Below, one piece after another: positions 1 through 64,000 of a stretch of DNA of 64,000 nt. The stretch lies in assembly GCF_900112025.1 (NCBI RefSeq), contig NZ_FOKL01000001.1, positions 1,293,084 through 1,357,083 on the forward strand, read 5' to 3'. The number at the start of each line of letters is the position of its first letter. Position 1 is the first letter of the stretch. The position numbers and the translations under genes are program-made. Below the pieces are notes generated by a model, which was not told where the DNA came from, made no database searches, and saw only the letters and a list, made by a program, of their open reading frames with translations. Source of the DNA: Janthinobacterium sp. 344 (GTDB taxonomy: Bacteria; Pseudomonadota; Gammaproteobacteria; Burkholderiales; Burkholderiaceae_D).

Positions 1-108
1 CGTCAATTGCCAGATCAAACGCCGATTACGCCACAAGCTCGATACGAGGGCGGCAGGGGAAACAGGCTGTTCGGCATGGGGGTTGGTCACATTGGCGTTG
101 ATGCTCAT
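1..108 (-). CDS. Polysaccharide ABC transporter permease, Wzm/KpsM type (partial)
   Basis: Only the first 36 codons lie in the window; the gene runs off the left edge. Its ATG overlaps the TGA of rfbC by 4 bp, as with the other joints of this operon. The peptide starts MSINANV and leads into SLWRNRRLIWQLT, which resembles the short cytoplasmic segment before the first helix of ABC-2 permeases of the Wzm/KpsM family. Those permeases work with a Wzt ATPase to move O-antigen or capsule chains across the inner membrane. The position right behind the dTDP-rhamnose genes fits. The membrane helices cannot be seen, so the family call rests on a short motif plus context. Confidence 0.72.
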   Translation of the reverse strand, partial: MSINANVTNPHAEQPVSPAALVSSLWRNRRLIWQLT

Positions 109-650
109 GCAAAGCACTCCGCATCTCGCAGCAGCTTTCCTTGCTGGTCTTTGGCGGACAGGATGGGCGCACCATCGAGCGGCCAGACGATGCCCACCTG
201 TGCATCATTCCACAGCAGACTGCGCTCAAACTCTGGCGCCCAGTAGTCGGTGGTTTTATATAAAAACTCAGCACTGTCGGACAATACCAGGAAACCATGT
301 GCGAAACCTTCTGGTATCCAGAACATGCGCTTGTTCTCAGCAGACAATTCGACACCGACATGCTGGCCAAACGTCGGCGAACTGGCACGCATATCGACAG
401 CGACATCAAAGACACGGCCTTGCACCACGCGCACCAGTTTGCCTTGCGGGCACTGAATCTGATAATGCAAACCGCGCAACACATTTTTGGCGGATCGACT
501 ATGATTGTCCTGCACGAAATCCACGTCCAGTCCTGTCAATGCATTAAATTGACGTTGGTTGAAGCTTTCGTAGAAGAAACCGCGCTCGTCGCCGAACACT
601 GTGGGCTCGATAATCAGCAGCCCATCGATGGCTGTATCAATGCGCTTCAT
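105..650 (-). CDS. rfbC: dTDP-4-dehydrorhamnose 3,5-epimerase
   Basis: RmlC enzyme: third step of dTDP-L-rhamnose synthesis, epimerising dTDP-4-keto-6-deoxyglucose at C3 and C5 in the cytoplasm. The 181-residue length is normal. Family signatures are [12 protein letters not shown] (about residues 20-31), VLRGLHYQ with the likely catalytic His62, IPEGFAHGF, and [11 protein letters not shown] near the active-site Tyr. The ATG at 650 was chosen because it opens the conserved KRIDTAIDG start and overlaps the rfbA stop by 4 bp; the frame is open further upstream but that part lies inside rfbA. Fourth gene of the B-D-A-C set. Confidence 0.96.
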
Positions 651-1540
651 GAGACTGGCCTTTCCTTCAGCAGACGCAACAAGTACTGACCGTAAGCATT
701 TTTCAACAGCGGCTGTGCCAGGAGAGACAGTTGTTCCGCATTGATAAAGCCCTTGCGATACGCAATCTCTTCTGGACAAGCTACTTTTAGACCCTGGCGA
801 TGTTCAATCGTCTGGATAAAGTTACTCGCTTCCAACAGGCTGTCGTGCGTGCCAGTATCGAGCCACGCAAAGCCGCGGCCCATCATAGTCACATTCAATT
901 GCTCTTTTTCCAGATAAATCCGGTTTACGTCCGTAATTTCCAGCTCGCCCCGCGCCGATGGCTTCAGGCTTGCCGCAATATCGACTACTTGATTGTCATA
1001 GAAATACAAGCCCGTGACAGCATAATTACTTTTCGGCTGCGAAGGTTTTTCCTCCAGGCTGATGGCCTTGCCCGCCGCATCGAAATCCACGACGCCGTAA
1101 CGTTCAGGGTCTTGTACGTGATAGGCAAAAACCGTGGCCCCATCGCTGCGCTGGGAAGCTGCTTTTAATTGCACAGGTAAATCATGGCCGTAGAAGATGT
1201 TATCGCCTAATACCAAGGCACTCGGTGCCCCAGCCAGGAAATCTTTCGCAATAATAAACGCTTGCGCCAAACCATCCGGCGTCGGCTGGACCGCATATTG
1301 CAGGTTCAACCCCCAAGCACTGCCATCGCCAAGCAATTGCGCAAAACGCGGCGTGTCCTGTGGCGTAGAAATAATCAAAATGTCCCGTATCCCTGCCAGC
1401 ATCAGCGTTGTCAGAGGATAGTAAATCATCGGCTTGTCGTAGATAGGCAGCAACTGCTTGGATACCGCCGTAGTGACCGGATACAGGCGGGTACCGGAGC
1501 CACCGGCAAGGATAATACCTTTACGTTCAATCATGATCAT
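647..1540 (-). CDS. rfbA: Glucose-1-phosphate thymidylyltransferase
   Basis: RmlA enzyme: joins dTTP and glucose-1-phosphate to dTDP-glucose, the entry step of the rhamnose pathway. The 297-residue protein has the nucleotide-binding signature GGSGTRLYP at its N terminus, the sugar-nucleotide region VLGDNIFYG and the typical [13 protein letters not shown] segment. The ATG at 1540 overlaps the rfbD stop by 4 bp; a second ATG two codons in is an alternative start. It is translationally coupled on both sides. Confidence 0.97.
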
Positions 1541-2433
1541 TTCTCAAAATTTTCCGTCAGCATGCGCAAAACACCCGTCTGCCAGGTGGGTAACGTCAAT
1601 GCGAACGTGAGTTGCAGTTTTTGGGTATCCAGTCGCGAATTCTTGGGGCGCGCGGCAGCGGTCGGAAAGGCTGCCGACGCGACTGGCTGAATGTCCTGCT
1701 GGGCGACCAGCACGGGCAAGCCGGCCTCGCGCGCCTGCGCAATGACGAAACTGGCATATCCATGCCATGATGTCTGGCCGGCTGCGGCCAAATGGTAGAT
1801 GCCGCTCAGTTGAGCGCCTCCCTGCCAGCGGGCGATCGCTTGCGCAGTAACGTCGGCGAGTAAATCGGCGCCGGTAGGAGCACCGATCTGATCATCAATG
1901 ACCGATAACGTGGTGCGCTCACAGGCGAGACGCAGCATGGTCTTTGCAAAATTACCACCCCGCCCGGCATAAACCCAGCTGGTCCGGAAAATCAGATACT
2001 GACAAGCACTCGCCGCTATCGCCTGCTCGCCTTCCAGCTTCGTGCGGCCATATACATTGAGTGGATTGACGGCGTCCGTCTCACGCCACGCCTGCTCGCC
2101 GCTGCCATCAAACACATAATCGGTAGAATAATGAATGAGCAAGGCGCCGATGCGTGCAGCCTCCCGCGCCAACACGGCAGGCGCTAACCCATTGATGGTG
2201 CGACAATCCTCACTATCGGTCTCGGCCTTGTCGACGGCCGTATAAGCTGCGGCGTTGACGATCACATCAGGGGCGACAGCCCTGATGGTTGCGGCCAGGC
2301 CTTCCAAGTTCAGGAAATCACCGCACAGTGGCGCACTTCGGGAACCGAGCGCAACTACCTCCCCAAGACATGCCAGGCTACGTTGTAGCTCCCAGCCGAC
2401 CTGCCCATTCATGCCGAACAAAAGAATTTTCAT
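1537..2433 (-). CDS. rfbD: dTDP-4-dehydrorhamnose reductase
   Basis: RmlD enzyme: the last step, NAD(P)H reduction of dTDP-4-keto-L-rhamnose to dTDP-L-rhamnose. It is a 298-residue extended SDR with the N-terminal dinucleotide motif GMNGQVG, a STDYVFDG segment carrying the active-site Thr/Asp, and the catalytic pair in [10 protein letters not shown] (YxxxK). The start overlaps the rfbB stop by 4 bp. Base composition here is lower in GC than the core genes to the right, usual for surface-sugar loci. Confidence 0.96.
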
Positions 2434-3500
2434 ACCTTTCGCTCCGCATAATTTTTTTCAAGCCAGTCACGGTACGAACCGGATTGCACATTCGACACCC
2501 ATTCCTGGTTGTCCAGATACCACTGAACTGTCTTGCGAATACCGCTATCAAAGGTTTCCGCCGGTTTCCAGCCCAGCTCTCTCTCGATCTTGCTAGCATC
2601 GATTGCATAACGGCGGTCGTGCCCAGGACGATCTGCAACGTAGACGATCTGCTCGCTGTAACTAAGCATGTCGGCGCGGGGACGCAGGCTATCGAGTAAC
2701 GCACAAATAGTCTGCACGATCTCCACATTCGGCTTTTCGTTCCAACCACCGATGTTATACACCTCGCCCAGGCGACCGGACTCGAGCACTCGGCGAATTG
2801 CACTGCAATGATCTTTCACAAACAGCCAATCGCGAATTTGTTGTCCATCTCCATACACCGGCAGATGTTTGCCTGCCAGCGCATTGACTATCATCAGCGG
2901 AATCAACTTCTCTGGAAAATGATAAGGGCCATAGTTATTCGAGCAATTGGTCGTCAGGACTGGCAGTCCATACGTGTGGTGATATGCACGCACGAGGTGA
3001 TCGCTTGCAGCCTTGCTGGCCGAATAAGGGCTATTCGGCTCATAACGATGCGTTTCGGTAAACGCCGGCTCAGCGGCGCTCAGGGAACCATACACTTCAT
3101 CAGTCGATACGTGCAGGAAACGGAACGCCGCCTGCTCTGCGGCGGGAAGCGCGCTCCAAAAAGCGCGTACGGCCTCCAGCAACTGGAAAGTGCCAACAAT
3201 GTTTGTCTGGATAAACTCGCCCGGCCCAAGAATAGAACGGTCAACATGACTTTCTGCAGCAAAATTAATGACTGCACGTGGTTCAAATTGCTTAAGCAAC
3301 GATGCCAGCAAGTCAGCATCAGCGATATCTCCGTGAACGAAATGATGCCGGGCATCTCCTTCCAAGCTAGCCAGATTGCCGAGATTTCCCGCATAGGTCA
3401 GGCTATCCAGAATAATGACTTTTTCGTCGGATACCGCCAACCAATCGAGTACAAAATTACTCCCAATAAATCCTGCACCACCAGTTACAAGTATGCTCAT
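2430..3500 (-). CDS. rfbB: dTDP-glucose 4,6-dehydratase
   Basis: RmlB enzyme: NAD+-dependent dehydration of dTDP-glucose to the 4-keto-6-deoxy sugar. The 356-residue extended SDR shows [11 protein letters not shown] at the N terminus, STDEVYGS (the Thr-Asp-Glu catalytic triplet) and [12 protein letters not shown] (YxxxK), and ends with the usual [11 protein letters not shown] region. The start lies 2 bp past the stop of the upstream glycosyltransferase. It supplies the intermediate for the three downstream enzymes. Confidence 0.97.
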
Positions 3501-3502
3501 GA

Positions 3503-4552
3503 TTAAATCTTTTTAAAAATTGCAGCAACGAATAAACCCACATTACCACCAAACGTTTGCCGATAAATTCCCGCTTTTTTCAATCCTATGAGACGCGGCA
3601 ACAACCATTTCTTACGAGCATTTGAAAACAAATCAAGCACCTGTTGATTTTCAGGCGTCAAATGCGTCCGAATACGATGTAAAGAAATAATATTGCGATC
3701 ATTCCAGTCCCTGAACCACCCTTTCCCCAGCCGAGTGATACGGTCGAGCTTTGCGCGCCAGTCCAAGTTTGTGCCAACCAGGTTCCCCCCATGCTGGCGG
3801 TAGCGCAACGATGGATAAGGGTCATAAAACACCTTGCCACCGCAACCGCTCACGATCATATACGCCCATGAATCATGCGATACGACCTCGACGTCAGGGC
3901 CGGCTTCGCATAGTAGTTTTCGAGCGGCATGATTAAAGACCATGGTATTTCCGCCACCGATGCTTTGCATCAATGCATTGGCAAAGCTGGCCGGCTTGCT
4001 AAAGCACGCTGACAAGCCGATTTCCTGGTTGGCCTCATCCACCAGACGGGTACGCGAGCAATATAGCGCTGGTACCTCGGCAGGCACGCGCTCAAGACAG
4101 TCCAGTGCACGCTGCAACTTGTCGGCCTCCCATATATCATCCTGATCGCACCAGGCGTAATATCCCGCCTGGATGGATTGATCGCAAGTAAGGGATAGAA
4201 AATTTCTCGCAAAGCCCAACGCAGGGCCATGCTGAACGAACAAACGTTCACACTCCCATTTACGCTGATAAGCTTCAAGGATAATGTGCGTGTCGTCCTG
4301 AGATCCATCATCAGATGCCCAAATTTTCCAGTTATGAAAAGTTTGCGCTTCGATCGAATCAAGCTGATCCGCTAAAAAATGTTGCCCATGAAAAGTACAA
4401 AGGAGGATCGCGACACTGCAAGGATCCGGGGTATCGATGGTAGCCGCAGAAATTTCGCGCGCGACGGTGCCGGCACAATAGTCGTCCAAGCGTCGCACAT
4501 CAGTATTGCTCGCATTAAATTTATGCTCAGCATTTTTGCAAAGTTTTACCAA
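3503..4552 (-). CDS. Family 2 glycosyltransferase, probable rhamnosyltransferase
   Basis: A 349-residue GT-A glycosyltransferase. After about 45 residues of poor conservation, the catalytic domain starts at [18 protein letters not shown], followed by ASDDGSQDD (nucleotide-sugar Asp residues) and [12 protein letters not shown] (DxD metal site). The most plausible donor is dTDP-rhamnose because the next four genes make it; acceptor and linkage cannot be read. The first usable codon is TTG at 4552 with a strong GGAGG ribosome site five bases upstream. No membrane segment is evident. It is the first gene of the operon visible here. Confidence 0.85.
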
Positions 4553-5054
4553 CGAGCCTCCACCTTGAATATTCCCACAGTTGGCATGTCAAAGTACTTT
4601 GCCAACAAAGGAAAGGGCAGATGTTTAGCGCTTATAGCCGATCACACCATGCACAAATAATAACCATCGCAGATTTTAACACCCGGCGACATGCCACGGC
4701 AATCTCATTCGAATGGAGAACAGCCGGCCAAAAGTGCACATAATCCAACATTTTCCTCTTAAATACAGAGGTTATTTCAACTAGTTACATTTACAAGGCG
4801 AGACGATGGGCATCGTCAGGAGGATGGGCGTGGCGAGCACAATGTACTTAATATGACAAATATCAAATACCAATCTCAGCAGGAGCGGCTTTTGCCGCCT
4901 GCTGATGGAAAGCGGGCAACGATGTGAGCAGTTAGAGATGGCGATCAACCAAGCGCTGGCATGCATTCTTGCGACATGAGGACGGACTGCAGGCAGTATA
5001 TACGCACCCAACCGTTTGATCGGGCACGCACAACGCAGGCATGCAGCAGCGACA
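4553..5054. other. 500-bp AT-richer intergenic stretch, polysaccharide locus boundary
   Basis: No convincing gene on either strand. The stretch separates the rhamnose operon (transcribed leftward, so its promoter should lie here) from the 3' end of the RhlE gene. Base composition is lower in GC than the core genes to the right. One imperfect hairpin is visible at 4878-4903, with arms AGCAGG...CGGC and GCCGCCTGCT around a TTTT loop and a two-base bulge; no T-run follows on either strand. No JUMPstart/ops element was found. Confidence 0.5.
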
Positions 5055-6596
5055 TTACTGTTTGAGCAATCCACCCAGCAAGGCTGCGACCTTCTGCTTT
5101 GGCTTGGTCGTTACAGGGGTCGCACCACTGGCAACCGGTGCGACCACCTTGGCCGGCTCATACGGTTTCAGGAACCATGGGTCGGCTTTTTCGCGGCGGG
5201 CACCGGGGCCGAAGGCGGGACGGGCGCCGCGCTCGGCGGGACGCGCCGTGGCATCGCCGCCGTAGCGGCTCTCGGACGGACGTGACGGACGCACCTCGCC
5301 GCCTTCCGTACGGCGTGGCGGACGGCGCTCGCTGTCGCTGCCGCGCGCAGGGGCCGGCGCGAAGCCCGTCAGTTCGCCGCGCTTGATGCTTTGCTTGATG
5401 AGTTTTTCGATATCGGCCAGCAGGCGCTCGTCCTTGTCCGAATAGATCGAGATGGCGTCGCCCGAGGCACCGGCGCGGCCCGTGCGGCCGATACGGTGCA
5501 CATAGTCTTCCGCGTTGTACGGCAAGTCGAAGTTGATGACGCAAGGCAAATCGGAAATATCCAGGCCGCGCGCCGCCACGTCGGTCGCGACCAGCACGTC
5601 GATCTCGCCCTTCTTGAACGCTTCCAGCGCCGCCATGCGTTCCTGCTGGCTCTTGTCGCCATGAATCGCGGTGGCGCTCATGCCTTCCTGTTCCAGCACG
5701 CGGGCCAGGCGCGAGGCGCCGATCTTGGTATTCGAGAACACGATGACCTGCTTCAGGTCGCGCTGGCGCAACAGATGGGCCACCAGGGCATGCTTCTGGT
5801 CTTCCGGCACCTTGTAGACCACTTGCGTGACCTTGTCGGCCGTCTGGTTGCTGCGCGCCACTTCGATCGTCAGCGGATCGTTGAGGAACGTGCCGGCCAG
5901 TTTCTTGATTTCCGGCGAGAACGTGGCCGAGAACATCAGGTTCTGGCGCTGTTTTGGCAGCAAGTTGATGATGCGCTGCAAGTCTGGCAAGAAACCCATG
6001 TCCAGCATGCGGTCGGCCTCGTCCATGACCAGCATCTGCACCTGGCTCAGGCTGATGTTTTTTTGCTCGATATGGTCGAGCAGGCGGCCCGGCGTGGCGA
6101 TGACGATTTCCACGCCGCCGCGCAAGATGACGGTTTGCGGCTTCATGTCCATGCCGCCGAAGACGACGGTCGAGCGCAGTGGCGTGTGCTTGGCGTAAGC
6201 CTTCACGTTTTCGGCCACCTGCACGGCCAGTTCACGCGTCGGCGTGAGGATCAGCGCGCGCACGGGATGGCGCGCGGGCGACATGCTGCTGCTGGCATGC
6301 GCCAGCAGCAATTGAATGATCGGCAAGGAAAAACCCGCCGTCTTGCCGGTACCCGTCTGGGCGGCGCCCATCACGTCGCGGCCTTGCAGCACCACGGGAA
6401 TGGCTTGTTCCTGGATCGGCGTCGGGTGGGTGTAACCCTGTTCGGTCAAGGCACGCAAAATTTCGGGTGCGAGGCCGAAATCGGCAAAACTGACGCTGGC
6501 AGCAGCAGGAACAACAGGAGCAATGGGGGTAGCGGCAGGCGCCGCTTCAGGGACAATCGCCGGGCTAGGCGTAGGAGTCGATTCAGTTTCAGACAT
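5055..6596 (-). CDS. rhlE: DEAD-box ATP-dependent RNA helicase, RhlE type
   Basis: Unwinds short RNA duplexes, with roles in ribosome assembly and RNA decay at low temperature. The 513-residue protein has an Ala/Pro-rich N-terminal tail of about 35 residues and then the Q-motif (FADFGLAPEIL), AQTGTGKT (Walker A), PTRELA, TPGRLLD, DEAD, SAT, IVFSNTK, HGDKSQQER, TDVAARGLDI and HRIGRTGRAG in order. The C-terminal tail of about 110 residues is rich in Arg, Pro and Ala, typical of RhlE-like RNA-binding extensions. The start at MSETES was chosen over an ATG 12 codons upstream because the extra residues are unlike the family. The 318 bp upstream, facing the next gene, hold both promoters; none is obvious. 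Confidence 0.93.
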   Translation of the reverse strand: MSETESTPTPSPAIVPEAAPAATPIAPVVPAAASVSFADFGLAPEILRALTEQGYTHPTPIQEQAIPVVLQGRDVMGAAQTGTGKTAGFSLPIIQLLLAHASSSMSPARHPVRALILTPTRELAVQVAENVKAYAKHTPLRSTVVFGGMDMKPQTVILRGGVEIVIATPGRLLDHIEQKNISLSQVQMLVMDEADRMLDMGFLPDLQRIINLLPKQRQNLMFSATFSPEIKKLAGTFLNDPLTIEVARSNQTADKVTQVVYKVPEDQKHALVAHLLRQRDLKQVIVFSNTKIGASRLARVLEQEGMSATAIHGDKSQQERMAALEAFKKGEIDVLVATDVAARGLDISDLPCVINFDLPYNAEDYVHRIGRTGRAGASGDAISIYSDKDERLLADIEKLIKQSIKRGELTGFAPAPARGSDSERRPPRRTEGGEVRPSRPSESRYGGDATARPAERGARPAFGPGARREKADPWFLKPYEPAKVVAPVASGATPVTTKPKQKVAALLGGLLKQ

Positions 6597-6914
6597 AAAT
6601 TTTCTGGTGTGCCTCCGCACTGCGGAAGCCATGCTTTCTCAATAAACAACATTTCGGGGCACTGGCAGCTCCGTTTTGCAAGCCATGGATCATCGTTCTT
6701 GCCGCACCTCTGTGCTCCGGAACATTCTGTACGGCGAGTGCGGGAGCGTCGGGGAGGTGTGCTGCGATGGCGGCGGAGATCGCGCCGGCGGAACATCGCG
6801 CGCAGAAGATACAATATCAGTGCTGTAAACGATACCCTAATTCACCGCCACTGTACACGGAAACCGTGATTTTTGAGCAAAAAGCGTTCCAGCAAGCGCC
6901 GGCCAGAATACCGT

Positions 6915-7187
6915 ATGATGCCCGCTTTGCCGCCCTTCCCGCCCACTTCCGCCGCCATGTCCACCACTGCCCTGCCAGACGATCCGCCGCCGCAACCGCC
7001 CACCAGACCGGGCAATGACGAATGCTGCCACAGCGGCTGCACTTTTTGCGTACTGGAAATGTACCAGGAAGACCTGGCGGCTTACGAAGACGCCTTGCGG
7101 GCGTGGCAGCGGCGCCAGCAAGCGGCGCTCACGCCGGCGGCTGCCAAACGCCACCACTCAGCTGGCAAGACGCCCAAGAAACCTTAA
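6915..7187 (+). CDS. Small oxidoreductase-like domain protein (Cys-rich)
   Basis: A short protein of about 90 residues whose core is [18 protein letters not shown] followed by [17 protein letters not shown]. This CC-x3-C-x2-C pattern followed by an acidic Tyr-rich helix is the oxidoreductase-like N-terminal domain (PF09791 type), a conserved small domain of unknown role whose four Cys may bind metal. The N-terminal third is Pro-rich. Starts are possible at 6915, 6918 or 6957 (MSTTALPDD); the last would give 76 residues. Its stop codon overlaps that of the convergent chemoreceptor gene by 4 bp. Confidence 0.75.
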
Positions 7188-8866
7188 AAGCTTTCCCACT
7201 CATCGACAGGTGCCGTGCTGCGCGCGGCACTGGCCAGCTTGCGCGGCGCCACCACGGGTGCCAGGCTGGGCGCTTTCGGTACCGCACGGGCTGCGGGCAC
7301 GGCCACGCTCACGCTATGAACGTCGAGCTTGAAAATACTGACGACCTCGCTCAGGCTAGCCGCCTGCTCCTGCATCGACTCGGCCGCCGCAGCCGCCTCT
7401 TCCACCAGGGCCGCATTTTGCTGCGTCACCTGGTCCATCTGCGCGATCGCCTGGTTGACTTGCTCGATGCCGGCGCTCTGCTCGTTGCTGGCGGCCGTGA
7501 TTTCACTCATGATGTCCGTCACGCGCGTGATGCTGGCGACGATGTCATCCATCGTACGGCCCGCCTGGTCCACGAGCCTGGAACCCGCCTCGACCTTTTC
7601 GACCGAATCGCCGATCAGGACCTTGATATCCTTGGCCGCCGCCGCCGAGCGTTGCGCCAGATTGCGCACTTCGGTGGCGACCACCGCGAAGCCACGGCCC
7701 TGCTCGCCGGCGCGCGCCGCCTCGACAGCCGCATTCAGCGCCAAGATATTCGTCTGAAAAGCAATGCCATCGATGACGGCGATGATGTCCACGATCTTGC
7801 GCGACGATGCGTTGATCGAGGCCATCGTGCCCACTACCTCGTTCACCACCTTGCCGCCTTCGACGGCGATGCTTGACGAGGTCAGCGCCATGGTGTTGGC
7901 CTGGCGCGCATTGTCCGCATTCTGCTTCACGGTCGAAGTCAGCTCTTCCATTGACGAGGCGGTTTCTTCCAGCGAACTGGCCTGCTCTTCCGTGCGTGAT
8001 GACAGGTCCTGGTTGCCGGCCGCGATCTGACTGGACGCCGTCGCAATGGTATCGGTACCGCTGCGCACCTGGCCCACCAGGTTTTGCAGGCTGGCATTCA
8101 TGTCTTTCAACGCTTGCATCAATTGCCCCGTCTCATCTTGCGACTGCACCACAATGTGCGCCGTCAAGTCGCCGGCGGCCACCTGGCGCGCCACGCCAAC
8201 GGCTTCGACCAAGGGGCGTGCCACGCTGCGCGCCACCCACAGGGCCAGCAACATGCCCACGACAACGATACCCACCAGCAAACCCGTCAGGCTGGCGCGC
8301 GAGGCGGCATAAGTGGCATCCGCGCTGGCGCTCGAACGCACGCCGCCGTCGGTATTGATAGCCACCAATTTATCCAGCGCCAGCATCATGTCCGCCATGA
8401 CCTTGGCAGACGGCCCCACGGCCAGCGCGCGCGCCTCTTCCTTTTTCATCTCGCGTGACAGGCTCAGCATGCTCGCGTGCAAACGCATGAATTCATCATT
8501 GAGCGTCATGAAACGCTCGAAAATTTCCTTTTCCCCCGGTTCGGAAATCAGGGTGCGGTAGTTGTCGCCGTCCGTCTTCAGCTTGGCCTGCGTTTCCGTC
8601 ATGCGCGTTTCATTCTGCGCCATGTCGGAATCCTGGGCCGCCAGCATGTGCGCCAGTTCCCAGCGGCGGAAATCACTGACATCGCTGCGCATGGACATGG
8701 CCGCCAGCACGCTGGGCATCCAGTTGGCCGACAGATCGGTTGACGCGTCATTGATGCGCGCCATGGAAAAAATCGCCGACACGCCGAGTGCCGCCGTCAA
8801 CAACAGCACGGCGCCAAACGACAAGATCAGTTTGGTAGCAATTTTCAGATCAAAAAACCATTTCAT
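7184..8866 (-). CDS. Methyl-accepting chemotaxis protein
   Basis: Transmembrane chemoreceptor passing ligand signals to CheA/CheW. The 560 residues comprise TM1 (about 10-33), a periplasmic four-helix-bundle sensor (about 34-190), TM2 (193-211), a HAMP domain (about 212-265) and a long cytoplasmic signalling coiled coil whose hairpin tip contains the hallmark [20 protein letters not shown]. The C terminus ends EWESF, resembling the NWETF-type pentapeptide that tethers CheR/CheB. The ligand is unknown. No chemotaxis genes lie nearby, so it is an orphan receptor. Confidence 0.95.
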
Positions 8867-9170
8867 GCGTTGCTTCCTTCATTAATCAGTGGGGCAAAAC
8901 AGGCGCGCACGGGTCAGATGCCGGTACGGCCAGGAGCGAAGAATGACCAAGCGTCGCAGCTTGGGCCGACGCAGTAAGCCGCAGAGCCAGGACACGAATC
9001 GGTGCAACAGGCCGGCCCGCCACGGCGGACCATACTGAAACGCAAGTCAAATTTCCGCAATGCAACATTTTATCATCGTGACTCCAGGCCGCAGAACGGT
9101 TTGATCAAGGCATGCCGTTAAAGTTCGCTTTATGCCGGCTACCTGTCGCATTTTTGCCAAATCACTGTTA

Positions 9171-9184
9171 TTTCCATATGGAAA
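9171..9184. promoter_or_regulatory. Perfect 14-bp palindrome, candidate operator
   Basis: TTTCCATATGGAAA is a perfect 14-bp palindrome in the AT-rich part of the region between the chemoreceptor and the Crp/Fnr regulator gene. It is about 190 bp upstream of the regulator start. A dimeric regulator site is the natural reading, but the sequence does not match the FNR or CRP consensus. Confidence 0.35.
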
Positions 9185-9258
9185 AATTAAAAACCTGGCG
9201 TAGGAGTCGGATGACACGAGGCAATGTTCCTAGCCTACATAAGCGCGTCGGCTCATCT

Positions 9259-9289
9259 GATGCCGGGCAACGCGGCATCGTCTTATAGT
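9259..9289 (+). promoter_or_regulatory. Inverted repeat abutting a -10-like hexamer upstream of Crp/Fnr gene
   Basis: GATGCCG and CGGCATC (7-bp arms, 7-bp spacer, 9259-9279) end five bases before TATAGT (9284-9289), a good -10 hexamer about 75 bp before the regulator start. The repeat would cover the -35 region, where no good -35 hexamer exists. That layout fits an autoregulatory site, either repressing or recruiting RNA polymerase. This is inferred from sequence only. Confidence 0.4.
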
Positions 9290-9362
9290 GGAGACATCAG
9301 CACAACGCTAGCAAGCCAGAAGCGCAGCGCCATCCAACAAAATCAGAAGACGAGGCCATATC

Positions 9363-10175
9363 ATGTACAAAGCTTATAGCAACCTGACACCAGCAACGAA
9401 CAACGCCGCCCGCCACGACTGGCAAGCGGCTCCGGCAAAGACGCCGGCCACGCCCATGATCAGCATCACCGGCGCCCAACAGAACGAATTGCTGCGCGCC
9501 TTGTCGCGCGCCGATCTGGAACGCCTGTTTTGCCAACTCGAACTGGTCGCCTTGCCTGCTGGCAAGCATTTGTTCGATTGCGGCGGCAAGATTGAGTACA
9601 CGTATTTCCCCACCAACGCCATCGTTTCCCTGCTGTATGTCATGGAAGACGGCGCCACCACAGAGATTGCCGTCATCGGCCGCGAAGGCGTGGCAGGCGT
9701 GGTGCTGTATGAAGCCGAACGCGCCACCTGTACGGCCATCGTGCAAAGCGCGGGCTATGGCTACCGCCTGAAAACGGCTTTCCTGCGCGAAGTGTTTAAT
9801 GAAGGCGGCGCCCTGGCGCAATTGCTGATGCGCTACACCAGCGCCATGTTTGCGCAAATGGCACAGAATGTCGTCGGTGGCCGCCATTGCAGCATCGAGC
9901 AAAAACTGTGCCGCTGGCTGCTGGATCGCCTCGACCGCTCGCTGTCGAACGAGCTGAAAGTCACGCAGGACACCATGGCCAACATGCTGGGCGTGCGCCG
10001 CGAAAGCGTCACCGTCACGGCGCGCAAGCTGCAGGACGAAGGCCTGATCCAGTATCGCCGTGGCACCGTCGAAGTGCTGGACCGCGAAGGCCTGGAAGTG
10101 GCTGCCGGCAATTGCTACAAGGCAGCGCGTGCCGGCTTCGAACAATTCCGCAGCGGCATCAGCGCGCATAATTAA
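9363..10175 (+). CDS. Crp/Fnr family transcriptional regulator
   Basis: A 270-residue regulator: a variable N-terminal tail of about 32 residues, a cupin-like effector domain (about 45-170, with KHLFDCGGKIEYTYFP and AVIGREGVAG) and a C-terminal winged helix-turn-helix (TQDTMANMLGVRRESVTVTA). The N-terminal Cys cluster of true FNR is absent, so it is unlikely to be an iron-sulphur oxygen sensor. The effector domain resembles proteobacterial Crp/Fnr members of unknown ligand. It stands alone, followed by a clear terminator; a symmetric element at its promoter hints at autoregulation. Confidence 0.92.
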   Translation: MYKAYSNLTPATNNAARHDWQAAPAKTPATPMISITGAQQNELLRALSRADLERLFCQLELVALPAGKHLFDCGGKIEYTYFPTNAIVSLLYVMEDGATTEIAVIGREGVAGVVLYEAERATCTAIVQSAGYGYRLKTAFLREVFNEGGALAQLLMRYTSAMFAQMAQNVVGGRHCSIEQKLCRWLLDRLDRSLSNELKVTQDTMANMLGVRRESVTVTARKLQDEGLIQYRRGTVEVLDREGLEVAAGNCYKAARAGFEQFRSGISAHN

Positions 10176-10206
10176 GCTTAAGCGCGATCGCCAGAACATC
10201 GCCTGA

Positions 10207-10231
10207 AAAGCACGCTGCGGCGTGCTTTTTT
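10207..10231 (+). terminator. Rho-independent terminator of the Crp/Fnr gene
   Basis: AAGCACGC and GCGTGCTT form an 8-bp stem with a TGCG loop, followed by a T-run, 32 bp past the regulator stop codon. Confidence 0.9.
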
Positions 10232-10331
10232 CATGCCCATCAAGCACTCAAAACGTGCGTCATGGAAATACTCTGTGTGCTTCAATGTGCATCGCACCAT
10301 ACCCACTTTGACCAACCTCAAGGAGTATGCA

Positions 10332-10799
10332 ATGAGCGGCACATTACGTGAGCTATTGATCGGCACCTGGCAATTGCAGTCCTACACGGAAACGGCGGTT
10401 GGCGAATCGCAGGCCTCGTATCCACTGGGCGACGATGCGCAAGGCACCATCCTGTACGCATCCGACGGCTACATGGCGGCGCAACTGATGCGCCAGGGCC
10501 GCAAGGCCTTCTCGGGCGGCGACCTCTACCAGGCCAGCGCCGAGGAATTCCGCGACGCGGCAAGCGCTTACCTCAGCTATTCCGGCCCCTACCACGTCGA
10601 TGAGCAGCGCGGCTTGCTCAGCCACTGCGTGGAACTGTCCCTGTTTCCCAACTGGATAGGCCAGGTACAGCAGCGGGTCGCCAGGCTCGACGGAGACACC
10701 TTGCACCTGAGCACCTACAAACCCATGCTGGCGCGCGGACGCGAAGTGATCGCCCACCTGCGCTGGAAACGCGCCACGGTGCCCACCGGCTACGCTTGA
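10332..10799 (+). CDS. Lipocalin-like domain protein
   Basis: A 155-residue protein matching the bacterial lipocalin-like family (Lipocalin_5 type): the opening LIGTWQLQSYTE is the lipocalin GxW strand, followed by YPLGDDAQGTILYASDGYMAAQLM and a later FPNWIGQVQQR repeat of strands. No signal peptide is evident. It may bind a small hydrophobic ligand; none is known for the family. The start has an AAGGAG ribosome site at the right distance. Its last 10 bp overlap the end of the convergent GFA gene. Confidence 0.85.
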   Translation: MSGTLRELLIGTWQLQSYTETAVGESQASYPLGDDAQGTILYASDGYMAAQLMRQGRKAFSGGDLYQASAEEFRDAASAYLSYSGPYHVDEQRGLLSHCVELSLFPNWIGQVQQRVARLDGDTLHLSTYKPMLARGREVIAHLRWKRATVPTGYA

Positions 10800-11188
10800 T
10801 CCACGATGGGCATGCCACGCGGCCACCAGCCAGGCACGCCGTCCTCGAACGAATGATAGGCCGGCGCGAACGCCGCCTGGTCCGGCTCGTCAAAACTGCC
10901 CACCAGCAAGGCAATCGTCGGCGCATCGTCGATGGCGCCGATGGAGCTGCCGCACAGGGCGCAAAAGGCCCGGCTGGAATCAGCAGAGGAACGATACACG
11001 GCCGGCGCGCCGGCCGTGCCCGTCCAGCGCACCTGCTCACAGGCAAATTCCACCCATGCGGCCAGCGGCGCGCCCGTATGCCGCTGGCAAAAACGGCAAG
11101 CGCATCCATGCGGATTCGCCCCCTCGCCCGTCACCTCAAAGCGCACGGCGCCACATAAACAGCCTCCTTTTTGCACCACCTGATCCAT
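10790..11188 (-). CDS. GFA/CENP-V family zinc-binding protein
   Basis: A 132-residue member of the glutathione-dependent formaldehyde-activating (GFA)-like family. It shows the zinc ligands in order: GGCLCGAVRF, then CACRFCQRHTG, and late FCALCGSSIG. Most family members are uncharacterised; formaldehyde activation itself is disputed. The ATG at 11188 was chosen because MDQVVQKGGCLCG fits the family start, although the frame is open upstream. Convergent with, and overlapping by 10 bp, the lipocalin-like gene. Confidence 0.9.
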   Translation of the reverse strand: MDQVVQKGGCLCGAVRFEVTGEGANPHGCACRFCQRHTGAPLAAWVEFACEQVRWTGTAGAPAVYRSSADSSRAFCALCGSSIGAIDDAPTIALLVGSFDEPDQAAFAPAYHSFEDGVPGWWPRGMPIVDQA

Positions 11189-11267
11189 CGTATTTCCTTC
11201 CGCGTTAATCGAACGACAGCGAGCCGGTACAATAATGCCATCAATATGTTTCTGACTGAAAGATTCG

Positions 11268-11759
11268 ATGGACGACATCAATTGCGAAGGACTGCCGCAC
11301 ATCCGCGTGCTGGCAGGTGAAAATAAAAGCGGCCCCGTGTACGAAACGCTGCCCGCGCGGCAGATTGACGAGCACGTATACGAACTGCTGGCCTCGCCCG
11401 GCCTGACCCTGAACCTGGCGCGCGGCGACATCGTCAGCATCGCCGACCCGCTGGCCCCTGCCGAAGTATTAAAGCGCGGCGGCAACTTCTGCATCCAGAT
11501 CTACGCCGATGAACTGCCACAATCGGCGATCGACCACCTCGAGCGCGAAGTGCAAGAGCAGCTGGGCGGCACGCTCGACGGCCAGTACAAGGGCAACCTG
11601 GCCTTCAGCGTGCCCGGCCATCACGGTATCTACGATGTCAACGGGCCCTTCGACGCCTTCCGCGAAGCAACAGGTGTGGAATGGTATTTCGCCAACATCT
11701 ACGCCAACCTCGACGACGATGATGACGAAACCTTGCTCAAATGGTGGGAAGCGATGTAA
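11268..11759 (+). CDS. DUF4265 domain protein
   Basis: A 163-residue protein of unknown function. The stretch GPVYETLPARQIDEHVYELL, the following LNLARGDIV and GGNFCIQIYAD match the DUF4265 family. The C terminus is strongly acidic, with five Asp in a row. No signal peptide or membrane segment. It stands alone, divergent from the GFA gene with a short gap that must hold both promoters. Confidence 0.82.
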   Translation: MDDINCEGLPHIRVLAGENKSGPVYETLPARQIDEHVYELLASPGLTLNLARGDIVSIADPLAPAEVLKRGGNFCIQIYADELPQSAIDHLEREVQEQLGGTLDGQYKGNLAFSVPGHHGIYDVNGPFDAFREATGVEWYFANIYANLDDDDDETLLKWWEAM

Positions 11760-12194
11760 GCACCCGACCGATGATGGCTGAGGTGGCATGTTGTCCTCGC
11801 CAGCCGCCAGCTGTCCCTGTGCCGAACACAGGCGAATCTTGCCGTCATGGGCGGATACAGCAGCGCTGCCTCATCGGACAACCTCAGCCCGCAAGGCCAG
11901 CATGCCGCCAGTGCGGCTGGCGCCAGCACATCGGCGAGCGCCCGGCTGGCAATGAAAAAGACGGGTGCCACGCCGTCCGCATGCGCTGCAATACAACGCT
12001 GCCACAACGGCGCCGCAGCTGGTGGTGTCAGCGCCTGCACCTTGACGCTAACGCTAGCTCGATCATGAGCCTGGGACGCAAATCAGGCATCGCCGAGGGT
12101 GAAAGCGATAGCAGCTGAACGCATGGAAGGGGCCATCAGAACTCATCAGTACGTGCTACCATGCAAGATGGATTCACTGCTTTCAAGACATGCC
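11760..12194. other. Intergenic stretch with no convincing gene
   Basis: 435 bp between the DUF4265 gene and yjjG. A minus-strand open frame of 113 codons (11699-12040) crosses it, but it starts at GTG, runs into the DUF4265 gene, lacks strong third-position GC bias and matches no family I know. Either spacer or decayed gene. Confidence 0.45.
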
Positions 12195-12908
12195 ATGAAG
12201 TACAACTTGTTTCTGTTTGACCTGGACGATACCCTGCTCGACTTCCGGGCGTCCGAAAAACGCTCGTTTCTGCACACCATGCACACCCTGGGCTTGCGCG
12301 ACGGCATTGATGCCCTGTTCACGCGCTACCAGGAAATCAACGTCGACCTGTGGAAACGTTTCGAGCTGGGCACGGTGAGCAAGGACTTCCTGAAAGTGGA
12401 ACGCTTCCGCAAGTCCTTCCAGGAAAACGCCATCGACCTGGACCCGGAACTGGCCAGCCGCCTGTACCTGGAGTCCCTGCCCGACACGGTGGTGCTGATC
12501 GACGGCGCCAGGCAAGTGTGCGCGGCCCTGTCGGCCATCGGCGAAGTGGGCATCATCACCAACGGCGTCGAAGCCATCCAGAACCGCCGCATCGCCGCCT
12601 CCGGCCTGAGCGACTACATTTCCTTCGTCGCCACCTCGGAAGCGTGCGGCCACGCCAAGCCGGACGTGCGCTTCTTCGAATATGCCGCCAACATGGCCCG
12701 CGCATTCAGCAAGGATACGACCATCATCATCGGCGACCGGCTCGATGCCGATATCCTCGGCGCCAACCGCTATGGCATCGCCAGTTGCTGGTTCAACCCG
12801 GACGGCATGGCCAATACCTCGGCCGCCATCCCCACTTATGAAGTGGCCAGCCTGCACGCCATCGTGCCAGCGCTGGACATGATGCAGGTCAACTTGAAAC
12901 AGGCTTGA
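12195..12908 (+). CDS. yjjG: HAD-family pyrimidine 5'-nucleotidase, YjjG type
   Basis: YjjG-like house-cleaning enzymes remove phosphate from non-canonical pyrimidine nucleotides in the cytoplasm. The 237 residues contain the HAD motifs: FDLDDTLLDF (nucleophile and acid Asp), IITNGVE (motif II), CGHAKPDVRFF (Lys, motif III) and IIIGDRLDADILGA (motif IV Asp pair). The helical cap between motifs I and II fits subfamily I. The start at MKYNLFLFD is the family start; an ATG nine codons upstream is possible. Confidence 0.9.
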   Translation: MKYNLFLFDLDDTLLDFRASEKRSFLHTMHTLGLRDGIDALFTRYQEINVDLWKRFELGTVSKDFLKVERFRKSFQENAIDLDPELASRLYLESLPDTVVLIDGARQVCAALSAIGEVGIITNGVEAIQNRRIAASGLSDYISFVATSEACGHAKPDVRFFEYAANMARAFSKDTTIIIGDRLDADILGANRYGIASCWFNPDGMANTSAAIPTYEVASLHAIVPALDMMQVNLKQA

Positions 12909-12940
12909 TCTTCCACAAGCGCACCACCTGAAATACGCTG

Positions 12941-12966
12941 ACAGCGGCACGAAAATACGCCGCTGT
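12941..12966 (+). terminator. Hairpin after yjjG, possible terminator
   Basis: ACAGCGGC and GCCGCTGT form an 8-bp stem with a 10-base loop, 33 bp past the yjjG stop. No T-run follows, so termination would be weak or Rho-assisted. Confidence 0.35.
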
Positions 12967-13017
12967 TCGCGTAGAGTGAAGGCAAGCGCCCTGCCTGCCT
13001 GAGTTCGCGTCAAGCGA

Positions 13018-13353
13018 TCAATCGCGCGTCAGCACTTCTAATAACTCAATCTCGAAGATCAAATTGGAGTGCGGCGGAATCAGGCCCACCTGCCGCTCGC
13101 CATACGCCAGCGCCGCCGGCACCCACAGCTTGCGCGTGCCGCCCACCTGCATGCCATGCAAACCCAGAATCCAGCCCTGGATCACCTTGTTATTGCTCAA
13201 CACGCAGCGGAACGGCTCGCCCCGCTTGTGCGACGAGTCAAACTCCGTGCCATCTTCCAGCCAGCCCCGGTAATGGGCCGTGACCAGCGCGCCGCGTGCC
13301 GCCGCCTTGCCGTCGCCGACGACGATATCGTCAACCTTCACTTCAGCCGTCAT
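13018..13353 (-). CDS. FKBP-type peptidyl-prolyl isomerase
   Basis: Catalyses cis/trans isomerisation of Xaa-Pro bonds. The 111-residue single FKBP domain contains VTAHYRGWLEDGTEFDSSHK, VIQGWILGLHGMQVGGTRKL and LIPPHSNLIFEIELLEV, covering the conserved pocket residues (Asp in EFDSS, Trp in IQGW, Phe in IFEIELL). No signal peptide, so cytoplasmic. Single-gene unit between yjjG and the tRNA terminator. Confidence 0.94.
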   Translation of the reverse strand: MTAEVKVDDIVVGDGKAAARGALVTAHYRGWLEDGTEFDSSHKRGEPFRCVLSNNKVIQGWILGLHGMQVGGTRKLWVPAALAYGERQVGLIPPHSNLIFEIELLEVLTRD

Positions 13354-13402
13354 GTCGAATGATCCTTCATCAATTTACGATGCCGCGATTGTACGACAGC
13401 AT

Positions 13403-13434
13403 GAAAAAAGCCCCAGCAGTTACCCGCTGGGGCT
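13403..13434 (-). terminator. Rho-independent terminator of the tRNA
   Basis: On the minus strand AGCCCCAGC pairs with GCTGGGGCT (9 bp) and is followed by six T. It lies 20 bp past the tRNA 3' end. Confidence 0.92.
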
Positions 13435-13454
13435 AATTCTATTATTGCAAATTC

Positions 13455-13533
<79 letters not shown>

Positions 13534-13567
13534 GGGGACTGTGGCGTGGCGGCGCTATTGATGCCCG

Positions 13568-13602
13568 CCTCGCGTGACCGTTTTGGAAACGGACACGCGA
13601 GG
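13568..13602 (-). terminator. Long hairpin at the 3' end of rpoD
   Basis: Between the rpoD stop and the tRNA, CCTCGCGTG pairs with CACGCGAGG and, past one A-A mismatch, CCGTTT pairs with AAACGG around a 3-base loop: 15 pairs in all. No T-run follows on the minus strand. It may be a Rho-assisted terminator or an mRNA 3'-end or tRNA processing structure. Confidence 0.6.
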
Positions 13603-13641
13603 ATAGGGGTATCAGGGGCGTACGTCAAGCCCTATTGGCTT

Positions 13642-15882
13642 CTAGTTGCCTTCCAAGAAGCTTTTCAGCTTGTCGGAGCGCGAGGGGTGGCGCAGCTTGC
13701 GCAGCGCCTTGGCTTCGATCTGGCGGATGCGCTCGCGCGTCACGTCAAATTGCTTGCCCACTTCTTCCAAGGTGTGGTCGGTGGACATTTCGATGCCGAA
13801 ACGCATGCGCAGCACTTTCGCTTCGCGTGGCGTCAAGGAATCGAGCACGTCCTTGACCACGCCCCGCATGGACGCGTGCAGCGCCGCGTCGGCCGGGGCC
13901 AGGGTGTTGTTGTCCTCGATGAAGTCGCCCAGGTGGGAATCGTCGTCGTCGCCGATCGGCGTTTCCATCGAGATCGGTTCCTTGGCGATTTTCATGATCT
14001 TGCGGATCTTGTCCTCGGGCATTTCCATCTTGATCGCCAGGGTGGCCGGATCGGGCTCCGCGCCCGTTTCCTGCAGGATCTGGCGGGAAATCCGGTTCAT
14101 CTTGTTGATCGTCTCGATCATGTGCACGGGAATGCGGATCGTGCGCGCCTGGTCGGCGATCGAGCGCGTGATGGCCTGACGAATCCACCAGGTCGCATAC
14201 GTCGAGAACTTGTAGCCGCGGCGGTACTCGAACTTGTCGACGGCCTTCATCAGGCCGATATTGCCTTCCTGGATCAGGTCGAGGAATTGCAGGCCCCGGT
14301 TGGTGTATTTCTTGGCGATCGAAATCACCAGGCGCAAGTTGGCCTCTGTCATTTCACGCTTGGCCTTGCGCGCCTTCATTTCACCGGCCGCCATCTGACG
14401 GTTGATGTTGCGCAAGTCCGGCAGCGGCAGCACGACCCTTGCCTGCAGGTCGATCAGGCGCTGCTGCAGTTCCTTGACGGTCGGAATGTTGCGGCCCAGG
14501 ATGGCGCTGTACGCGTGTCCTGCGTTGACTTCGCCATCGACCCAGTCGAGGTTGGTTTCATTGCCCGGAAACACCTTGATGAAGTGGGCGCGCGGCATGC
14601 CGCAGCGGTTCACGGCCACGTCGAGGATCTGCTTCTCGATATGGCGCACTTCGTCGACCTGGCCACGCAGGGTGTCGCACAGCTTTTCCACGACCTTGGC
14701 CGTGAAGCGGATGCCCAGCAACTCTTGCGAAATGGCTTCCTGCGCCTTGGCGTACGGTTTCGAGTTGTAGCCCTCTTTCTCGAAGGCGCGGCGCATCTTG
14801 TCGAACTGCTGCGAAATGACGGCGAATTTTTCCAGCGCCGTGCGTTTCAGGGTTTCCAGCTGTTCCGCGGAGAAACCGGCGGCGCCCGAAGCGCTCGCTT
14901 CTTCTTCCTCCTCTTCTTCCTCTTCTTCCGCTTCGCCTTCTTCCTCGTCTTCCTCGACGGGCGCAGCCACGACAGGGGCGGCGACGGGTTCGTTCTCATC
15001 GACGAGGCCGTCGACGATTTCGTCGATCTTGATCTCTTCGTTGGCGATGCGGTCGGCGGCGGCGATGATTTCGGCGATCGTCACGGGACAGGCGGAAATG
15101 GCCTGGATCATGTCTTTCAAGCCATCTTCGATGCGCTTGGCAATCTCGATCTCGCCTTCGCGCGTCAGCAGCTCGACCGAGCCCATCTCGCGCATGTACA
15201 TGCGCACGGGATCGGTGGTGCGGCCAAAGTCGGAGTCGACGGTGGACAACGCGGCCTCGGCCGCCGCTTCCGCCTCGTCATCGCTGGTGACGACGGCGAC
15301 GTTATCGGACAGCAACAACGTTTCCGCATCGGGCGCGTGCTCGTAGACGGCGATCCCCATGTCATTGAAGGTACCGATGATGCCTTCGATGGCTTCCGGA
15401 TCGACGATGTTTTCGGGCAAGTGATCGTTGATTTCCGCGTACGTCAGGAAACCGCGCTCCTTGCCGAACTTGATCAGGGTCTTGAGTTTCTGGCGCCGGC
15501 GCTCGAGTTCTTCCTCGCTCGCTTCCGTGTCGGAAGAAAACGCATCCTTCAGCAGCGCGCGCTCTTTCGCCTTGCGGTCCTTGGCCTTGGCCTTGTCGAC
15601 GGCCTTCAGTTCGGCCCGCTCGACGGCATTCAGCGCGGCGACTTCATCATTTTCTGGCTGGAATTCTTTAGGCTTGCGGCCGCGGCGGCCTGGCACTTTT
15701 ACCGACGGCAAGACATAACCGGACGTATCGATGGCCGCCAGGGTGGCGGCGTCGGTGGTCTGGCTGACCACAGGCGGCGCGCTGGTCACGCGCGCTTCTG
15801 GCCGGTCGAGCGCCTTTTCGGCTTTCGTGGTAACTTTAGTGGGCTTTGCAGCCGCTTTGGATTCGGGTTTCTTGATTGGCAC
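13642..15882 (-). CDS. rpoD: RNA polymerase primary sigma factor, sigma-70
   Basis: The 746-residue housekeeping sigma factor. An Ala/Lys-rich N terminus leads to region 1.1, then region 1.2 ([11 protein letters not shown]), the non-conserved region with a long Glu run (about residues 310-330), regions 2.1-2.4 ([17 protein letters not shown], ending RTIRIPVHM) and region 4.2 helix-turn-helix ([20 protein letters not shown]). The first possible start is GTG at 15882; an in-frame TAA lies just 15 bp upstream, so no longer form exists. Last protein gene of the macromolecular-synthesis operon, with its own promoter about 410 bp upstream. Confidence 0.98.
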
Positions 15883-16292
15883 AGGCGCTTTCGATTACAC
15901 AACGACTTGCTTTACGGTGGATTAGGATAAAGTTTGCTGCCGGCTCCCTGTCTACCTGCGGGAACCACCATCTTCGAACCTGCCGACTACGCAAATTCGA
16001 CACTGTTACGTTACTTACACCTCATCGGCCACGATCCGCGGGAACCGCAGCAATTCCTGTCCACCGACTGTCGCCAGCCGCGTCGGCAGAAAATGCTGCA
16101 TCCGACCGCGTTGGGAGCGAGAGCCTGGCGCGGCTTGCCAGCGTCTGCAAGCCATGCTTGCAACGCAGCAAACGCCCGTTGGCCCTGGCTGCCGACACGA
16201 TTTTTGCGCCGATCAAGAGCCTAACTTACTGAAAACAAATACTATTTACGAAACAGAACTAGCTTGCCAAAGCACACAATACTTAGCATTTA

Positions 16293-16321
16293 ATTATAGC
16301 ACGCGAAAAATGTTTTTCCAG
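16293..16321 (-). promoter_or_regulatory. Extended -10 promoter for rpoD
   Basis: On the minus strand TGCTATAAT gives a perfect -10 hexamer (16293-16298) with the extended TG. A weak -35-like CTGGAA (16316-16321) sits 17 bp upstream. It lies just past the dnaG stop and points at rpoD about 410 bp away, so rpoD can be expressed apart from dnaG. The rest of the 15883-16346 gap holds no gene I can support; it would be a long 5' leader. Confidence 0.6.
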
Positions 16322-16346
16322 TGCCCGCCATACCCTCAGAGCAAGA

Positions 16347-18143
16347 TTAACGATTCACCAATTCCGCGTCGCGTTCGCGCTCCAGCGCCCCTTGCTCCTG
16401 CATGATTTCGCGGTAGCGTACACCAATTTTCTCGGATGGCAAACCCGAGGCAAACAATTGCTGCAATTCCGCCTTCAGGGCATTCAATTTGATCTCGCGG
16501 ATGGTGCTTACCAGCCACGACAATTCACTGTCGTAATCGGACTCCGTGCCGGCCGCGATCTCGCCGATAATCTCGTCATATTCGCTGCCCAGCTCCTTCA
16601 ATTGCTGCGCCAGTGCGGCAAAGCTGCCGTGTTCGCCCAGTGCCTGGCCCACCGCCACCAGCTGCCCCAGGCTGTGCGCCGCGTCCGGCCCTAGGTGCTG
16701 GAAGGCGGCCAGGGCCGCCTCGTCGATGCGCAGGGTCAGCGGCGGATGCGCCACCAGCATGCGCATGATCTTCAATTCCAGCCCCACGGGCACGGGACGG
16801 CCCGATTTCGGCGGCGCGCGGTGCGCCACGGCAACGGGTTTGGCCAGCTCGAACAAGGCCTCGATCTCGGCCGGCGTGGACTGCGTCAAGGACGCCAGTC
16901 CCCGCACGATCTGCAGACGCAAGGACGATGGCGCCATCAGCTGCAGCAGGGGCTTGGCATCGAACTGCACCCGGGCACGCCCTTCCGGTTCCGACAGATC
17001 ATGCTCGCCCGACACTTCCTTGAGCAGGAATTGCGACAGCGGCATGGCTTCATGCACTTGCTGTTCAAAGCCTTCGGCGCCGAATGCACGGATATAACTG
17101 TCCGGATCGTGTTCCGATGGCAAGAACAGGAACTTGATGGTCTTGTTGTCCGACACATGGGCCAGGCTCGCCTCCAGCGCGCGGCGCGCGGCGCGGCGGC
17201 CGGCCTTGTCGCCATCGAAGCTGAAAATCACGTTATCCGTCTGGCGCAGCAGCTTTTGCACGTGGGTCGGCGTGCACGCCGTGCCCAAGGTCGCCACCGC
17301 TTGCGGGAAACCCATCTGCGCCAGCGCCACGACGTCCATATAGCCTTCCGTCACCAGCACATAGCCGGCGTCGCGGATGGCCTGGCGCGCCTCGAACAAC
17401 CCATATAGTTCGAAACCCTTGGAAAACAAGGGGGTTTCCGGCGAATTCAGGTATTTCGGTTCGCCATGGTCGAGCACGCGGCCGCCAAAGGCGATGACTT
17501 GCCCCTTGGTATTGCGAATCGGAAACATGATGCGTTCGCGGAAACGGTCATAGCGCTTGCGGTTGTTGCCTTCTTCATCGACCTTGTCGATCACGAGACC
17601 GGCCTCGGCCAGCGCCACCACGTCGTAGTCGGGGAAGACGGAACGCAGATTATCCCAGCCCCCAGGCGCGAAGCCCATGCCGAAGCGAGCGGCCACTTCG
17701 CCCGTCAAGCCCCGGTTCTTCAGGTAGGCGATGGCTTCCGGCGCGTGGCGCAATTGCCCCCGGTAATAGTCGCACGCCTGCGTCATGGCGTCGGACAGGG
17801 CCAGGCTCTGCGCCTGGATCTGGGCGCGCTGGGCTGGCGGAATCTTGTCGTCCGCCTCCGGCACGACCATGCCCACGTTCTGCGCCAGGTCCTTGACGGC
17901 ATCGACGAAGCCCATGCCCGAGTATTCGATCAGGAAACCGATCGAGGTGCCATGCGCGCCACAGCCGAAGCAGTGATAGAACTGCTTGGTGGGGCTGACG
18001 GTAAAACTGGGCGACTTTTCACTGTGAAACGGGCACAAGCCCATGAAATTGGCGCCGCCTTTTTTCAGTTGCACATAGCGCCCCACGACATCGACGATAT
18101 CGACGCGGTTGAGCAAATCGGAAATGAAGGATTGAGGTATCAC
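16347..18143 (-). CDS. dnaG: DNA primase
   Basis: Makes RNA primers at the replication fork. The 598 residues contain the CHC2 zinc finger (C37, H40, C58, C61), the catalytic core with a TOPRIM domain (VTEGYMDVVALAQ with the acidic Glu, later FSFDGDKAG with DxD) and a C-terminal DnaB-interacting helical region. The start is GTG at 18143. Third gene of the rpsU-yqeY-dnaG-rpoD operon; the 130-bp gap upstream holds a strong stem-loop. Confidence 0.98.
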   Translation of the reverse strand: MIPQSFISDLLNRVDIVDVVGRYVQLKKGGANFMGLCPFHSEKSPSFTVSPTKQFYHCFGCGAHGTSIGFLIEYSGMGFVDAVKDLAQNVGMVVPEADDKIPPAQRAQIQAQSLALSDAMTQACDYYRGQLRHAPEAIAYLKNRGLTGEVAARFGMGFAPGGWDNLRSVFPDYDVVALAEAGLVIDKVDEEGNNRKRYDRFRERIMFPIRNTKGQVIAFGGRVLDHGEPKYLNSPETPLFSKGFELYGLFEARQAIRDAGYVLVTEGYMDVVALAQMGFPQAVATLGTACTPTHVQKLLRQTDNVIFSFDGDKAGRRAARRALEASLAHVSDNKTIKFLFLPSEHDPDSYIRAFGAEGFEQQVHEAMPLSQFLLKEVSGEHDLSEPEGRARVQFDAKPLLQLMAPSSLRLQIVRGLASLTQSTPAEIEALFELAKPVAVAHRAPPKSGRPVPVGLELKIMRMLVAHPPLTLRIDEAALAAFQHLGPDAAHSLGQLVAVGQALGEHGSFAALAQQLKELGSEYDEIIGEIAAGTESDYDSELSWLVSTIREIKLNALKAELQQLFASGLPSEKIGVRYREIMQEQGALERERDAELVNR

Positions 18144-18229
18144 TGGCGAGGGCGGGTCTTGTTATAGGTCAGACTATACTACCGCACGTGGCCGGAGGTT
18201 GAGCCAGGTCAACGTGTGGGCGATTGAGC

Positions 18230-18255
18230 GGCTGCCAGCGCGACGACTGGCAGCC
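18230..18255 (-). other. Stem-loop between yqeY and dnaG
   Basis: GGCTGCCAG and CTGGCAGCC form a perfect 9-bp stem with an 8-base loop in the mRNA between yqeY and dnaG, with no T-run. An attenuating or RNA-processing role is plausible because dnaG is kept low relative to rpsU in this kind of operon. Confidence 0.55.
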
Positions 18256-18272
18256 CTTGCTACTATTGTTGC

Positions 18273-18725
18273 TTACGCGGCTGGCGTCAAGGCTTTCTTG
18301 ACCAGCGCGGACACCACGGTCATGTCGGCACGGCCAGCCAGCTTCGGCTTGACGATGGCCATGACCTTGCCCATGTCTTGCGGACCGGCGGCGCCCGTGG
18401 CAGCCACGGCGGCAGCCACTTCGGCCGCTACTTCCTCGTCCGACAGGCCGGCAGGCATGTAGCCGATCAGGTGCACCAGCTCGGCTTTTTCGATATCGGC
18501 CAGGTCGGCGCGGCCACCCGCTTCGAACTGGGTGATCGAATCCTTGCGCTGCTTGATCATCTTTTCCACGATGGCCGTCACGTGCGCATCCGTCAATTCG
18601 ATGCGCTCATCGACTTCCTTGCGCTTGATTTCCGCCAGCAACAGGCGAATCGTGCCCAGCTTGCCCGCATCCTTGGCGCGCATGGCGTTTTTCATGTCTT
18701 CGGTAATTTGTTCTTTCAAGCTCAT
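18273..18725 (-). CDS. yqeY: GatB/YqeY domain protein
   Basis: A 150-residue YqeY-like protein: N-terminal helical part (MKNAMRAKDAGKLGTIRLLL, EIKRKEVD) and the C-terminal GatB/YqeY tail domain (MGKVMAIVKPKLAGRADMTVV), which in GatB contacts tRNA. A role in tRNA-dependent amidation or tRNA binding is often suggested but unproven for stand-alone YqeY. It sits between rpsU and dnaG, the usual betaproteobacterial order. Confidence 0.95.
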   Translation of the reverse strand: MSLKEQITEDMKNAMRAKDAGKLGTIRLLLAEIKRKEVDERIELTDAHVTAIVEKMIKQRKDSITQFEAGGRADLADIEKAELVHLIGYMPAGLSDEEVAAEVAAAVAATGAAGPQDMGKVMAIVKPKLAGRADMTVVSALVKKALTPAA

Positions 18726-18786
18726 GGCAATCCTCGTTGGTCAGTGGGGTGGGTGCTCGTGCGCACGGCTCATGTCAGCGGGCCAC

Positions 18787-18822
18787 AAAAGCGAAAACCC
18801 GCTGCGGCGAACCGGAGCGGGT
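18787..18822 (-). terminator. Intrinsic terminator/attenuator between rpsU and yqeY
   Basis: On the minus strand ACCCGCT pairs with AGCGGGT, with an inner CGG/CCG stem closing a TTCG loop; T-rich sequence (TTT, then TTTTG) follows. The position after rpsU matches the partial terminator of the E. coli operon, which lets rpsU be made in excess of primase. Confidence 0.7.
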
Positions 18823-18918
18823 ATGCGACTCATCTGAAGCAAAGCCTCAGGCGAATCAAAACAAAACCCGTGGCGAACAATGCGCCGTACTACCCGGGTT
18901 GGTTCTGACTGGACAGTC

Positions 18919-19131
18919 TTAGAATAATTTTTTCGGCAGTTGTTGGCTGCGGATGCGCTTGTAATGACGCTTGACAGCAGCGGCCAGCTTGCGCTTGCGC
19001 TCAGCTGTTGGCTTTTCGTAGAATTCGCGAGCGCGCAATTCGGTCAGCAGACCCGTTTTTTCGATGGTGCGTTTGAAGCGACGCATTGCGACTTCGAACG
19101 GCTCGTTTTCTTTAAGGCGAATAGTGGTCAT
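18919..19131 (-). CDS. rpsU: 30S ribosomal protein S21
   Basis: A 70-residue basic protein of the small subunit, needed for start-site selection. It begins [20 protein letters not shown] and contains [20 protein letters not shown], both family hallmarks, and ends in a Lys-rich tail. First gene of the macromolecular-synthesis operon. The 180 bp upstream must hold the main operon promoter; TATACA and TACTAT hexamers are present but no convincing -35 pairs with them. Confidence 0.98.
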
Positions 19132-19314
19132 GTAAAATTCAAACCGTTGAGGTGGTGTATAGGAAGAGATAGATAGTAGCAGCTTTTATTCGGAAAGGGA
19201 AGCCCCTCCCCCACTTGCGTGCGGCATGCAGCCTCGGATTGCCATCCGGCTGTGGCGTAAACCACGCATCAATGGCTGGCGTACCGGGCGCCAGCCACCA
19301 TCTTACCCAGTTGT

Positions 19315-20529
19315 TTACTGCAAGGCAATTCCCGCCGCCACGCCCGAGGCCCAGGCCCATTGGAAGTTGTAGCCGCCCAGCCAGCCCGTCACATCCACCG
19401 ATTCGCCGATGAAATACAGGCCCGGCACTTTATTGGCCATCATGGTCTGCTGCGACAGCTCGCGCGTGTCGATGCCGCCGCGCGTCACCTCGGCCTTGCG
19501 GTAGCCTTCGGAACCGTTCGGCACGATGGACCAGGCATTGATGGCCTGGCCCAGCTTGCGCAGCTGCGCATCGGGCATGTCGGCGATGCGCGCGTCCGGC
19601 GCCAGGCCGTGGACGGCCAGCAGGCAGTCGGCCAGGCGCTGCGGCAGCCATTGGGCGACGATATTGCCCAGCTGCTTCTTGAGGGTGCCCTTGCCTTCGA
19701 TCAAGGTCTGCGCCACGTCCACTTCCGGCAGCAGATTGATGACGATGGGCGTGCCGGGCAGCCAATAGCTGGAAATCTGCAGGATCGCCGGACCGGACAG
19801 GCCACGGTGGGTGAACAGCAAGTCTTCGCGGAAACGCGCGCCTGTCGCCTTGCGGCCTTTCAGGCTGCCCGTCTCCACGTCCACTTCCAGGGCGATGCCG
19901 GACAGTTCCGCGAACGGCGCCCAGCTGGCCGGATCGAACGTCAGCGGCACCAGGGCCGGACGCGGCTCGACCATGTTCAGTTCGAATTGTTTGGCGATGC
20001 GGTAGGCGAAATCGGTGGCGCCGATCTTCGGGATCGACAGGCCGCCCGTGGCGATGACGATGCTGGCCGTCTCGATGTCGCCGCTGTCCGTCTGCAGCAC
20101 GAAGCCGCCGTCGGCTTGCTGGGCAATATTGTCGATCTTGCACGGCATGCGCCAGTGCACGCCACCAGCGGCGCACTCGTCCTTGAGCATGTCGATGATC
20201 TGCTCGGCCGATTCATTGCAAAACAGCTGGCCCTTGTGCTTCTCGTGGTAGCCGATGCGGTACTTTTTGACCAGCGCGAGGAAATCCTGCGGCGTGTAGC
20301 GCGACAGGGCGCTCTTGCAGAAATGCGGGTTTTCCGAAAGGAAATTCTGCGGCGTGGCGTTAATATTGGTGAAATTACACCGCCCGCCACCCGAGATGCG
20401 GATCTTTTCGGCCAGCTTGGCCGCGTGATCGATCAACACCACGCGCTTGCCCTGCTGGGCGGCAACCGCCGCACACATCATGCCGGCCGCGCCCGCGCCG
20501 ATCACTGCCACATCAAATTGTTTTGCCAT
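19315..20529 (-). CDS. HI0933/YhiN-family FAD-dependent flavoprotein
   Basis: A 404-residue flavoprotein of the HI0933 family, physiological substrate unknown. The N-terminal Rossmann motif is VAVIGAGAAGMMCA, followed by KIRISGGGRCNFTN, a family hallmark, a second FAD contact (IVIATGGLSIPKIGATD) and a C-terminal GLYFIGESVDVTGWLGGYN. The ATG at 20529 opens directly onto the Rossmann strand; an upstream start five codons away is possible. Single gene, same direction as YbiB upstream. Confidence 0.93.
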   Translation of the reverse strand: MAKQFDVAVIGAGAAGMMCAAVAAQQGKRVVLIDHAAKLAEKIRISGGGRCNFTNINATPQNFLSENPHFCKSALSRYTPQDFLALVKKYRIGYHEKHKGQLFCNESAEQIIDMLKDECAAGGVHWRMPCKIDNIAQQADGGFVLQTDSGDIETASIVIATGGLSIPKIGATDFAYRIAKQFELNMVEPRPALVPLTFDPASWAPFAELSGIALEVDVETGSLKGRKATGARFREDLLFTHRGLSGPAILQISSYWLPGTPIVINLLPEVDVAQTLIEGKGTLKKQLGNIVAQWLPQRLADCLLAVHGLAPDARIADMPDAQLRKLGQAINAWSIVPNGSEGYRKAEVTRGGIDTRELSQQTMMANKVPGLYFIGESVDVTGWLGGYNFQWAWASGVAAGIALQ

Positions 20530-20585
20530 AGGAATTCCGGTCACCGCTGATTACAAAGACGCCATTGTAAACTGCGGCGACCCGG

Positions 20586-21590
20586 CTAGCTGGGCTGTGA
20601 CGCACGGCGTGCCGCAATCTGCCGCGATGCCATCAGGCATTGCGCGACCTGTTCCGCGATCGAAGGCGGCACGGGCACCTCGCCGCGCAGCACGGCGGCG
20701 ATCCACTGGGCCGTGGTGGCCGCGTCGCGCTCGGCGGGCAAGTGCGGCAAATCCTCCACCTGCAACTGCTTCTCCACCAGCACCGTGCGTTCGCCATCGT
20801 GAAACCAGTCGATCTGCTGCGCCTTGTTGGCGTTGGCCACCGTTTCGCCCTCCGTGCCGCGCATGAGGAAGGCGTCGCCGCGCGCGGGTGATGCTGCCGT
20901 GAGGAAGTATTCACCGAGCATTTCCAGGTATTCCGGATGCGTGTACGACACCAGGCGCAGGGCCGGCCCGGCGAACGGCTGCATGATTTTCACCAGGGTA
21001 TGTGTGGAATTGCGCACGCCCAGCACGCGCCGCAGCGACAGCATGTGCGCCAGGCGCGGCGCCAGCGCGTCAATCGGCAGGAAGGCCACCGCGCCGCGCG
21101 CCATGGCGGCCTCGGCCTGCGCATGGTCCGCGCAAGCCGGCACGCCCAGCGCGGCCAGCACCTCGGCCGTGGTGATGCGGCCCGGGTCGCTGGTGACACC
21201 ATGCACGAGCACGGGGGCGCCGGCGCGCGCCAGCAGCAGCGCCAGCAAGGCCGTCAGATTCGCCATCTTGCGCGCGCCGTTGTAGCTGGGAATGATGATG
21301 GGCGCGTATTGAGCCACCGGCGCGACCAGCGGGGCGAACGACGCTTCGGCGGCATCGAGGAAACCGGCGATCTCGTCCACGGACTCGCCCTTGATGCGCA
21401 TCGACAACAAAATGCCACCCAGTTCCAGGTCCGAGACGCGGCCCTCGAGCATGGCGCGGTACAGGGCGCGGGCGTCGTCGCGCGTCATGCTGCGCGCGCC
21501 GTTCTTGCCGCGTCCTATTTCCTTGATGAAACGTGCGGCCGGAAAAGGTTCACCGGCCACGTCGGTATGGGGTATGGAAACAGTAGTCAT
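20586..21590 (-). CDS. ybiB: TrpD2-fold nucleic-acid-binding protein YbiB
   Basis: A 334-residue relative of anthranilate phosphoribosyltransferase (TrpD fold) lacking trp neighbours. The N-terminal helical domain (FIKEIGRGKNGARSMTRDDA) and the glycosyltransferase-3 core (SYNGARKMANLTALLALLLA, VRNSTHTLVKIMQP) match YbiB. E. coli YbiB binds nucleic acid without sequence preference and lacks transferase activity, which is the likely role here. The YNGARK segment replaces the usual TrpD phosphate loop. Confidence 0.9.
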   Translation of the reverse strand: MTTVSIPHTDVAGEPFPAARFIKEIGRGKNGARSMTRDDARALYRAMLEGRVSDLELGGILLSMRIKGESVDEIAGFLDAAEASFAPLVAPVAQYAPIIIPSYNGARKMANLTALLALLLARAGAPVLVHGVTSDPGRITTAEVLAALGVPACADHAQAEAAMARGAVAFLPIDALAPRLAHMLSLRRVLGVRNSTHTLVKIMQPFAGPALRLVSYTHPEYLEMLGEYFLTAASPARGDAFLMRGTEGETVANANKAQQIDWFHDGERTVLVEKQLQVEDLPHLPAERDAATTAQWIAAVLRGEVPVPPSIAEQVAQCLMASRQIAARRASQPS

Positions 21591-21750
21591 GGCGCCAGCT
21601 TACACGGATTTTTCCCTGTAGCGCCAGGCTGGCGGCGATGCAAGGCGAGGATGCAACGGTCGGCGCGAAAAATATTTCCTCAAAAATATGCCCGCGCGCT
21701 GAATCCGGCCAGGCGGCCCTTGCGTATATCCCTACACAGGAGGACTCATC

Positions 21751-22428
21751 ATGAACCACGCGATCAAACAGGAAACCACCTTCGTCGGCATCGAAACGAG
21801 CAAGCTGCTGCTCAAGGCCGTGCTGGTCTCGGGCGACGAGGTGCTGTGCAAAGTGGTCGAAAACGACCTGGCCGGCTACCGCTGGCTGCGCAGCTGGCTG
21901 CAAAAGAACGACGTGACCGTGATGGGCTTGCGCGTCTGCATGCGTCTCGATGAGCCGAACACGGACGCGGCCGCCAGCGCGCTGGCTGGCATGGGCATGC
22001 TGGTGTGCGATGCCCGGCCGGGTCCGCTGGAAGCGTTTGCGCGCGGCTGGGGCTTGCCCGATGGCGCGGCGCGCGGCGCCGTGGTGCTGGCCCATTATTG
22101 CGCGACGGCCCGCCCCGCGCCCTGGACGCCACCGTCGCCCGCCTACGTGGAATTGCGCCTGTGGCTGCGTCGTCTGCATGCCGTGCGGCAGCTGCGCAAA
22201 CAGGAAATGGCGCGCCTGGAAGGCCATTTCCACGCGGGGCAGATCGCGCTGCATCAATTGCTGCGCCAGCAGATCGCCTGCCTGGACGCGCAAATCAGCG
22301 AGCACGAGGCCGCCATCCTCGCGCACGTGCGGCGCCATCCCGGCCTGCCCAGGCCGCCTGAGCTGGCCAGCGGCTACCAGCGCATCGCCCGCCACACCTT
22401 TGGCGCCAGCCTGGCTGGCGGCCATTGA
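21751..22428 (+). CDS. IS110-like DEDD-domain protein, catalytically degenerate, stand-alone
   Basis: A 225-residue protein matching only the N-terminal RuvC-like (DEDD) half of IS110 transposases: FVGIETSK (usual GIDvSK), NDLAGYRWLRSWL, then RPGPLEAFARGWGLPDGA (usual KTDxxDA), WTPPSPAYVELR and a helical LRQQIACLDAQISEHEAAI. The C-terminal Transposase_20 half with its active Ser is missing. At least two acidic catalytic positions are changed (E15 for Asp; the KTDxxDA box is lost). An ideal AGGAGGA ribosome site sits 6 bases before the ATG and the reading frame is clean, so it looks expressed rather than decayed. No terminal repeats were found. Confidence 0.72.
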   Translation: MNHAIKQETTFVGIETSKLLLKAVLVSGDEVLCKVVENDLAGYRWLRSWLQKNDVTVMGLRVCMRLDEPNTDAAASALAGMGMLVCDARPGPLEAFARGWGLPDGAARGAVVLAHYCATARPAPWTPPSPAYVELRLWLRRLHAVRQLRKQEMARLEGHFHAGQIALHQLLRQQIACLDAQISEHEAAILAHVRRHPGLPRPPELASGYQRIARHTFGASLAGGH

Positions 22429-22443
22429 GCGCCCGGCAGCAAG

Positions 22444-22464
22444 GGGCCGGCCGCGTGCCGGCCC
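22444..22464 (+). terminator. GC-rich hairpin after the IS110-like gene
   Basis: GGGCCGGC and GCCGGCCC form a perfect 8-bp stem with a 5-base loop, 15 bp past the stop codon. No T-run follows; likely a weak or Rho-assisted terminator. Confidence 0.45.
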
Positions 22465-22578
22465 TGCCAGAAAAACAACTCATGCATTCCCGTTTTGGCC
22501 CCCTGCCCGCCGCCAGGCCGCATTTCCGCTACACTATTGCCTCTTAAAGAACGCAATAGCGAAAGCCTAGCCAGAACC

Positions 22579-23640
22579 ATGAATACGCCAGACATCGAAA
22601 ATATCAACGTCACCTCCTTCGCGCCGATGCCCACGCCGGCCGAACTGCACGCCAAGCTGCCCCTGTCGGAGAGCGCCTTCGACACCGTCAGCCGCGGCCG
22701 CGAAGCGCTGCGCAACATCATCGACCGCAAGGACCAGCGCCTGTTCGTCGTCGTCGGTCCGTGCTCGATCCACGACCCCGTCGCCGGCCTCGATTACGCG
22801 CGCCGCCTGAAAGCGCTGCAAGAGGAAGTCAAGGATACGATGCTGCTGGTGATGCGCGTGTATTTCGAAAAGCCGCGTACCACCACGGGCTGGAAGGGCT
22901 ATATCAACGACCCGTACATGGACGATTCGTTCAAGGTCAACGAAGGCATGGAAAAGGCGCGCCAGTTCCTGCTCGACGTGTGCGAACTGGGCCTGCCCAC
23001 CGCCACCGAAGCGCTGGACCCCATCTCGCCGCAATACCTGGGCGACCTGATCGCCTGGACGGCCATCGGCGCGCGCACCACGGAATCGCAAACGCACCGC
23101 GAAATGTCGTCCGGCCTGTCGACGCCCGTCGGCTTCAAGAACGGCACCGATGGCGACATCAGCATCGCCGTGAACGCCATCCTGTCGTCGGCGCACCCGC
23201 ACTCCTTCCTCGGCATTAACGGCGAAGGCAACGTGGCCATCGTGCGCACGCGCGGCAACGCCTACGGCCACGTGGTGCTGCGTGGCGGCGACGGCCGCCC
23301 GAACTACGATTCGGTCTCGATCGCCATCGCCGAACAGGCGCTGGCCAAGGCCAAGCTGCCGGCCAACCTGGTGGTCGACTGCTCGCACGCGAATAGCTAC
23401 AAGAAGCCGGAACTGCAGCCGCTGGTGATGGGCGACGTGGTCAACCAGATCCGCCAGGGCAACCGCTCGCTGGTGGGCGTGATGATCGAATCGAACATCG
23501 TTGGCGGCAACCAGAAGATCCCGCAAGACCTGTCGCAGCTGACCTACGGCTGCTCCGTCACGGACGGCTGCATCGACTGGGACACGACGGCCACCATGCT
23601 GCGCGACGCGCATGCGCATTTATCGAGCCGCCCTAAATAA
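22579..23640 (+). CDS. aroG: 3-deoxy-7-phosphoheptulonate synthase (DAHP synthase, class I)
   Basis: First step of the shikimate pathway: condenses phosphoenolpyruvate and erythrose-4-phosphate. The 353-residue length and motifs VGPCSIHDP, MRVYFEKPRTTTGWKG, GARTTESQTHRE, GFKNGTDG and DCSHANS identify the class I AroFGH type (metal ligands Cys in GPCS and His in THRE and SHAN). Which aromatic amino acid inhibits it cannot be decided by eye. It stands alone and is closed by a strong bidirectional terminator. Confidence 0.96.
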   Translation: MNTPDIENINVTSFAPMPTPAELHAKLPLSESAFDTVSRGREALRNIIDRKDQRLFVVVGPCSIHDPVAGLDYARRLKALQEEVKDTMLLVMRVYFEKPRTTTGWKGYINDPYMDDSFKVNEGMEKARQFLLDVCELGLPTATEALDPISPQYLGDLIAWTAIGARTTESQTHREMSSGLSTPVGFKNGTDGDISIAVNAILSSAHPHSFLGINGEGNVAIVRTRGNAYGHVVLRGGDGRPNYDSVSIAIAEQALAKAKLPANLVVDCSHANSYKKPELQPLVMGDVVNQIRQGNRSLVGVMIESNIVGGNQKIPQDLSQLTYGCSVTDGCIDWDTTATMLRDAHAHLSSRPK

Positions 23641-23646
23641 ACGGCC

Positions 23647-23713
23647 GGGGTCAGCCCCCCTCTTGCGTTGGCGCTGAACCTGACGTTAGCGGCATGGAGG
23701 GTCTGGCCCCATA
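23647..23713. repeat. Split GGGGTC repeat behind aroG
   Basis: GGGGTCAGCCCC and, about 38 bp on, GGGTCTGGCCCC flank the word TGGCGCTGAACCTGACGTTA. The arms resemble those of the compact palindromes at 32334, 46467 and 50285, and the core looks like a mobile or longer variant. It lies between the aroG stop and its terminator. Confidence 0.45.
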
Positions 23714-23752
23714 TTCCGTTAAACCGCCCGGCATAAGCCTCTCGCGGATACG

Positions 23753-23779
23753 AAAAACGGCGCCTCGGGCGCCGTTTTT
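23753..23779. terminator. Bidirectional terminator, aroG / NirD-like gene
   Basis: ACGGCGCC pairs with GGCGCCGT, extended by A-run/T-run pairing on both sides, with a 3-base loop. It serves aroG on the plus strand and the NirD-like gene, whose stop is 4 bp away, on the minus strand. Confidence 0.93.
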
Positions 23780-23782
23780 TTC

Positions 23783-24193
23783 TCACCCTGCCATCTGCAC
23801 ATGCGGCAGCACGGCGAACGATCCCGCCAGTGCCTGTTCGGCCTTGCTGGCCGGGATATTCAGCTCATTGATGTCCAGGTAGATGCGGCCGTCCAGGATG
23901 CGTACGGCGTACATGCGCGCCAGACCCGGCACGGGCGCCACCAGGCGGCCCGAATCGAGCTCGATGATCCAGCTGTTCTTCGGCCCCATCAGATTCTTCT
24001 CCATCAGCACCCCGTGCGCCAGCGAGCCGCCCAGGCAGGGCACCGTGTCGAGCAGCGCGTACACCGTATCGTCAGCCGCGCGGAACAGCGCCACGCCCGG
24101 CAAATCCTGCCAGGCCAGGCCCCGCTGCACCATGCGCGCGCCCGCCAAAGGCATGTCCTTCAGGCGGCAAATCATTTTCCATTGTTCCGGCAT
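23783..24193 (-). CDS. NirD-like small subunit / Rieske-fold protein, orphan
   Basis: A 136-residue protein with the Rieske-like fold of the assimilatory nitrite reductase small subunit: EQWKMICRLKDMPLAGARMV at the start, LFRAADDTVYALLDTVPCLG, then SWIIELDSGRLVAPVPGLARM and YAVRILDGRIYLDI. The CxH and CxxH cluster ligands of true Rieske proteins are absent, as in E. coli NirD. No nirB is nearby, so its partner is unknown; it may be an electron-transfer or regulatory subunit. The start at MPEQW fits the family; the frame is open 46 codons upstream. Confidence 0.75.
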   Translation of the reverse strand: MPEQWKMICRLKDMPLAGARMVQRGLAWQDLPGVALFRAADDTVYALLDTVPCLGGSLAHGVLMEKNLMGPKNSWIIELDSGRLVAPVPGLARMYAVRILDGRIYLDINELNIPASKAEQALAGSFAVLPHVQMAG

Positions 24194-24459
24194 CGCAAGC
24201 TCCCGTGAATAAGCACAGAATGCGATAAGCAAGAGCGGTGCCAGTGGCGGAGGTGAACCACCAAGGCGGTATGCCGCCACGTAAGGCCATGATGCACCAC
24301 CAGAGCGCAAAAATAGTCGGCAACGGTGCATGAAAATAATGTGGCGCTACAAGCGACGCATTATTACCAGTGCAATTTTACTAATTTAATGTATTATTTA
24401 CATGCATTTTAGATATCATTTCGCTGGAATCCTGCCAATTACCCCACAACGAGGTTCAT

Positions 24460-25200
24460 ATGCATCCTTACGCACGACTCGCAGCAATCAGTTTCGCCGC
24501 CTTCCTGATGACCCCTGGCGCGCATGCCGCTCCTCCCACCGACCTCGGCTCCCTCACCATCGACTATCCGGCGGGAGTTCAATACTGGTTCGACAAACCG
24601 GCAAGTCCCACGCTCGTTTCCAATACACCGGGAGCGGCCACCCTGGATTTCGGCGCAGGCTTAAACAAATACAACAGGACGCCCCTCCTTGGCACGCAAT
24701 CATTCCAGCTGACGGCAAAGCCTGGCTACAGGATCACCGGCTTCACCTATTCATCTCAACTGTCCGGCCTGTTGCAGGACAGCGAGGCTCCGGCGGGCTA
24801 CAGCGGGCAACCCGGCCGTGCCACCAGCATCGCCACGGCCTATCTTGCCGTCCACGGCACAGATGGCAAGCAGTTGAGTCTCGTAGGAGCAAGGGAGGAA
24901 AATATCAATGGAAACCGCCTGCTCAGTTTCGATACCGGCCTGCTGAATCTGCCTGATACAGTCAACCTTAGCCTCGAAGGCAATCTATTCCTCCAGCTTG
25001 GCTATGGCTATTATTACAACGAGTTTGGCGATGAACGGAAAGTGCCATCGAGTGGCTGGCTGGGCGCGGAAAATTCCTTGCTGACTATCCATACGGCCGC
25101 TCTGCCAGTACCGGAACCGTCGACCTGGATGATGCTGTTGGGCGGCTTGCTGCTGCCGTGGGCCGTCAGCCGTCGTCAAGCGCGCGCGCGAGCCGCCTGA
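24460..25200 (+). CDS. PEP-CTERM sorting-domain exported protein
   Basis: A 246-residue exported protein. It has an N-terminal signal peptide (about residues 1-22, ending AHA), a beta-rich middle without a recognised domain, and a C-terminal sorting signal: [16 protein letters not shown] followed by a basic tail ([10 protein letters not shown]). PEP-CTERM proteins are cut by exosortase and attached at or beyond the outer membrane, often tied to exopolysaccharide. No exosortase is in the window. The 266 bp upstream are AT-rich, with a small ATGTA/TACAT inverted repeat about 60 bp before the ATG. Confidence 0.9.
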
Positions 25201-25214
25201 TCGCTCCGGAATAT

Positions 25215-25244
25215 GGGTGCAAATGCCACGTGGCGCTTGCACCC
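25215..25244 (+). terminator. Hairpin behind the PEP-CTERM gene
   Basis: GGGTGCAA pairs with TTGCACCC, enclosing a second GCC/GGC stem, 14 bp past the stop codon. Only a loose T-rich stretch follows. Confidence 0.5.
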
Positions 25245-25306
25245 TGGAACCAGCTTGTGGTCTTTCCTTTACAATGGCGGATTACTCCTCCCTATTCAGT
25301 ACCTTC

Positions 25307-26347
25307 ATGATTGTTCTTGGCGTCGAATCCTCCTGTGACGAAACCGGCCTGGCCTTGTACGACACGCAACGCGGCCTGCTGTCGCACGCCCTCTACTCGC
25401 AAGTCGCCATGCACGAGCAATATGGCGGCGTGGTGCCGGAACTGGCGTCGCGCGACCATATCCGCCGCGCCATCCCGCTGCTCGATGAAACCCTGACGAA
25501 GGCCGGCATCGGCCTGTCCGAAATCGACGCCATCGCCTACACGCAGGGCCCGGGACTGGCCGGCGCGCTGCTGGTGGGGTCGTCCGTCGCCTGCAGCCTG
25601 GGCCTGGCCATCAACAAGCCGGTGCTGGGCATCCACCACCTGGAAGGCCATCTGCTGTCGCCGCTGCTGGCGTCGGAACCGCCGGAATTCCCGTTCATCG
25701 CGCTGCTGGTCTCGGGCGGCCACACGCAGCTGATGCGCGTCGATGGCGTGGGCCAGTACACGATGCTGGGCGAAACGCTCGATGATGCTGCCGGCGAGGC
25801 GTTCGACAAGTCGGCCAAGCTGCTGGGCCTCGGCTATCCGGGCGGCCCCGCCATTTCGCGCCTGGCCGAATTCGGCGATCCGCTGGCGTATAAACTGCCA
25901 CGCCCCATGATGCACTCGAAGGATTTCAACTTCAGTTTTTCGGGACTCAAGACGGCCGTGCTGACGGTGGTGAAAAACCATGAAGAAAAAGTCATCGCGA
26001 ATATCTGCGAACAGGACAAGGCGAACATCGCGCGCGGCTTCGTCGACGCCATCGTCGAGGTGCTGACGGCCAAATGCGTGTCGGCCCTCAAGCACACGGG
26101 CTTGAAGCGCCTGGTGATCGCCGGCGGCGTCGGCGCCAACGCGCAGCTGCGCGCCTCGCTCAACGCGGCGGCCGCCAAGAAGCGCTTCAAGGTGTATTAC
26201 CCGGAGCTGGAGTTCTGCACCGATAACGGCGCCATGATCGCCTTTGCCGGCGCCATGCGCCTGCAGATCAATCCCGCCGCGGCAAAATACGACTACTCAT
26301 TCAACGTGCGCCCGCGCTGGCCGCTGGACGAGATCCGCGAGATCTGA
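25307..26347 (+). CDS. tsaD: tRNA threonylcarbamoyladenosine synthase subunit TsaD
   Basis: Catalytic subunit that, with TsaB and TsaE, transfers threonylcarbamoyl to A37 of ANN-decoding tRNAs. The 346-residue ASKHA-fold protein shows GVESSCDET at the N terminus, the metal site [27 protein letters not shown] and [13 protein letters not shown]. The ATG at 25307 was chosen over earlier in-frame codons because it opens MIVLGVESS. It converges with eutC with a 10-bp gap and no terminator. Confidence 0.97.
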
Positions 26348-26357
26348 CCACAGCGCC

Positions 26358-27155
26358 TTACTCCAGCAGGAAATTGCGCGCGCCCGCCAGGGCCGCGCCG
26401 TCCGCCAGCGTTTCATCCTTCAGCGCCACGCCCGATACCTGCCTGGCAAATGCCTGCGACAGCAGGTAATGCAGCCGGTACGCCGCCTGCGCATATGCCA
26501 GCCCCTCCGGGCGCACGTTCGAGATGCAGTTGCGGCTGTCGTCGCGCAGACCCACTTTCGGCGCCCACGTCAGGTACAGGCCCAGGCTATCGGGGGAACT
26601 GAGGCCCGGGCGTTCGCCGACCAGCACCAGCACGGCGCGCGCCTGCAGCAACGCTCCCACTTCATCGCCGATGGCCACCCTGCCCTGCGCCACGATGTGC
26701 AGCGGCGACAGCGTCCACGCTTCCTGCATCAGCCGCTCGCGCAGCGCGGCGAGGAACGGCGCCGCGTGGCGCTGCACTGCCAGCGCCGACAAGCCGTCGG
26801 CCGCCACCAGGGCCAGGTCGACATCCGTGCCATCGTTGCCGCCAGCGGCCAGCCGCGCGCGCGACGCCGCGTCGAGCCGGCGCCCCAGGTCGGGCCGCTG
26901 CAGATAATCGCTGCGCGTGGCCGCCGCGCTGTGCAGCTGCACGCACGCCTGCCCCTGCTGCGCCAGGGCGCTGGCCAGCCCTTCGCCATCGAGCGCCAGG
27001 TGCACGGCATCGCGCGCCTGCGCGTGGGCCAGCTGGAACGCCAGGTGCGCGCCGGTGGGCAGGCTTACGCCCCGGCGCCCCAGCCCGATGCGCGCAGCCG
27101 TATGCAGGCGCAAGGCTTGCCATGCACTGCCCGCATCACTGTCCTTTTTCGCCAT
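26358..27155 (-). CDS. eutC: Ethanolamine ammonia-lyase small subunit
   Basis: EutC with EutB forms the adenosylcobalamin-dependent lyase that splits ethanolamine to acetaldehyde and ammonia. The 265 residues match Eut[55 protein letters not shown] and [11 protein letters not shown]. The start at MAKKD follows the family. Unusually, eutB is not adjacent but 3.8 kb upstream on the same strand, with three unrelated genes between, one of them on the plus strand. The lyase must be assembled from separate transcripts. Confidence 0.94.
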
Positions 27156-27237
27156 GGTGCCCTCCCGGTACACGCGTATCCTTGCTACACTGCGTCGTTT
27201 CCAGTTTATCACCGTCACTCACCATGCCAGGAACGCC

Positions 27238-28173
27238 ATGATTGTTGCCGCCGATGCCGCGCTGTGGGACCAGCTGTACGATGTGCCCCTGCTCGATCGG
27301 CTCGGCCCCGCCCAGGATGAAATCATCAACCATGTGGCGCAGGTCAATGCCGCCACCGGCGTCGCCGCGCAACCCGCCTCCACGCGGGTCGATGACGGCT
27401 TCCACGCCGACGTGCGTGCGGCGATGGCCGCCATGCCGCCCTCCGTGCAGGTGCTGCTCGATGGGGTGCTGCTGGGCGTGCGCTATGCGCGGCGGCTGGG
27501 TTCTTCGGCCATCAGCGATATCGTCGTCAGCGGCGAAGGCGTGATCCTGGGGGTGGTGGTGGCGCTCGACGTGGACGCGTTCGAGGCGCGCACGGCCAAT
27601 GCCTGGGCCACCTGGAAGGAAAACACGCCATTCGCGCCGCAGCCAGGCTATCGGCTGGAGGTGCAGATCGCCGCGCCGGGCGACGACAACCGCCAGCGCG
27701 CGCTGCAATACCTGCTGCTGCATGAATTCGGCCATGTGCTGGCCGCCGGCCGCGGCTTGCTGCCCGAATGGTGGAACGCCGCGCAGGTCATGCGCGACGC
27801 CGACGACTACCATTATCTGCCGCTGGCCTGGCAGATCACGCCGGCGCTGCAGACCATGCCCCTGCCCGAAAACGACTTCCCCCTGCGCGCGGACATCGCG
27901 TATTACCAGGCGCCGCGCCTGGCCGCCAGCCAGATGCGCGACGCGTATGCGCAGCTGCAGGGCGCCAACTTCGCCACCCTGTACGCGGCCACCAGCATGC
28001 ATGAAGACTTTGCCGAATCGTTCGCCAGCTACGTGCACGCCATCATGTTGCAACAGCCCCACCGCATCCGCATTTTCCACGACAGCACCCTGCTGCTGCA
28101 GTTCGACGGCTACTGGGAGGCCGGGCGCAGCGCGGCCAAGCGCAGGCTGCTGGAGCAGCTGCTCGGCAGCTGA
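27238..28173 (+). CDS. Putative zinc metallopeptidase-like protein (HEFGH), unknown family
   Basis: A 311-residue protein I do not recognise as a whole. It contains LLLHEFGHVLAAGRG, a zincin HExxH motif (H162, E163, H166), and later SMHEDFAESFASYVH (H255, E256, E260), which could give the third zinc ligand as in gluzincins. The N-terminal half is predicted mixed alpha/beta; no signal peptide or membrane helix is visible, so it is probably cytoplasmic. It sits between eutC and the ATP-grasp gene, divergent from eutC; its stop codon abuts that of the ATP-grasp gene. Confidence 0.75.
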   Translation: MIVAADAALWDQLYDVPLLDRLGPAQDEIINHVAQVNAATGVAAQPASTRVDDGFHADVRAAMAAMPPSVQVLLDGVLLGVRYARRLGSSAISDIVVSGEGVILGVVVALDVDAFEARTANAWATWKENTPFAPQPGYRLEVQIAAPGDDNRQRALQYLLLHEFGHVLAAGRGLLPEWWNAAQVMRDADDYHYLPLAWQITPALQTMPLPENDFPLRADIAYYQAPRLAASQMRDAYAQLQGANFATLYAATSMHEDFAESFASYVHAIMLQQPHRIRIFHDSTLLLQFDGYWEAGRSAAKRRLLEQLLGS

Positions 28174-29406
28174 TCAGCTGCCCGCTGCCGCTCGTGCCAG
28201 CATGGCGCGAAACGCCGTAAACACCTTCTGCATGGCGGGCCGCTTGTACGGATACAGCGCTTGCGCATCCATGGCGTGCACGATCATGGCATTGTCGGCC
28301 TCGAACACCAGCAGCTCGCCATCGCGCGTCTCGGCGCAATCGATGCCCAGGTAGGGCATGCCCATGCGCGCGTCGATGGCGCGCAGGGCGGCCGCATGGC
28401 GCCGCGCGAATCCCTCGTCGAAATGCGCCATGCAGTGCGCCTCCTCGGCGCGCTTGGCCGCGCTGGCATCCATGCCCGCGTTCAGGTAATGGATCATCCA
28501 GTGCGACGACACGGCAAAGTGGCAGATGTAGGGCACGCCATCGACCAGCACGATGCGGTACTTGCGGAACTGGCCGTCGTCGCCGCGATAGTCGACGAAG
28601 CGGGCGATATAAAAGCGCTGCGCGTCGACGGCCTGCAGGTAGGCGTGCAAGTCGCCCGCCTGTTCCATCTTTTCCAGGTCGTGGCCCGCGTGCGAACCGA
28701 GCGGGCGCACGATCAGGGGAAAGGCGTCGCCGGGCAGCACCGCGTCGAGCGGCAACTCGCCCGAGGCCAGCGCCGCCAGCTGCGCGCGGCTGACGCGCGC
28801 CGTGCGCGGCATGGCCACGCCAGGCACGTCGCGCAGCTTCTCGCACAGGCCGTCGCGCGAGGTATGCGCGATATGCTGCGGCAGGTTGACGACGGGGCGC
28901 GGCCAGTCGGCCACGAATTGCGCCAGCAGCGCCAGCAAGGGCTGGTTGGCGTCCGATTCGGCCACGCCCACCAGCAGCACGTCGTGGTCCGGCACCTCTT
29001 CCGGCAAGGGCCCGTCCGCCGTCACATACAGCAGGTCGAGCGCTACGTCGGACTGCTCGACGAGGAATTCGATGGGCGTGTTCGACATCAAATCGCCTGG
29101 TCCCATCAGCACCAGCACGCGCATGCCGGGCCCAGACTGCGGCGCCTGCGCGGGCAGCGCATACAGCTGCTGCAGTTCGATCGCCTGCGCCTGCACGGCC
29201 AGCGCCATCTCGCGCTCGCCCTTCAATTGCAGCACGGTGGAAAAGTCCAGGTAGGCGTGCGCGTCGTCGGGATGCGCCTGCGCGCGCGCCAGCAGCGCCT
29301 CGCCCAGCGGCGCCAGGTCTTCCTGCAGAAAGGCGCGGCGCATCAGGGGCGCCACGCCGATCAGCGGCGCATACGGCGTGGCGGCGTGGTGCAGCAACTC
29401 GTTCAT
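28174..29406 (-). CDS. ATP-grasp-like ligase with N-terminal TPR-like segment, unknown substrate
   Basis: A 410-residue protein. The first 90 residues look like a TPR-type helical pair (LGEALLARAQAHPDDAHAYL, then a second helix pair). The rest carries ATP-grasp/RimK-like features: FPLIVRPLGSHAGHDLEKM (phosphate-loop Lys replaced by Arg), FYIARFVDYR, RIVLVDGVPYICHFAVS and LGIDCAETRDGELLVFEADN (acidic metal ligands). An acid-amine or acid-thiol ligase is likely; the substrate is unknown. It follows the PLP decarboxylase by 12 bp, so the two are probably co-transcribed and may act on the same compound. Confidence 0.78.
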   Translation of the reverse strand: MNELLHHAATPYAPLIGVAPLMRRAFLQEDLAPLGEALLARAQAHPDDAHAYLDFSTVLQLKGEREMALAVQAQAIELQQLYALPAQAPQSGPGMRVLVLMGPGDLMSNTPIEFLVEQSDVALDLLYVTADGPLPEEVPDHDVLLVGVAESDANQPLLALLAQFVADWPRPVVNLPQHIAHTSRDGLCEKLRDVPGVAMPRTARVSRAQLAALASGELPLDAVLPGDAFPLIVRPLGSHAGHDLEKMEQAGDLHAYLQAVDAQRFYIARFVDYRGDDGQFRKYRIVLVDGVPYICHFAVSSHWMIHYLNAGMDASAAKRAEEAHCMAHFDEGFARRHAAALRAIDARMGMPYLGIDCAETRDGELLVFEADNAMIVHAMDAQALYPYKRPAMQKVFTAFRAMLARAAAGS

Positions 29407-29418
29407 GGTGACTCCCTT

Positions 29419-30861
29419 TCAGGACAGGCGCGCGGCGCCAAAGCGCAGCACGCCTGCCAGCAGCGCGTCGATGTCCTCTTCGCGCGTGCGGTGATTGACG
29501 ATGGCGGCGCGGATGGCCAGCCGCCCGGCGATGGTGGTGGTCGATGGCGCGGCGATGCCCGACTCGTGCAGGTCGGCGACGATCTCGCCGTTGAAGGCAT
29601 CGCTGTCGCCATCGGCTGTGCCACGGTGGCGGAAGCAGACGATGTTCAGGGTCACGGGTGCCAGCAATTCCAGCTCCGGCGTCGCTTGCACTCGCTCGGC
29701 CAGATGGCGCGCCAGCGCGCAGGTGTGGGCGATGGCCGCGCCCATGCGTTCGGCGCCGTGCACCTTGAAGGTGAACCAGGTTTTCAGGGCGCGGAAACCG
29801 CGCGACAGGTCGGGGCCGAAATCGCAGGGCCATGGCGAGCCGCCCGCCAGCCCCCGCGCTTCGCGCCGCAGATAGGCGGCCGGCGCGGCGAATGCCGCCA
29901 TGTGGCGCGCGCCATCGCGCACCAGCAGGAAGCCCGCGTCATACGGCACCTGCCCCCACTTGTGGAAGTCGAATGCCAGCGAGTCGGCGCGCTCGATGCC
30001 GGCCAGCAGGGGGGCGAGCTGGGGCGAGAGCATGCCCAGCGCGCCATACGCGCCATCCACGTGGAACCACAGCTGCTCCTTCGCGGCCAGTGCCGCCAGC
30101 GCCGGCAAATCGTCGATGGCGCCCGTGTCCACGGTGCCGGCCGTGCCGGCGATGAAAAACGGACGCAGACCCGCCGCGCGGTCGGCGGCGACCGCCTGCG
30201 CCAGCGCGGCCACGTCGATCTGCTGCCGGCCATTCACCGCGATGCGGCGCAGGGCGGCCGTGCCCAGGCCCGACAGATCCATCGCCTGCGCGATGCAGCC
30301 ATGCGCGGCGGCCGACGTATACGCCACCAGCGGCGCGCCCTGCAAGCCATCCTGGCGGGCCGCCACGCCCAGCGCCTGCGTGCGCGCCACCAGCACGCCC
30401 ATCAGGTTGGCCATCGAGGTGCCCGTGACGAACACGCCGCTGGCCGTGTCGGGAAAGCCGAACAGCTCGGCCATCCAGCGCGCGATCTGGCGCTCCACTT
30501 CCACCGGCATCTGGTTGCGCCCGCCCACGTTCGCATTCAGTCCCGCCGCCAGCATCTCGGCCAGCATGCCCACGGGCGTGCCGCCGCCATGCACCCAGCC
30601 CATGAAGCCGGGATGCACATTGCCGACGGCGTAGGGCAACACGTCGCGCATGAAGCTGGCGTGGGCGTCGGCCAGGTCGCCTGGCGCGCGCGGCAGCGGT
30701 TGCGCGAATGCCGCGCGCGCGCTGTCCGGCGCCGCCTGCCACACGGGCCGCTGGCGGATCTGCTGTGCGTAATCGAGCATGTCGTCGAGCATCTGGTGGC
30801 TTTGCGCGCGGAACGCATCCCAGTCGTGCGGATCGAGGGAATCGGGGTCGGGTGGCGGCAT
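29419..30861 (-). CDS. PLP-dependent group II amino-acid decarboxylase
   Basis: A 480-residue fold-type I decarboxylase of the aromatic/glutamate/histidine group. Landmarks are GNVHPGFMGWVHGGG, GVFVTGTSMANL, HVDGAYGALG (H267, D269) and the PLP-binding Lys in FDFHKWGQ (K301). The substrate cannot be read; because eutB and eutC flank this gene pair, serine (giving ethanolamine) is an attractive but unproven guess. An aromatic amino acid or diaminobutyrate are alternatives. Probably transcribed with eutB (70-bp gap) and the ATP-grasp gene. Confidence 0.88.
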   Translation of the reverse strand: MPPPDPDSLDPHDWDAFRAQSHQMLDDMLDYAQQIRQRPVWQAAPDSARAAFAQPLPRAPGDLADAHASFMRDVLPYAVGNVHPGFMGWVHGGGTPVGMLAEMLAAGLNANVGGRNQMPVEVERQIARWMAELFGFPDTASGVFVTGTSMANLMGVLVARTQALGVAARQDGLQGAPLVAYTSAAAHGCIAQAMDLSGLGTAALRRIAVNGRQQIDVAALAQAVAADRAAGLRPFFIAGTAGTVDTGAIDDLPALAALAAKEQLWFHVDGAYGALGMLSPQLAPLLAGIERADSLAFDFHKWGQVPYDAGFLLVRDGARHMAAFAAPAAYLRREARGLAGGSPWPCDFGPDLSRGFRALKTWFTFKVHGAERMGAAIAHTCALARHLAERVQATPELELLAPVTLNIVCFRHRGTADGDSDAFNGEIVADLHESGIAAPSTTTIAGRLAIRAAIVNHRTREEDIDALLAGVLRFGAARLS

Positions 30862-30931
30862 GGTCGTGTCGGAGGGGGAGATCGCCGATTATCGCACCGG
30901 CGCGCCCGCGCGTGGCGTAATTTGCGCCGTT

Positions 30932-32320
30932 TTACGGCCCCAGGCGGCCAAGTGCCGCCTGGAAGGCGGGCGCCAGCGCGCCGTTCAGGCGGCCCTGGCC
31001 ATCCGTGATGCGCATGCGCGCCAGCCAGGCCTCGAATTCGGGCGCCGCGCGCAGCCCCAGCACGCGGCGCGCATACAGGGCATCGTGGAACGAGGTGCTC
31101 TGGTAGCCCAGCATGATGTCGTCCGCACCGGGCACGCCCATGATGAAATTGCAGCCGGCCACGCCCAGCATGGTCAGCAAGGCATCCATGTCGTCCTGGT
31201 CCGCTTCCGCGTGATTGGTGTAGCACACGTCGCAGCCCATGGGCAGACCCAGCAGCTTGGCGCAGAAATGGTCTTCCAGCCCCGCGCGCATGATCTGCTT
31301 GCCGTCGTACAGGTATTCGGGGCCGATGAAGCCCACCACGGAATTGACCAGCAGCGGGGAATACGCGCGCGCCACCGCATAGGCGCGCGCCTCACACGTC
31401 TGCTGGTCCATGCCGTGGTGGGCGCCCGCCGACAGGGCGCTGCCCTGCCCCGTCTCGAAATACATGACGTTGTTCCCTGACGTGCCGCGCCCCAGCGACA
31501 GGGCCGCCGCCCGGCCTTCGGCCAGCAGGGACAAATCGATGCCGAAACTGCGGTTGGCCGCCTCGGTGCCCGCCACCGACTGGAATACCAGGTCGACGGG
31601 CGCGCCGCGGCGGATCGCCTCGAGCGTATTGGTGACGTGCGTGAGCACGCAGGACTGGGTGGGAATCTGATGTTGAGCGATGACGGCGTCGAGCAGGTGC
31701 AGCAGCGAGACGACCTGCGCCACATTGTCGGTGGCGGGATTGATGCCGATGACGGCGTCGCCGCTGCCCAGCAGCAGGCCGTCGAGCATCGACGCCGCAA
31801 TGCCGGTGGCGTCGTCCGTCGGGTGATTCGGCTGCAAGCGCGTGGACAGGCGCCCTGGCATGCCCAGGGTATTGCGGAAAGACGTGACGACTCGGCACTT
31901 GCGCGCCACCAGCACCAGGTCCTGCAGGCGCATCAGTTTCGAGACGGCGGCCGCCATTTCCGGCGTGATGCCGGCGGCCACCTGCGACAGCGTTTGCGTG
32001 TCCGTCGCGTCATCGAGCAGCCAGTCGCGGAAATCGCCCACGCACAGGTGAGAAACCGGCGCGAAGGCGGCGCGCGCGTGCGAATCGACAATCAGGCGCG
32101 TGACTTCATCATCTTCGTACGGCACCAGCGCCTCGTTGAGGAACAGCGACAGCGGCACCTCGGCCAGCGCCAGCTGCGCCGCCACCCGCTCGCGCGCACT
32201 GGTGGCCGCCACGCCGGCCAGCACGTCGCCCGAGCGCAGCGGCGTGGCCTTTGCCAGCAGCTCCTTCAGGCTGGCGAACTGGTAAACATGGCTGTCTATC
32301 GTATGGCTGAAGCGGGGCAT
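30932..32320 (-). CDS. eutB: Ethanolamine ammonia-lyase large subunit
   Basis: Catalytic subunit of the adenosylcobalamin ethanolamine ammonia-lyase, a 462-residue TIM-barrel radical enzyme. Recognisable segments are LFLNEALVPYEDDEVTRLI, FRNTLGMPGRLSTRLQPNHP, IGINPATDNV, THVTNTLEA, FETGQGSALSAGAHHG and CYTNHAEADQDDMD. Normal length. Genes for an ethanolamine permease, reactivase EutA or microcompartment proteins are absent here. The start lies 14 bp past a GGGTC-type palindrome, and eutC is 3.8 kb away. Confidence 0.96.
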   Translation of the reverse strand: MPRFSHTIDSHVYQFASLKELLAKATPLRSGDVLAGVAATSARERVAAQLALAEVPLSLFLNEALVPYEDDEVTRLIVDSHARAAFAPVSHLCVGDFRDWLLDDATDTQTLSQVAAGITPEMAAAVSKLMRLQDLVLVARKCRVVTSFRNTLGMPGRLSTRLQPNHPTDDATGIAASMLDGLLLGSGDAVIGINPATDNVAQVVSLLHLLDAVIAQHQIPTQSCVLTHVTNTLEAIRRGAPVDLVFQSVAGTEAANRSFGIDLSLLAEGRAAALSLGRGTSGNNVMYFETGQGSALSAGAHHGMDQQTCEARAYAVARAYSPLLVNSVVGFIGPEYLYDGKQIMRAGLEDHFCAKLLGLPMGCDVCYTNHAEADQDDMDALLTMLGVAGCNFIMGVPGADDIMLGYQSTSFHDALYARRVLGLRAAPEFEAWLARMRITDGQGRLNGALAPAFQAALGRLGP

Positions 32321-32333
32321 AGACTTCTCCTGT

Positions 32334-32360
32334 GGGGTCGGACCCGCCGGGTCTGACCCC
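32334..32360. repeat. GGGTC palindrome between TIGR01777 and eutB genes
   Basis: Arms GGGGTCGGACCC and GGGTCTGACCCC (12 bp, one G-U type mismatch) around a 3-base loop. It lies 47 bp past the stop of the TIGR01777 gene and 14 bp before eutB. Same family as the elements at 46467 and 50285. Confidence 0.7.
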
Positions 32361-32406
32361 GGAGCATGCCTATTCTACGCCGGGAGCCACGCGACACCAC
32401 CCGACG

Positions 32407-33870
32407 TCATACACTGCGCAGCGCCCCGTCCAGCTCAGGGTAACGGAAGGCAAAGCCGTCGGCCTGCAGGCGGCGCGGCACCACTCGCTGGCCCTCCACA
32501 ATCAGGTCGGCCTGCTCGCCCAGCAGGGCGCGCATGACCCAGGCCGGCGTGGGCATGACACTGGGGCGGTGCAGCACGGCGCCCGCCACCTGGGCGAAGC
32601 GGCGCTGCTGAATCGCTTCCGGCGCGCAGAAGTTATACGCCCCGCTCACCGCACCCTGTTCGCTGCGGCGCGCCAGGTGGGCGATGCCGCGGACGACGTC
32701 GCGCACGTGCACCCACGTGACCCACTGCTGGCCGCTGCCCAGCGGGCCGCCCGCGCCGAAGCGGACCGGCAGCAGCATCTGCGGCAGCGACCCCTGGTGG
32801 CCGAAGACGAGGCCGAAACGCATGCAGCCCACCTGCACGCCAGATTTCTCCGCCTGGCGCGCGGCCGCTTCCCACTCCTGGCACAGCTGCGACATGAAGA
32901 TCGCTTGCGGCGCGCTGTCTTCGGCCAGTTCCGTGGCGTCGCCCTGCGGCTGTACGCCGTAATAGCCGATCGCCGACGCCGACAGCAGGACTCGTGGCTT
33001 GTGCTGCGCGCGGGCGATCCACGCCACCAGCTCCTGCGTCAGCGCCACGCGGCTGCGGCGCAACGCCGCCTTGCGCGCCGGCGTCCAGCGCTTGCCGAAG
33101 ATGCGCGCGCCCGCCAGGTTGACCACCATGTCGATGCGCTGCGCATCGGGTAATTCGCCGAACGAGCGAATGCAGCGCACCTGGCCATTAAACGTCCACG
33201 CGGCCTGCTTCGGCTGGCGCGTCAGCACCGTCACGGCATGGCCGTCGGCCAGCAAGGCGCCGACCAGCTGCTGGCCGATGAAACCCGTGGCGCCCGTCAC
33301 CAGCACGGATTGCGGCGCGCTGGCAAAGCGCAGGTCTTCCTCTTGCTCCTGCTTCTCCTGCACCTTGCGCCGGCCCAGCTGCCATACGGCATACGCGTCG
33401 CGCAGGCCGGACAGGCCCACGCCCACGCCGCACAGGGCGAGGAAGACGCTGAGCCAGCCATACGGCTGCCACACGAGGGCCGTCGGCAGGCTGGCCCACG
33501 CGCTGCTGTTCAGGGCCAGCAGCGCGATGAAGGCGCCCGCGTTGATCGCCAGCACCGTGTGCGTGACCCGCTCCGTGGCGGGCAGGAGGCGGGTCTGGTC
33601 TTCCACGACGAAGTCCCACAGGGTCAGGACGATTTCCACGCCAAAGACGATGACCAGCACCCAGGCCCATGCCCCATGCCATTCCCAGGCCGCCAGGCCG
33701 ACGAACAACAGGCTGTAGATCAGCGCGCGCGTGGCATGGATGGTCAGTTCCAGGCGCGCCGAGGCCTTTTGCGGCAGCGCTTCCGTGATTTCATGGTGGT
33801 AGATGGTGTCGAAGGCGCCCAGGCAGCCTTGCGCCGCCATCAGTTGCAGGGCCAGCAGATGCGTATTCAT
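32407..33870 (-). CDS. Membrane-anchored TIGR01777-family SDR epimerase
   Basis: A 487-residue fusion. Residues 1 to about 145 form four probable membrane helices (IYSLLFVGLAAWEW, VLVIVFGVEIVLTLWDFVV, INAGAFIALLAL, WLSVFLALCGVGVGLSGL). After a charged linker (QEKQEQEED) follows a complete YfcH/TIGR01777 SDR with VLVTGATGFIGQQLVG, the NLAGARIFGKRW hallmark, SASAIGYYG and a DUF1731-like tail. The SDR substrate is unknown. Its ATG overlaps the stop of the DUF4166 gene by 4 bp; third gene of the GbsR operon. Confidence 0.88.
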   Translation of the reverse strand: MNTHLLALQLMAAQGCLGAFDTIYHHEITEALPQKASARLELTIHATRALIYSLLFVGLAAWEWHGAWAWVLVIVFGVEIVLTLWDFVVEDQTRLLPATERVTHTVLAINAGAFIALLALNSSAWASLPTALVWQPYGWLSVFLALCGVGVGLSGLRDAYAVWQLGRRKVQEKQEQEEDLRFASAPQSVLVTGATGFIGQQLVGALLADGHAVTVLTRQPKQAAWTFNGQVRCIRSFGELPDAQRIDMVVNLAGARIFGKRWTPARKAALRRSRVALTQELVAWIARAQHKPRVLLSASAIGYYGVQPQGDATELAEDSAPQAIFMSQLCQEWEAAARQAEKSGVQVGCMRFGLVFGHQGSLPQMLLPVRFGAGGPLGSGQQWVTWVHVRDVVRGIAHLARRSEQGAVSGAYNFCAPEAIQQRRFAQVAGAVLHRPSVMPTPAWVMRALLGEQADLIVEGQRVVPRRLQADGFAFRYPELDGALRSV

Positions 33871-34511
33871 GGTGTCTCCTTGTGATGCTCCGGTGCGGCC
33901 GATTCGCGGAACACGCCGGCCTGGGTAAACGTGGTGCCGAACAGCGCATGGCGGATCTCGATGCGGATGTTGAACTGCTGCGGCGTGTCGTTGCGGTGGC
34001 ACAGATAGGTCTTGCCGGGCGTGAGCACGCCGGGCAGCGGCAGGCGCCAGCCGAAGATATCGAGAAAATAGCCGTCGCTGGTGAAGTGCAGGTTGCCATC
34101 CTCGACGTGCAGCACGAGCTTCATGCCCAGGCCCATGCCCACGTATTCGAGCACCTCGCCCTTGGCGCTTTCCGCCATGTAAGAGGTAAAACGGATCGGC
34201 GCGCGGCCGTGCAGGCGGTAGGTGCGCTGCTTGAAGATGAAGGGGCAGCCGGGGCGCGAATACACTTCGATATCGACGGGGAAATCCGCGTCGTCATACG
34301 GGATCAGGGCGCCGTCGATGAAGGGGCGCGTCAGCCAGCCGAGGCACTTCCCCAGGCGCGAGCTGGAAAGTTCCGTCAGTTCGCCCCGGTAGTACAGGGG
34401 CTGGCCCGGCGCGGGATTTTTCTCGAAGCGGCGGCGGATGTCCGGATGCAGGGTGAGCCATCGCTCGCCCATCACCTTCTTGAACAGCTCCCCTTCCGAT
34501 GGCCCGTTCAT
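33867..34511 (-). CDS. DUF4166 domain protein
   Basis: A 214-residue protein of the DUF4166 family, role unknown. It begins ELFKKVMGERWLTLHPDIRR and shows HGRAPIRFTSYM and GMGLGMKLVLHVEDGNLHFTSDGY, typical of the family, which often occurs beside or fused to TIGR01777-type SDRs. No signal peptide or membrane span. It is coupled by ATGA overlaps to the regulator gene upstream and the SDR gene downstream. Confidence 0.85.
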   Translation of the reverse strand: MNGPSEGELFKKVMGERWLTLHPDIRRRFEKNPAPGQPLYYRGELTELSSSRLGKCLGWLTRPFIDGALIPYDDADFPVDIEVYSRPGCPFIFKQRTYRLHGRAPIRFTSYMAESAKGEVLEYVGMGLGMKLVLHVEDGNLHFTSDGYFLDIFGWRLPLPGVLTPGKTYLCHRNDTPQQFNIRIEIRHALFGTTFTQAGVFRESAAPEHHKETP

Positions 34512-35071
34512 GACTTGCCCGCCCTTTTCGGTTTGGCCGCCTTGTCGTCCGGGCTGAGGAACTTGGCCACCTTGCCGCCCATGGACAGCATGCGCTGCAG
34601 GGTCGCCGGCGGCAGGTTTTTATAGTCGCTGTAGGTGCTGCTGAGCATTTCCAGGAAGGCCAGCACTTCGCCCATGCGCGCCAGCGTCTCTGGCGGTATC
34701 GCCGCGTCCTGCTCGCCCTCGATGGCGCATTCGCGCAGCACCGTCAGGGTGGGATCGATTTCGCGCCGCTTGCGCTCTTCCATGATGACGCGGAAGATTT
34801 CCCACACATCCTGCAAGGCGACGAAGTGGTCGCGCCGGTCTCCCATCACATGCGTGATGCGCGCCAGGCCCCAGCTTTGCAATTCCTTCAGGCTGTTGCT
34901 GACGTTCGAGCGGGCCACGTTCAGGCTGGCCGCGATGTCTTCCGCCGTCAGCGGCGCATTCGCCAGGAACAGCAGCGCGTGGATCTGCGCCACCGTGCGG
35001 TTGACGCCCCAGCGGGTGCCCATTTCGCCCCAGTGCAGGATGTATTTCTGAGTCGTCGGGCTTAATTCCAT
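34508..35071 (-). CDS. GbsR/MarR-family transcriptional regulator
   Basis: A 187-residue winged-helix regulator. The helix-turn-helix is LTAEDIAASLNVARSNVSNSLKELQ, preceded by HWGEMGTRWGVNRTVAQIHALL, a signature of GbsR-type MarR proteins. The C-terminal helices likely give dimerisation. First gene of a three-gene operon (regulator, DUF4166, SDR). A perfect palindrome directly in front of it is the obvious autoregulatory operator. Effector unknown; GbsR proteins elsewhere sense choline or other small molecules. Confidence 0.9.
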   Translation of the reverse strand: MELSPTTQKYILHWGEMGTRWGVNRTVAQIHALLFLANAPLTAEDIAASLNVARSNVSNSLKELQSWGLARITHVMGDRRDHFVALQDVWEIFRVIMEERKRREIDPTLTVLRECAIEGEQDAAIPPETLARMGEVLAFLEMLSSTYSDYKNLPPATLQRMLSMGGKVAKFLSPDDKAAKPKRAGKS

Positions 35072-35082
35072 GGCGTTCTCTT

Positions 35083-35102
35083 ATTTCTGTCGTTACAGAA
35101 AT
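35083..35102 (-). promoter_or_regulatory. Palindromic operator of the GbsR/MarR regulator
   Basis: ATTTCTGT and ACAGAAAT are perfect 8-bp arms with a 4-bp spacer, 12 bp upstream of the regulator ATG and between it and the end of the desaturase gene. Further ACAGAA half-sites follow (around 35109-35117). Size and symmetry suit a MarR-type dimer. Confidence 0.72.
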
Positions 35103-35138
35103 GTAAGACAGAACAGAATGTCAGTCAAGCGCGATTCG

Positions 35139-36263
35139 TCAGGACGGCGCGGGCGGCTGGCCCATGGCCCGCAGGAAGGCTTGCTGCGAGGCGTGCAGCT
35201 GGCCGTAGCCGAGTTCGCGGTACGCGAGGCCGTGGCGCGGCGCCACGTCGGCGATGATGCGCGCCAGCGCCGGGTAGTGGCGGTGGCTCCAGGTGGGGAA
35301 CAGGTGGTGCGTCAGGTGCAGATTCAGGCCGCCCAGCCAGTAACCGAGCCAGCGCAAGGCGCGCGGCTTCGGCGTCCAGTCGCAGGCCGTATAAAAGGTG
35401 TGCTGGTACCAATCGTGCGGCAGGGTGCCATCGGCGCCCGGCTGGAAGAAGTCCACTTCGGCCCAGTGCGTGCCGAGGATCAGCGCCACCAGCGCGCACG
35501 AGGCCAGCATCTGGCCCAGGAAATACGCGCCCAGCACCACGCCCCAGCCCATGCCGTGCTGCTGCAGCACCCACATGGGCAGCGCCAGCACCAGCGCCAC
35601 ATGGCCCAGCTTCCAGCCCAGGAACGACAGCCAGCCGCGCCAGCCCCGCAGGCGGCTGTGCGCGGCCACGGGCGTCTTGCCGAAGCGGTCCAGCCAGTCG
35701 CCGTACCAGTTCAGATACGGCAGCGACAGCGCCGCCACCACGGGCCAGTACAGATATTGATAGCGGTACTGGGGCGCCCAGCGTTGGAACGGCGTCTGGC
35801 GCAGGAAAGGATTCGGTTCCGTGTCGAGGTCATAGCCCTCCACGTTGGCATACGTATGATGGAAATGCACGTGGCGGATGGTCCAGAAATCCGTGTCCAC
35901 GCCCACGGGCAAGCTCACCAGGCGGATCAGCACGCGGTTCAGCCAACCGCTGCGGAAGACGGCGCTGTGGGCCGCGTCGTGCAGGGTGTTCATGGCCAGG
36001 GTCATGGCCGCCACCAGGCAGGCGACATAACTGGCGACAAACGGCCAGGTGCTGCCGGCGCGCAGCGCCAGCACGTACAGCCCCACCGTCAGCACGGCGA
36101 GGAACACGGCCTTCGCATGCAGGCGCGTGTCGCCGAAGCGGTGCCGCCCCTCGCCCGTCAGATAGGCATCGGCGCGGGCGCGCAATTCGCGGCGGAAGGC
36201 GGAGTCGCGGGCAGGCTGGAAACGCAGCGGCGGCAAAGAGGGCACGGGGGGCACAGGCGTCAC
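35139..36263 (-). CDS. Membrane fatty-acid desaturase
   Basis: Inserts double bonds into acyl chains with a di-iron centre in the membrane. The 374 residues contain the three His boxes: TLHDAAHSAVF, RHVHFHHTYAN and LHLTHHLFPTWSH, plus about four to six hydrophobic spans. The start is GTG at 36263, overlapping the upstream stop by 4 bp (GTGA). Last gene of the seven-gene lipid operon. Position of desaturation and the acyl carrier (lipid, CoA or ACP) cannot be told. Confidence 0.92.
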   Translation of the reverse strand: MTPVPPVPSLPPLRFQPARDSAFRRELRARADAYLTGEGRHRFGDTRLHAKAVFLAVLTVGLYVLALRAGSTWPFVASYVACLVAAMTLAMNTLHDAAHSAVFRSGWLNRVLIRLVSLPVGVDTDFWTIRHVHFHHTYANVEGYDLDTEPNPFLRQTPFQRWAPQYRYQYLYWPVVAALSLPYLNWYGDWLDRFGKTPVAAHSRLRGWRGWLSFLGWKLGHVALVLALPMWVLQQHGMGWGVVLGAYFLGQMLASCALVALILGTHWAEVDFFQPGADGTLPHDWYQHTFYTACDWTPKPRALRWLGYWLGGLNLHLTHHLFPTWSHRHYPALARIIADVAPRHGLAYRELGYGQLHASQQAFLRAMGQPPAPS

Positions 36264-37375
36264 GCGCGCGTCCCCGCCGCGGCCGGCCACCACAGGCGGC
36301 GCGCGCCATCGAGGCCATGCGCCAGCAGCGCGGCCAAAAACACCATGCCCCACGCGTCGCGCGCGCCATACCAGCCGAGGAACAGGGCCGGCATGGCCAG
36401 CGCGATGGCCACCCAGGCGATGGCGCCCCAGCGGCGTGCATCGGACAGGCCGCCCAGCGCCAGCGTGCCGCCAAAGATCAGGGCGAACAGGGTGGCTTGC
36501 TGCGCGCCGGCCAGCGCCGCCTCGTGGTTGACGTAATAGATCACCAGGCCAAACAGGATCACGCCGCCGATGCCGATGAACAGCTCGGGCACGTGGAAGG
36601 CGCCGCGCGACTGCCAGTGGGGGAAGCGCGCGCGCAGCCATGTGAACAGTTTGCCGTTGCTGGCCAGCAGGGGGTTGTGCGTGGGTGTCATGCCCTTCAC
36701 GCCATAGCGCATTTCCACGCCGTCCAGCTCCGGCTGGAAGCTGCCGAACAGCCTGTCCCACAGCAGCAGGGTGCCGCCGAAATTGCGGTTGATGTAGCGT
36801 TTATCGGTGCCGTGGTGCACGCGGTGGTGCGAGGGCGTGACCATGAACTTGTCGAGGATGCCGGACTTGTTCACCAGCGCATTGTGGTTGTAGAACTGCA
36901 CCGTGTAATGCAGGGACGAGACGACGAGGAAGATTTCCAGCGGCACGCCCAGCACGGCCAGGATGGCGATGAAGGGAAAATTCGTCAGCGACGAATACCA
37001 GGAATTGCGCACCCCCAGCGACAGGTTGAAATGCTCGCCCTGGTGGTGCACCACGTGCACGGCCCACAGCAGCGGGATCTTATGGTGCAGCCGGTGCATC
37101 CAGTAAAAGCACAGGTCCCACGCAAAGAAGACGAAGACCCATTGCGCGGCCACGGGCCATTGGTCGACGATGTGCAGGTTCGCATGCCGCAGCAGCAGGG
37201 CGAACGCGGCCACTTCCACGCCGCGGAACACCCACATCAGAATATGGCCGGAATTGAGGTTGAAGATGACGTCTTTCCACGGCACCGGCGTCCTGCGCAC
37301 CCATTTGAGGATCAGCAGTTCGGCCAGCACGAAGGCCAGCATGATCAGGAACGACAGGGCGAAGGGATTCATCAT
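36260..37375 (-). CDS. Sterol desaturase/fatty acid hydroxylase superfamily protein
   Basis: A 371-residue membrane di-iron enzyme of the sterol-desaturase/fatty-acid-hydroxylase family. His boxes are FYWMHRLHHKIP, HVVHHQGEHFN and TPSHHRVHHGTD. The family part is the first 260 residues; the C-terminal 110 residues add four hydrophobic spans of unknown use. Such enzymes hydroxylate, desaturate or cleave lipids and ethers. The start overlaps the PAP2 gene by 4 bp; a second ATG follows at once. Confidence 0.92.
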   Translation of the reverse strand: MMNPFALSFLIMLAFVLAELLILKWVRRTPVPWKDVIFNLNSGHILMWVFRGVEVAAFALLLRHANLHIVDQWPVAAQWVFVFFAWDLCFYWMHRLHHKIPLLWAVHVVHHQGEHFNLSLGVRNSWYSSLTNFPFIAILAVLGVPLEIFLVVSSLHYTVQFYNHNALVNKSGILDKFMVTPSHHRVHHGTDKRYINRNFGGTLLLWDRLFGSFQPELDGVEMRYGVKGMTPTHNPLLASNGKLFTWLRARFPHWQSRGAFHVPELFIGIGGVILFGLVIYYVNHEAALAGAQQATLFALIFGGTLALGGLSDARRWGAIAWVAIALAMPALFLGWYGARDAWGMVFLAALLAHGLDGARRLWWPAAAGTRA

Positions 37376-38013
37376 GATGCGGTTTCAGTGGAAAGGGTGC
37401 GGCGCGCCGCCCAGAATACGCGCATTTTGGCCAGCATGCCGCCAGCGATGCCGACAGCCAGGCCGGCCGCCAGGTCGATGCTCACGTGCCGGCGCAGCGC
37501 GATGATGGCGTAGCAGATGGCCACGCCCAGCGCCACGGCCAGCGCGGAGCGCAGCCGGTGGCGCCGGTCGCACAGGGCCCACACGCACAGCAGGGTCAAG
37601 GCGCCATGCAGCGACGGCAGGCAGTTTTGCGTGGAGTCCGCCGCCTGCAGCATGCGCAGCGCCTGCGTGCTCCAGGCAGTGCCGTCGCCCACGGGCGGAT
37701 AGGCCAGCGTGGTGGGATACAGCAGGAAGACCACGCCGCACATGAGGGCGCAAAGCGCCATGGCGCGCGCCAGCCAGCGCACCCTCGCCGCATCGGCCGC
37801 CAGGTAGGCGCAGGGGATCAGGATGAAGAAGGACAAATACAGCCAGATGGCCGAGTCGCTGTAGGGAATGGCGCGATCGAGCGCCGTTTCCGGCAGGAGC
37901 GCCCCCTGCCCTTGCAGCAGGTCGCTGGAAAAATACACGAGGCCGACGCTGCCCCAGCCGGCCAGCAGGTGCAGCATGCGAGAATACAGCGTCATGGTGT
38001 CTACAGATTTCAT
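37372..38013 (-). CDS. PAP2-family membrane phosphatase
   Basis: A 213-residue protein with six likely membrane spans and PAP2 motifs: CLPSLHGALTL (motif 2, Ser-Leu-His) and RRHVSIDLAAGL (motif 3, His-x3-Asp). Motif 1 is not clear. PAP2 enzymes remove phosphate from lipid phosphates such as phosphatidate or prenyl diphosphates at the membrane. The gene is locked into the lipid operon by 4-bp overlaps on both sides. Confidence 0.88.
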   Translation of the reverse strand: MKSVDTMTLYSRMLHLLAGWGSVGLVYFSSDLLQGQGALLPETALDRAIPYSDSAIWLYLSFFILIPCAYLAADAARVRWLARAMALCALMCGVVFLLYPTTLAYPPVGDGTAWSTQALRMLQAADSTQNCLPSLHGALTLLCVWALCDRRHRLRSALAVALGVAICYAIIALRRHVSIDLAAGLAVGIAGGMLAKMRVFWAARRTLSTETAS

Positions 38014-39305
38014 GCGGTGGCAAGGCGCCGGATGCGGCGCCGTTTCATGGTGGGGTCAAAGGACGGCAGTTCGCCGCTCACCATCCACTCCAGGCCATCG
38101 ATGGCCACGCCCAGTCCCTGCAGCACCGTTGCCAGGTGGTCGCGCAGGGCGGCCAGGCCGGCGGCGTCCAGGGCCGCGTGCAGTTGCAAGGCGCAGTCTT
38201 CCGACTGCACCAGGCGGTAGTCGGCGTCCGGCGGCAAGGCTTGCGCGAAGGCGCGCGTCAGCACGTCGGCAAACACGGCGACAGGGGCGCCGCCGCGTGC
38301 AGAGGGAAGCAGCAGCATGTCGTCGCAGCGCCCTTCGATGCCGTCGATGGCGCGCGTGGCGCGGCCGCACGGGCATGGCGTGGCGCGCGCGATCAGGATG
38401 TCGTCCAGGCGGTAGCGCACGATGGGTTGCGTGATGCGCGTAAAGTCGGTAATCACGGGCACAAAACGACGTTCTTCAGCGTCGAGCCACTGCGGCTCGA
38501 TGTGCACGTATTCCTCGTTCAAGTGCAGCACGCCATGCTCGCAGCTGCTGGCGAGAAAACCTTCGGTGGCCTGGTAGATCTCATGCACGGCGCCGAACGC
38601 CTGCGCGATCAGCGCGCGGTCCTGCGCCTCCAGCACTTCGGCCACCGAAATGACTTTTTTCGGCGCCAGCGCCAGGCCGCCATCGAGGACGCGCAAGGCC
38701 AGCTGGCGCAGCACCTGGGCCGGCGCGACGATCACGGACGGTTGATAGCGCGCCAGCTGCGCGCACAGGCTGTCGAACGGTGCGAACAGGTCGTAGAAGG
38801 CAAAAGTCAGCCACGGCGAGCGCACGGCCGTGTACAGATTGCTGTTCGCGCGCAGGAACAGCGCCACGCGCTCGCCGGAAAACAGGCCGTCGGGCAGCGC
38901 CTTGGCCAGCATCACGCCCGCCCACTGCGCCTTTTCGCGGGGGCTGACGGTAAACACGGCGCGCCGCGACGACGTGCCCGACGACAGGCCCACGGTGATG
39001 TCGCCCACGGCGGGCGTGAAGTCGCGGCTATGTTCGGCCGCCATGGCCGCGTCCATCGCCTGCGCCAAAGTCACCCCTTCGGTGTTCATGGCGTCAAAAT
39101 GCTCGAGCATCAGCGCCTTGTTCATGGTCGGCCACTGCGCCAGCGGCAGCTTGCGGTACGGCGCAAAATACGTGCTGCGCTGGCACAAGGTATCGATGAA
39201 ACGCGCCAGCTGCTTGCGCTGGTAGGCGTCCAGCTGCGCGCGGCTGGCGAAACGCAGGCGGCGCGTGCGCCAGTACGCCAGCAACAGCCAGACCATGCGC
39301 TTCAC
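38010..39305 (-). CDS. F390-synthetase-like adenylate-forming enzyme
   Basis: A 431-residue member of the ANL superfamily related to coenzyme F390 synthetase, PaaK and CapK (TIGR02304-like). Visible are GDITVGLSSGTSS (phosphate loop), HEIYQATEGFLASSCEHG (the core YxxTE motif) and IVRYRLDDILIA with the conserved Asp. A short C-terminal lid follows. It probably activates a carboxylic acid with ATP, for ligation or lactone formation. The start is GTG at 39305 overlapping the MBL stop (GTGA); an ATG three codons in is the alternative. Confidence 0.85.
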   Translation of the reverse strand: MKRMVWLLLAYWRTRRLRFASRAQLDAYQRKQLARFIDTLCQRSTYFAPYRKLPLAQWPTMNKALMLEHFDAMNTEGVTLAQAMDAAMAAEHSRDFTPAVGDITVGLSSGTSSRRAVFTVSPREKAQWAGVMLAKALPDGLFSGERVALFLRANSNLYTAVRSPWLTFAFYDLFAPFDSLCAQLARYQPSVIVAPAQVLRQLALRVLDGGLALAPKKVISVAEVLEAQDRALIAQAFGAVHEIYQATEGFLASSCEHGVLHLNEEYVHIEPQWLDAEERRFVPVITDFTRITQPIVRYRLDDILIARATPCPCGRATRAIDGIEGRCDDMLLLPSARGGAPVAVFADVLTRAFAQALPPDADYRLVQSEDCALQLHAALDAAGLAALRDHLATVLQGLGVAIDGLEWMVSGELPSFDPTMKRRRIRRLATA

Positions 39306-40132
39306 GGGCGGCCCGCCACAGGAACATAGTCCGCCGTATCTTCATGCGTGATGCGGATGTGCGCATTGCCCGAGCGGTGCAGCTGGTGCAGCCGGTTCAG
39401 GGTCGCATAATACGGCGCGCGCTTGTGCTGGATGAGGAAGGACAGTTCGGACGGTCCGCGCAGCTGCTGGAAGCTTTCCGGCACCCAGGCCGCGTCGGAC
39501 GCCAGCAAGGTCCAGCCGCCCTCCTGCAGCACGAAGGCGCCGATATGCCCGATGGCGTGGCCGGGCAGGTCGACGATATAGATTTCGCCCGTGCCGCTGA
39601 CGTCGCGCCCGTGCGTAAATGGCAGCAAGGCCGCCGGCAAGGCCGTCTCGGGCACGCTTTCGACAAAAGCCAGGCGGTCGGCGATATCGTTGGGCAGCAG
39701 CTCGGGCACGAAGGCCTGGCGCACGGCGGCCACGCCGGACAAACCGCGCACGGCGTCCCAGCCCGTCTGGGAGGCCATCAGCCGCGCGCCGGGAAAGTCG
39801 CGCAGGCCGGCGATATGGTCGGCATGGAAGTGCGACAGCAGCAAGGTGTGGATATCGCCGGGCGCCACGCCATGCGCGCGCAGCTGGCCGTGCAGCGACT
39901 CATGCTCGTCAAACGAGATGGGCGTCACCCACGCATACAGGCGGTACACGCCTTGCGACGTGGCGGCGCGGAAGTGCTCGGCGTAGCCCGTGTCCCACAG
40001 GTACAGGCCCGCGCGCGTCTCGATCAGGTAGGCGCGCGAGGGGAAGCAGCGGCTGGCCAGCCCGCTGCCCTTCAGGACCATGCACGACGGATGGGTGCAG
40101 TGGCCGACGCGAAACGCGGTGATGCTAGCCAT
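39302..40132 (-). CDS. MBL-fold metallo-hydrolase
   Basis: A 276-residue metallo-beta-lactamase-fold hydrolase with two-metal motifs LLLSHFHADHIAGLRDF (HxHxDH), a later His in DLPGHAIGHIGAF and Asp in LLASDAAW. Closest in feel to the lactonase/AttM branch, so hydrolysis of a lactone, ester or thioester is plausible. The protein has no signal peptide. It overlaps the SDR gene by 8 bp and the adenylating enzyme by 4 bp in the lipid operon. Confidence 0.9.
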   Translation of the reverse strand: MASITAFRVGHCTHPSCMVLKGSGLASRCFPSRAYLIETRAGLYLWDTGYAEHFRAATSQGVYRLYAWVTPISFDEHESLHGQLRAHGVAPGDIHTLLLSHFHADHIAGLRDFPGARLMASQTGWDAVRGLSGVAAVRQAFVPELLPNDIADRLAFVESVPETALPAALLPFTHGRDVSGTGEIYIVDLPGHAIGHIGAFVLQEGGWTLLASDAAWVPESFQQLRGPSELSFLIQHKRAPYYATLNRLHQLHRSGNAHIRITHEDTADYVPVAGRP

Positions 40133-41162
40133 TGCGCTCCTTGCCCACCTTGTGCGCCGCCGCTTCCTGGCGCATCCACTGCGCCGTCAGGGCGATGCCT
40201 TCCTGCAGGCTGACGATGGGACGGTAGCCGAGCACCTTGCGCGCCTTGGCGCTGTCGAGCGTCATGTCGACACTGAGCGCGCCGATGCTGTAGGGCGTGA
40301 GCGCCGGTTCGCGGCGCGTGAAGCGCGAGCCGAACTGCATCAGGCGCGCCACCAGCGCCAGCACGCTGTACGGCACGCTGACGATCTCGAACGGCTGCTG
40401 CAGATGGTCGCAAAACAGGCTGCGCAAGATATCGCACAGGCGCGCCGGTTCGCCATTCGTGATGTTGAAGGCGGCGCCCGACTGTACCGTCTTGTGCACC
40501 GTGGCCAGCCACATCGCATGCACGACGTTGTCGACATAGGTGACGTCGATGGTGGCCGCGCCGCCATTGGGCAGCGGCAGCTTGCCGCCGCGCTGTGCCA
40601 GCACGCGCGCCAGGCGCGGGATCAAGACCTGGTCGTGCGGGCCGAAGATGGCGCGCGGCCGCAGGATCACGCAGGCCATGCCGCGGTGGCGCTCGACGCA
40701 CTCTTGCACCAGCTTTTCCGCCATCGCTTTCGACCGCGCGTACGCGTTGACAAACTTGTCGGGACGGAAGGTTTCCGGCACCTCGCAGCGCTTGCGGTAA
40801 TCGAAATAGATGGCCGGCGTGGAGATGTGCACGAAGCGCGCCACGTGCATGCTGGCGGCCGCGCGCAGCAGCTGGCCCGTGGCCGTGACATTGGCGGCGA
40901 TGAAGTCGCGCTCCGGTCCCCACGGCGAGGACAGCGCGGCGCAATGCCAGACGGTGTCCATGCCGCGCACCAGTTCATCGACCTGGCGCGGCGTCGCCTG
41001 GGCCAGGTCGAGCGCCACGAATTGCGCGCCCATGCGTTCCAGTTCGCGGCCCACGGCGGCGTTGCGGCCGGTGGCGCGCACTTCCACGCCCTGCGCCAGC
41101 AGGGTGCGCACGGCATTGCGCCCCAGCCCGCCCGTCGCTCCCGTGACCAGTATCCGCCTCAT
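40125..41162 (-). CDS. NAD-dependent epimerase/3-beta-HSD-like SDR
   Basis: A 345-residue extended SDR: VTGATGGLGRNAVRTLL (cofactor), HISTPAIYF and NAYARSKAMAEKLV (YxxxK), with a C-terminal substrate domain. Overall it resembles 3-beta-hydroxysteroid dehydrogenase-like reductases, the group that includes OleD, which reduces 2-alkyl-3-keto acids. The ATG at 41162 has an AAGGTGAT ribosome site. It probably reduces the beta-keto product of the KASIII enzyme encoded just upstream. Confidence 0.9.
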   Translation of the reverse strand: MRRILVTGATGGLGRNAVRTLLAQGVEVRATGRNAAVGRELERMGAQFVALDLAQATPRQVDELVRGMDTVWHCAALSSPWGPERDFIAANVTATGQLLRAAASMHVARFVHISTPAIYFDYRKRCEVPETFRPDKFVNAYARSKAMAEKLVQECVERHRGMACVILRPRAIFGPHDQVLIPRLARVLAQRGGKLPLPNGGAATIDVTYVDNVVHAMWLATVHKTVQSGAAFNITNGEPARLCDILRSLFCDHLQQPFEIVSVPYSVLALVARLMQFGSRFTRREPALTPYSIGALSVDMTLDSAKARKVLGYRPIVSLQEGIALTAQWMRQEAAAHKVGKERNG

Positions 41163-41172
41163 CGCATCACCT

Positions 41173-42153
41173 TCACAGATCAAGAATCATGCCGCCGATG
41201 GTCAGGCCGGCGGCCGTGCCCATCATCAGCAAGCGCTGGCCCGCCACGGCCCGCCCCGTCATCACCGCCTCGTGCAGGGCGGTGGGCAGGGATGCGGCCA
41301 CCTGGTTGCCATGGGTTTCAAAGATCTTGATGATTTTAGCATCGGGGACGTCGAGGATGCGCGCCGCATGCGCGAGGCCCAGCGGGCTGGCCTGGTGCGG
41401 CACGACCACGTCCACGCGCTCCAGGCCCGCGCCCGATGCGGTCATGAGTTCCGCGAGGAAATCCGGCATCACCTTGACGGCCAGGCGGAAGACGGCCTTG
41501 CCATCCATGCGGAACAGGTAGTCGCCCGGTTCGCAGCCATTGCGCGGGTTGCGCTCGGTGCCGCCGCCGCGGATTTCGCAGTAGCGCCGTCCTTCCGGAT
41601 ACGTGCCCATCTTGTAGGCGCGGATGCCGGCGCTGCCGTCGCCCCGCTCGACGATGACGGCGGCGGCGCCGTCGCCAAAGATCATCGACGCTTCCGGCTC
41701 GCTCCAGTCGACGCCGCGCGAGGCCAGGTCCGACGAGACGATGGCGATGCGCCGGTAGGCGCCGTCCGCCAGCATCGCGGCGGCCACGCGGAAGGCGGCC
41801 ATGAAACTGAGGCAGCTGGCGTTGACGTCGAAGCTAGGCGTGCCGGGCGGCAGTCCCGCGTGTTCCGCGACAAAACAGGCCGTGTTCGGCAAGGCTTGCT
41901 CGGGCACGCCGCAGGCGCAGATCAGCAAATCGATGTCGGACGGGCGCAGGCTGGCGTTCTTCAGCGCGTCGCGCAGGGCGGCGGCGCCCAGCTGGCTTTG
42001 CGACTCGTCGGGCGCCGCGACAAAGCGCGACAGCACGCCGCTCTTGCGCAGGGTATAGCCGGGCGGATGGCCCAGTGTCAGGTCCAGGCTTGCGGAGGTG
42101 ACGCTGTGCGACGGTACGGCTTTACCCGTCGCGATCAGGCGAACTGGAATCAT
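41173..42153 (-). CDS. 3-oxoacyl-ACP synthase III-like condensing enzyme
   Basis: A 326-residue thiolase-fold enzyme of the FabH/OleA type. The Cys-His-Asn triad is complete: C114 in VNASCLSF, H253 in VVPHQASPLG and N283 in THGNQVAAS. It is not in a fatty-acid synthesis locus, so it is unlikely to be the housekeeping FabH. It joins acyl thioesters by Claisen condensation; chain lengths are unknown. First gene of the lipid operon, so it likely makes the starting beta-keto compound. Confidence 0.9.
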   Translation of the reverse strand: MIPVRLIATGKAVPSHSVTSASLDLTLGHPPGYTLRKSGVLSRFVAAPDESQSQLGAAALRDALKNASLRPSDIDLLICACGVPEQALPNTACFVAEHAGLPPGTPSFDVNASCLSFMAAFRVAAAMLADGAYRRIAIVSSDLASRGVDWSEPEASMIFGDGAAAVIVERGDGSAGIRAYKMGTYPEGRRYCEIRGGGTERNPRNGCEPGDYLFRMDGKAVFRLAVKVMPDFLAELMTASGAGLERVDVVVPHQASPLGLAHAARILDVPDAKIIKIFETHGNQVAASLPTALHEAVMTGRAVAGQRLLMMGTAAGLTIGGMILDL

Positions 42154-42191
42154 GTCAGCTTTTATCAGTTAGTGCGCTCACGCGCAAGAGT

Positions 42192-42307
42192 CGCCGGATG
42201 CCACCTACCGCGCGGGGCGATGTGCGGCCTGCGTTGCGCACTGCGCAGGCGCACAGTTGCGCGTCTCGGCCACAACTCACATCGGCTCGCGATGGTGGCA
42301 TCCGGCG
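42192..42307. repeat. 116-bp nested inverted-repeat element
   Basis: CGCCGGATGCCACC (42192-42205) and GGTGGCATCCGGCG (42294-42307) are perfect 14-bp outer arms. Inside lie CGATGTG (from 42218) with CACATCG, and GCCTGCG with CGCAGGC (42227-42250). The whole folds as a branched stem on either strand. It fills the gap between the K+ channel stop (4 bp away) and the start of the condensing-enzyme gene. It could be a small mobile element, an attC-like site or a structured RNA. Confidence 0.65.
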
Positions 42308-42310
42308 AGG

Positions 42311-43252
42311 TTAATCGTGTACCAACGGCGGCAAATCGACACCGCAGTTCTTGCAGAAATTGGCATCGTCATCGAGCCCTTCCTTCAGGCACGTGGGACA
42401 GGTACGCGTAGTGACCAGCTTGGAGCTGCGCTGTACCGTCATTTCGGCGCTGATAATGCCGGTAGGCACTGCCAGGATGCCCCAGCCGAGCAGCATCATC
42501 AGGGAAGCGATGGTGCGCCCGATGTCGGTGCGCGGCGTGATGTCGCCGAAGCCCACCGTGGTCATGGTGCTGATGGCCCAGTATATCGACGTGGGAATAC
42601 TGCTGAAACCGTTATCCGGCCCTTCCACGACATACATCACGGTGCCGAGCAGAAAGACCACCATCATCACGAAGGACAAAAAGATGAGGATCTTGCGCCG
42701 GCTGGCCAGCAGCGCGCGCCCCAGCACCGTGTATTCATGCACGTAGGACGTGAGCTTGAGGATACGGAACATGCGCAGCAGGCGCAAAATGCGCACATCG
42801 ATCAGCACGTGCGCGCCCGGCAGCAGCAAGCCGATGTAGGTCGGCACGATGGCCAGCAAGTCGATGATGCCGAAGAAACTCTTGGCGTAGCGCACCGGGT
42901 GCTGCAGGCAGGACAGGCGGGCGAAATACTCGACCGTAAACAGGATGGTGAAAAACCATTCCAGCGCCGTCAGCCAGGCGCCATAGCGGGCCGCCACGGA
43001 CGCCACACTGCTGAGCACGACAACGGTCACGCTCAGCAGGATGGCGCCGATCAGCACCAGGTCGAAGGCGCGGCCCGTGCGCGTTTCCGCCTCGAAAATG
43101 ACGGTGTACACCTGCTCGCGCCAGCCCCGCTCGGGCTTGCCATATTTTTGCTGCGTTTCCTGCGCGGCAAGCTGTTGCGGCGTCAGGGGGGCCGCCCCGC
43201 TCTTTGTCGCGGCCTTCATGCGGATAATCTGGTCGGTAGTTTGCTCATACAT
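42311..43252 (-). CDS. Voltage-gated-type K+ channel with C-terminal zinc ribbon
   Basis: A 313-residue six-helix channel. S4 carries Arg at every third position (R154, R157, R160, R163), and the pore filter is TTVGFGD (about 232-237) before S6. The 45-residue tail ends in a four-Cys zinc ribbon, CPTC...CKNC (C285, C288, C300, C303). Kv-like bacterial channels carry K+ across the inner membrane. The added ribbon suggests metal, redox or protein binding as gating input. It stands alone. Confidence 0.92.
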   Translation of the reverse strand: MYEQTTDQIIRMKAATKSGAAPLTPQQLAAQETQQKYGKPERGWREQVYTVIFEAETRTGRAFDLVLIGAILLSVTVVVLSSVASVAARYGAWLTALEWFFTILFTVEYFARLSCLQHPVRYAKSFFGIIDLLAIVPTYIGLLLPGAHVLIDVRILRLLRMFRILKLTSYVHEYTVLGRALLASRRKILIFLSFVMMVVFLLGTVMYVVEGPDNGFSSIPTSIYWAISTMTTVGFGDITPRTDIGRTIASLMMLLGWGILAVPTGIISAEMTVQRSSKLVTTRTCPTCLKEGLDDDANFCKNCGVDLPPLVHD

Positions 43253-43308
43253 TGATTATTGTATAGATAATTTGCCGCGCACGGCGGCCCGCTGCGTGCG
43301 GGCTAGGG

Positions 43309-45060
43309 CTAGGGTGCCTTCTTCGCCAGCAGCACGGCATTGCGCCTGTCGCGCTCGGTTTGCACGATATCGGCTGCGCGCGCCTCGCTCAGGCCCGCCG
43401 TGTGCAGCACGGTGGCCGTCAGCTGCAGCGCCGCTTCCAGCGCTTCGGGCACGACCAGGGTGGCGCCCGCCTGGATCAGGGCCACCGCATGCGCCTCGTC
43501 GCGCGCCCGCGCATACACGGGCAGCTGCGGATATTCGCGGCGGATCGACTTGACGGCGTGCAGCACGGACGCCGCATGGTCCATGGTCAGCACCACGGCG
43601 GCGGCGCGGTCCGCATTCACCTTCTGCAACAATTCCGCGCGCGACGCATCGCCGAAATACACGGGAAAGCCGCGCGGATGCAGGGTCGTCACCAGGCGCG
43701 CATCGTTTTCAATCGCCACATAGGCGATATCCTGTTCCGTCAGCACCTTGGCCAGCAACTGCCCCACCCGGCCGAAACCGGCGATGATGACGGTGCTGCC
43801 CTGCGGCGGGCGGGCGCCTTCGGCCAGGTCGGCCAGCTGGTGGTGGTGGCGCTTTTCCCACCAGTTGCCGAACCCGCGCGCCGCTTTCGCCAGCGCCGGC
43901 GTGGCGAACAGGCTCAGGCCCACCACCAGCATGACGAACTGCGCCACCTGCGGCCCGATCAATTTCGTGCCCAGCGCATACGCGACGACGATGAAGGCAA
44001 ATTCGCCGCCCTGCCCCAGCAGCACGCCCGTTTCCACGGCGCGCCCCCAGTGAAAGCCGCCGATGCGGAAAATCACGCTGATGACCAGGGTCTTCAGGAA
44101 AAACAGGCTCAGCACGGCCAGGGGGATCAGGACCGGCGACTTGAGAATCTCGCGCACATCGATCTGCATGCCCACGGACATGAAGAACAGGCCCATCAAC
44201 AGTCCCTTGAACGGCTCGATCGTCACTTCCACTTCATGGCGAAATTCCGTTTCCGCCAGCAGCAAGCCCGCCAGCAAGGCGCCCAGCGCCATCGACAGGC
44301 CCGCCAGATACGTCAGGCCCGCGATGCCCAGGGTGCTGAGCAGGGTCAGGGCCATGAAGACGTCGGGCTGGTGTTTCTTGACGAAAAACTGGAACAGGGG
44401 ACGGATGACCCGGCGCCCGAGCAGGTAAATCAGCAGGATGGCGCCGGCCGATTTCACGGCCGCAAAGCTGAGCAGGTAGGCCAGGTCGTCGCTGCGCCCG
44501 CTGGCGAACACGTCGATCAGGATGAACAGCGGCACCACCATCAGATCCTGGAACATCAAAATGGAAAAGCCCGCCTGCCCCGCCGGTGTCTGCAGGGAGC
44601 GCTGGTCCGTGAGCAGCTGCATCACGACGGCCGTGGACGACAGCGACAGCACCAGCCCCAGCACGATGGATGCTTCCAGCGACAGGCCAAAGTAATACGC
44701 CACGCCGCCGATCAGGCAGGCGCTGACAGCCACCTGCCCCACGCCCGCGCCAAACACCCAGCGCCGCAGCGCCCACAGCCGTTCCGTCGACAGTTCCAGG
44801 CCGATCATGAACATCAAGAACATCACGCCCAGCTCGGCCAGACCGCTCACCTGCTCGGCGCGGACGAACGAGAAATACGTCAGCCACGTGAAGTCGCCGG
44901 CCCACAGGCCAAAGCCGAACGGCCCGAACAGGGCGCCGACGGCCAGGAAACCGAGCACCTGGTTGACCTTCAGGCGTTGCAATAGCGGAATGAAAATTCC
45001 GGCCAGGGCGAGAAACAGCAGGGTTTCTCGCAAATACGGTAAGGCGTGCTGCTCTTCCAA
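43309..45060 (-). CDS. CPA2-family monovalent cation:proton antiporter, KefB/KefC type
   Basis: A 583-residue antiporter: about 12 membrane spans of the Na+/H+ exchanger domain (with GLELSTERLW and FQDLMVVPLFIL) and, from about 410, a cytoplasmic RCK/TrkA-N domain (TVIIAGFGRVGQLLAKVL, with VYFGDASRAELL). KefB/KefC pairs respond to glutathione adducts; whether this one does is unknown. The start must be TTG at 45060, because a TGA lies in frame 21-23 bp further upstream. Confidence 0.93.
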   Translation of the reverse strand: MEEQHALPYLRETLLFLALAGIFIPLLQRLKVNQVLGFLAVGALFGPFGFGLWAGDFTWLTYFSFVRAEQVSGLAELGVMFLMFMIGLELSTERLWALRRWVFGAGVGQVAVSACLIGGVAYYFGLSLEASIVLGLVLSLSSTAVVMQLLTDQRSLQTPAGQAGFSILMFQDLMVVPLFILIDVFASGRSDDLAYLLSFAAVKSAGAILLIYLLGRRVIRPLFQFFVKKHQPDVFMALTLLSTLGIAGLTYLAGLSMALGALLAGLLLAETEFRHEVEVTIEPFKGLLMGLFFMSVGMQIDVREILKSPVLIPLAVLSLFFLKTLVISVIFRIGGFHWGRAVETGVLLGQGGEFAFIVVAYALGTKLIGPQVAQFVMLVVGLSLFATPALAKAARGFGNWWEKRHHHQLADLAEGARPPQGSTVIIAGFGRVGQLLAKVLTEQDIAYVAIENDARLVTTLHPRGFPVYFGDASRAELLQKVNADRAAAVVLTMDHAASVLHAVKSIRREYPQLPVYARARDEAHAVALIQAGATLVVPEALEAALQLTATVLHTAGLSEARAADIVQTERDRRNAVLLAKKAP

Positions 45061-45167
45061 AATAATCCTAACTAAATATCATTCTTGCTGAATTGATAGT
45101 GTCGCATGCCGGGCCACGGCGCCGCACGTGTGCACACGATATTTTTTGCCACAAGGCAACATATTCC

Positions 45168-46424
45168 CTATTGTCCACCCTCTTTCGGCAACGCCAGCAT
45201 GTCCGCGCGGGGCCGGTCCCAGCCCGGCACATACGCGGGACACGGCCGGCTGCGGAACTGCTGCAGCTCGACGGTCGTGAAATTGGGCAACATGTCCGGG
45301 TTGAAGCGCACGTCCGTCAGCTTGTCCGCATCCAGCCTTGGCATGCGGGCAAAGCGGAACCAGGCGTCGGCATAGCAATTGTCTTCCTGCAAGGCACGCA
45401 GAGCGGCCAGGCTGCCCGTCGCCTGGGCCGACACGGCGATGCCAGGCGCCAGCTGCTGGCCCTGCTTACCCGTCTCGGCCAGGCCCGCCGGGCAGGCGGC
45501 GGGCGCCAGCGATTCCGGCAGCAGGCTCAGGGTGCCACGGCGCAGGGTGTAGACGTCCGCCTTGGCGTCCGTCCTGCTGTCGAGCGAGACATAGATCCAG
45601 CACAGCGGGTTGCTGGGAAACGCCGTCATCGCCACGTCCCACACGCGCGTGCCGGGGTCCAGCCGCTGCACGGCCGCCTCGATGCGCCCGCGGCCAAGGG
45701 CCGAGGCCACGCCCTGCGTGCCAATAAACGTGGCGGCCAGCGCAAAGGCCAGCAGCAGCCCTCCGCGCCCAAGCTCGCCTGCGCGCCCCTGCAGCACGGC
45801 CAGGACCGCGCCCAGCCCCAGCAGCACGACCAGCGAGGCCGGCGCCAGATAGGTTTGATACGTGAAGAAACACAGGGCCGCCGCCAAGGCCGCCAGCAGC
45901 ACGCTTTTGACGATGGCGGAACGCAAGGACATCAGCACGGGCACGCCCAGCAGCACCCAGAACATGGGCTCGACAATGAAGACCATGTCGCCGTACAGCC
46001 AGCGGCTGTTGAAGGGATAAAACGGGTGCAAGCCATAGGAATTGAGGAAATCCATGCCCATGTGCAAGCAGAATCCCAGCAGCAAACAGGCCGCCAGGCC
46101 GATGCGGGCGGGCACGCTCTCCTTGAGCAAGCGCCGCGCGCCGGGCCATAGCAGCCACAGCAGGGCCAGCAACAGCAGCGCCTGCGGCAAGGCCAGCAGC
46201 AAGGTATGCGTGTGGCCCCGGTGGTGCAGCATGTAGCCGAACGGACGCGGCAGCAACCTGGTCAGCACCAGGTCCAGGTCGGGCGCGTTGCTGGCAAACC
46301 AGGCCGTAAACAGAAACAGCGCGCGCCGGGTGCGCTGTGCGGGGGCTTGCGGCTCGGGCGGCAGGCTGCGGTGTACCAGTTCGCCGACCCCGAGGCCGAT
46401 GACCGAATGCGTAATATTATCCAT
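45168..46424 (-). CDS. DUF457/YdjM-type membrane-bound metal-dependent hydrolase
   Basis: A 418-residue integral membrane protein. The N-terminal half has the YdjM/DUF457 pattern: MDNITHSVIGLGVGEL, NAPDLDLVLTR, HHRGHTHTLL and LHMGMDFLNSYG, with His and Asp residues for metal binding between about eight spans. The C-terminal 160 residues are soluble and periplasmic-like with two Cys. Members are called hydrolases by fold; the substrate is unknown. Followed upstream by the GDYXXLXY gene on the same strand, with a palindromic repeat between. Confidence 0.85.
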   Translation of the reverse strand: MDNITHSVIGLGVGELVHRSLPPEPQAPAQRTRRALFLFTAWFASNAPDLDLVLTRLLPRPFGYMLHHRGHTHTLLLALPQALLLLALLWLLWPGARRLLKESVPARIGLAACLLLGFCLHMGMDFLNSYGLHPFYPFNSRWLYGDMVFIVEPMFWVLLGVPVLMSLRSAIVKSVLLAALAAALCFFTYQTYLAPASLVVLLGLGAVLAVLQGRAGELGRGGLLLAFALAATFIGTQGVASALGRGRIEAAVQRLDPGTRVWDVAMTAFPSNPLCWIYVSLDSRTDAKADVYTLRRGTLSLLPESLAPAACPAGLAETGKQGQQLAPGIAVSAQATGSLAALRALQEDNCYADAWFRFARMPRLDADKLTDVRFNPDMLPNFTTVELQQFRSRPCPAYVPGWDRPRADMLALPKEGGQ

Positions 46425-46466
46425 CGGGCAATTTTACAGGATACCGCCGCCCCGCAAGAACAAAGG

Positions 46467-46497
46467 CCGGGATCGTACCCTCAGGGTACGACCCCGG
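46467..46497. repeat. GGGTAC/GTACCC palindrome between membrane-protein genes
   Basis: Arms CCGGGATCGTACCC and GGGTACGACCCCGG (14 bp, one G-U type mismatch) with a TCA loop, 32 bp past the stop of the GDYXXLXY gene. A relative of the 27-bp elements at 32334 and 50285. Confidence 0.65.
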
Positions 46498-46528
46498 ATT
46501 TTGCCATGGGGTTTGTTCAATCAAGCGG

Positions 46529-48193
46529 CTACAGCGCCTGTAAATCTTCCCCGCGCATGCCCACCAGCAAGGCGCGCCCATCGGGCAGCACGCGGAATTC
46601 GCCATAGCGGGCCTTTTCCCAGCGCGCCGCCTCGCCTTCCTTGAAGAACCAGGCATCGCTGACCAGTACCCAGTTGCCATTCTTCGGCGTCAGCTCGAGC
46701 AGGAATTCGCCCGGTGCCAGCGCCTCGTTGGTGTACGGGCGCAGCAGTTCGGCCACGCCGCGCGCATCGCGCCGGGCCACCACGAGGGGCCGGCCCGGCG
46801 CCCGCTCCACGCTGGCCAACGTACTCAGGACGCCCAGGTTGACGAAATTGAGGCGCATGTAGTCGCCCTGCATCAGCGAACGGGGATCGACGGGTTCCAG
46901 CGCCACGAAGATGGCCTCGCCCTTGGCGATCAGCTGCTCTTTCTGCCAGATGCCGCCATTGGCGACCAGCAGCACCAGCAGCAGCCCCGCCAGCACGCCC
47001 AGGCGCACATGCCGGCTTTGCGCCGCCACGGGCGCGGGTGTGCTTTCCACCAGGTGCAGCACCTTGCCGCGCGTGGCCAGCCACGACAGCGCGCACAGGA
47101 GTCCGCCGGCCACGGCCAGCAGCGCCGCCTTGCTGGCCAGCGGCCAGGCCAGCTGATAATAAAAGCTGCCGATGATCCACGCCGCCGCCAGCGCGGCCGC
47201 CACGGCCACGCGCGTGCGCCCGCTCGTCAGGCAATACGCGAGGACCAGCAACACGGGACCGAGCGCCGGCATGAACCACGCCAGCACGATCAGCACCAGC
47301 GCCACGCCGATGGCGGGCAACTGGCGCAATGCGGGCCAGCGCCAGCCCGTCCAGACGGCGGCCGCCACGGCCAGCACCAGCGACACCCCATTCAGCACCT
47401 GCGCATACCAGGCGGCGGCCTGGTGCCGGGTCACTTCGCGCGTCACTTCGCCAACAAAGCCACCGCCCACGCTGGCGCCCAGCATGAAGGTCATGCCGGA
47501 CCAGGCGACCAGGCCCAGCAAGATGGCCAGCACCCAGCCCGTCGACAGCGATTCCAGGAAGGCGGCGATGGGCGCGCCGCGGCCATCGTTGAAGGCCTGC
47601 TTTTGCAGCCAGTGCGCGCCCAGCCACAATGCCAGGGCCAGCATCCAGGCCAGATACAGCTGCGTGGGATCATTCTCGAAAATCCAGTCGCGCCCGCTAT
47701 CGACGATGCCCAGCGCCAGCAGGCCGCAGGCGACGACTCCCAGCAGCACGCGCAGCCAGTCGCGCGGCAAGGCGGCGGCCACCACCAGGCAAGCCAGGCA
47801 CAGCAGCAGCGACGCCATCTGCGTGGAATAGTCGCGGTACAAGGCATAGCCCAGCAAGCCGCCGCCCACCAGCAGGCAGGGCACGGCCAGTTGCTCGACA
47901 AACAGCGCCACGCCCCGCATGCGGATCACCATGACGGCTGCCACCAGCACGATGGCCGCCACGACATACGCGCCGGGTCCATGGCGCACGATGCTTTCCA
48001 GCCCCACGCCCAGCGCCACCACCAGGGGAATGGCGGCCAGCCAGGCGCCGAACGCCGTCATCAGCACCAGCGGCCACGGCCGGACATCCTGCACGGGCCG
48101 GATGGCGCCGGGCGGCAACAGGCCGGCGCGCGTGGCATCGTCGATCAGGGTATCGAGCGCATCATCATTGCGCTGGGTATTCACGCCGCTCAT
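46529..48193 (-). CDS. DUF4401-GDYXXLXY fusion membrane protein
   Basis: A 554-residue protein joining two families usually encoded separately: an N-terminal DUF4401 part with many membrane spans (about residues 20-360) and a C-terminal GDYXXLXY domain (after about 385) whose hallmark is MQGDYMRLNF. The last 150 residues are probably periplasmic. The start at 48193 overlaps the stop of the DUF2157 gene by 4 bp and is preferred over an ATG 8 codons upstream. Function unknown; the DUF2157-DUF4401-GDYXXLXY set is conserved. Confidence 0.85.
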   Translation of the reverse strand: MSGVNTQRNDDALDTLIDDATRAGLLPPGAIRPVQDVRPWPLVLMTAFGAWLAAIPLVVALGVGLESIVRHGPGAYVVAAIVLVAAVMVIRMRGVALFVEQLAVPCLLVGGGLLGYALYRDYSTQMASLLLCLACLVVAAALPRDWLRVLLGVVACGLLALGIVDSGRDWIFENDPTQLYLAWMLALALWLGAHWLQKQAFNDGRGAPIAAFLESLSTGWVLAILLGLVAWSGMTFMLGASVGGGFVGEVTREVTRHQAAAWYAQVLNGVSLVLAVAAAVWTGWRWPALRQLPAIGVALVLIVLAWFMPALGPVLLVLAYCLTSGRTRVAVAAALAAAWIIGSFYYQLAWPLASKAALLAVAGGLLCALSWLATRGKVLHLVESTPAPVAAQSRHVRLGVLAGLLLVLLVANGGIWQKEQLIAKGEAIFVALEPVDPRSLMQGDYMRLNFVNLGVLSTLASVERAPGRPLVVARRDARGVAELLRPYTNEALAPGEFLLELTPKNGNWVLVSDAWFFKEGEAARWEKARYGEFRVLPDGRALLVGMRGEDLQAL

Positions 48194-49152
48194 GCCGCCT
48201 CCTGGCGCGTGCGCCACAAGATGCCTTGCACGGTCAGCGCCAGCAGCACGGCGGCGACCAGGCCCAGCATGATCAGCTTGCCCACCTCGCTGCCGCCGCC
48301 ACCGTTGAACAGCAAATACATCAAGCCCCCCACCAGCAGGGTATTGAGGCCCAGCGCCACGGCGCTCAGGCCAAACACGTCAAAGAACTGACTCGTGGCC
48401 AGCACCGTCGCGGCGACAGCCAGCAAGGCCAGCCCCGCCCAGTACGGCGACCCGACCTCGCTGCCGAACAGGGCGCTGACGGCCGTGCCCGTGATGAGGA
48501 TGGTGGCCAGCACCAGGCCCAGGCGCAAGGCCCAGCTGCCCGCGCCCGTCCAGCGCGCCAGCAGGGGCGAGACGAACGCACAGCCGGCCAGCACGACCAG
48601 CCAGCCGCTGACGAAAATGCCGATATCGTTCGAATCGATGCGCCAGCTGTGGCGCGCATGCGCCTGCATCCACAGGGCGGCGGCCGTGGCCAGGATCAGC
48701 ATCCATGGCGTCCACAGCACGTCGCTGCGCGCCACCAGGCACAGGGGCAAGGCCAGCGCGGCCCACAGGGCGAACAGCTGCCACGGATCGGCGCCCGTCT
48801 GGTAGGTCTGGCCGAAATACGCGAACAACCCGCCGATGGCCAGCAAGGCCACCAGCAGCAGGGGCACGCGCGCCTTCGGCACGGCGAACGCGCCCACGCA
48901 GGCGGCGGCAAACACGCCTTGCAGCAAGGCAAAGCGGCCCATGCGGCCCAGCTCTTCCCAGTTGGCGGCGACCCAGAAGATCAGCCCCATGCCCAGCAGC
49001 GCGGCACCGAGCACGGCCACGCCGCGCGGCAGCCAGTAGGCCAGGCGCGCCGGTTCGCGCTGGAAGCCGGCCACTTCCTGCAATTGCCGGGTTTGTTGGG
49101 CATCGAGCGCGTTGGCCGAGGCGAGCTGGTACACGGCGAGGCGTAAATCCAT
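48190..49152 (-). CDS. DUF2157 membrane protein
   Basis: A 320-residue protein with a soluble N-terminal DUF2157 stretch (VYQLASANALDAQQTRQL, then REPARLAYWLPRGV) and about ten membrane spans. No catalytic motif is visible. First gene of the pair with the DUF4401-GDYXXLXY gene; the family is nearly always found with such partners, so they probably form one membrane complex. The ATG at 49152 was chosen because the upstream residues are unlike the family. Confidence 0.86.
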   Translation of the reverse strand: MDLRLAVYQLASANALDAQQTRQLQEVAGFQREPARLAYWLPRGVAVLGAALLGMGLIFWVAANWEELGRMGRFALLQGVFAAACVGAFAVPKARVPLLLVALLAIGGLFAYFGQTYQTGADPWQLFALWAALALPLCLVARSDVLWTPWMLILATAAALWMQAHARHSWRIDSNDIGIFVSGWLVVLAGCAFVSPLLARWTGAGSWALRLGLVLATILITGTAVSALFGSEVGSPYWAGLALLAVAATVLATSQFFDVFGLSAVALGLNTLLVGGLMYLLFNGGGGSEVGKLIMLGLVAAVLLALTVQGILWRTRQEAA

Positions 49153-49195
49153 CGTCTGCTTTCTGTGGGAATGGTGGGGAACTCGGGGAATCAGG

Positions 49196-49486
49196 TCAGC
49201 GTTCGACGCTGACGCCGCGCCAGAAGGCGACGTGGCCGGCAATTTGCTTGGCGGCATCCTTGGGTTCGGGGTAATACCAGGCCGCGTTGGCATTGACGGC
49301 GCCATCGACGACGAGGTCGTAATAGCTGGCCGTGCCCTTCCACGGGCAGATGCTGGTGTGGCTGCTGGGACGCAAATACTCCTGCTTCACGGCCGCGAGG
49401 GGGAAATACACATTGTTTTCGACGAGTTCTACCTGCTCGTCCGTGGCGTGCGCGATGACGGCGCCATTCCAGCTGGCTGTTGGCAT
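49196..49486 (-). CDS. DUF427 domain protein
   Basis: A 96-residue single-domain protein of the DUF427 family: ASWNGAVIAHATDEQVELVE, YFPLAAV and SICPWKGTASYYDLVVDG are typical. The family has a conserved CPWKG loop and an unproven role. Good GGGAGG ribosome site. No signal peptide. Confidence 0.9.
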   Translation of the reverse strand: MPTASWNGAVIAHATDEQVELVENNVYFPLAAVKQEYLRPSSHTSICPWKGTASYYDLVVDGAVNANAAWYYPEPKDAAKQIAGHVAFWRGVSVER

Positions 49487-49556
49487 TTGACTATCCTCCC
49501 TCTGCAGCGAGTGTAGCCGAAAATGCCCGCCATGGCGCGCGCCATTGGGGCCCGGA

Positions 49557-50228
49557 TCAGGCGCCGCTGATGATCTGGCGCAAGGCTTGCTCGAACACCT
49601 CGGGCGGCTGGCCGCCGGAAATCAGGTGGCGCTCGTTGATGATGACGGCCGGCACCGAGTTGATGCCGTTCTGCTGATAGAAGCGTTCCTGGGCGCGCAC
49701 CTCGTCCGCATACGCACCGGACGCCAATACTTCGGCCGCCTTCGCCGTATCCAGGCCCACGTCGCCAGCGACTTTCAGCAGCACGTCGTGCGAGGACGGA
49801 TTCTGCCCCTGCGTGAAGTAGGCGTCGAACAGCGCCATCTTGAGTTGTTTCTGGCGCCCTTCCAGAGCGGCCCAGTGCAGCAGGCGGTGCGCGTCGAACG
49901 TGTTGTAGATGCGGCCGCGCTTGTCCATGGCAAAGGTAAAGCCCAGCTGTTCGCCGCGCGCGCGGATGGCTTCGCGCGACTGCGCCATCTGTTCTTCCGT
50001 GGAACCATATTTGCGGGCGATGTGTTCGCCGATATCCTCGCCTTCGGCCGGCATGTTGGCGTTCAGCTCGAAGGGCTGGAAGTGGATGTCTGCCTGGACG
50101 GTGCCATCCAGCTTGGCCAGCGCCTGCTCCAGCGATTTCAGGCCGATCACGCACCAGGGGCAGGAAACGTCGGAAACGAAGTCGATACGGATAGGGGTGG
50201 GGGTGGTGGCGGAGGTGGAAACAGTCAT
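49557..50228 (-). CDS. FrnE-like DsbA-family oxidoreductase
   Basis: A 223-residue thioredoxin-fold protein of the DsbA/FrnE group: FVSDVSCPWCVIGLKSLE carries the CPWC active site, with the helical insert (RIYNTFDAHRLLHWA) and cis-Pro loop NSVPAVIINE. There is no signal peptide, so it is a cytoplasmic disulphide exchanger or isomerase, often linked to stress. Same strand as plsY upstream, with a palindromic repeat between. Confidence 0.92.
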   Translation of the reverse strand: MTVSTSATTPTPIRIDFVSDVSCPWCVIGLKSLEQALAKLDGTVQADIHFQPFELNANMPAEGEDIGEHIARKYGSTEEQMAQSREAIRARGEQLGFTFAMDKRGRIYNTFDAHRLLHWAALEGRQKQLKMALFDAYFTQGQNPSSHDVLLKVAGDVGLDTAKAAEVLASGAYADEVRAQERFYQQNGINSVPAVIINERHLISGGQPPEVFEQALRQIISGA

Positions 50229-50284
50229 GGTGGGCAGCCTTTGCGCGGGTCGGTGGCGGCCGCACCGCGCGGCGCCGCAAGGTT

Positions 50285-50311
50285 GGGGTCAGATCCGGCG
50301 GGTCTGACCCC
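50285..50311. repeat. GGGTC palindrome between plsY and FrnE-like genes
   Basis: Arms GGGGTCAGATCC and GGGTCTGACCCC (12 bp, one G-U type mismatch) around GGC, 7 bp past the plsY stop. Nearly identical to the element at 32334. Confidence 0.7.
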
Positions 50312-50317
50312 GGTATT

Positions 50318-50962
50318 TTACTTCTTCTTCGCGGGCGCCTTGGCCGCGTCCTTCTTGCCGCCGATCTTGCTTTCCTTGCCAGAAAGCAAGTTGGCGATAT
50401 TCTGGCTGTGGCGGTAAGCCAGCAGCACGCTCATGACGATGACAGCCAGCAAGATGGGATCGACGCCGAACAGCAAGCCATAATAGAACGGCGCGAACAG
50501 GGCCGCCACCAGGGCCGCCAGCGAGGAATAGCGGAAGGCGTAGGCGATGATCAGCCAGGTGGCCAGCGTCGCCAGGCCCAGCCATGGATTGATGCCCAGC
50601 AGCACGCCCAGGGCCGTGGCCACGCCCTTGCCGCCGACGAAGCGGAAGAACACGGGCCACAGATGGCCGAGGAAGACGGCGATGGCCACCAGGGCCACGG
50701 CCATGTCGCCCACGCCCAGCGCGCTGGCAAAATGGTCGGCCAGGAACACGGCCAGCCAGCCCTTGGCGCCATCGCCCAGCAGGGTCATGATGGCGGCGCC
50801 CTTGTTGCCGCTGCGCAGCACGTTGGTGGCACCCGGATTTTTCGAGCCATAGGTGCGCGGATCGGCAATGCCGTAGACCTTGCTCATCACCACGGCAAAC
50901 GATATCGAGCCGAGCAAGTAAGCGGCCACTGTCATTGCCACGGTTGTAATTACTGGATTCAT
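50318..50962 (-). CDS. plsY: Glycerol-3-phosphate acyltransferase PlsY
   Basis: Transfers acyl groups from acyl-phosphate to glycerol-3-phosphate, the first step of membrane phospholipid synthesis. The 214 residues have about five spans and the three cytosolic motifs: [11 protein letters not shown] with [33 protein letters not shown] and [15 protein letters not shown]. The C-terminal tail is Lys-rich. Single gene. Confidence 0.96.
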
Positions 50963-51059
50963 TTCTTCCCTTTATTGTGTTTATTACACCAGCATCGAGG
51001 CTGGCGCAGCAGAATATACACCAGCGTCCAGCCCGGCGACAGGATGGCGTCTGGTTTTC

Positions 51060-51551
51060 TTAATCTTGCAGGGCGCACTGCACCGGCTGGGCGTTCAATA
51101 AATCAAGCAGCACCTGCGGCGCCAGCGAGACGAGGAAACCGCGCCGCCCGCCATTGATATAGATGCGCGGCAAGTCCAGGATCGATTGCTCCACATACAC
51201 GGGCATGGCCTTCTTCGTGCCGAACGGCGAGGTGCCGCCGATCATGTAGCCGGAATGGCGCTGCGCCACCTCGGGCTTGCACGGCTCGACGGACTTGCAG
51301 CCGATGCAGCGCGCCAGGTTCTTGGTCGAGACCTTGCAATCGCCATGCATGAGCACGATCAGCGGCTTGGCCGCCTCGTCCTGCATCACCAGGGTCTTGA
51401 TCACCGCATGTTCCGGCACGTTCAATTCGCGTGCCGAGACGCTGGTGCCGCCGTGCTCCTCATACGGATACGGATGCTCTTCGAAGGAAACTTGATGCTT
51501 GCGCAGCAACTGCGTCGCCTGCGTTTCGGAAATATGCTCTTTTTTAGCCAT
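51060..51551 (-). CDS. ybaK: Cys-tRNA(Pro)/Cys-tRNA(Cys) deacylase
   Basis: Trans-editing enzyme that clears mischarged Cys-tRNA(Pro). The 163-residue YbaK/EbsC fold shows YPYEEHGGTSVSARELNVP, VIKTLVMQ, LIVLMHGDCKVSTKNLAR, VAQRHSGYMIGGTSPFGTKK (family loop) and INGGRRGFLVSL. Normal length. Divergent from the endonuclease-fold gene. Confidence 0.96.
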   Translation of the reverse strand: MAKKEHISETQATQLLRKHQVSFEEHPYPYEEHGGTSVSARELNVPEHAVIKTLVMQDEAAKPLIVLMHGDCKVSTKNLARCIGCKSVEPCKPEVAQRHSGYMIGGTSPFGTKKAMPVYVEQSILDLPRIYINGGRRGFLVSLAPQVLLDLLNAQPVQCALQD

Positions 51552-51588
51552 GCGTGATACGCTGATCGTTCAGTGAGGAGTGCTAATT

Positions 51589-52575
51589 ATGCAGCAAGAA
51601 ATCCGCTTTGCCACATTCAATGTCTGCAACCTGGCCCCCGCCGGGGCAAAATTGTATGACAACCTGGACCCGTTGAGCCCCGCGCAGTATGAGGCCAAGG
51701 CGGAGTGGACAGCGCGGCAGATCGACCTGCTCGACGCCGACGTGATCGGCTTCCAGGAAATTTTCTCGCAAGCGGCCCTGCGCGACGTGCTGTCGCGCAC
51801 GCGCCGCTACCGCGAAGCCGTGCAGGCCGGCTACGACGCGGTGGACCCCGCCGGACGCATGCTGCCCACGGTGGCGCTGGTGTCGCGCCTGCCCCTGGCC
51901 GGCCCGGGCGTGGCCTTTGCGCACTTCCCGGCCGGCGTGCTCATCCCTGCCGACAGCCATGCGCCCGACGACAACGCCAGCCGCTTCGCCCGCGCGCCCC
52001 TGCACGTGCAGGTCATCTTGCCTGGTGGACAATTAACGGACGTGGTGGTGCTGCACCTGAAATCGCGCCGGCCCGACTACCGCCATGGCGACGGCAATGA
52101 TGCGCTCGCGTATGCGCTGGCCAACCTGCGCTCGCTGCAGCGGCGCGGCGCGGAAGCCGTGGCCGTGCGCGTGCTGGTGAGCGAGCTGGGCCACAGCGGC
52201 CGGCCGCGCATCGTGCTGGGCGACTTCAACGATATCGCCAATGCCGTCACCACGGCCATCGTCATGGGCGCCGGCGCGCCGTGCGCGCCGCACGGCGACG
52301 CGCCGGACATGCGGGAGCGCCTGTATGACGCCAACGCCATCCAGCGGCGCCAGGATGGCGCGCGCCACGCGGGCTACACGAATATCCACGACAGCGCCTA
52401 CATGACGATCGACCACATCCTCGTCTCCGAACATTTCCACCCCGCCTCGCCGCGCGCCATCGGCGCCGTGCAGGACGTGGTCTATCTGAATGACCATCTG
52501 CTGCTGGGACTGCCCCAGGCATCCGACCATGGCCAGGTGCTGGCGCGCCTCCAGCTGCTGGGAAACATCAGCTAA
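51589..52575 (+). CDS. Endonuclease/exonuclease/phosphatase-family protein
   Basis: A 328-residue DNase I-like fold enzyme: ATFNVCNLAP (Asn), GFQEIF (catalytic Glu), VVVLHLKSRRPD, GDFNDIAN (Asp-Asn) and ASDHGQVLA (final Asp-His). All metal-site residues are present; the substrate (nucleic acid, phosphoester or lipid) is unknown. No signal peptide is visible. The start has GAGGAG eight bases upstream. Its stop overlaps that of the GGDEF-EAL gene by 4 bp. Confidence 0.88.
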   Translation: MQQEIRFATFNVCNLAPAGAKLYDNLDPLSPAQYEAKAEWTARQIDLLDADVIGFQEIFSQAALRDVLSRTRRYREAVQAGYDAVDPAGRMLPTVALVSRLPLAGPGVAFAHFPAGVLIPADSHAPDDNASRFARAPLHVQVILPGGQLTDVVVLHLKSRRPDYRHGDGNDALAYALANLRSLQRRGAEAVAVRVLVSELGHSGRPRIVLGDFNDIANAVTTAIVMGAGAPCAPHGDAPDMRERLYDANAIQRRQDGARHAGYTNIHDSAYMTIDHILVSEHFHPASPRAIGAVQDVVYLNDHLLLGLPQASDHGQVLARLQLLGNIS

Positions 52576-55085
52576 AACAGCAGCTTTCCCGGCGCGCTGC
52601 CTTCGACCTGCGCGCTGGCATAGCGGCCCTGGTATTGCTGGCAACCTTGCGCCTGCAGGTAGGCCAGCTGCTGCGCCGTTTCCACGCCCTCGGCGACCAC
52701 CGTCAATTGCAGCTCGCGCGCCATGGCGATGATGGTGGCGGCCACGGCTGTATCGCCATCCGCCTCGGCCAGGAAGGAAGGATCGATTTTCAGCTGGTCC
52801 ACGGGATAATGGCGCAGGTTGGCCAGGCGCGAATAGCCGGTGCCGAAGTCGTCGATGGCCAGCCGCACGCCGAACGCCCGCAATTGCGCCAGCACATCGG
52901 CCAGGCGCACGCCCCCCTTCATCAGCAGCGCTTCCGTCAGCTCCAGCGCCAGGCTGGCCGCCGGCAAGCCCGATGCGCCCAGCGCGTCGCGCACGCTGTG
53001 CCATAAATTGTTGTGCAGGCATTGCGCCGCCGACAGATTCACGGACACGCTCCAGTCCTGCCCCGCGTCGTGCCAGGCGCGCGCGCGCTGGCACGCTTGC
53101 CGCAGCACCCAGGTGCCGATCGACACCATCAGGCCGCACTCCTCGGCCACGGCGATGAAGCGCTCGGGCTTCAGCAAGCCCAGCTGCGGATGGCGCCAGC
53201 GCAACAAGGCTTCGGCGCCGACCAGCTGGCCGCCGGCGACATCGAGGACGGGCTGGAACTCCAGCACGAATTCGCCGTTGCCCAGGGCGGCGCGCAGCCC
53301 CTGCTCCAGGCTGGCCCGCTCGACCACTTGCGCATTCATCTCGGCATTGAAAAACTGGAAATTGTTCCGCCCGCTCTCCTTGGCGTGGTACATGGCGATA
53401 TCCGCGTTGTGGATCAGGGTGTCGATGCTGTCGCCATCGCTGGGAAAGATGGCCACGCCGATCGAGGCCGCCACCTGCAGCTCGTAGTCGCCCAGCTGGT
53501 ACACCTGCGTGACGGCTTGCAGCAGGCTGGCCGCCACGTGCGCCGCCTGCTCGATGCCGCCCACCTCGGCCAGGATGATGACGAACTCGTCGCCGCCGTG
53601 GCGGCTGACGGTATCGACGCCGCGCACGCAGCGCACCAGGCGGCGCGCCACTTCCTTCAAGAGCAAGTCGCCCACGTGGTGGCCCATGCTGTCATTGATG
53701 TGCTTGAAGTGGTCGAGGTCCAGGTACAAAATGGCCAGCATGCTCAGCTTGCGCCGCGCGGCCGCCAGCGCCAGCGACAGCCGGTCCAGCAGCAGCACGC
53801 GGTTCGGCAGATCCGTCAAAAAATCGTGCTCGGCCAGGTGGCGCGTGTGCTCCTCGTTCTTCTTGCGCTCGCTGATATCGCTGAGGATGGCCATGTAATT
53901 GCTCAATTGCCCCTGCGAATCGCGGATGGCCGTCAGCGACAGCCAGGCCGGATAGCGCTGCCCCTGCTTGTGCTGGCCCACGATATCGCCTTGCCAATAA
54001 CCATTCGCATCGACCTCTTCCCACACGTGGTCGAAGAAGGCCAGCTCATCCGGCTCCGCGTGGTGCATGACAAAGGGCTTGCCCAGCATGTCATCGAGGC
54101 TGAAGCCGCTGATCTCGCTGTAGGCGGGATTCATGCTGACGACGCGTTGCTGCGGGTCCATCACGACGATGGCTTCGCGCGCGTGTTCCACCACTTGCGC
54201 CGACAGGTACAAGGCCCGCTCGGCCAGTTTGCGCGAGGAAATATCGCGGATCACGGCATAGAACAGATAAGTATGGTCGAGCGTCACGGAGGTGAGCAGC
54301 ACTTCGCCCCAGAACAGTTCCCCCAGACACGTTTGATAGTGCCAGTCATACCGCCAGTTGCCGTGCGCGTGCGCCTGTGCCGCCAGTTGCGTGCCGCGCA
54401 GCGATGACAATGCGCCATCGGGCTGGCGCAGCGGCGAAAAGTCGCTGAGGCGGCGCCCCAGCAGGCGCGGCCGGTCTTCGCATTGGAACAGGGCGATGGC
54501 GGCCGGATTGGCTTCGGCGATGTGCTCGTCGCGCAGCAGCACGATGGCGTCCGCCGATTTCTCGTACAGCTGGCGAAAGTTGTCGCCCATCAGCAGCAGC
54601 GCGCCCTGCGCGGCGCCATCCTGGCCGGCCGTGATATCGACGTCGATGCACACCACGTGCCGCACGCGCCCGGACTGGATGACAGGAAACACGGTGGAAC
54701 AGATGCAGCGCGGCGCGATGCCGTCGCTACCCAGTTTCCACAGCCGCGCGCTGCGCGCCTTGCCGCTATGCCAGACAGCCGCCAGCTCGCTGGAAAAATC
54801 CTCGGCCAGGGCGGCGCCCGCGGGCAAGGAGGCGGCCACCCTGGCCCACGCCTGGCCCAGCGCCAGTTCGGCCGACACGCCATACAGGCGCGCCGCGCCC
54901 AGGCTCCAGTAGCGCACGATGCCTTCCTGGTCGATGCCGCGCACGGCCATGCCGGGCGCTTGCTCGACGGCGGCAACGATGATGGAGAGCAAATCGAGCG
55001 CCCTGCCAGCCGGTCCCGCTCCAGGCTCGGCGGCAACCAGCAGGCGGCCCGGCGACGGGGCGGCTCCGACAATCCGATCAGACAT
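52572..55085 (-). CDS. PAS-PAS-PAS-GGDEF-EAL cyclic-di-GMP protein
   Basis: An 837-residue cytoplasmic signalling protein: three PAS-like sensor domains (about residues 30-130, 170-290, 295-410), then GGDEF (420-585; intact RHGGDEF) and EAL (590-835; intact EALLRW, with IDDFGTGYS and VVAEGVET). Both catalytic sets look complete, so it could make or break c-di-GMP; in most such proteins one activity dominates. The ATG at 55085 was chosen because upstream residues are Arg-rich and unconserved. Ligands of the PAS domains are unknown. Confidence 0.93.
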   Translation of the reverse strand: MSDRIVGAAPSPGRLLVAAEPGAGPAGRALDLLSIIVAAVEQAPGMAVRGIDQEGIVRYWSLGAARLYGVSAELALGQAWARVAASLPAGAALAEDFSSELAAVWHSGKARSARLWKLGSDGIAPRCICSTVFPVIQSGRVRHVVCIDVDITAGQDGAAQGALLLMGDNFRQLYEKSADAIVLLRDEHIAEANPAAIALFQCEDRPRLLGRRLSDFSPLRQPDGALSSLRGTQLAAQAHAHGNWRYDWHYQTCLGELFWGEVLLTSVTLDHTYLFYAVIRDISSRKLAERALYLSAQVVEHAREAIVVMDPQQRVVSMNPAYSEISGFSLDDMLGKPFVMHHAEPDELAFFDHVWEEVDANGYWQGDIVGQHKQGQRYPAWLSLTAIRDSQGQLSNYMAILSDISERKKNEEHTRHLAEHDFLTDLPNRVLLLDRLSLALAAARRKLSMLAILYLDLDHFKHINDSMGHHVGDLLLKEVARRLVRCVRGVDTVSRHGGDEFVIILAEVGGIEQAAHVAASLLQAVTQVYQLGDYELQVAASIGVAIFPSDGDSIDTLIHNADIAMYHAKESGRNNFQFFNAEMNAQVVERASLEQGLRAALGNGEFVLEFQPVLDVAGGQLVGAEALLRWRHPQLGLLKPERFIAVAEECGLMVSIGTWVLRQACQRARAWHDAGQDWSVSVNLSAAQCLHNNLWHSVRDALGASGLPAASLALELTEALLMKGGVRLADVLAQLRAFGVRLAIDDFGTGYSRLANLRHYPVDQLKIDPSFLAEADGDTAVAATIIAMARELQLTVVAEGVETAQQLAYLQAQGCQQYQGRYASAQVEGSAPGKLLF

Positions 55086-55487
55086 CCGGCCCCCCGTTGC
55101 GCGGCCACGCCGCAACCGGCGAGACGAGGGCCTGTCCGGTGGCGCAACCATCCCTGTCATTCTTGCGCGCCGGCGAATCGGCTTATTGAGGATGCTCAAG
55201 CATCGTGGCCCGGCCACGCGGGCGCTCTGCGCGCGGCGGGTGCAACCGGCGCCCGTTTTCTGCATTTCATCCCCGTTTTTGTGCAATCTGTCGCACGGCC
55301 ATGGCGGCCAGGCTTGAATCTTCATAAAGTGGCAACATGCGCATCGTCGTGAACGGCCGCAGCGGCAGGCGTGCCGCCTTCGGCCAGCCACGGCGGTGCG
55401 CTACCCGAATTCCCCCCGGCCCGCCACAGGCCGGGCCGCACCGAGACCTGGCGCCGAGCCTTCGCGCCGCCTCCATCAAAGAGTCCT
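55086..55487. other. Divergent intergenic region, GGDEF-EAL gene / RND operon
   Basis: About 400 bp that must hold both promoters. Visible symmetry: GATGCT/AGCATC near 55191, GCGGCA/TGCCGC near 55359 and CGGCCCG/CGGGCCG at 55417-55438, the last 50 bp before the adaptor gene. No clear -35/-10 pair or gene was seen. Confidence 0.5.
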
Positions 55488-56720
55488 ATGAAAAACGAGA
55501 CATTGCCACCGGCATCCCCCCTTGCAGCCAAGCGCAGCCGGCGCTGGCGCGCTCCCGTGCTGATCCTCATCGTGCTGGGCCTGGCCGGCGGTGGCTGGAC
55601 CGTCATGCAGTCGAGGCAGCAAGCCGCCAAGGCGGCCGAGCAGCAGGCCAGCAAGAAAAAAGACAAGGACAAGACGCCCGTGCATGAACTGGCGCAAGGC
55701 GACGTGGCGGCCATCGATGCGCGCGCACTCAGCATCAGCCTGCCCCTGTCCGGTTCGCTGGCGCCGCTGACGCAAGCCACCATCAAGGCCAAGGTCTCGG
55801 GCGTCATCCACGAAACGACCTTGCAGGAAGGCCAGAGCGTGTCTGCCGGCCAAATCCTCGTGCGCCTGGACGCGGCCGACCAGCGCGCCCGCCTGACGCA
55901 GCAGCAAGCCATGCTCGACGAAGCGCAGGCGCGCCTGTCGATGGCGGCCAAGAACGAAGCCAACAGCCAGGCGCTGCTCAAGCAAAAGTACATTTCGCAG
56001 ACGGCCTACGACACGACGCAAAACTCGGTCGACCTGGCGCGCGCCGGCGTCAAGTCCAACGCGGCCATGCTCGACCTGGCCCGCATCGCCCTGGCCGATA
56101 CGGTGATCCGCGCGCCCATGGCCGGCATCGTCAGCAAGCGCCATGTGCAGGCCGGCGAAAAAGTGGCGCCCGACATGCCCGTCTACACCATCGTCAACCT
56201 GGCGCAGCTGACGCTGGAAGCGCCCGTGCCCAGCGCGGAAATCCCCCGCATCAAGCTGGGCCAGGACGTGCACTTCAAGGTCGACGGCTTCGGCGCGCGC
56301 GACTTCGCCGGCAAGGTCACGCGCATCAACCCCACCACCGAGAGCGGCTCGCGCGCCATGCTGGTCTACATCGCCGTCGACAATGCCGATGGCGCGCTGC
56401 GCGGCGGCATGTTCGCCAAGGGCAGCATCGTCACCGAACGCTCGCCCGTGGCGCCGCTGGTGCCCTTGACGGCCGTGCGCAATGAAAAGACAGGCCCCGT
56501 CGTGTATGCGCTGGTCAACAACAAGGTGGTCGAACAGCCCGTCACGCTGGGCTTGCGCAACGAGGATGAGGGCTATGCCGAGGTCAAGTCGGGCCTGCTG
56601 CCGGGCACCAAAGTCATCGTCGCCAGGCTCGATGGCGTCAAGCCTGGCCATGGCGTGACCTTCGCCACGCCCGCCACTGCGCCCGCCGCGCCGGCGGCCG
56701 TGCTGGCACGGAAGGATTAA
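55488..56720 (+). CDS. RND efflux periplasmic adaptor (membrane fusion protein)
   Basis: A 410-residue adaptor that bridges the RND pump to an outer-membrane channel. After a short cytoplasmic start comes one membrane anchor (WRAPVLILIVLGLAGGGW), a Lys-rich linker, the split biotinyl-lipoyl domain (QATIKAKVSGVIHETTLQEG; later IRAPMAGIVSKRHVQAGEKV), a helical hairpin (QARLTQQQ-like) and beta-barrel and membrane-proximal parts. The ATG at 55488 is three bases after the GAGTCC that serves as a weak ribosome site. It precedes its pump gene by 3 bp; no TolC-type gene is in the window. Confidence 0.94.
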   Translation: MKNETLPPASPLAAKRSRRWRAPVLILIVLGLAGGGWTVMQSRQQAAKAAEQQASKKKDKDKTPVHELAQGDVAAIDARALSISLPLSGSLAPLTQATIKAKVSGVIHETTLQEGQSVSAGQILVRLDAADQRARLTQQQAMLDEAQARLSMAAKNEANSQALLKQKYISQTAYDTTQNSVDLARAGVKSNAAMLDLARIALADTVIRAPMAGIVSKRHVQAGEKVAPDMPVYTIVNLAQLTLEAPVPSAEIPRIKLGQDVHFKVDGFGARDFAGKVTRINPTTESGSRAMLVYIAVDNADGALRGGMFAKGSIVTERSPVAPLVPLTAVRNEKTGPVVYALVNNKVVEQPVTLGLRNEDEGYAEVKSGLLPGTKVIVARLDGVKPGHGVTFATPATAPAAPAAVLARKD

Positions 56721-56723
56721 GCC

Positions 56724-59700
56724 ATGTGGATGACCAAAGTCAGTATTCAAAACCCCGTCTTCGCCACCATGGTCATGGTGGCGCTGGTGGTGCTGGGCAT
56801 CTTCTCCTACCGGGGCCTGGGCGTGGAAAGCATGCCCAGCGTGCAGTTTCCGTTCGCCGCCATTGAAGTGAACTACCCGGGCGCCTCGCCCGAAGCGGTG
56901 GAAAACGACATCACGCGCCCCATCGAGGACGCCGTCAACACCGTCAGCGGCATCAAGACCATCCGCGCCAACTCGTGGGAAGGACGCGCCGGCGTCTACC
57001 TGGAATTCGAGCTGTCGACGAACATGGACAAGGCCATGCAGGACTTGCGCGACAAGGTGGCCCTGGTGCGTCCGCGCTTCCCGAAAGAAGCCAAGGACCC
57101 GTTCATCGCCCGCGCCGAAGGCGACAACGAGCGCCCCATCGCCACCATCGTGCTGACCTCCAGCGGGCATGACCTGCGCGAACTGTCGACCATGACGGAG
57201 CAGATCATCAGCAAGCGCTTCCAGGGCGTGGCCGGCGTGGGGCAGGTCAAGCTGCGCGGCCTGCGCGCGCGCCAGATCCTCATCAGCATGAAGCCGATCG
57301 AACTCAATGCGCAAGGCATCGGCGTCGATGAAGTCATCCGCGCCATCCAGGCGACGAATACCAATTTGCCGGCCGGCTCCATCAGCCATGGCGCGGCCGA
57401 GCAGCTGGTGCGCGTGGAAGGCAAGATCAAGGATGCGCGCGAATTCGGCAAGATCATCGTCGCGCGCCGCGCCGTCGGCCCCGTCTACCTGGACCAGGTG
57501 GCCACCGTCGTCGATGGCGAGCAGGAAGAACTGTCGATCTCGCGCATGAACGGCCAGCAGGCCGTGACCATGGAAATCACCAAGGTGCAGGACGCCAACG
57601 TGGTCGAAGTGGGCACCGGCATCCTGAAAGTGGCGGCCGACCTGCAAAAGACGCTGCCGCCCGATATCACCCTGCGCGTGCTGGACGACGAATCGGAGCG
57701 CGTGCAAAGCCAGCTCGATAACGTCAAGCGCACCATCATCGAAGGCGCCGTGCTGACCATGGTCATCGTCTTCCTGTTCCTGCACTCGTGGCGCTCGACC
57801 ATCATCACGGGATTGACCCTGCCGATCTCGGTGCTGGCCAGCTTCATCGCCATGAAGGCCTTCGGCTTTACCCTGAACTTCCTGACGCTGATGGCGCTGT
57901 CCCTGTGCATCGGCCTGTTGATCGATGACGCCATCGTCGTGCGCGAAAACATCGTGCGCCACCTGGGCATGGGCAAGAACCACTACCAGGCGGCCAATGA
58001 CGGCACCAATGAAATCGGCCTGGCCGTGATGGCCACCACGTTCGCCATCGTCGCCGTGTTCGTGCCCGTCGCCTTCATGGATGGCATCATCGGCCGCTTC
58101 TTCCTGCAGTTCGGCATCACCGTGGCCGTCGCCGTGCTGGTGTCGCTGTTCGTCAGCTTCACGCTCGACCCCATGCTGTCGTCCGTCTGGCGCGATCCCG
58201 TCAAGGACCGCTTCAAGTACGCGCCGTGGCTGGGCCGCTTCATGGCCTGGATCGAAACGGGCATCGACCGCCTGCACGTCTGGTACGGCAAGGTGCTGAA
58301 AGTGGCCCTGCGCTGGCGCAAGACCACCCTGGCCACGGCCGTCGCCCTGTTCGCGGCCAGCCTGATGCTCGTGCCGATGATCGGCGGCGAGATGTTCCCC
58401 GAGACGGACCAGGGCTGGGTCAACCTGCGCTTCAAGACGCCCGTCGGCTCCAGCCTCGACTACACGGATTCCAAGGTGCGCCAGATCGAAACGGCGCTGA
58501 AGGAATTCCCCGAGATCGACAGCCTGGTGGCCAACGTGGGCACGCAGGACGGGCGCAACACGGCCGAGGTCAACCTGAAGCTGACGGACGTCAAGAAGCA
58601 CAAGCGCCGCTCGCAGCAGGAACTGGAAAGGCTGATCCGCGAACGCCTGGCGCCGATCGCCGGCATTACCCTGTCCGTCGGCCAGCGCCCCATCTTCATC
58701 GCCATCCTGGGCACGGATGAAGGCAAGCTCGATGCGGTGGCGCACACCCTGATGGACAAGATGCGCAACATCAAGGGCCTGGCCGACATGGAGTACAGCC
58801 AGGAAGGCGCCAATCCTTCCACCACCGTGAAGATCAATAACGAACTGGCCAGCGACCTGGGCCTGTCGGTGCAGCAGATCGGCAATGCCCTGCGGCCTTT
58901 TGTTGCGGGCGATACGGTCAGCCACTGGCTGGCATCCGACGGGCAGAACTACGACGTCAACGTGCAGCTGCCCAAATCGGGCCGGCAGAAAGTGGCCGAC
59001 CTGGCCGACCTGTCGCTGGCGTCGAGCAAGTTTGACGCAAACGGCAAGCCGATCATGATCCCGCTGCGCCAGGTGGTCGAATTCGTGCCTTCCTCCAGCC
59101 CGCAAGTGCTGAAGCGCCAGGCCTTGCAGCGCCGCGTGGCCATCTATGCGGGCACGCAGGGCCGGCCGGCCGGCGACGTCGACGCCGACGTGCAAAAGGC
59201 CATGCAATCGATCGACCTGCCGCCCGGCGTGCGCTTCGATGTGGCCGGCAATGCGCAGCAAATGGCCGAAACCATGGGCGGCGCCATGATGGCGCTGGGT
59301 ATCGCCGTGATCTTCATCTACCTGGTGCTGGCGTCGCAGTTCGGCAGCTTCCTGCAGCCGATCGCCATCATGGTGTCGCTGCCGCTGTCCCTGATCGGCG
59401 TGCTGCTGGCACTCCTGATTACGGGCAGTACGCTGAACATCTTCTCCGTGATCGGCTTCATCATGCTCATGGGCCTGGTGACGAAGAACGCGATTTTGCT
59501 GGTGGACTTCACCAACCAGCGCCAGCGTGAAGGCCTGGGCCAGTTCGAGGCGCTGATGGAAGCGGGACAAGTGCGCCTGCGCCCCATCCTGATGACCACC
59601 CTGGCGATGGTCTTCGGCATGCTGCCGATGGCCATCGGCATGGGCGATGGCGGCGAATCGCAGGCGCCGATGGGCCGCGCCGTCATCGGCGGCGTGATCA

Positions 59701-59843
59701 CCTCGACCTTGCTGACGCTGGTGGTGGTGCCCGTCGCCTACACCTATCTGGACAGCCTGGGCAAGCGCGCCGCGCGCTTTTTCCGCGGTGCCGAGCATGC
59801 GCATGCCGACGCCGCCGGCGACGGCAAGGCACACGCCCACTGA
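56724..59843 (+). CDS. RND-family efflux permease, HAE1 type
   Basis: A 1039-residue AcrB-like proton-driven pump in the inner membrane, normal for the HAE1 family. Visible are the N-terminal helix, the large periplasmic loop ([20 protein letters not shown]), TM4 with the proton-relay Asp pair ([13 protein letters not shown]), a second loop and the late helices ([17 protein letters not shown]). The substrate is unknown; most HAE1 pumps export drugs, dyes or solvents. Forms an operon with the adaptor. The C terminus is His-rich (AHAD...HAH), a mild oddity. Confidence 0.96.
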
Positions 59844-59861
59844 TCCTCCGCTCGCCTTCAC

Positions 59862-59883
59862 CGTCCCCGCATTGGCGGGGACG
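59862..59883 (+). terminator. Hairpin behind the RND permease gene
   Basis: CGTCCCCGC and GCGGGGACG form a 9-bp stem with an ATTG loop, 19 bp past the stop. There is no T-run, so termination would be weak or Rho-assisted. Confidence 0.5.
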
Positions 59884-59895
59884 ACGCGGCGGCTT

Positions 59896-59941
59896 CCTGA
59901 AGAGAGCTTCAGTTGACCAAAGCGCCTGCGCTGGCTAGACT
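59896..59941 (+). promoter_or_regulatory. mgtC operon promoter with upstream response-regulator-like box
   Basis: TTGACC (59913-59918), a 17-bp spacer and TAGACT (59936-59941) make a good sigma-70 promoter about 270 bp before mgtC. Directly upstream and touching the -35 is CCTGAAGAGAGCTTCAG (59896-59912), which shares CCTGAAGA-N4-TTCAG with the region between the response regulator and the second adaptor (63379-63395). The position suits an activator site. The long leader between this promoter and mgtC holds two hairpins (60080-60100 and 60157-60173). Confidence 0.6.
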
Positions 59942-60212
59942 GTCCCCCGTTATCAATGATATGGAGTGACTCGTGGGTGCTTGTTCCAGTGACAGTAGTC
60001 GATTGACCATCGGCGATCGGCCTTAGGCAAGACGCGCGCATTCCGCCCGCCCTGCCCTCGGCAAGGTGTGGCTCTTCCAGCGGCGAACTTCACTCGCCGC
60101 CACTTCCCTCCTCATCGTTCCACCGCCCGTCATCCCCGTCTGCTGCCCCCAATCCGGGCGGATGCTCTCCGCCTTGTGCACTCGCCTGTTCCTCCCCAGC
60201 CGGGAGAAACTG

Positions 60213-60935
60213 ATGGTGGTATTTGACTTTGCGCTGCGCGTTGCCGCGGCATTGACCCTGGGCGCCATGATCGGCGCCGAACGCCAGCTGCGCCAGCGCA
60301 TGGCGGGCTTGCGCACGAATGCGCTGGTGTCCGTCGGCGCCTCGCTGTTCGTGATGGTTTCCGTGCTCGAAGGCGATGCCTCCGGCCATATGCGCATCGC
60401 CGCGCAGGTGGTCTCGGGCATCGGCTTTCTCGGTGCCGGCGTCATCATGCGCGAGGGCATGACGGTGCGCGGCTTGAACACGGCCGCCACCCTGTGGTGC
60501 TCGGCCGCCATCGGCATCCTGTGCGGCCTGGGGTTTGCCCTGGAAGCGGCCATCGGCACGGGCTTCGTGCTGATCGCCAACCTGGTGCTGCGCCACCTGG
60601 CGCAACGCATCAACGCCCACGGCAGCGAAGCGGGCATCGAGACGGAAAGCATCTACCGCGTCACGGCCGTGTGCGAGGCGGAGCAGGAAGTCCAGGTGCG
60701 CAACCTGATGCTGCGCATGATCAGCGGCATGCCGGCGCTGATGCTGCAATCCTTGCACAGCGAGGACGCGGCGCAGGCCGGGCGCATCGAAGTGCGGGCC
60801 GACCTGCTCACGCCCGTCTCCAGCCTGGGCTTGCTGGAACAGATCGTCAGCCAGGTGAGCCTGGAAGGCAGCGTCTCGGCCGTGCGCTGGGCGCTGGTGA
60901 ACAACGCGGAATTTGTCGCCGAACGGGGAGTGTGA
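60213..60935 (+). CDS. mgtC: MgtC/SapB-family membrane protein
   Basis: A 240-residue MgtC-like protein: four to five membrane spans holding the family core (AMIGAERQLRQRMAGLRTNA, GFLGAGVIMREG, TAATLWCSAAIG) and a C-terminal ACT-like cytoplasmic domain (from about 150). MgtC proteins help survival at low Mg2+ and can inhibit ATP synthase. The ATG at 60213 has GGGAGAAAC upstream and fits the family start. Its TGA shares a base with the ATG of the next gene. Confidence 0.92.
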   Translation: MVVFDFALRVAAALTLGAMIGAERQLRQRMAGLRTNALVSVGASLFVMVSVLEGDASGHMRIAAQVVSGIGFLGAGVIMREGMTVRGLNTAATLWCSAAIGILCGLGFALEAAIGTGFVLIANLVLRHLAQRINAHGSEAGIETESIYRVTAVCEAEQEVQVRNLMLRMISGMPALMLQSLHSEDAAQAGRIEVRADLLTPVSSLGLLEQIVSQVSLEGSVSAVRWALVNNAEFVAERGV

Positions 60936-61246
60936 TGATGAAAAATTTCTTCCATTGGTTTGCCCGGCGCGGCCCCGCCGTGACCACCTACCGCCTGACC
61001 GTCACCTGCCCCGCCGCGCAGGCCGACCACGTCGTGCGCCTGCTGCTGGCCGAACTGAAAGGCGCGGGCCTGGCGCCGTCGCAGATGCTGCGCAGCTGGG
61101 ACGAGGCCAGGCTGGTGGTGCAGCTGATCGCCACGGTGCTGTGCCAGGCCGTGCAGCGCGCCGTGCTGGTGCGCTTCGTCAACCGCGCGGGCGCCTGGCC
61201 GCAGGTGCGGCAGGTGCGCTGGGAAGGCGTCGCCGCGTCACTCTGA
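60935..61246 (+). CDS. Stand-alone MgtC-C-terminal (ACT-like) domain protein
   Basis: A 103-residue protein whose core (YRLTVTCPAAQADHVVRLLL, then LRSWDEARLVVQLIA and VRQVRW) aligns with the C-terminal ACT-like domain of MgtC just upstream (YRVTAVCEAEQEVQVRNLML, LQSLHSED, VSAVRW). It looks like a duplicated, freed regulatory domain. Translation is coupled to mgtC by a one-base stop/start overlap. Two ATG codons in tandem open it. Its end overlaps the kinase gene tail-to-tail by 9 bp. Function unknown. Confidence 0.75.
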   Translation: MMKNFFHWFARRGPAVTTYRLTVTCPAAQADHVVRLLLAELKGAGLAPSQMLRSWDEARLVVQLIATVLCQAVQRAVLVRFVNRAGAWPQVRQVRWEGVAASL

Positions 61247-62635
61247 GGCGGGCAGGCGCATGGTAAATAGCGCGCCGCCGCCGGGGCGGTTCTGCGCCGC
61301 GATGCTGCCGCCGTACGCATGCACGATGGCCTGCGACAGGGCCAGGCCCAGGCCGAAGCCGGGCGCCTCGCCCGCGCGCGCCTGGGCGCCCCGGTAAAAG
61401 CGCTCGAACAGATGCGGCAAGTCTTCCACGCCGATGCCCGGCCCCGCGTCCGCCACGCCGACGATCGCATGCGCGCCATCGCGCGCCACGTGCACCGTGA
61501 TGACGCTGTCGGGTGGCGAAAACTTCACGGCGTTATCGAGCAGATTGGCCAGCACCAGGTCCACGGGGCCGGGCGCCACCCTCGCGTGCACGGCTACGCT
61601 GTCATCGAAGACGATGCGGATGCCGCGCTGCGCCGCCGCCTTATCCAGGCGCTGCGCGGCCGCCCGCACGAGCGGGTTGAGGGCGATGGTTTCCACGGCA
61701 TTGCGCTCCTGGCCCACGTCCAGGCGCGTGAGCATCAGCAGTTCCTCCACCAGGGTTGTCAGGCGCTGCACCTCATCGAGGCAGGACGCCAGCGCGTCGA
61801 CATACTCGGGCGCCTCGCGCGGTCGGCGCAGGGTGATCTCGATCTCCGTTCGCAGGCGCGACAGGGGCGAGCGCAATTCGTGCGAAGCATCGGCCGTGAA
61901 GCGGCGCTGCGCATCGTAGCCGTGTTCCAGGCGGTCCAGCATGGCGTTCAGGGTATCGACCAGGCGGCCGATTTCATCGGGCGTGCCCGGATGGGGCAAG
62001 CGCTGGTGCAGGCTGTCCTCGCCGATCGAGTGCGCCTGGTCCACCACGTCGTCGATGGCGCCCAGCACGCGGCGCGTGAGCATTTCGCCGGCCAGGCCCA
62101 CGGCCGCCAGCAAGGCCAGCGCCATGGCGCCAAACAGCACGGTGGCCGCGGCCAGCACGTGGTTGGTGTCGTCAAGCGAACCGGCCACCTGCACCGCCAG
62201 GCCCGCGCCGGACGCGGGCACGGGAATCGAGACCATGCGCAGCGGCTCTTCGCCGAACTTGGGCAGGGTTTCGAAGACGGTCTCGCCGGTCGCCAGGCGC
62301 GCCAGCAGGGCCGGTGGCGCCGGCAGCTGCGCCGCCTCCAGGTTGCGGCTGCGGGCCAGCACGCGGCCTTCGCCATCGATGATCTGCACCAGGCGGTCGA
62401 GCCGCATCAGCGACGGCGGCGCCAGGCCCGGCGCCACCTCGTGCACCTGCACGGGCTGGCGCGGCGCGGCCGGCAGCATGGCCATTTCCGTCTCGCCCAG
62501 CGCCAGCAGGGCCGCATCGAGCTGGCCGTGCACGGCGCGCGACAGGCCCCAGTAGCCTGCCAGCGCCGTGCAGGCTACGATGGCGAGGATCACGGCCAGG
62601 TGCACCAGCAGCAGGCGCTTGCGAAAGCTAGCCAC
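61238..62635 (-). CDS. Membrane sensor histidine kinase
   Basis: A 465-residue kinase: TM1 (about 8-30), a periplasmic sensor of about 125 residues, TM2 (about 155-180), HAMP, the H-box with DASHELRSPLSRLRTE (phospho-His), N-box VLANLLDNAVKFSPP and G-boxes VADAGPGIG and GFGLGLAL. The start is GTG, overlapping the response-regulator gene by 8 bp. Signal unknown; the mgtC operon facing it and the shared promoter motif suggest envelope, Mg2+ or metal sensing. Confidence 0.94.
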   Translation of the reverse strand: MASFRKRLLLVHLAVILAIVACTALAGYWGLSRAVHGQLDAALLALGETEMAMLPAAPRQPVQVHEVAPGLAPPSLMRLDRLVQIIDGEGRVLARSRNLEAAQLPAPPALLARLATGETVFETLPKFGEEPLRMVSIPVPASGAGLAVQVAGSLDDTNHVLAAATVLFGAMALALLAAVGLAGEMLTRRVLGAIDDVVDQAHSIGEDSLHQRLPHPGTPDEIGRLVDTLNAMLDRLEHGYDAQRRFTADASHELRSPLSRLRTEIEITLRRPREAPEYVDALASCLDEVQRLTTLVEELLMLTRLDVGQERNAVETIALNPLVRAAAQRLDKAAAQRGIRIVFDDSVAVHARVAPGPVDLVLANLLDNAVKFSPPDSVITVHVARDGAHAIVGVADAGPGIGVEDLPHLFERFYRGAQARAGEAPGFGLGLALSQAIVHAYGGSIAAQNRPGGGALFTMRLPASE

Positions 62636-63308
62636 CGTTGTTTTCCGCCAGGCGGAAGCCCCGTCCGCGCACCGTGTGGATCAATTGCGGCAAGCCCGCC
62701 GCATCGACCTTGCCCCGCAGGTTGCGCACGTGGACGTCGATCAGGTTATCGATGCCGATCAGGTCCGCCTGCCAGATCTGCTCGGCCAGGCGCGCGCGGC
62801 TCACCACTTCGCCCGCCTGGCGCAGCAGGATCAGCAAAATCGCGTATTCCTTGGGTGTCAGCACCAGCGGCGTGCCGCCGCGCGTCACCTGGTGGCTGAC
62901 GGGATCGAGCGTCAGGTCGGCCAGCGCCAGCACCAGCGGACGGCTGATGTCGGAGCGGCGCAACAGGGCGCGGATGCGCGCCAGCAGCTCCTCGAACTCG
63001 AATGGTTTGGTCAGGTAATCGTCGGCGCCCGTGTTCAGGCCCGCCACGCGGTCCGCCGTGGCGTCGCGCGCCGTGAGCATCAGCACGGGGGTCTGGATGG
63101 CGCGCGCGCGCAAGTCGCGGCAAAAATCGATGCCCTGCTTGCCCGGCAACATCCAGTCCAGCACGATCACGTCGTAGTCGACGGCGTAGCTTTCCTCCTC
63201 GCCCTCTTCGGCGCTGTGCGCCACGTCGACGACAAAGCCTTCTTCCTGCAAGCCACGGGCCAGCAGGCGCGCCGCCTTGCGGTCGTCTTCCACCAGCAGA
63301 ATCCTCAT
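62628..63308 (-). CDS. OmpR-family response regulator
   Basis: A 226-residue regulator: receiver domain with LLVEDDRKAA, the phospho-Asp in VIVLDWMLPGKQG, LMLTARD and KPFEFEEL, then an OmpR/PhoB winged helix (LTPKEYAILLILLRQ, IDVHVRNLRGKVD, HTVRGRGFRL). The start at MRILLVEDD is the family start. It pairs with the kinase downstream. Repeats in the gap in front of it are its likely binding site. Confidence 0.95.
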   Translation of the reverse strand: MRILLVEDDRKAARLLARGLQEEGFVVDVAHSAEEGEEESYAVDYDVIVLDWMLPGKQGIDFCRDLRARAIQTPVLMLTARDATADRVAGLNTGADDYLTKPFEFEELLARIRALLRRSDISRPLVLALADLTLDPVSHQVTRGGTPLVLTPKEYAILLILLRQAGEVVSRARLAEQIWQADLIGIDNLIDVHVRNLRGKVDAAGLPQLIHTVRGRGFRLAENNGG

Positions 63309-63378
63309 GCCTGCGCCTCCCGTCTCTCCGCGTTTTCCATGCCGGCATTCTACCTCGCGCTGCCCTGCGCGCACCGAA

Positions 63379-63434
63379 CCTGAAGAATGATTCAGGCGTT
63401 CTTGGGCGCTTCTTCAGGACCGCCTTGCTATGCT
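63379..63434 (+). promoter_or_regulatory. Response-regulator box and promoter of the second RND adaptor
   Basis: CCTGAAGAATGATTCAG (63379-63395) repeats the motif found at mgtC. Three direct repeats at exact 11-bp pitch follow: TTCAGG at 63391, TTGGGC at 63402 and TTCAGG at 63413. TATGCT (63429-63434), a -10 hexamer, comes 10 bp after the last. This is the geometry of OmpR/PhoB-type activator sites (direct repeats replacing the -35). It lies between the divergent regulator and adaptor genes. Confidence 0.62.
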
Positions 63435-63548
63435 TTCCCGGCGCTGCAGTAACGCTGTTTCATGACGCTGCATGCGCCCCCTCTGACCGCCCGCCTGGGC
63501 ATGGCATCCACGCATGCCCCATCACCACCAACAACAAGGAAACACGGG

Positions 63549-64000
63549 ATGAACACGACCACCCCCAACGCCCTGGGCGCCTGCTGCGCGCTCGCCGTGG
63601 CCCTCGGCTGCTCGGCCCTGGCCGGCTGCGCCAAGCCGACGGCGGCCGCTCCGCCATCAGCGTCAGTCCAGTCGACGCACCTGGACGACGGCAGCATCGC
63701 CGTCGACAAGATGTCGCCGCTGCGCCAGCGCCTGCGGATCGCGCCCGCGCTGGAACAGGACATCGCCACGCAGACGGAGGCGCCGGGCAGCATTGTCGCC
63801 ATGCCGGAAAAACTGGTGAAGATCACGCCGCCCCTGGCCGGGCGCATCACGCGCCTGCAACGGGCGCTGGGCGACAGCGTGAAGGCGGGCGAACCGCTGT
63901 TCACGCTCGATTCGGCGGAACTGAGCGCCGCCCACGCGGACGACAGCAAGGCGCGTTCCAGCCTGCTGCAGGCGCGCCAGGAACTGGAGCGCCAGAAAAC
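63549..64000 (+). CDS. RND/CzcB-like efflux adaptor lipoprotein (partial)
   Basis: The first 150 codons of a membrane fusion protein that runs off the right edge. It has a lipoprotein signal peptide (lipobox LAGC, Cys at about residue 27) and then EAPGSIVAMPEKLVKITPPL and GRITRLQRALGDSVKAGEPL, the half-lipoyl motif of CzcB/CusB-type adaptors. AAGGA is a ribosome site 9 bases before ATG. It likely forms a metal- or drug-efflux operon beyond the window, controlled by the neighbouring two-component system. Confidence 0.85.
   Translation, partial: MNTTTPNALGACCALAVALGCSALAGCAKPTAAAPPSASVQSTHLDDGSIAVDKMSPLRQRLRIAPALEQDIATQTEAPGSIVAMPEKLVKITPPLAGRITRLQRALGDSVKAGEPLFTLDSAELSAAHADDSKARSSLLQARQELERQK

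Follow-up and report, generated by a model that had tools for sequence, protein, structure and literature searches.

Seven overlapping minus-strand genes of Janthinobacterium sp. 344 (42153-35139 of the window, by which we mean the whole 64,000-nucleotide stretch analysed) form an operon with two parts, a core of four genes and a tail that differs between loci; its distribution is wider than the letters of the window alone could show. Its product is predicted from the genes; we propose, with a probability of roughly 0.4, that it is a lipid of the membrane or surface which resembles ceramide and whose synthesis does not involve serine palmitoyltransferase. No description of such an operon or pathway was found in the open-access literature, nor any co-occurrence of four of the six operon terms, in agreement with the sequence-only reading, which had recognised no described pathway for the set.

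Layout, conserved core and exchangeable tails

The first four genes, which constitute the core, encode a KAS III-like condensing enzyme (41173..42153, 326 aa, ACP_syn_III/ACP_syn_III_C), an extended SDR (40125..41162, 345 aa), a metallo-beta-lactamase-fold hydrolase (MBL; 39302..40132, 276 aa) and an F390-synthetase-related adenylating ligase (38010..39305, 431 aa); they are followed by genes for a PAP2_3 membrane protein (37372..38013, 213 aa), a sterol-desaturase-type fatty-acid hydroxylase (36260..37375, 371 aa, by Pfam and histidine boxes) and a fatty-acid desaturase with three histidine boxes (35139..36263, 374 aa). The KAS stop at 41173 is separated from the SDR start, ATG 41162, by a 10-bp gap, and the SDR gene, ending at 40125, overlaps the MBL ATG at 40132 by 8 bp. 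The other four joints are 4-bp overlaps: MBL (39302) with the ligase GTG at 39305, ligase (38010) with the PAP2_3 ATG at 38013, PAP2_3 (37372) with the hydroxylase ATG at 37375, and the hydroxylase stop (36260) with the desaturase GTG at 36263, where the letters read GTGA. The SDR and desaturase starts were chosen by hand, as their longest open reading frames open upstream (at TTG 41183, and at GTG 36761 within the hydroxylase gene). All seven reading frames and their joints were present as first described, and the families then named agree with Pfam and NCBIfam.

We compared 80 named loci, the best 80 of at least 573 confirmed ones, which therefore lean towards close relatives; 76 of them retain the order KAS III, OleD-like SDR, lactonase-like MBL and TIGR02304 ligase. 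In the remaining four, either no KAS match was obtained at E 1e-3 (L116, L118) or the contig was short (L137, L176). Five annotated plasmid records have the same order (ten plasmid matches were examined, two of which carry no annotation and were judged by tblastn alone), and two Bacilli have the core with an ATP-grasp gene inserted; for CP054248.1 a ligase match was seen. The genes are thus not scattered in most relatives, the exceptions being a Pseudomonas megaplasmid (L094), in which the core is broken up, and a Fusobacterium record (L096), in which its genes stand in another order.

What follows the core varies. Tail A, PAP2 plus hydroxylase, was the commonest, occurring in 58 of the 76 full-core loci (again from the best 80 of at least 573), and all seven genes were present in Pseudomonas cerasi (L131) and P. 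caricapapayae (L134). In five enterobacteria it is replaced by tail B, an SDR plus a glycosyltransferase; both tails are present in one Leclercia and one Klebsiella, and L130 and L149 have them in tandem. Further tails contain ATP-grasp, GNAT-like or Rieske proteins, or an NRPS module (L062/L114 and L111), and the Xenorhabdus and Snodgrassella loci have little besides the core. The varied tails and near core-only loci suggest that the core product is not always a ceramide analogue.

The distance matrices of the seven proteins agreed for every one of the 21 gene pairs (rho 0.41-0.87, 0/499 permutations, 34 dereplicated of 72 loci), an agreement that shared species history also produces. We attribute the clustering to more than chance because 76 of the 80 loci share the core order and because, in two genome samples, full-length hydroxylase matches occur only beside the ligase. 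The view that these genes form one co-inherited, lipid-type operon was upheld; the proposed fixed pathway of seven genes gave way to a core of four with a tail that can be exchanged.

Enzymes of the core

All 112 aligned homologues of the condensing enzyme, near-duplicate rows included, share the catalytic residues C114, H253 and N283, confirming that its Cys-His-Asn triad is intact. Its closest solved structures were MxnB (4v2p, 193 bits) and CorB (191 bits), of myxopyronin and corallopyronin synthesis; the best FabH-type enzyme scored 159 bits, and 3h76, annotated as a PQS biosynthetic enzyme, 91 bits. The motifs QAxP and NASCLSF are common to the operon KAS and MxnB/CorB. In OleA enzymes a catalytic Glu immediately precedes the conserved Pro of the dimer loop; at this position the 112 cluster KAS have Leu (104) or Ile (8), so that the operon enzyme lacks the OleA-type Glu. 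Glu was found there in the PRK09258-family KAS of three other loci (L203-L205), two of which scored over the cut-off; these are putative OleA, an enzyme of the PRK09258 family. In PMC4578411, the counterpart of this Glu in PpyS is Glu105 and the MxnB/CorB residue is V94, which is likewise hydrophobic. By sequence, the operon enzyme resembles the chain-joining MxnB/CorB type, but it is followed by an SDR, an MBL and a ligase, with no PKS gene detected by Pfam among the ten annotated genes (seven in the operon and three downstream).

For the SDR, the best NCBIfam match was OleD (2-alkyl-3-oxoalkanoate reductase, NF042422) at 170.7 bits, which places it outside OleD, whose equivalog cut-off is 580. 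The dinuclear metal site of the MBL is complete: H101, H103, D105, H106, H192, D213 and H263 were each kept in at least 97% of 117, a set of loci that are not independent, as it holds some genomes twice (as stretches and as named contigs). Among the solved folds listed, lactonases were nearest to the MBL, ahead of known thioesterases. The ligase belongs to TIGR02304, F390 synthetase-related protein (491.5 bits, cut-off 251.9), from which it shows no difference by sequence; it is PaaK-like, has no Pfam AMP-binding match, and its adenylation-motif residues and K421 were invariant (19/19). We found no reaction assigned to TIGR02304 in the open-access literature, and the term 'F390 synthetase-related' did not occur in the literature searched.

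Tail enzymes and the proposed head-group step

PAP2 lipid phosphatases carry the motifs KX6RP, PSGH and SRX5HX3D. In the PAP2_3 proteins of the compared loci the first and third were found in 0 of 83 sequences, PSLH was present in all 83 (two rows also contain a PSGH string), and H136, H176 and D180 were kept in 83/83. The sequence had no relative among solved structures. With the structural model, Foldseek ranked highest inositol-phosphorylceramide (IPC) synthase (7e-5) and SMSr (1e-3), both with ceramide, followed by Aur1 (3.5e-3), and the phosphatases LpxE (0.05) and PgpB (0.93) came later. The VIA comparison gave Z scores of 13.8, 13.5 and 13.4 over 192-209 residues for sphingolipid synthases, values which, for helical models, can reflect a common arrangement when near 13; LpxE, with 148 residues of its 165-residue chain aligned, reached 12.5, which is 0.9-1.3 below the synthases, the smallest difference being that to Aur1 (0.9). 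Many acid phosphatases lay at 8-11. Families unranked by Foldseek are missing from the VIA list, so that absence there was not interpreted. The earlier assignment of a PAP2 phosphatase acting by dephosphorylation was rejected on the missing motifs, although phosphatases follow closely in the fold list. Because of these missing motifs and the sphingolipid-synthase-like fold, the modelled protein is better read as a probable head-group transferase.

The glycosyltransferase of tail B (L161) belongs to Pfam Glyco_transf_21 (GT21; 129.5 bits, cut-off 21.7), and its only solved-structure matches at E <= 0.01 (phmmer) were two ceramide glucosyltransferase sequences (4e-15, residues 3-365). Its best NCBIfam model, the hopanoid glycosyltransferase HpnI (TIGR03472), gave 109 bits, short of the cut-off of 310. 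We rejected a hopanoid link, the HpnA and HpnI scores being under their cut-offs. The second SDR, in tail B, had OleD as its best NCBIfam model (114 bits).

The histidine boxes of the hydroxylase were invariant in 79 sequences. Full-length matches to its profile numbered 13 among the 195 genomes sampled from the family and 4 among the 398 from the phylum (the genome of the window counted in both samples, and at most 10 and 4 candidates, respectively, scored per genome); all adjoined the ligase. These matches scored at least 547 bits and the next best 216, and in the genomes sampled the subfamily was found only beside a TIGR02304 ligase. The ornithine-lipid hydroxylase model OlsE (NF052566) gave 71 bits against a cut-off of 475. 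Neither tail enzyme had a relative among solved-structure sequences (one hydroxylase match at E 0.35, none for the desaturase).

Predicted product and alternative explanations

We propose that the ligase would activate a carboxylic acid as its adenylate and hand it on; that the KAS, with its triad intact, would condense this chain with another thioester, either beta-keto or malonyl; that the SDR would reduce the beta-ketone to a hydroxyl; and that the MBL, with its metal site complete, would free the product from a thioester or lactone. PAP2_3 would then use a membrane phospholipid as the donor of a phospho head group for the hydroxylated lipid, in the manner of inositol-phosphorylceramide and sphingomyelin synthases, and hydroxylase and desaturase, to judge from their intact histidine boxes, would afterwards modify the chain with oxygen. 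In some enterobacteria a ceramide-glucosyltransferase-type enzyme may replace, or add to, the PAP2 tail. Sphingolipid synthesis uses a reductase, a SUR2/SCS7-type hydroxylase, a desaturase, an Aur1/SMS head-group transferase and a ceramide glucosyltransferase. The operon resembles this set in the Pfam families of its hydroxylase and desaturase, in its PAP2_3 fold and in the GT21 enzyme of tail B; in contrast, a KAS III-type enzyme stands at the expected place of serine palmitoyltransferase, which neither Pfam nor NCBIfam detected among the seven operon genes and the three that follow. Tail A holds no source of an amino group, so that 'ceramide-like' may apply to shape only.

Among 5,426 complete E. 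coli genomes, 672 have homologues of the operon (Nissle 1917, LF82 and ST131 belong to these), and 671 of the 672 have a narI-KAS junction; these are megablast counts, which miss copies much below 85% identity. Homologues were absent from K-12 MG1655. We looked for an operon remnant by comparing the K-12 narI-tyrT interval with the Nissle stretch (blastn) and rejected it: the matches covered the narI end and the region behind the desaturase (repeats, tRNAs), and none fell inside the seven genes. We consider it rather unlikely that bacteria including Nissle 1917, LF82 and ST131 make two-chain, ceramide-like lipids free of serine palmitoyltransferase, with a KAS III/SDR/MBL/ligase backbone and a head-group step like that of sphingolipid synthases or ceramide glucosyltransferases, and that this also explains a 3-hydroxy long-chain lipid of Nissle. 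If it is true, some of the well studied E. coli strains from gut and clinic produce lipids of a class beyond the reach of K-12, using a desaturase and a hydroxylase that textbook E. coli is not known to have; strain-specific lipids, for example one credited to Nissle 1917, would have a testable genetic source, ceramide-like lipids a second route besides that through serine palmitoyltransferase, and the widespread ligase family TIGR02304 a function.

A single-chain product, made by a PQS-like logic, is unlikely. The ligase would supply an acyl thioester, the KAS would extend it by two carbons from malonyl-ACP, and SDR and MBL would yield a free 3-hydroxy acid of long chain length for later hydroxylation, desaturation or attachment to a head group. 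The KAS has a hydrophobic residue as in FabH and MxnB, 3h76 is among its structure matches, and KAS, MBL and ligase correspond in fold type to PqsD, PqsE and PqsA, although the operon adds an SDR and membrane enzymes to that PQS module and has no second KAS pair like PqsB/C. According to reviews, Nissle 1917, which carries the operon absent from MG1655, has raised 3-hydroxyoctadecaenoic acid (C18-3OH), for which this pathway is a possible source. However, Holdemanella biformis is also said to make C18-3OH; we found no link between C18-3OH and the operon genes in the open-access literature; a free 3-hydroxy acid needs neither a head-group transferase nor a ceramide-type glycosyltransferase; and MxnB/CorB outscore FabH-type enzymes.

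The ATP-grasp, GNAT-like, Rieske and NRPS tails are consistent with a diffusible signal or specialised metabolite, in which the core would make a small acyl warhead and the tails conjugate it to amino acids, sugars or phosphate. In PMC9823363, a Tn5 mutant of P. syringae pv. actinidiae in a gene labelled 'Coenzyme F390 synthetase' had reduced virulence, and P. cerasi and P. caricapapayae carry the complete operon. We nevertheless regard this as improbable, since three enzymes of membrane lipids are encoded in the seven-gene form, and Pfam detected no exporter among the operon genes. Two specialised-metabolite comparisons were set aside: the phaseolotoxin Pbo cluster combines KAS III with NRPS and PKS domains, with 'F390' absent from the text that describes it, and for ladderane clusters an F390-type ligase is mentioned once, in passing.

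A non-orthologous OleABCD pathway is improbable too. After chain joining and reduction, the ligase would form a beta-lactone, which the MBL would open or decarboxylate; the product would be a beta-lactone, a 2-alkyl-3-hydroxy acid or else an internal olefin. Ole gene sets comprise a thiolase-fold condensing enzyme, the SDR OleD, an adenylating enzyme and a hydrolase, and these four activities stand side by side in the operon and match one to one; OleD is the best model for both SDRs, the MBL fold is lactonase-like, and the NRPS module after the core in L114 recalls lipstatin-type clusters, which have one after such a core. Membership in OleABCD was rejected, and the pathway survives as a rival by function: Leu or Ile replaces the Glu of L203-L205, the SDR is far below the OleD cut-off, a TIGR02304/PaaK-like ligase stands in place of OleC, and the sole operon hydrolase has the MBL fold, no OleB-type decarboxylase of the alpha/beta-hydrolase fold being present among the operon genes. 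The operon moreover has additional genes for the head group, for hydroxylation and for desaturation. A hydrocarbon product, entertained in the sequence-only reading, is not favoured because both the OleA-type Glu and the OleB-type hydrolase are missing. Very improbable is a housekeeping operon that alters the acyl chains of known phospholipids, with the core as an alternative acyl-chain starter system. In its favour, all proteins but the ligase match general families only or miss equivalog cut-offs, but the hydroxylase subfamily seen only here, the conserved order and the ceramide-type tails favour a dedicated product.

Three further minus-strand genes follow the operon and belong to the Janthinobacterium neighbourhood: one for a MarR/GbsR-like regulator (34508..35071, by Pfam/NCBIfam) 67 bp downstream, not found beside the operon in the other genera compared; one for a DUF4166 protein (33867..34511), overlapping the regulator gene by 4 bp; and one for a TIGR01777-family oxidoreductase (32407..33870, 487 aa from an inner ATG). 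The promoter and terminator scan gave few sites (4 against 1.6 expected and 14 against 8.1 expected); a weak promoter-like match lies at 35128-35100, ahead of the regulator gene.

Layout and integrity of the operon

The operon, in a 6.44-Mb genome, runs on the minus strand from 42153 to 35139 and by ORFs, Pfam, and NCBIfam encodes, in order, a KAS III, an SDR, an MBL hydrolase, a TIGR02304 ligase, a PAP2_3 protein, a fatty-acid hydroxylase, and a fatty-acid desaturase. When the joints were recomputed with ATG 41162 as the SDR start and GTG 36263 as the desaturase start, there was one 10-bp gap, one 8-bp overlap, and four 4-bp overlaps; the order, strand, and joints described in the sequence-only reading were exact. 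Catalytic residues were compared in alignments of 79 to 117 homologues (19 for the ligase), with some genomes entered twice. The condensing enzyme had been described as having a full Cys-His-Asn triad, and C114, H253, and N283 were indeed kept in 112/112 sequences. MBL residues H101, H103, D105, H106, H192, D213, and H263 were each present in at least 97% of 117 sequences; PAP2 residues H136, H176, and D180 in 83/83; and the ligase adenylation-motif residues and K421 in 19/19. The three histidine boxes of the hydroxylase (79 aligned) and those of the desaturase (96 aligned) were kept as well. Because the catalytic residues are retained in these alignments, all seven proteins are probably working enzymes.

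Conservation as a unit

The gene order in 12 same-genus stretches was KefB-Kch-KAS-SDR-MBL-ligase-PAP2-hydroxylase-desaturase-regulator-DUF4166-TIGR01777; in the other genera compared, the operon alone was retained and the flanking genes were not. The nearest named relatives among the matches listed were Janthinobacterium loci L099-L108 and L174, with 83-93% ligase identity. Among the 80 named homologous loci (the best 80 of at least 573 confirmed), the four-gene core of KAS, SDR, MBL, and ligase was in order in 76 and incomplete in 4. Within these best 80, the 76 in-order loci comprised 51 with PAP2, hydroxylase, and a downstream desaturase behind the core, 3 with PAP2, hydroxylase, and the desaturase upstream instead, 4 with PAP2 and hydroxylase without desaturase (L120 and L136, at contig ends, among them), 1 on a short contig with PAP2 alone, and 17 with neither PAP2 nor hydroxylase in place, including L160 and L177, which end soon after the ligase. 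Genera among the best 80 included Pectobacterium, Serratia, Rahnella, Erwinia, Providencia, Escherichia, Klebsiella, Ralstonia, Burkholderia, Pseudomonas, Chromobacterium, and Gilliamella.

A profile search with the hydroxylase, scoring at most 10 or at most 4 candidates per genome and with the window's genome in both samples, gave full-length matches (at least 547 bits) in 13/195 family genomes, all 13 Janthinobacterium, and in 4/398 phylum genomes; the next-best matches scored 210 and 216 bits. Every full-length match in the two samples began about 2 kb from a TIGR02304 match over the cut-off. Pairwise distances of the seven proteins, compared in 34 dereplicated loci out of 72 with all seven genes, agreed in 21/21 gene pairs (rho 0.41-0.87; 0/499 permutations), an agreement to which common species history contributes. 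The core order and the gene-pair agreement support the reading as one co-inherited operon, with two exceptions. On megaplasmid pBASL58 of Pseudomonas sp. Leaf58 (L094) the core is broken up: its four genes occupy about 10 kb and are separated by other genes. In a Fusobacterium record (L096) the order is a second SDR, then a GT21 protein (32% identity) and a 215-aa protein, with SDR, MBL, ligase, and KAS after them. The operon is real, conserved, and more widespread than could have been known from the window. In line with the statement that it could not be matched to a described product, no account of it was found in the open-access literature searched. The sequence-only observation is confirmed and its interpretation supported in part; its assignment of a phosphatase is taken up below.

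In the Janthinobacterium loci compared, genes for a MarR/GbsR-like regulator, a DUF4166 protein, and a TIGR01777 oxidoreductase (32407-35071), joined by 4-bp overlaps, lie behind the operon; this set was not found with the operon in the other genera compared, and the regulator was not found in Janthinobacterium locus L106. Upstream in the same loci, on the same strand, are genes named by sequence reading as a Kch-type potassium channel and a KefB-type antiporter (42311-45060). In five Ralstonia loci a KefB-like gene of opposite orientation occurs at a distance of about 8 kb from the ligase. The window also encodes a 562-aa protein with DUF4401 and GDYXXLXY domains (46529-48217).

Proposed core chemistry, exchangeable tails, and the proposed product

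Among solved structures, the operon KAS was closest to MxnB (193 bits) and CorB (191 bits), with which it shares QAxP and NASCLSF; the best FabH-type enzyme scored 159 bits. According to one paper, the two-chain-joining enzymes MxnB and CorB fall in the FabH clade and carry valine at the position of the PpyS Glu (PMC4578411). At this position the cluster KAS had Leu or Ile in 112/112 sequences, whereas the PRK09258-type enzymes of loci L203-L205 had Glu. PRK09258 is the family to which OleA belongs. From the likeness to MxnB and CorB and the Leu or Ile in place of Glu we draw two options: the KAS would either join an acyl chain to a beta-keto thioester or extend one chain from malonyl-ACP. The SDR would then reduce the ketone, and the MBL enzyme, whose predicted model (pLDDT 92.7) had lactonases as nearest folds, would release the product; the PaaK-like ligase would activate an acid, either at the start or before conjugation. 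We infer this order of steps.

The genes behind the core differ between loci. Tail A consists of PAP2, hydroxylase, and one or two desaturases. Tail B, found in Citrobacter L161, Leminorella L157, Mangrovibacter L138 and L140, and Buttiauxella L152, consists of an SDR, a GT21 glycosyltransferase, a protein that has 193 aa in L161, and a GT1-like glycosyltransferase. Tail C, seen in 14 loci, is an ATP-grasp gene close to the core, accompanied in some by a GNAT-like protein (8), a Rieske protein (8), or PAP2 (L141); its holders include genomes from the same family (L075-L078) and from further families or classes (L083-L087), as well as Paraburkholderia (L090) and Uliginosibacterium (L141), and in two Bacilli the ATP-grasp gene lies inside the core. 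Tail D is an NRPS module, in L062 and L114 (100% identical between them) and in L111. Loci from Xenorhabdus and Snodgrassella contain little besides the core, with PAP2 upstream in two Xenorhabdus loci (L143, L151). Tails A and B follow one another behind the core in a Leclercia MAG (L130) and in Klebsiella sp. BIGb0407 (L149, whose tail B is without the 193-aa-type protein), which suggests that the two tails act on one product. The 193-aa protein (L161, 13402-13983) had no Pfam or NCBIfam match at E 0.001 and has homologues in L130, L138, L140, L152, and L157; by position alone, the 215-aa protein behind GT21 in the Fusobacterium record corresponds to it.

For the tail-B GT21 enzyme, the sole solved-structure sequence matches at E <= 0.01 were to ceramide glucosyltransferase (E 4e-15, nearly full length); its best NCBIfam model was HpnI, with a score far under the cut-off. 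The PAP2 protein had been called a phosphatase, a name that its motifs do not support: phosphatase motif 1 was found in 0/83 homologues and motif 3 in 0/83, and an invariant His-His-Asp triad with PSLH in 83/83. Its predicted model (pLDDT 95.7) was nearest to inositol-phosphorylceramide synthase, sphingomyelin-synthase-related protein, and Aur1 (Foldseek; VIA Z 13.4-13.8, 192-209 residues). The phosphatase LpxE comes close behind in the VIA list (Z 12.5, with 148 residues aligned in a chain of 165), so the predicted fold speaks for a transferase without proving it. The hydroxylase and desaturase families of the remaining tail genes also modify ceramides. No serine palmitoyltransferase was found among the operon genes. 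Together, these features lead us to propose, with a probability of roughly 0.4, that the operon makes a ceramide-like lipid without serine palmitoyltransferase, where ceramide-like would refer to shape and head-group chemistry, with no claim of an amide bond. The main rival, a PQS-like reading in which the product is a single-chain 3-hydroxy acid, we consider unlikely; it would go with the malonyl-ACP option for the KAS.

Distribution in E. coli and possible phenotypes

Homologues of the seven genes occur in E. coli at 47-54% identity, protein by protein. Megablast found them in 672/5,426 complete E. coli genomes. In 671 of these a single place held 80% or more of the stretch, and in 671 genomes a single place also took in the narI-KAS junction. 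KAS starts 111 bp behind narI in the two E. coli records opened. Carriers among the matches listed include Nissle 1917, LF82, JJ1886, O25b:H4-ST131, FDA strain Seattle 1946, and ATCC 25922; in K-12 MG1655 the operon was absent and no remnant was detected. In five Serratia loci, Leclercia, and two Escherichia sp., the operon is likewise preceded by a narI of the same orientation, so the site is probably long established in the order and K-12 has probably lost the operon. As stated in two reviews, 3-hydroxyoctadecaenoic acid is raised in Nissle 1917 (PMC8995832, PMC11372123); a core with a KAS, a reductase, and a thioester hydrolase could produce an acid of this kind. In the kiwifruit pathogen P. 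syringae pv. actinidiae, Tn5 insertion in a 'Coenzyme F390 synthetase' gene, IYO_RS29540, reduced virulence, according to one report (PMC9823363), and this gene may be the ligase of an operon of this type.

Two E. coli records with the operon, L088 (NZ_CP141085.1) and NZ_AP040233.1, are labelled plasmid or are plasmid-sized (94.5 kb). As narGHJI, purU, galU, hns, and tdk accompany the operon in L088, this seems to be a chromosome piece in a plasmid record, or a wrong label. At least the ligase is present in CP054248.1.
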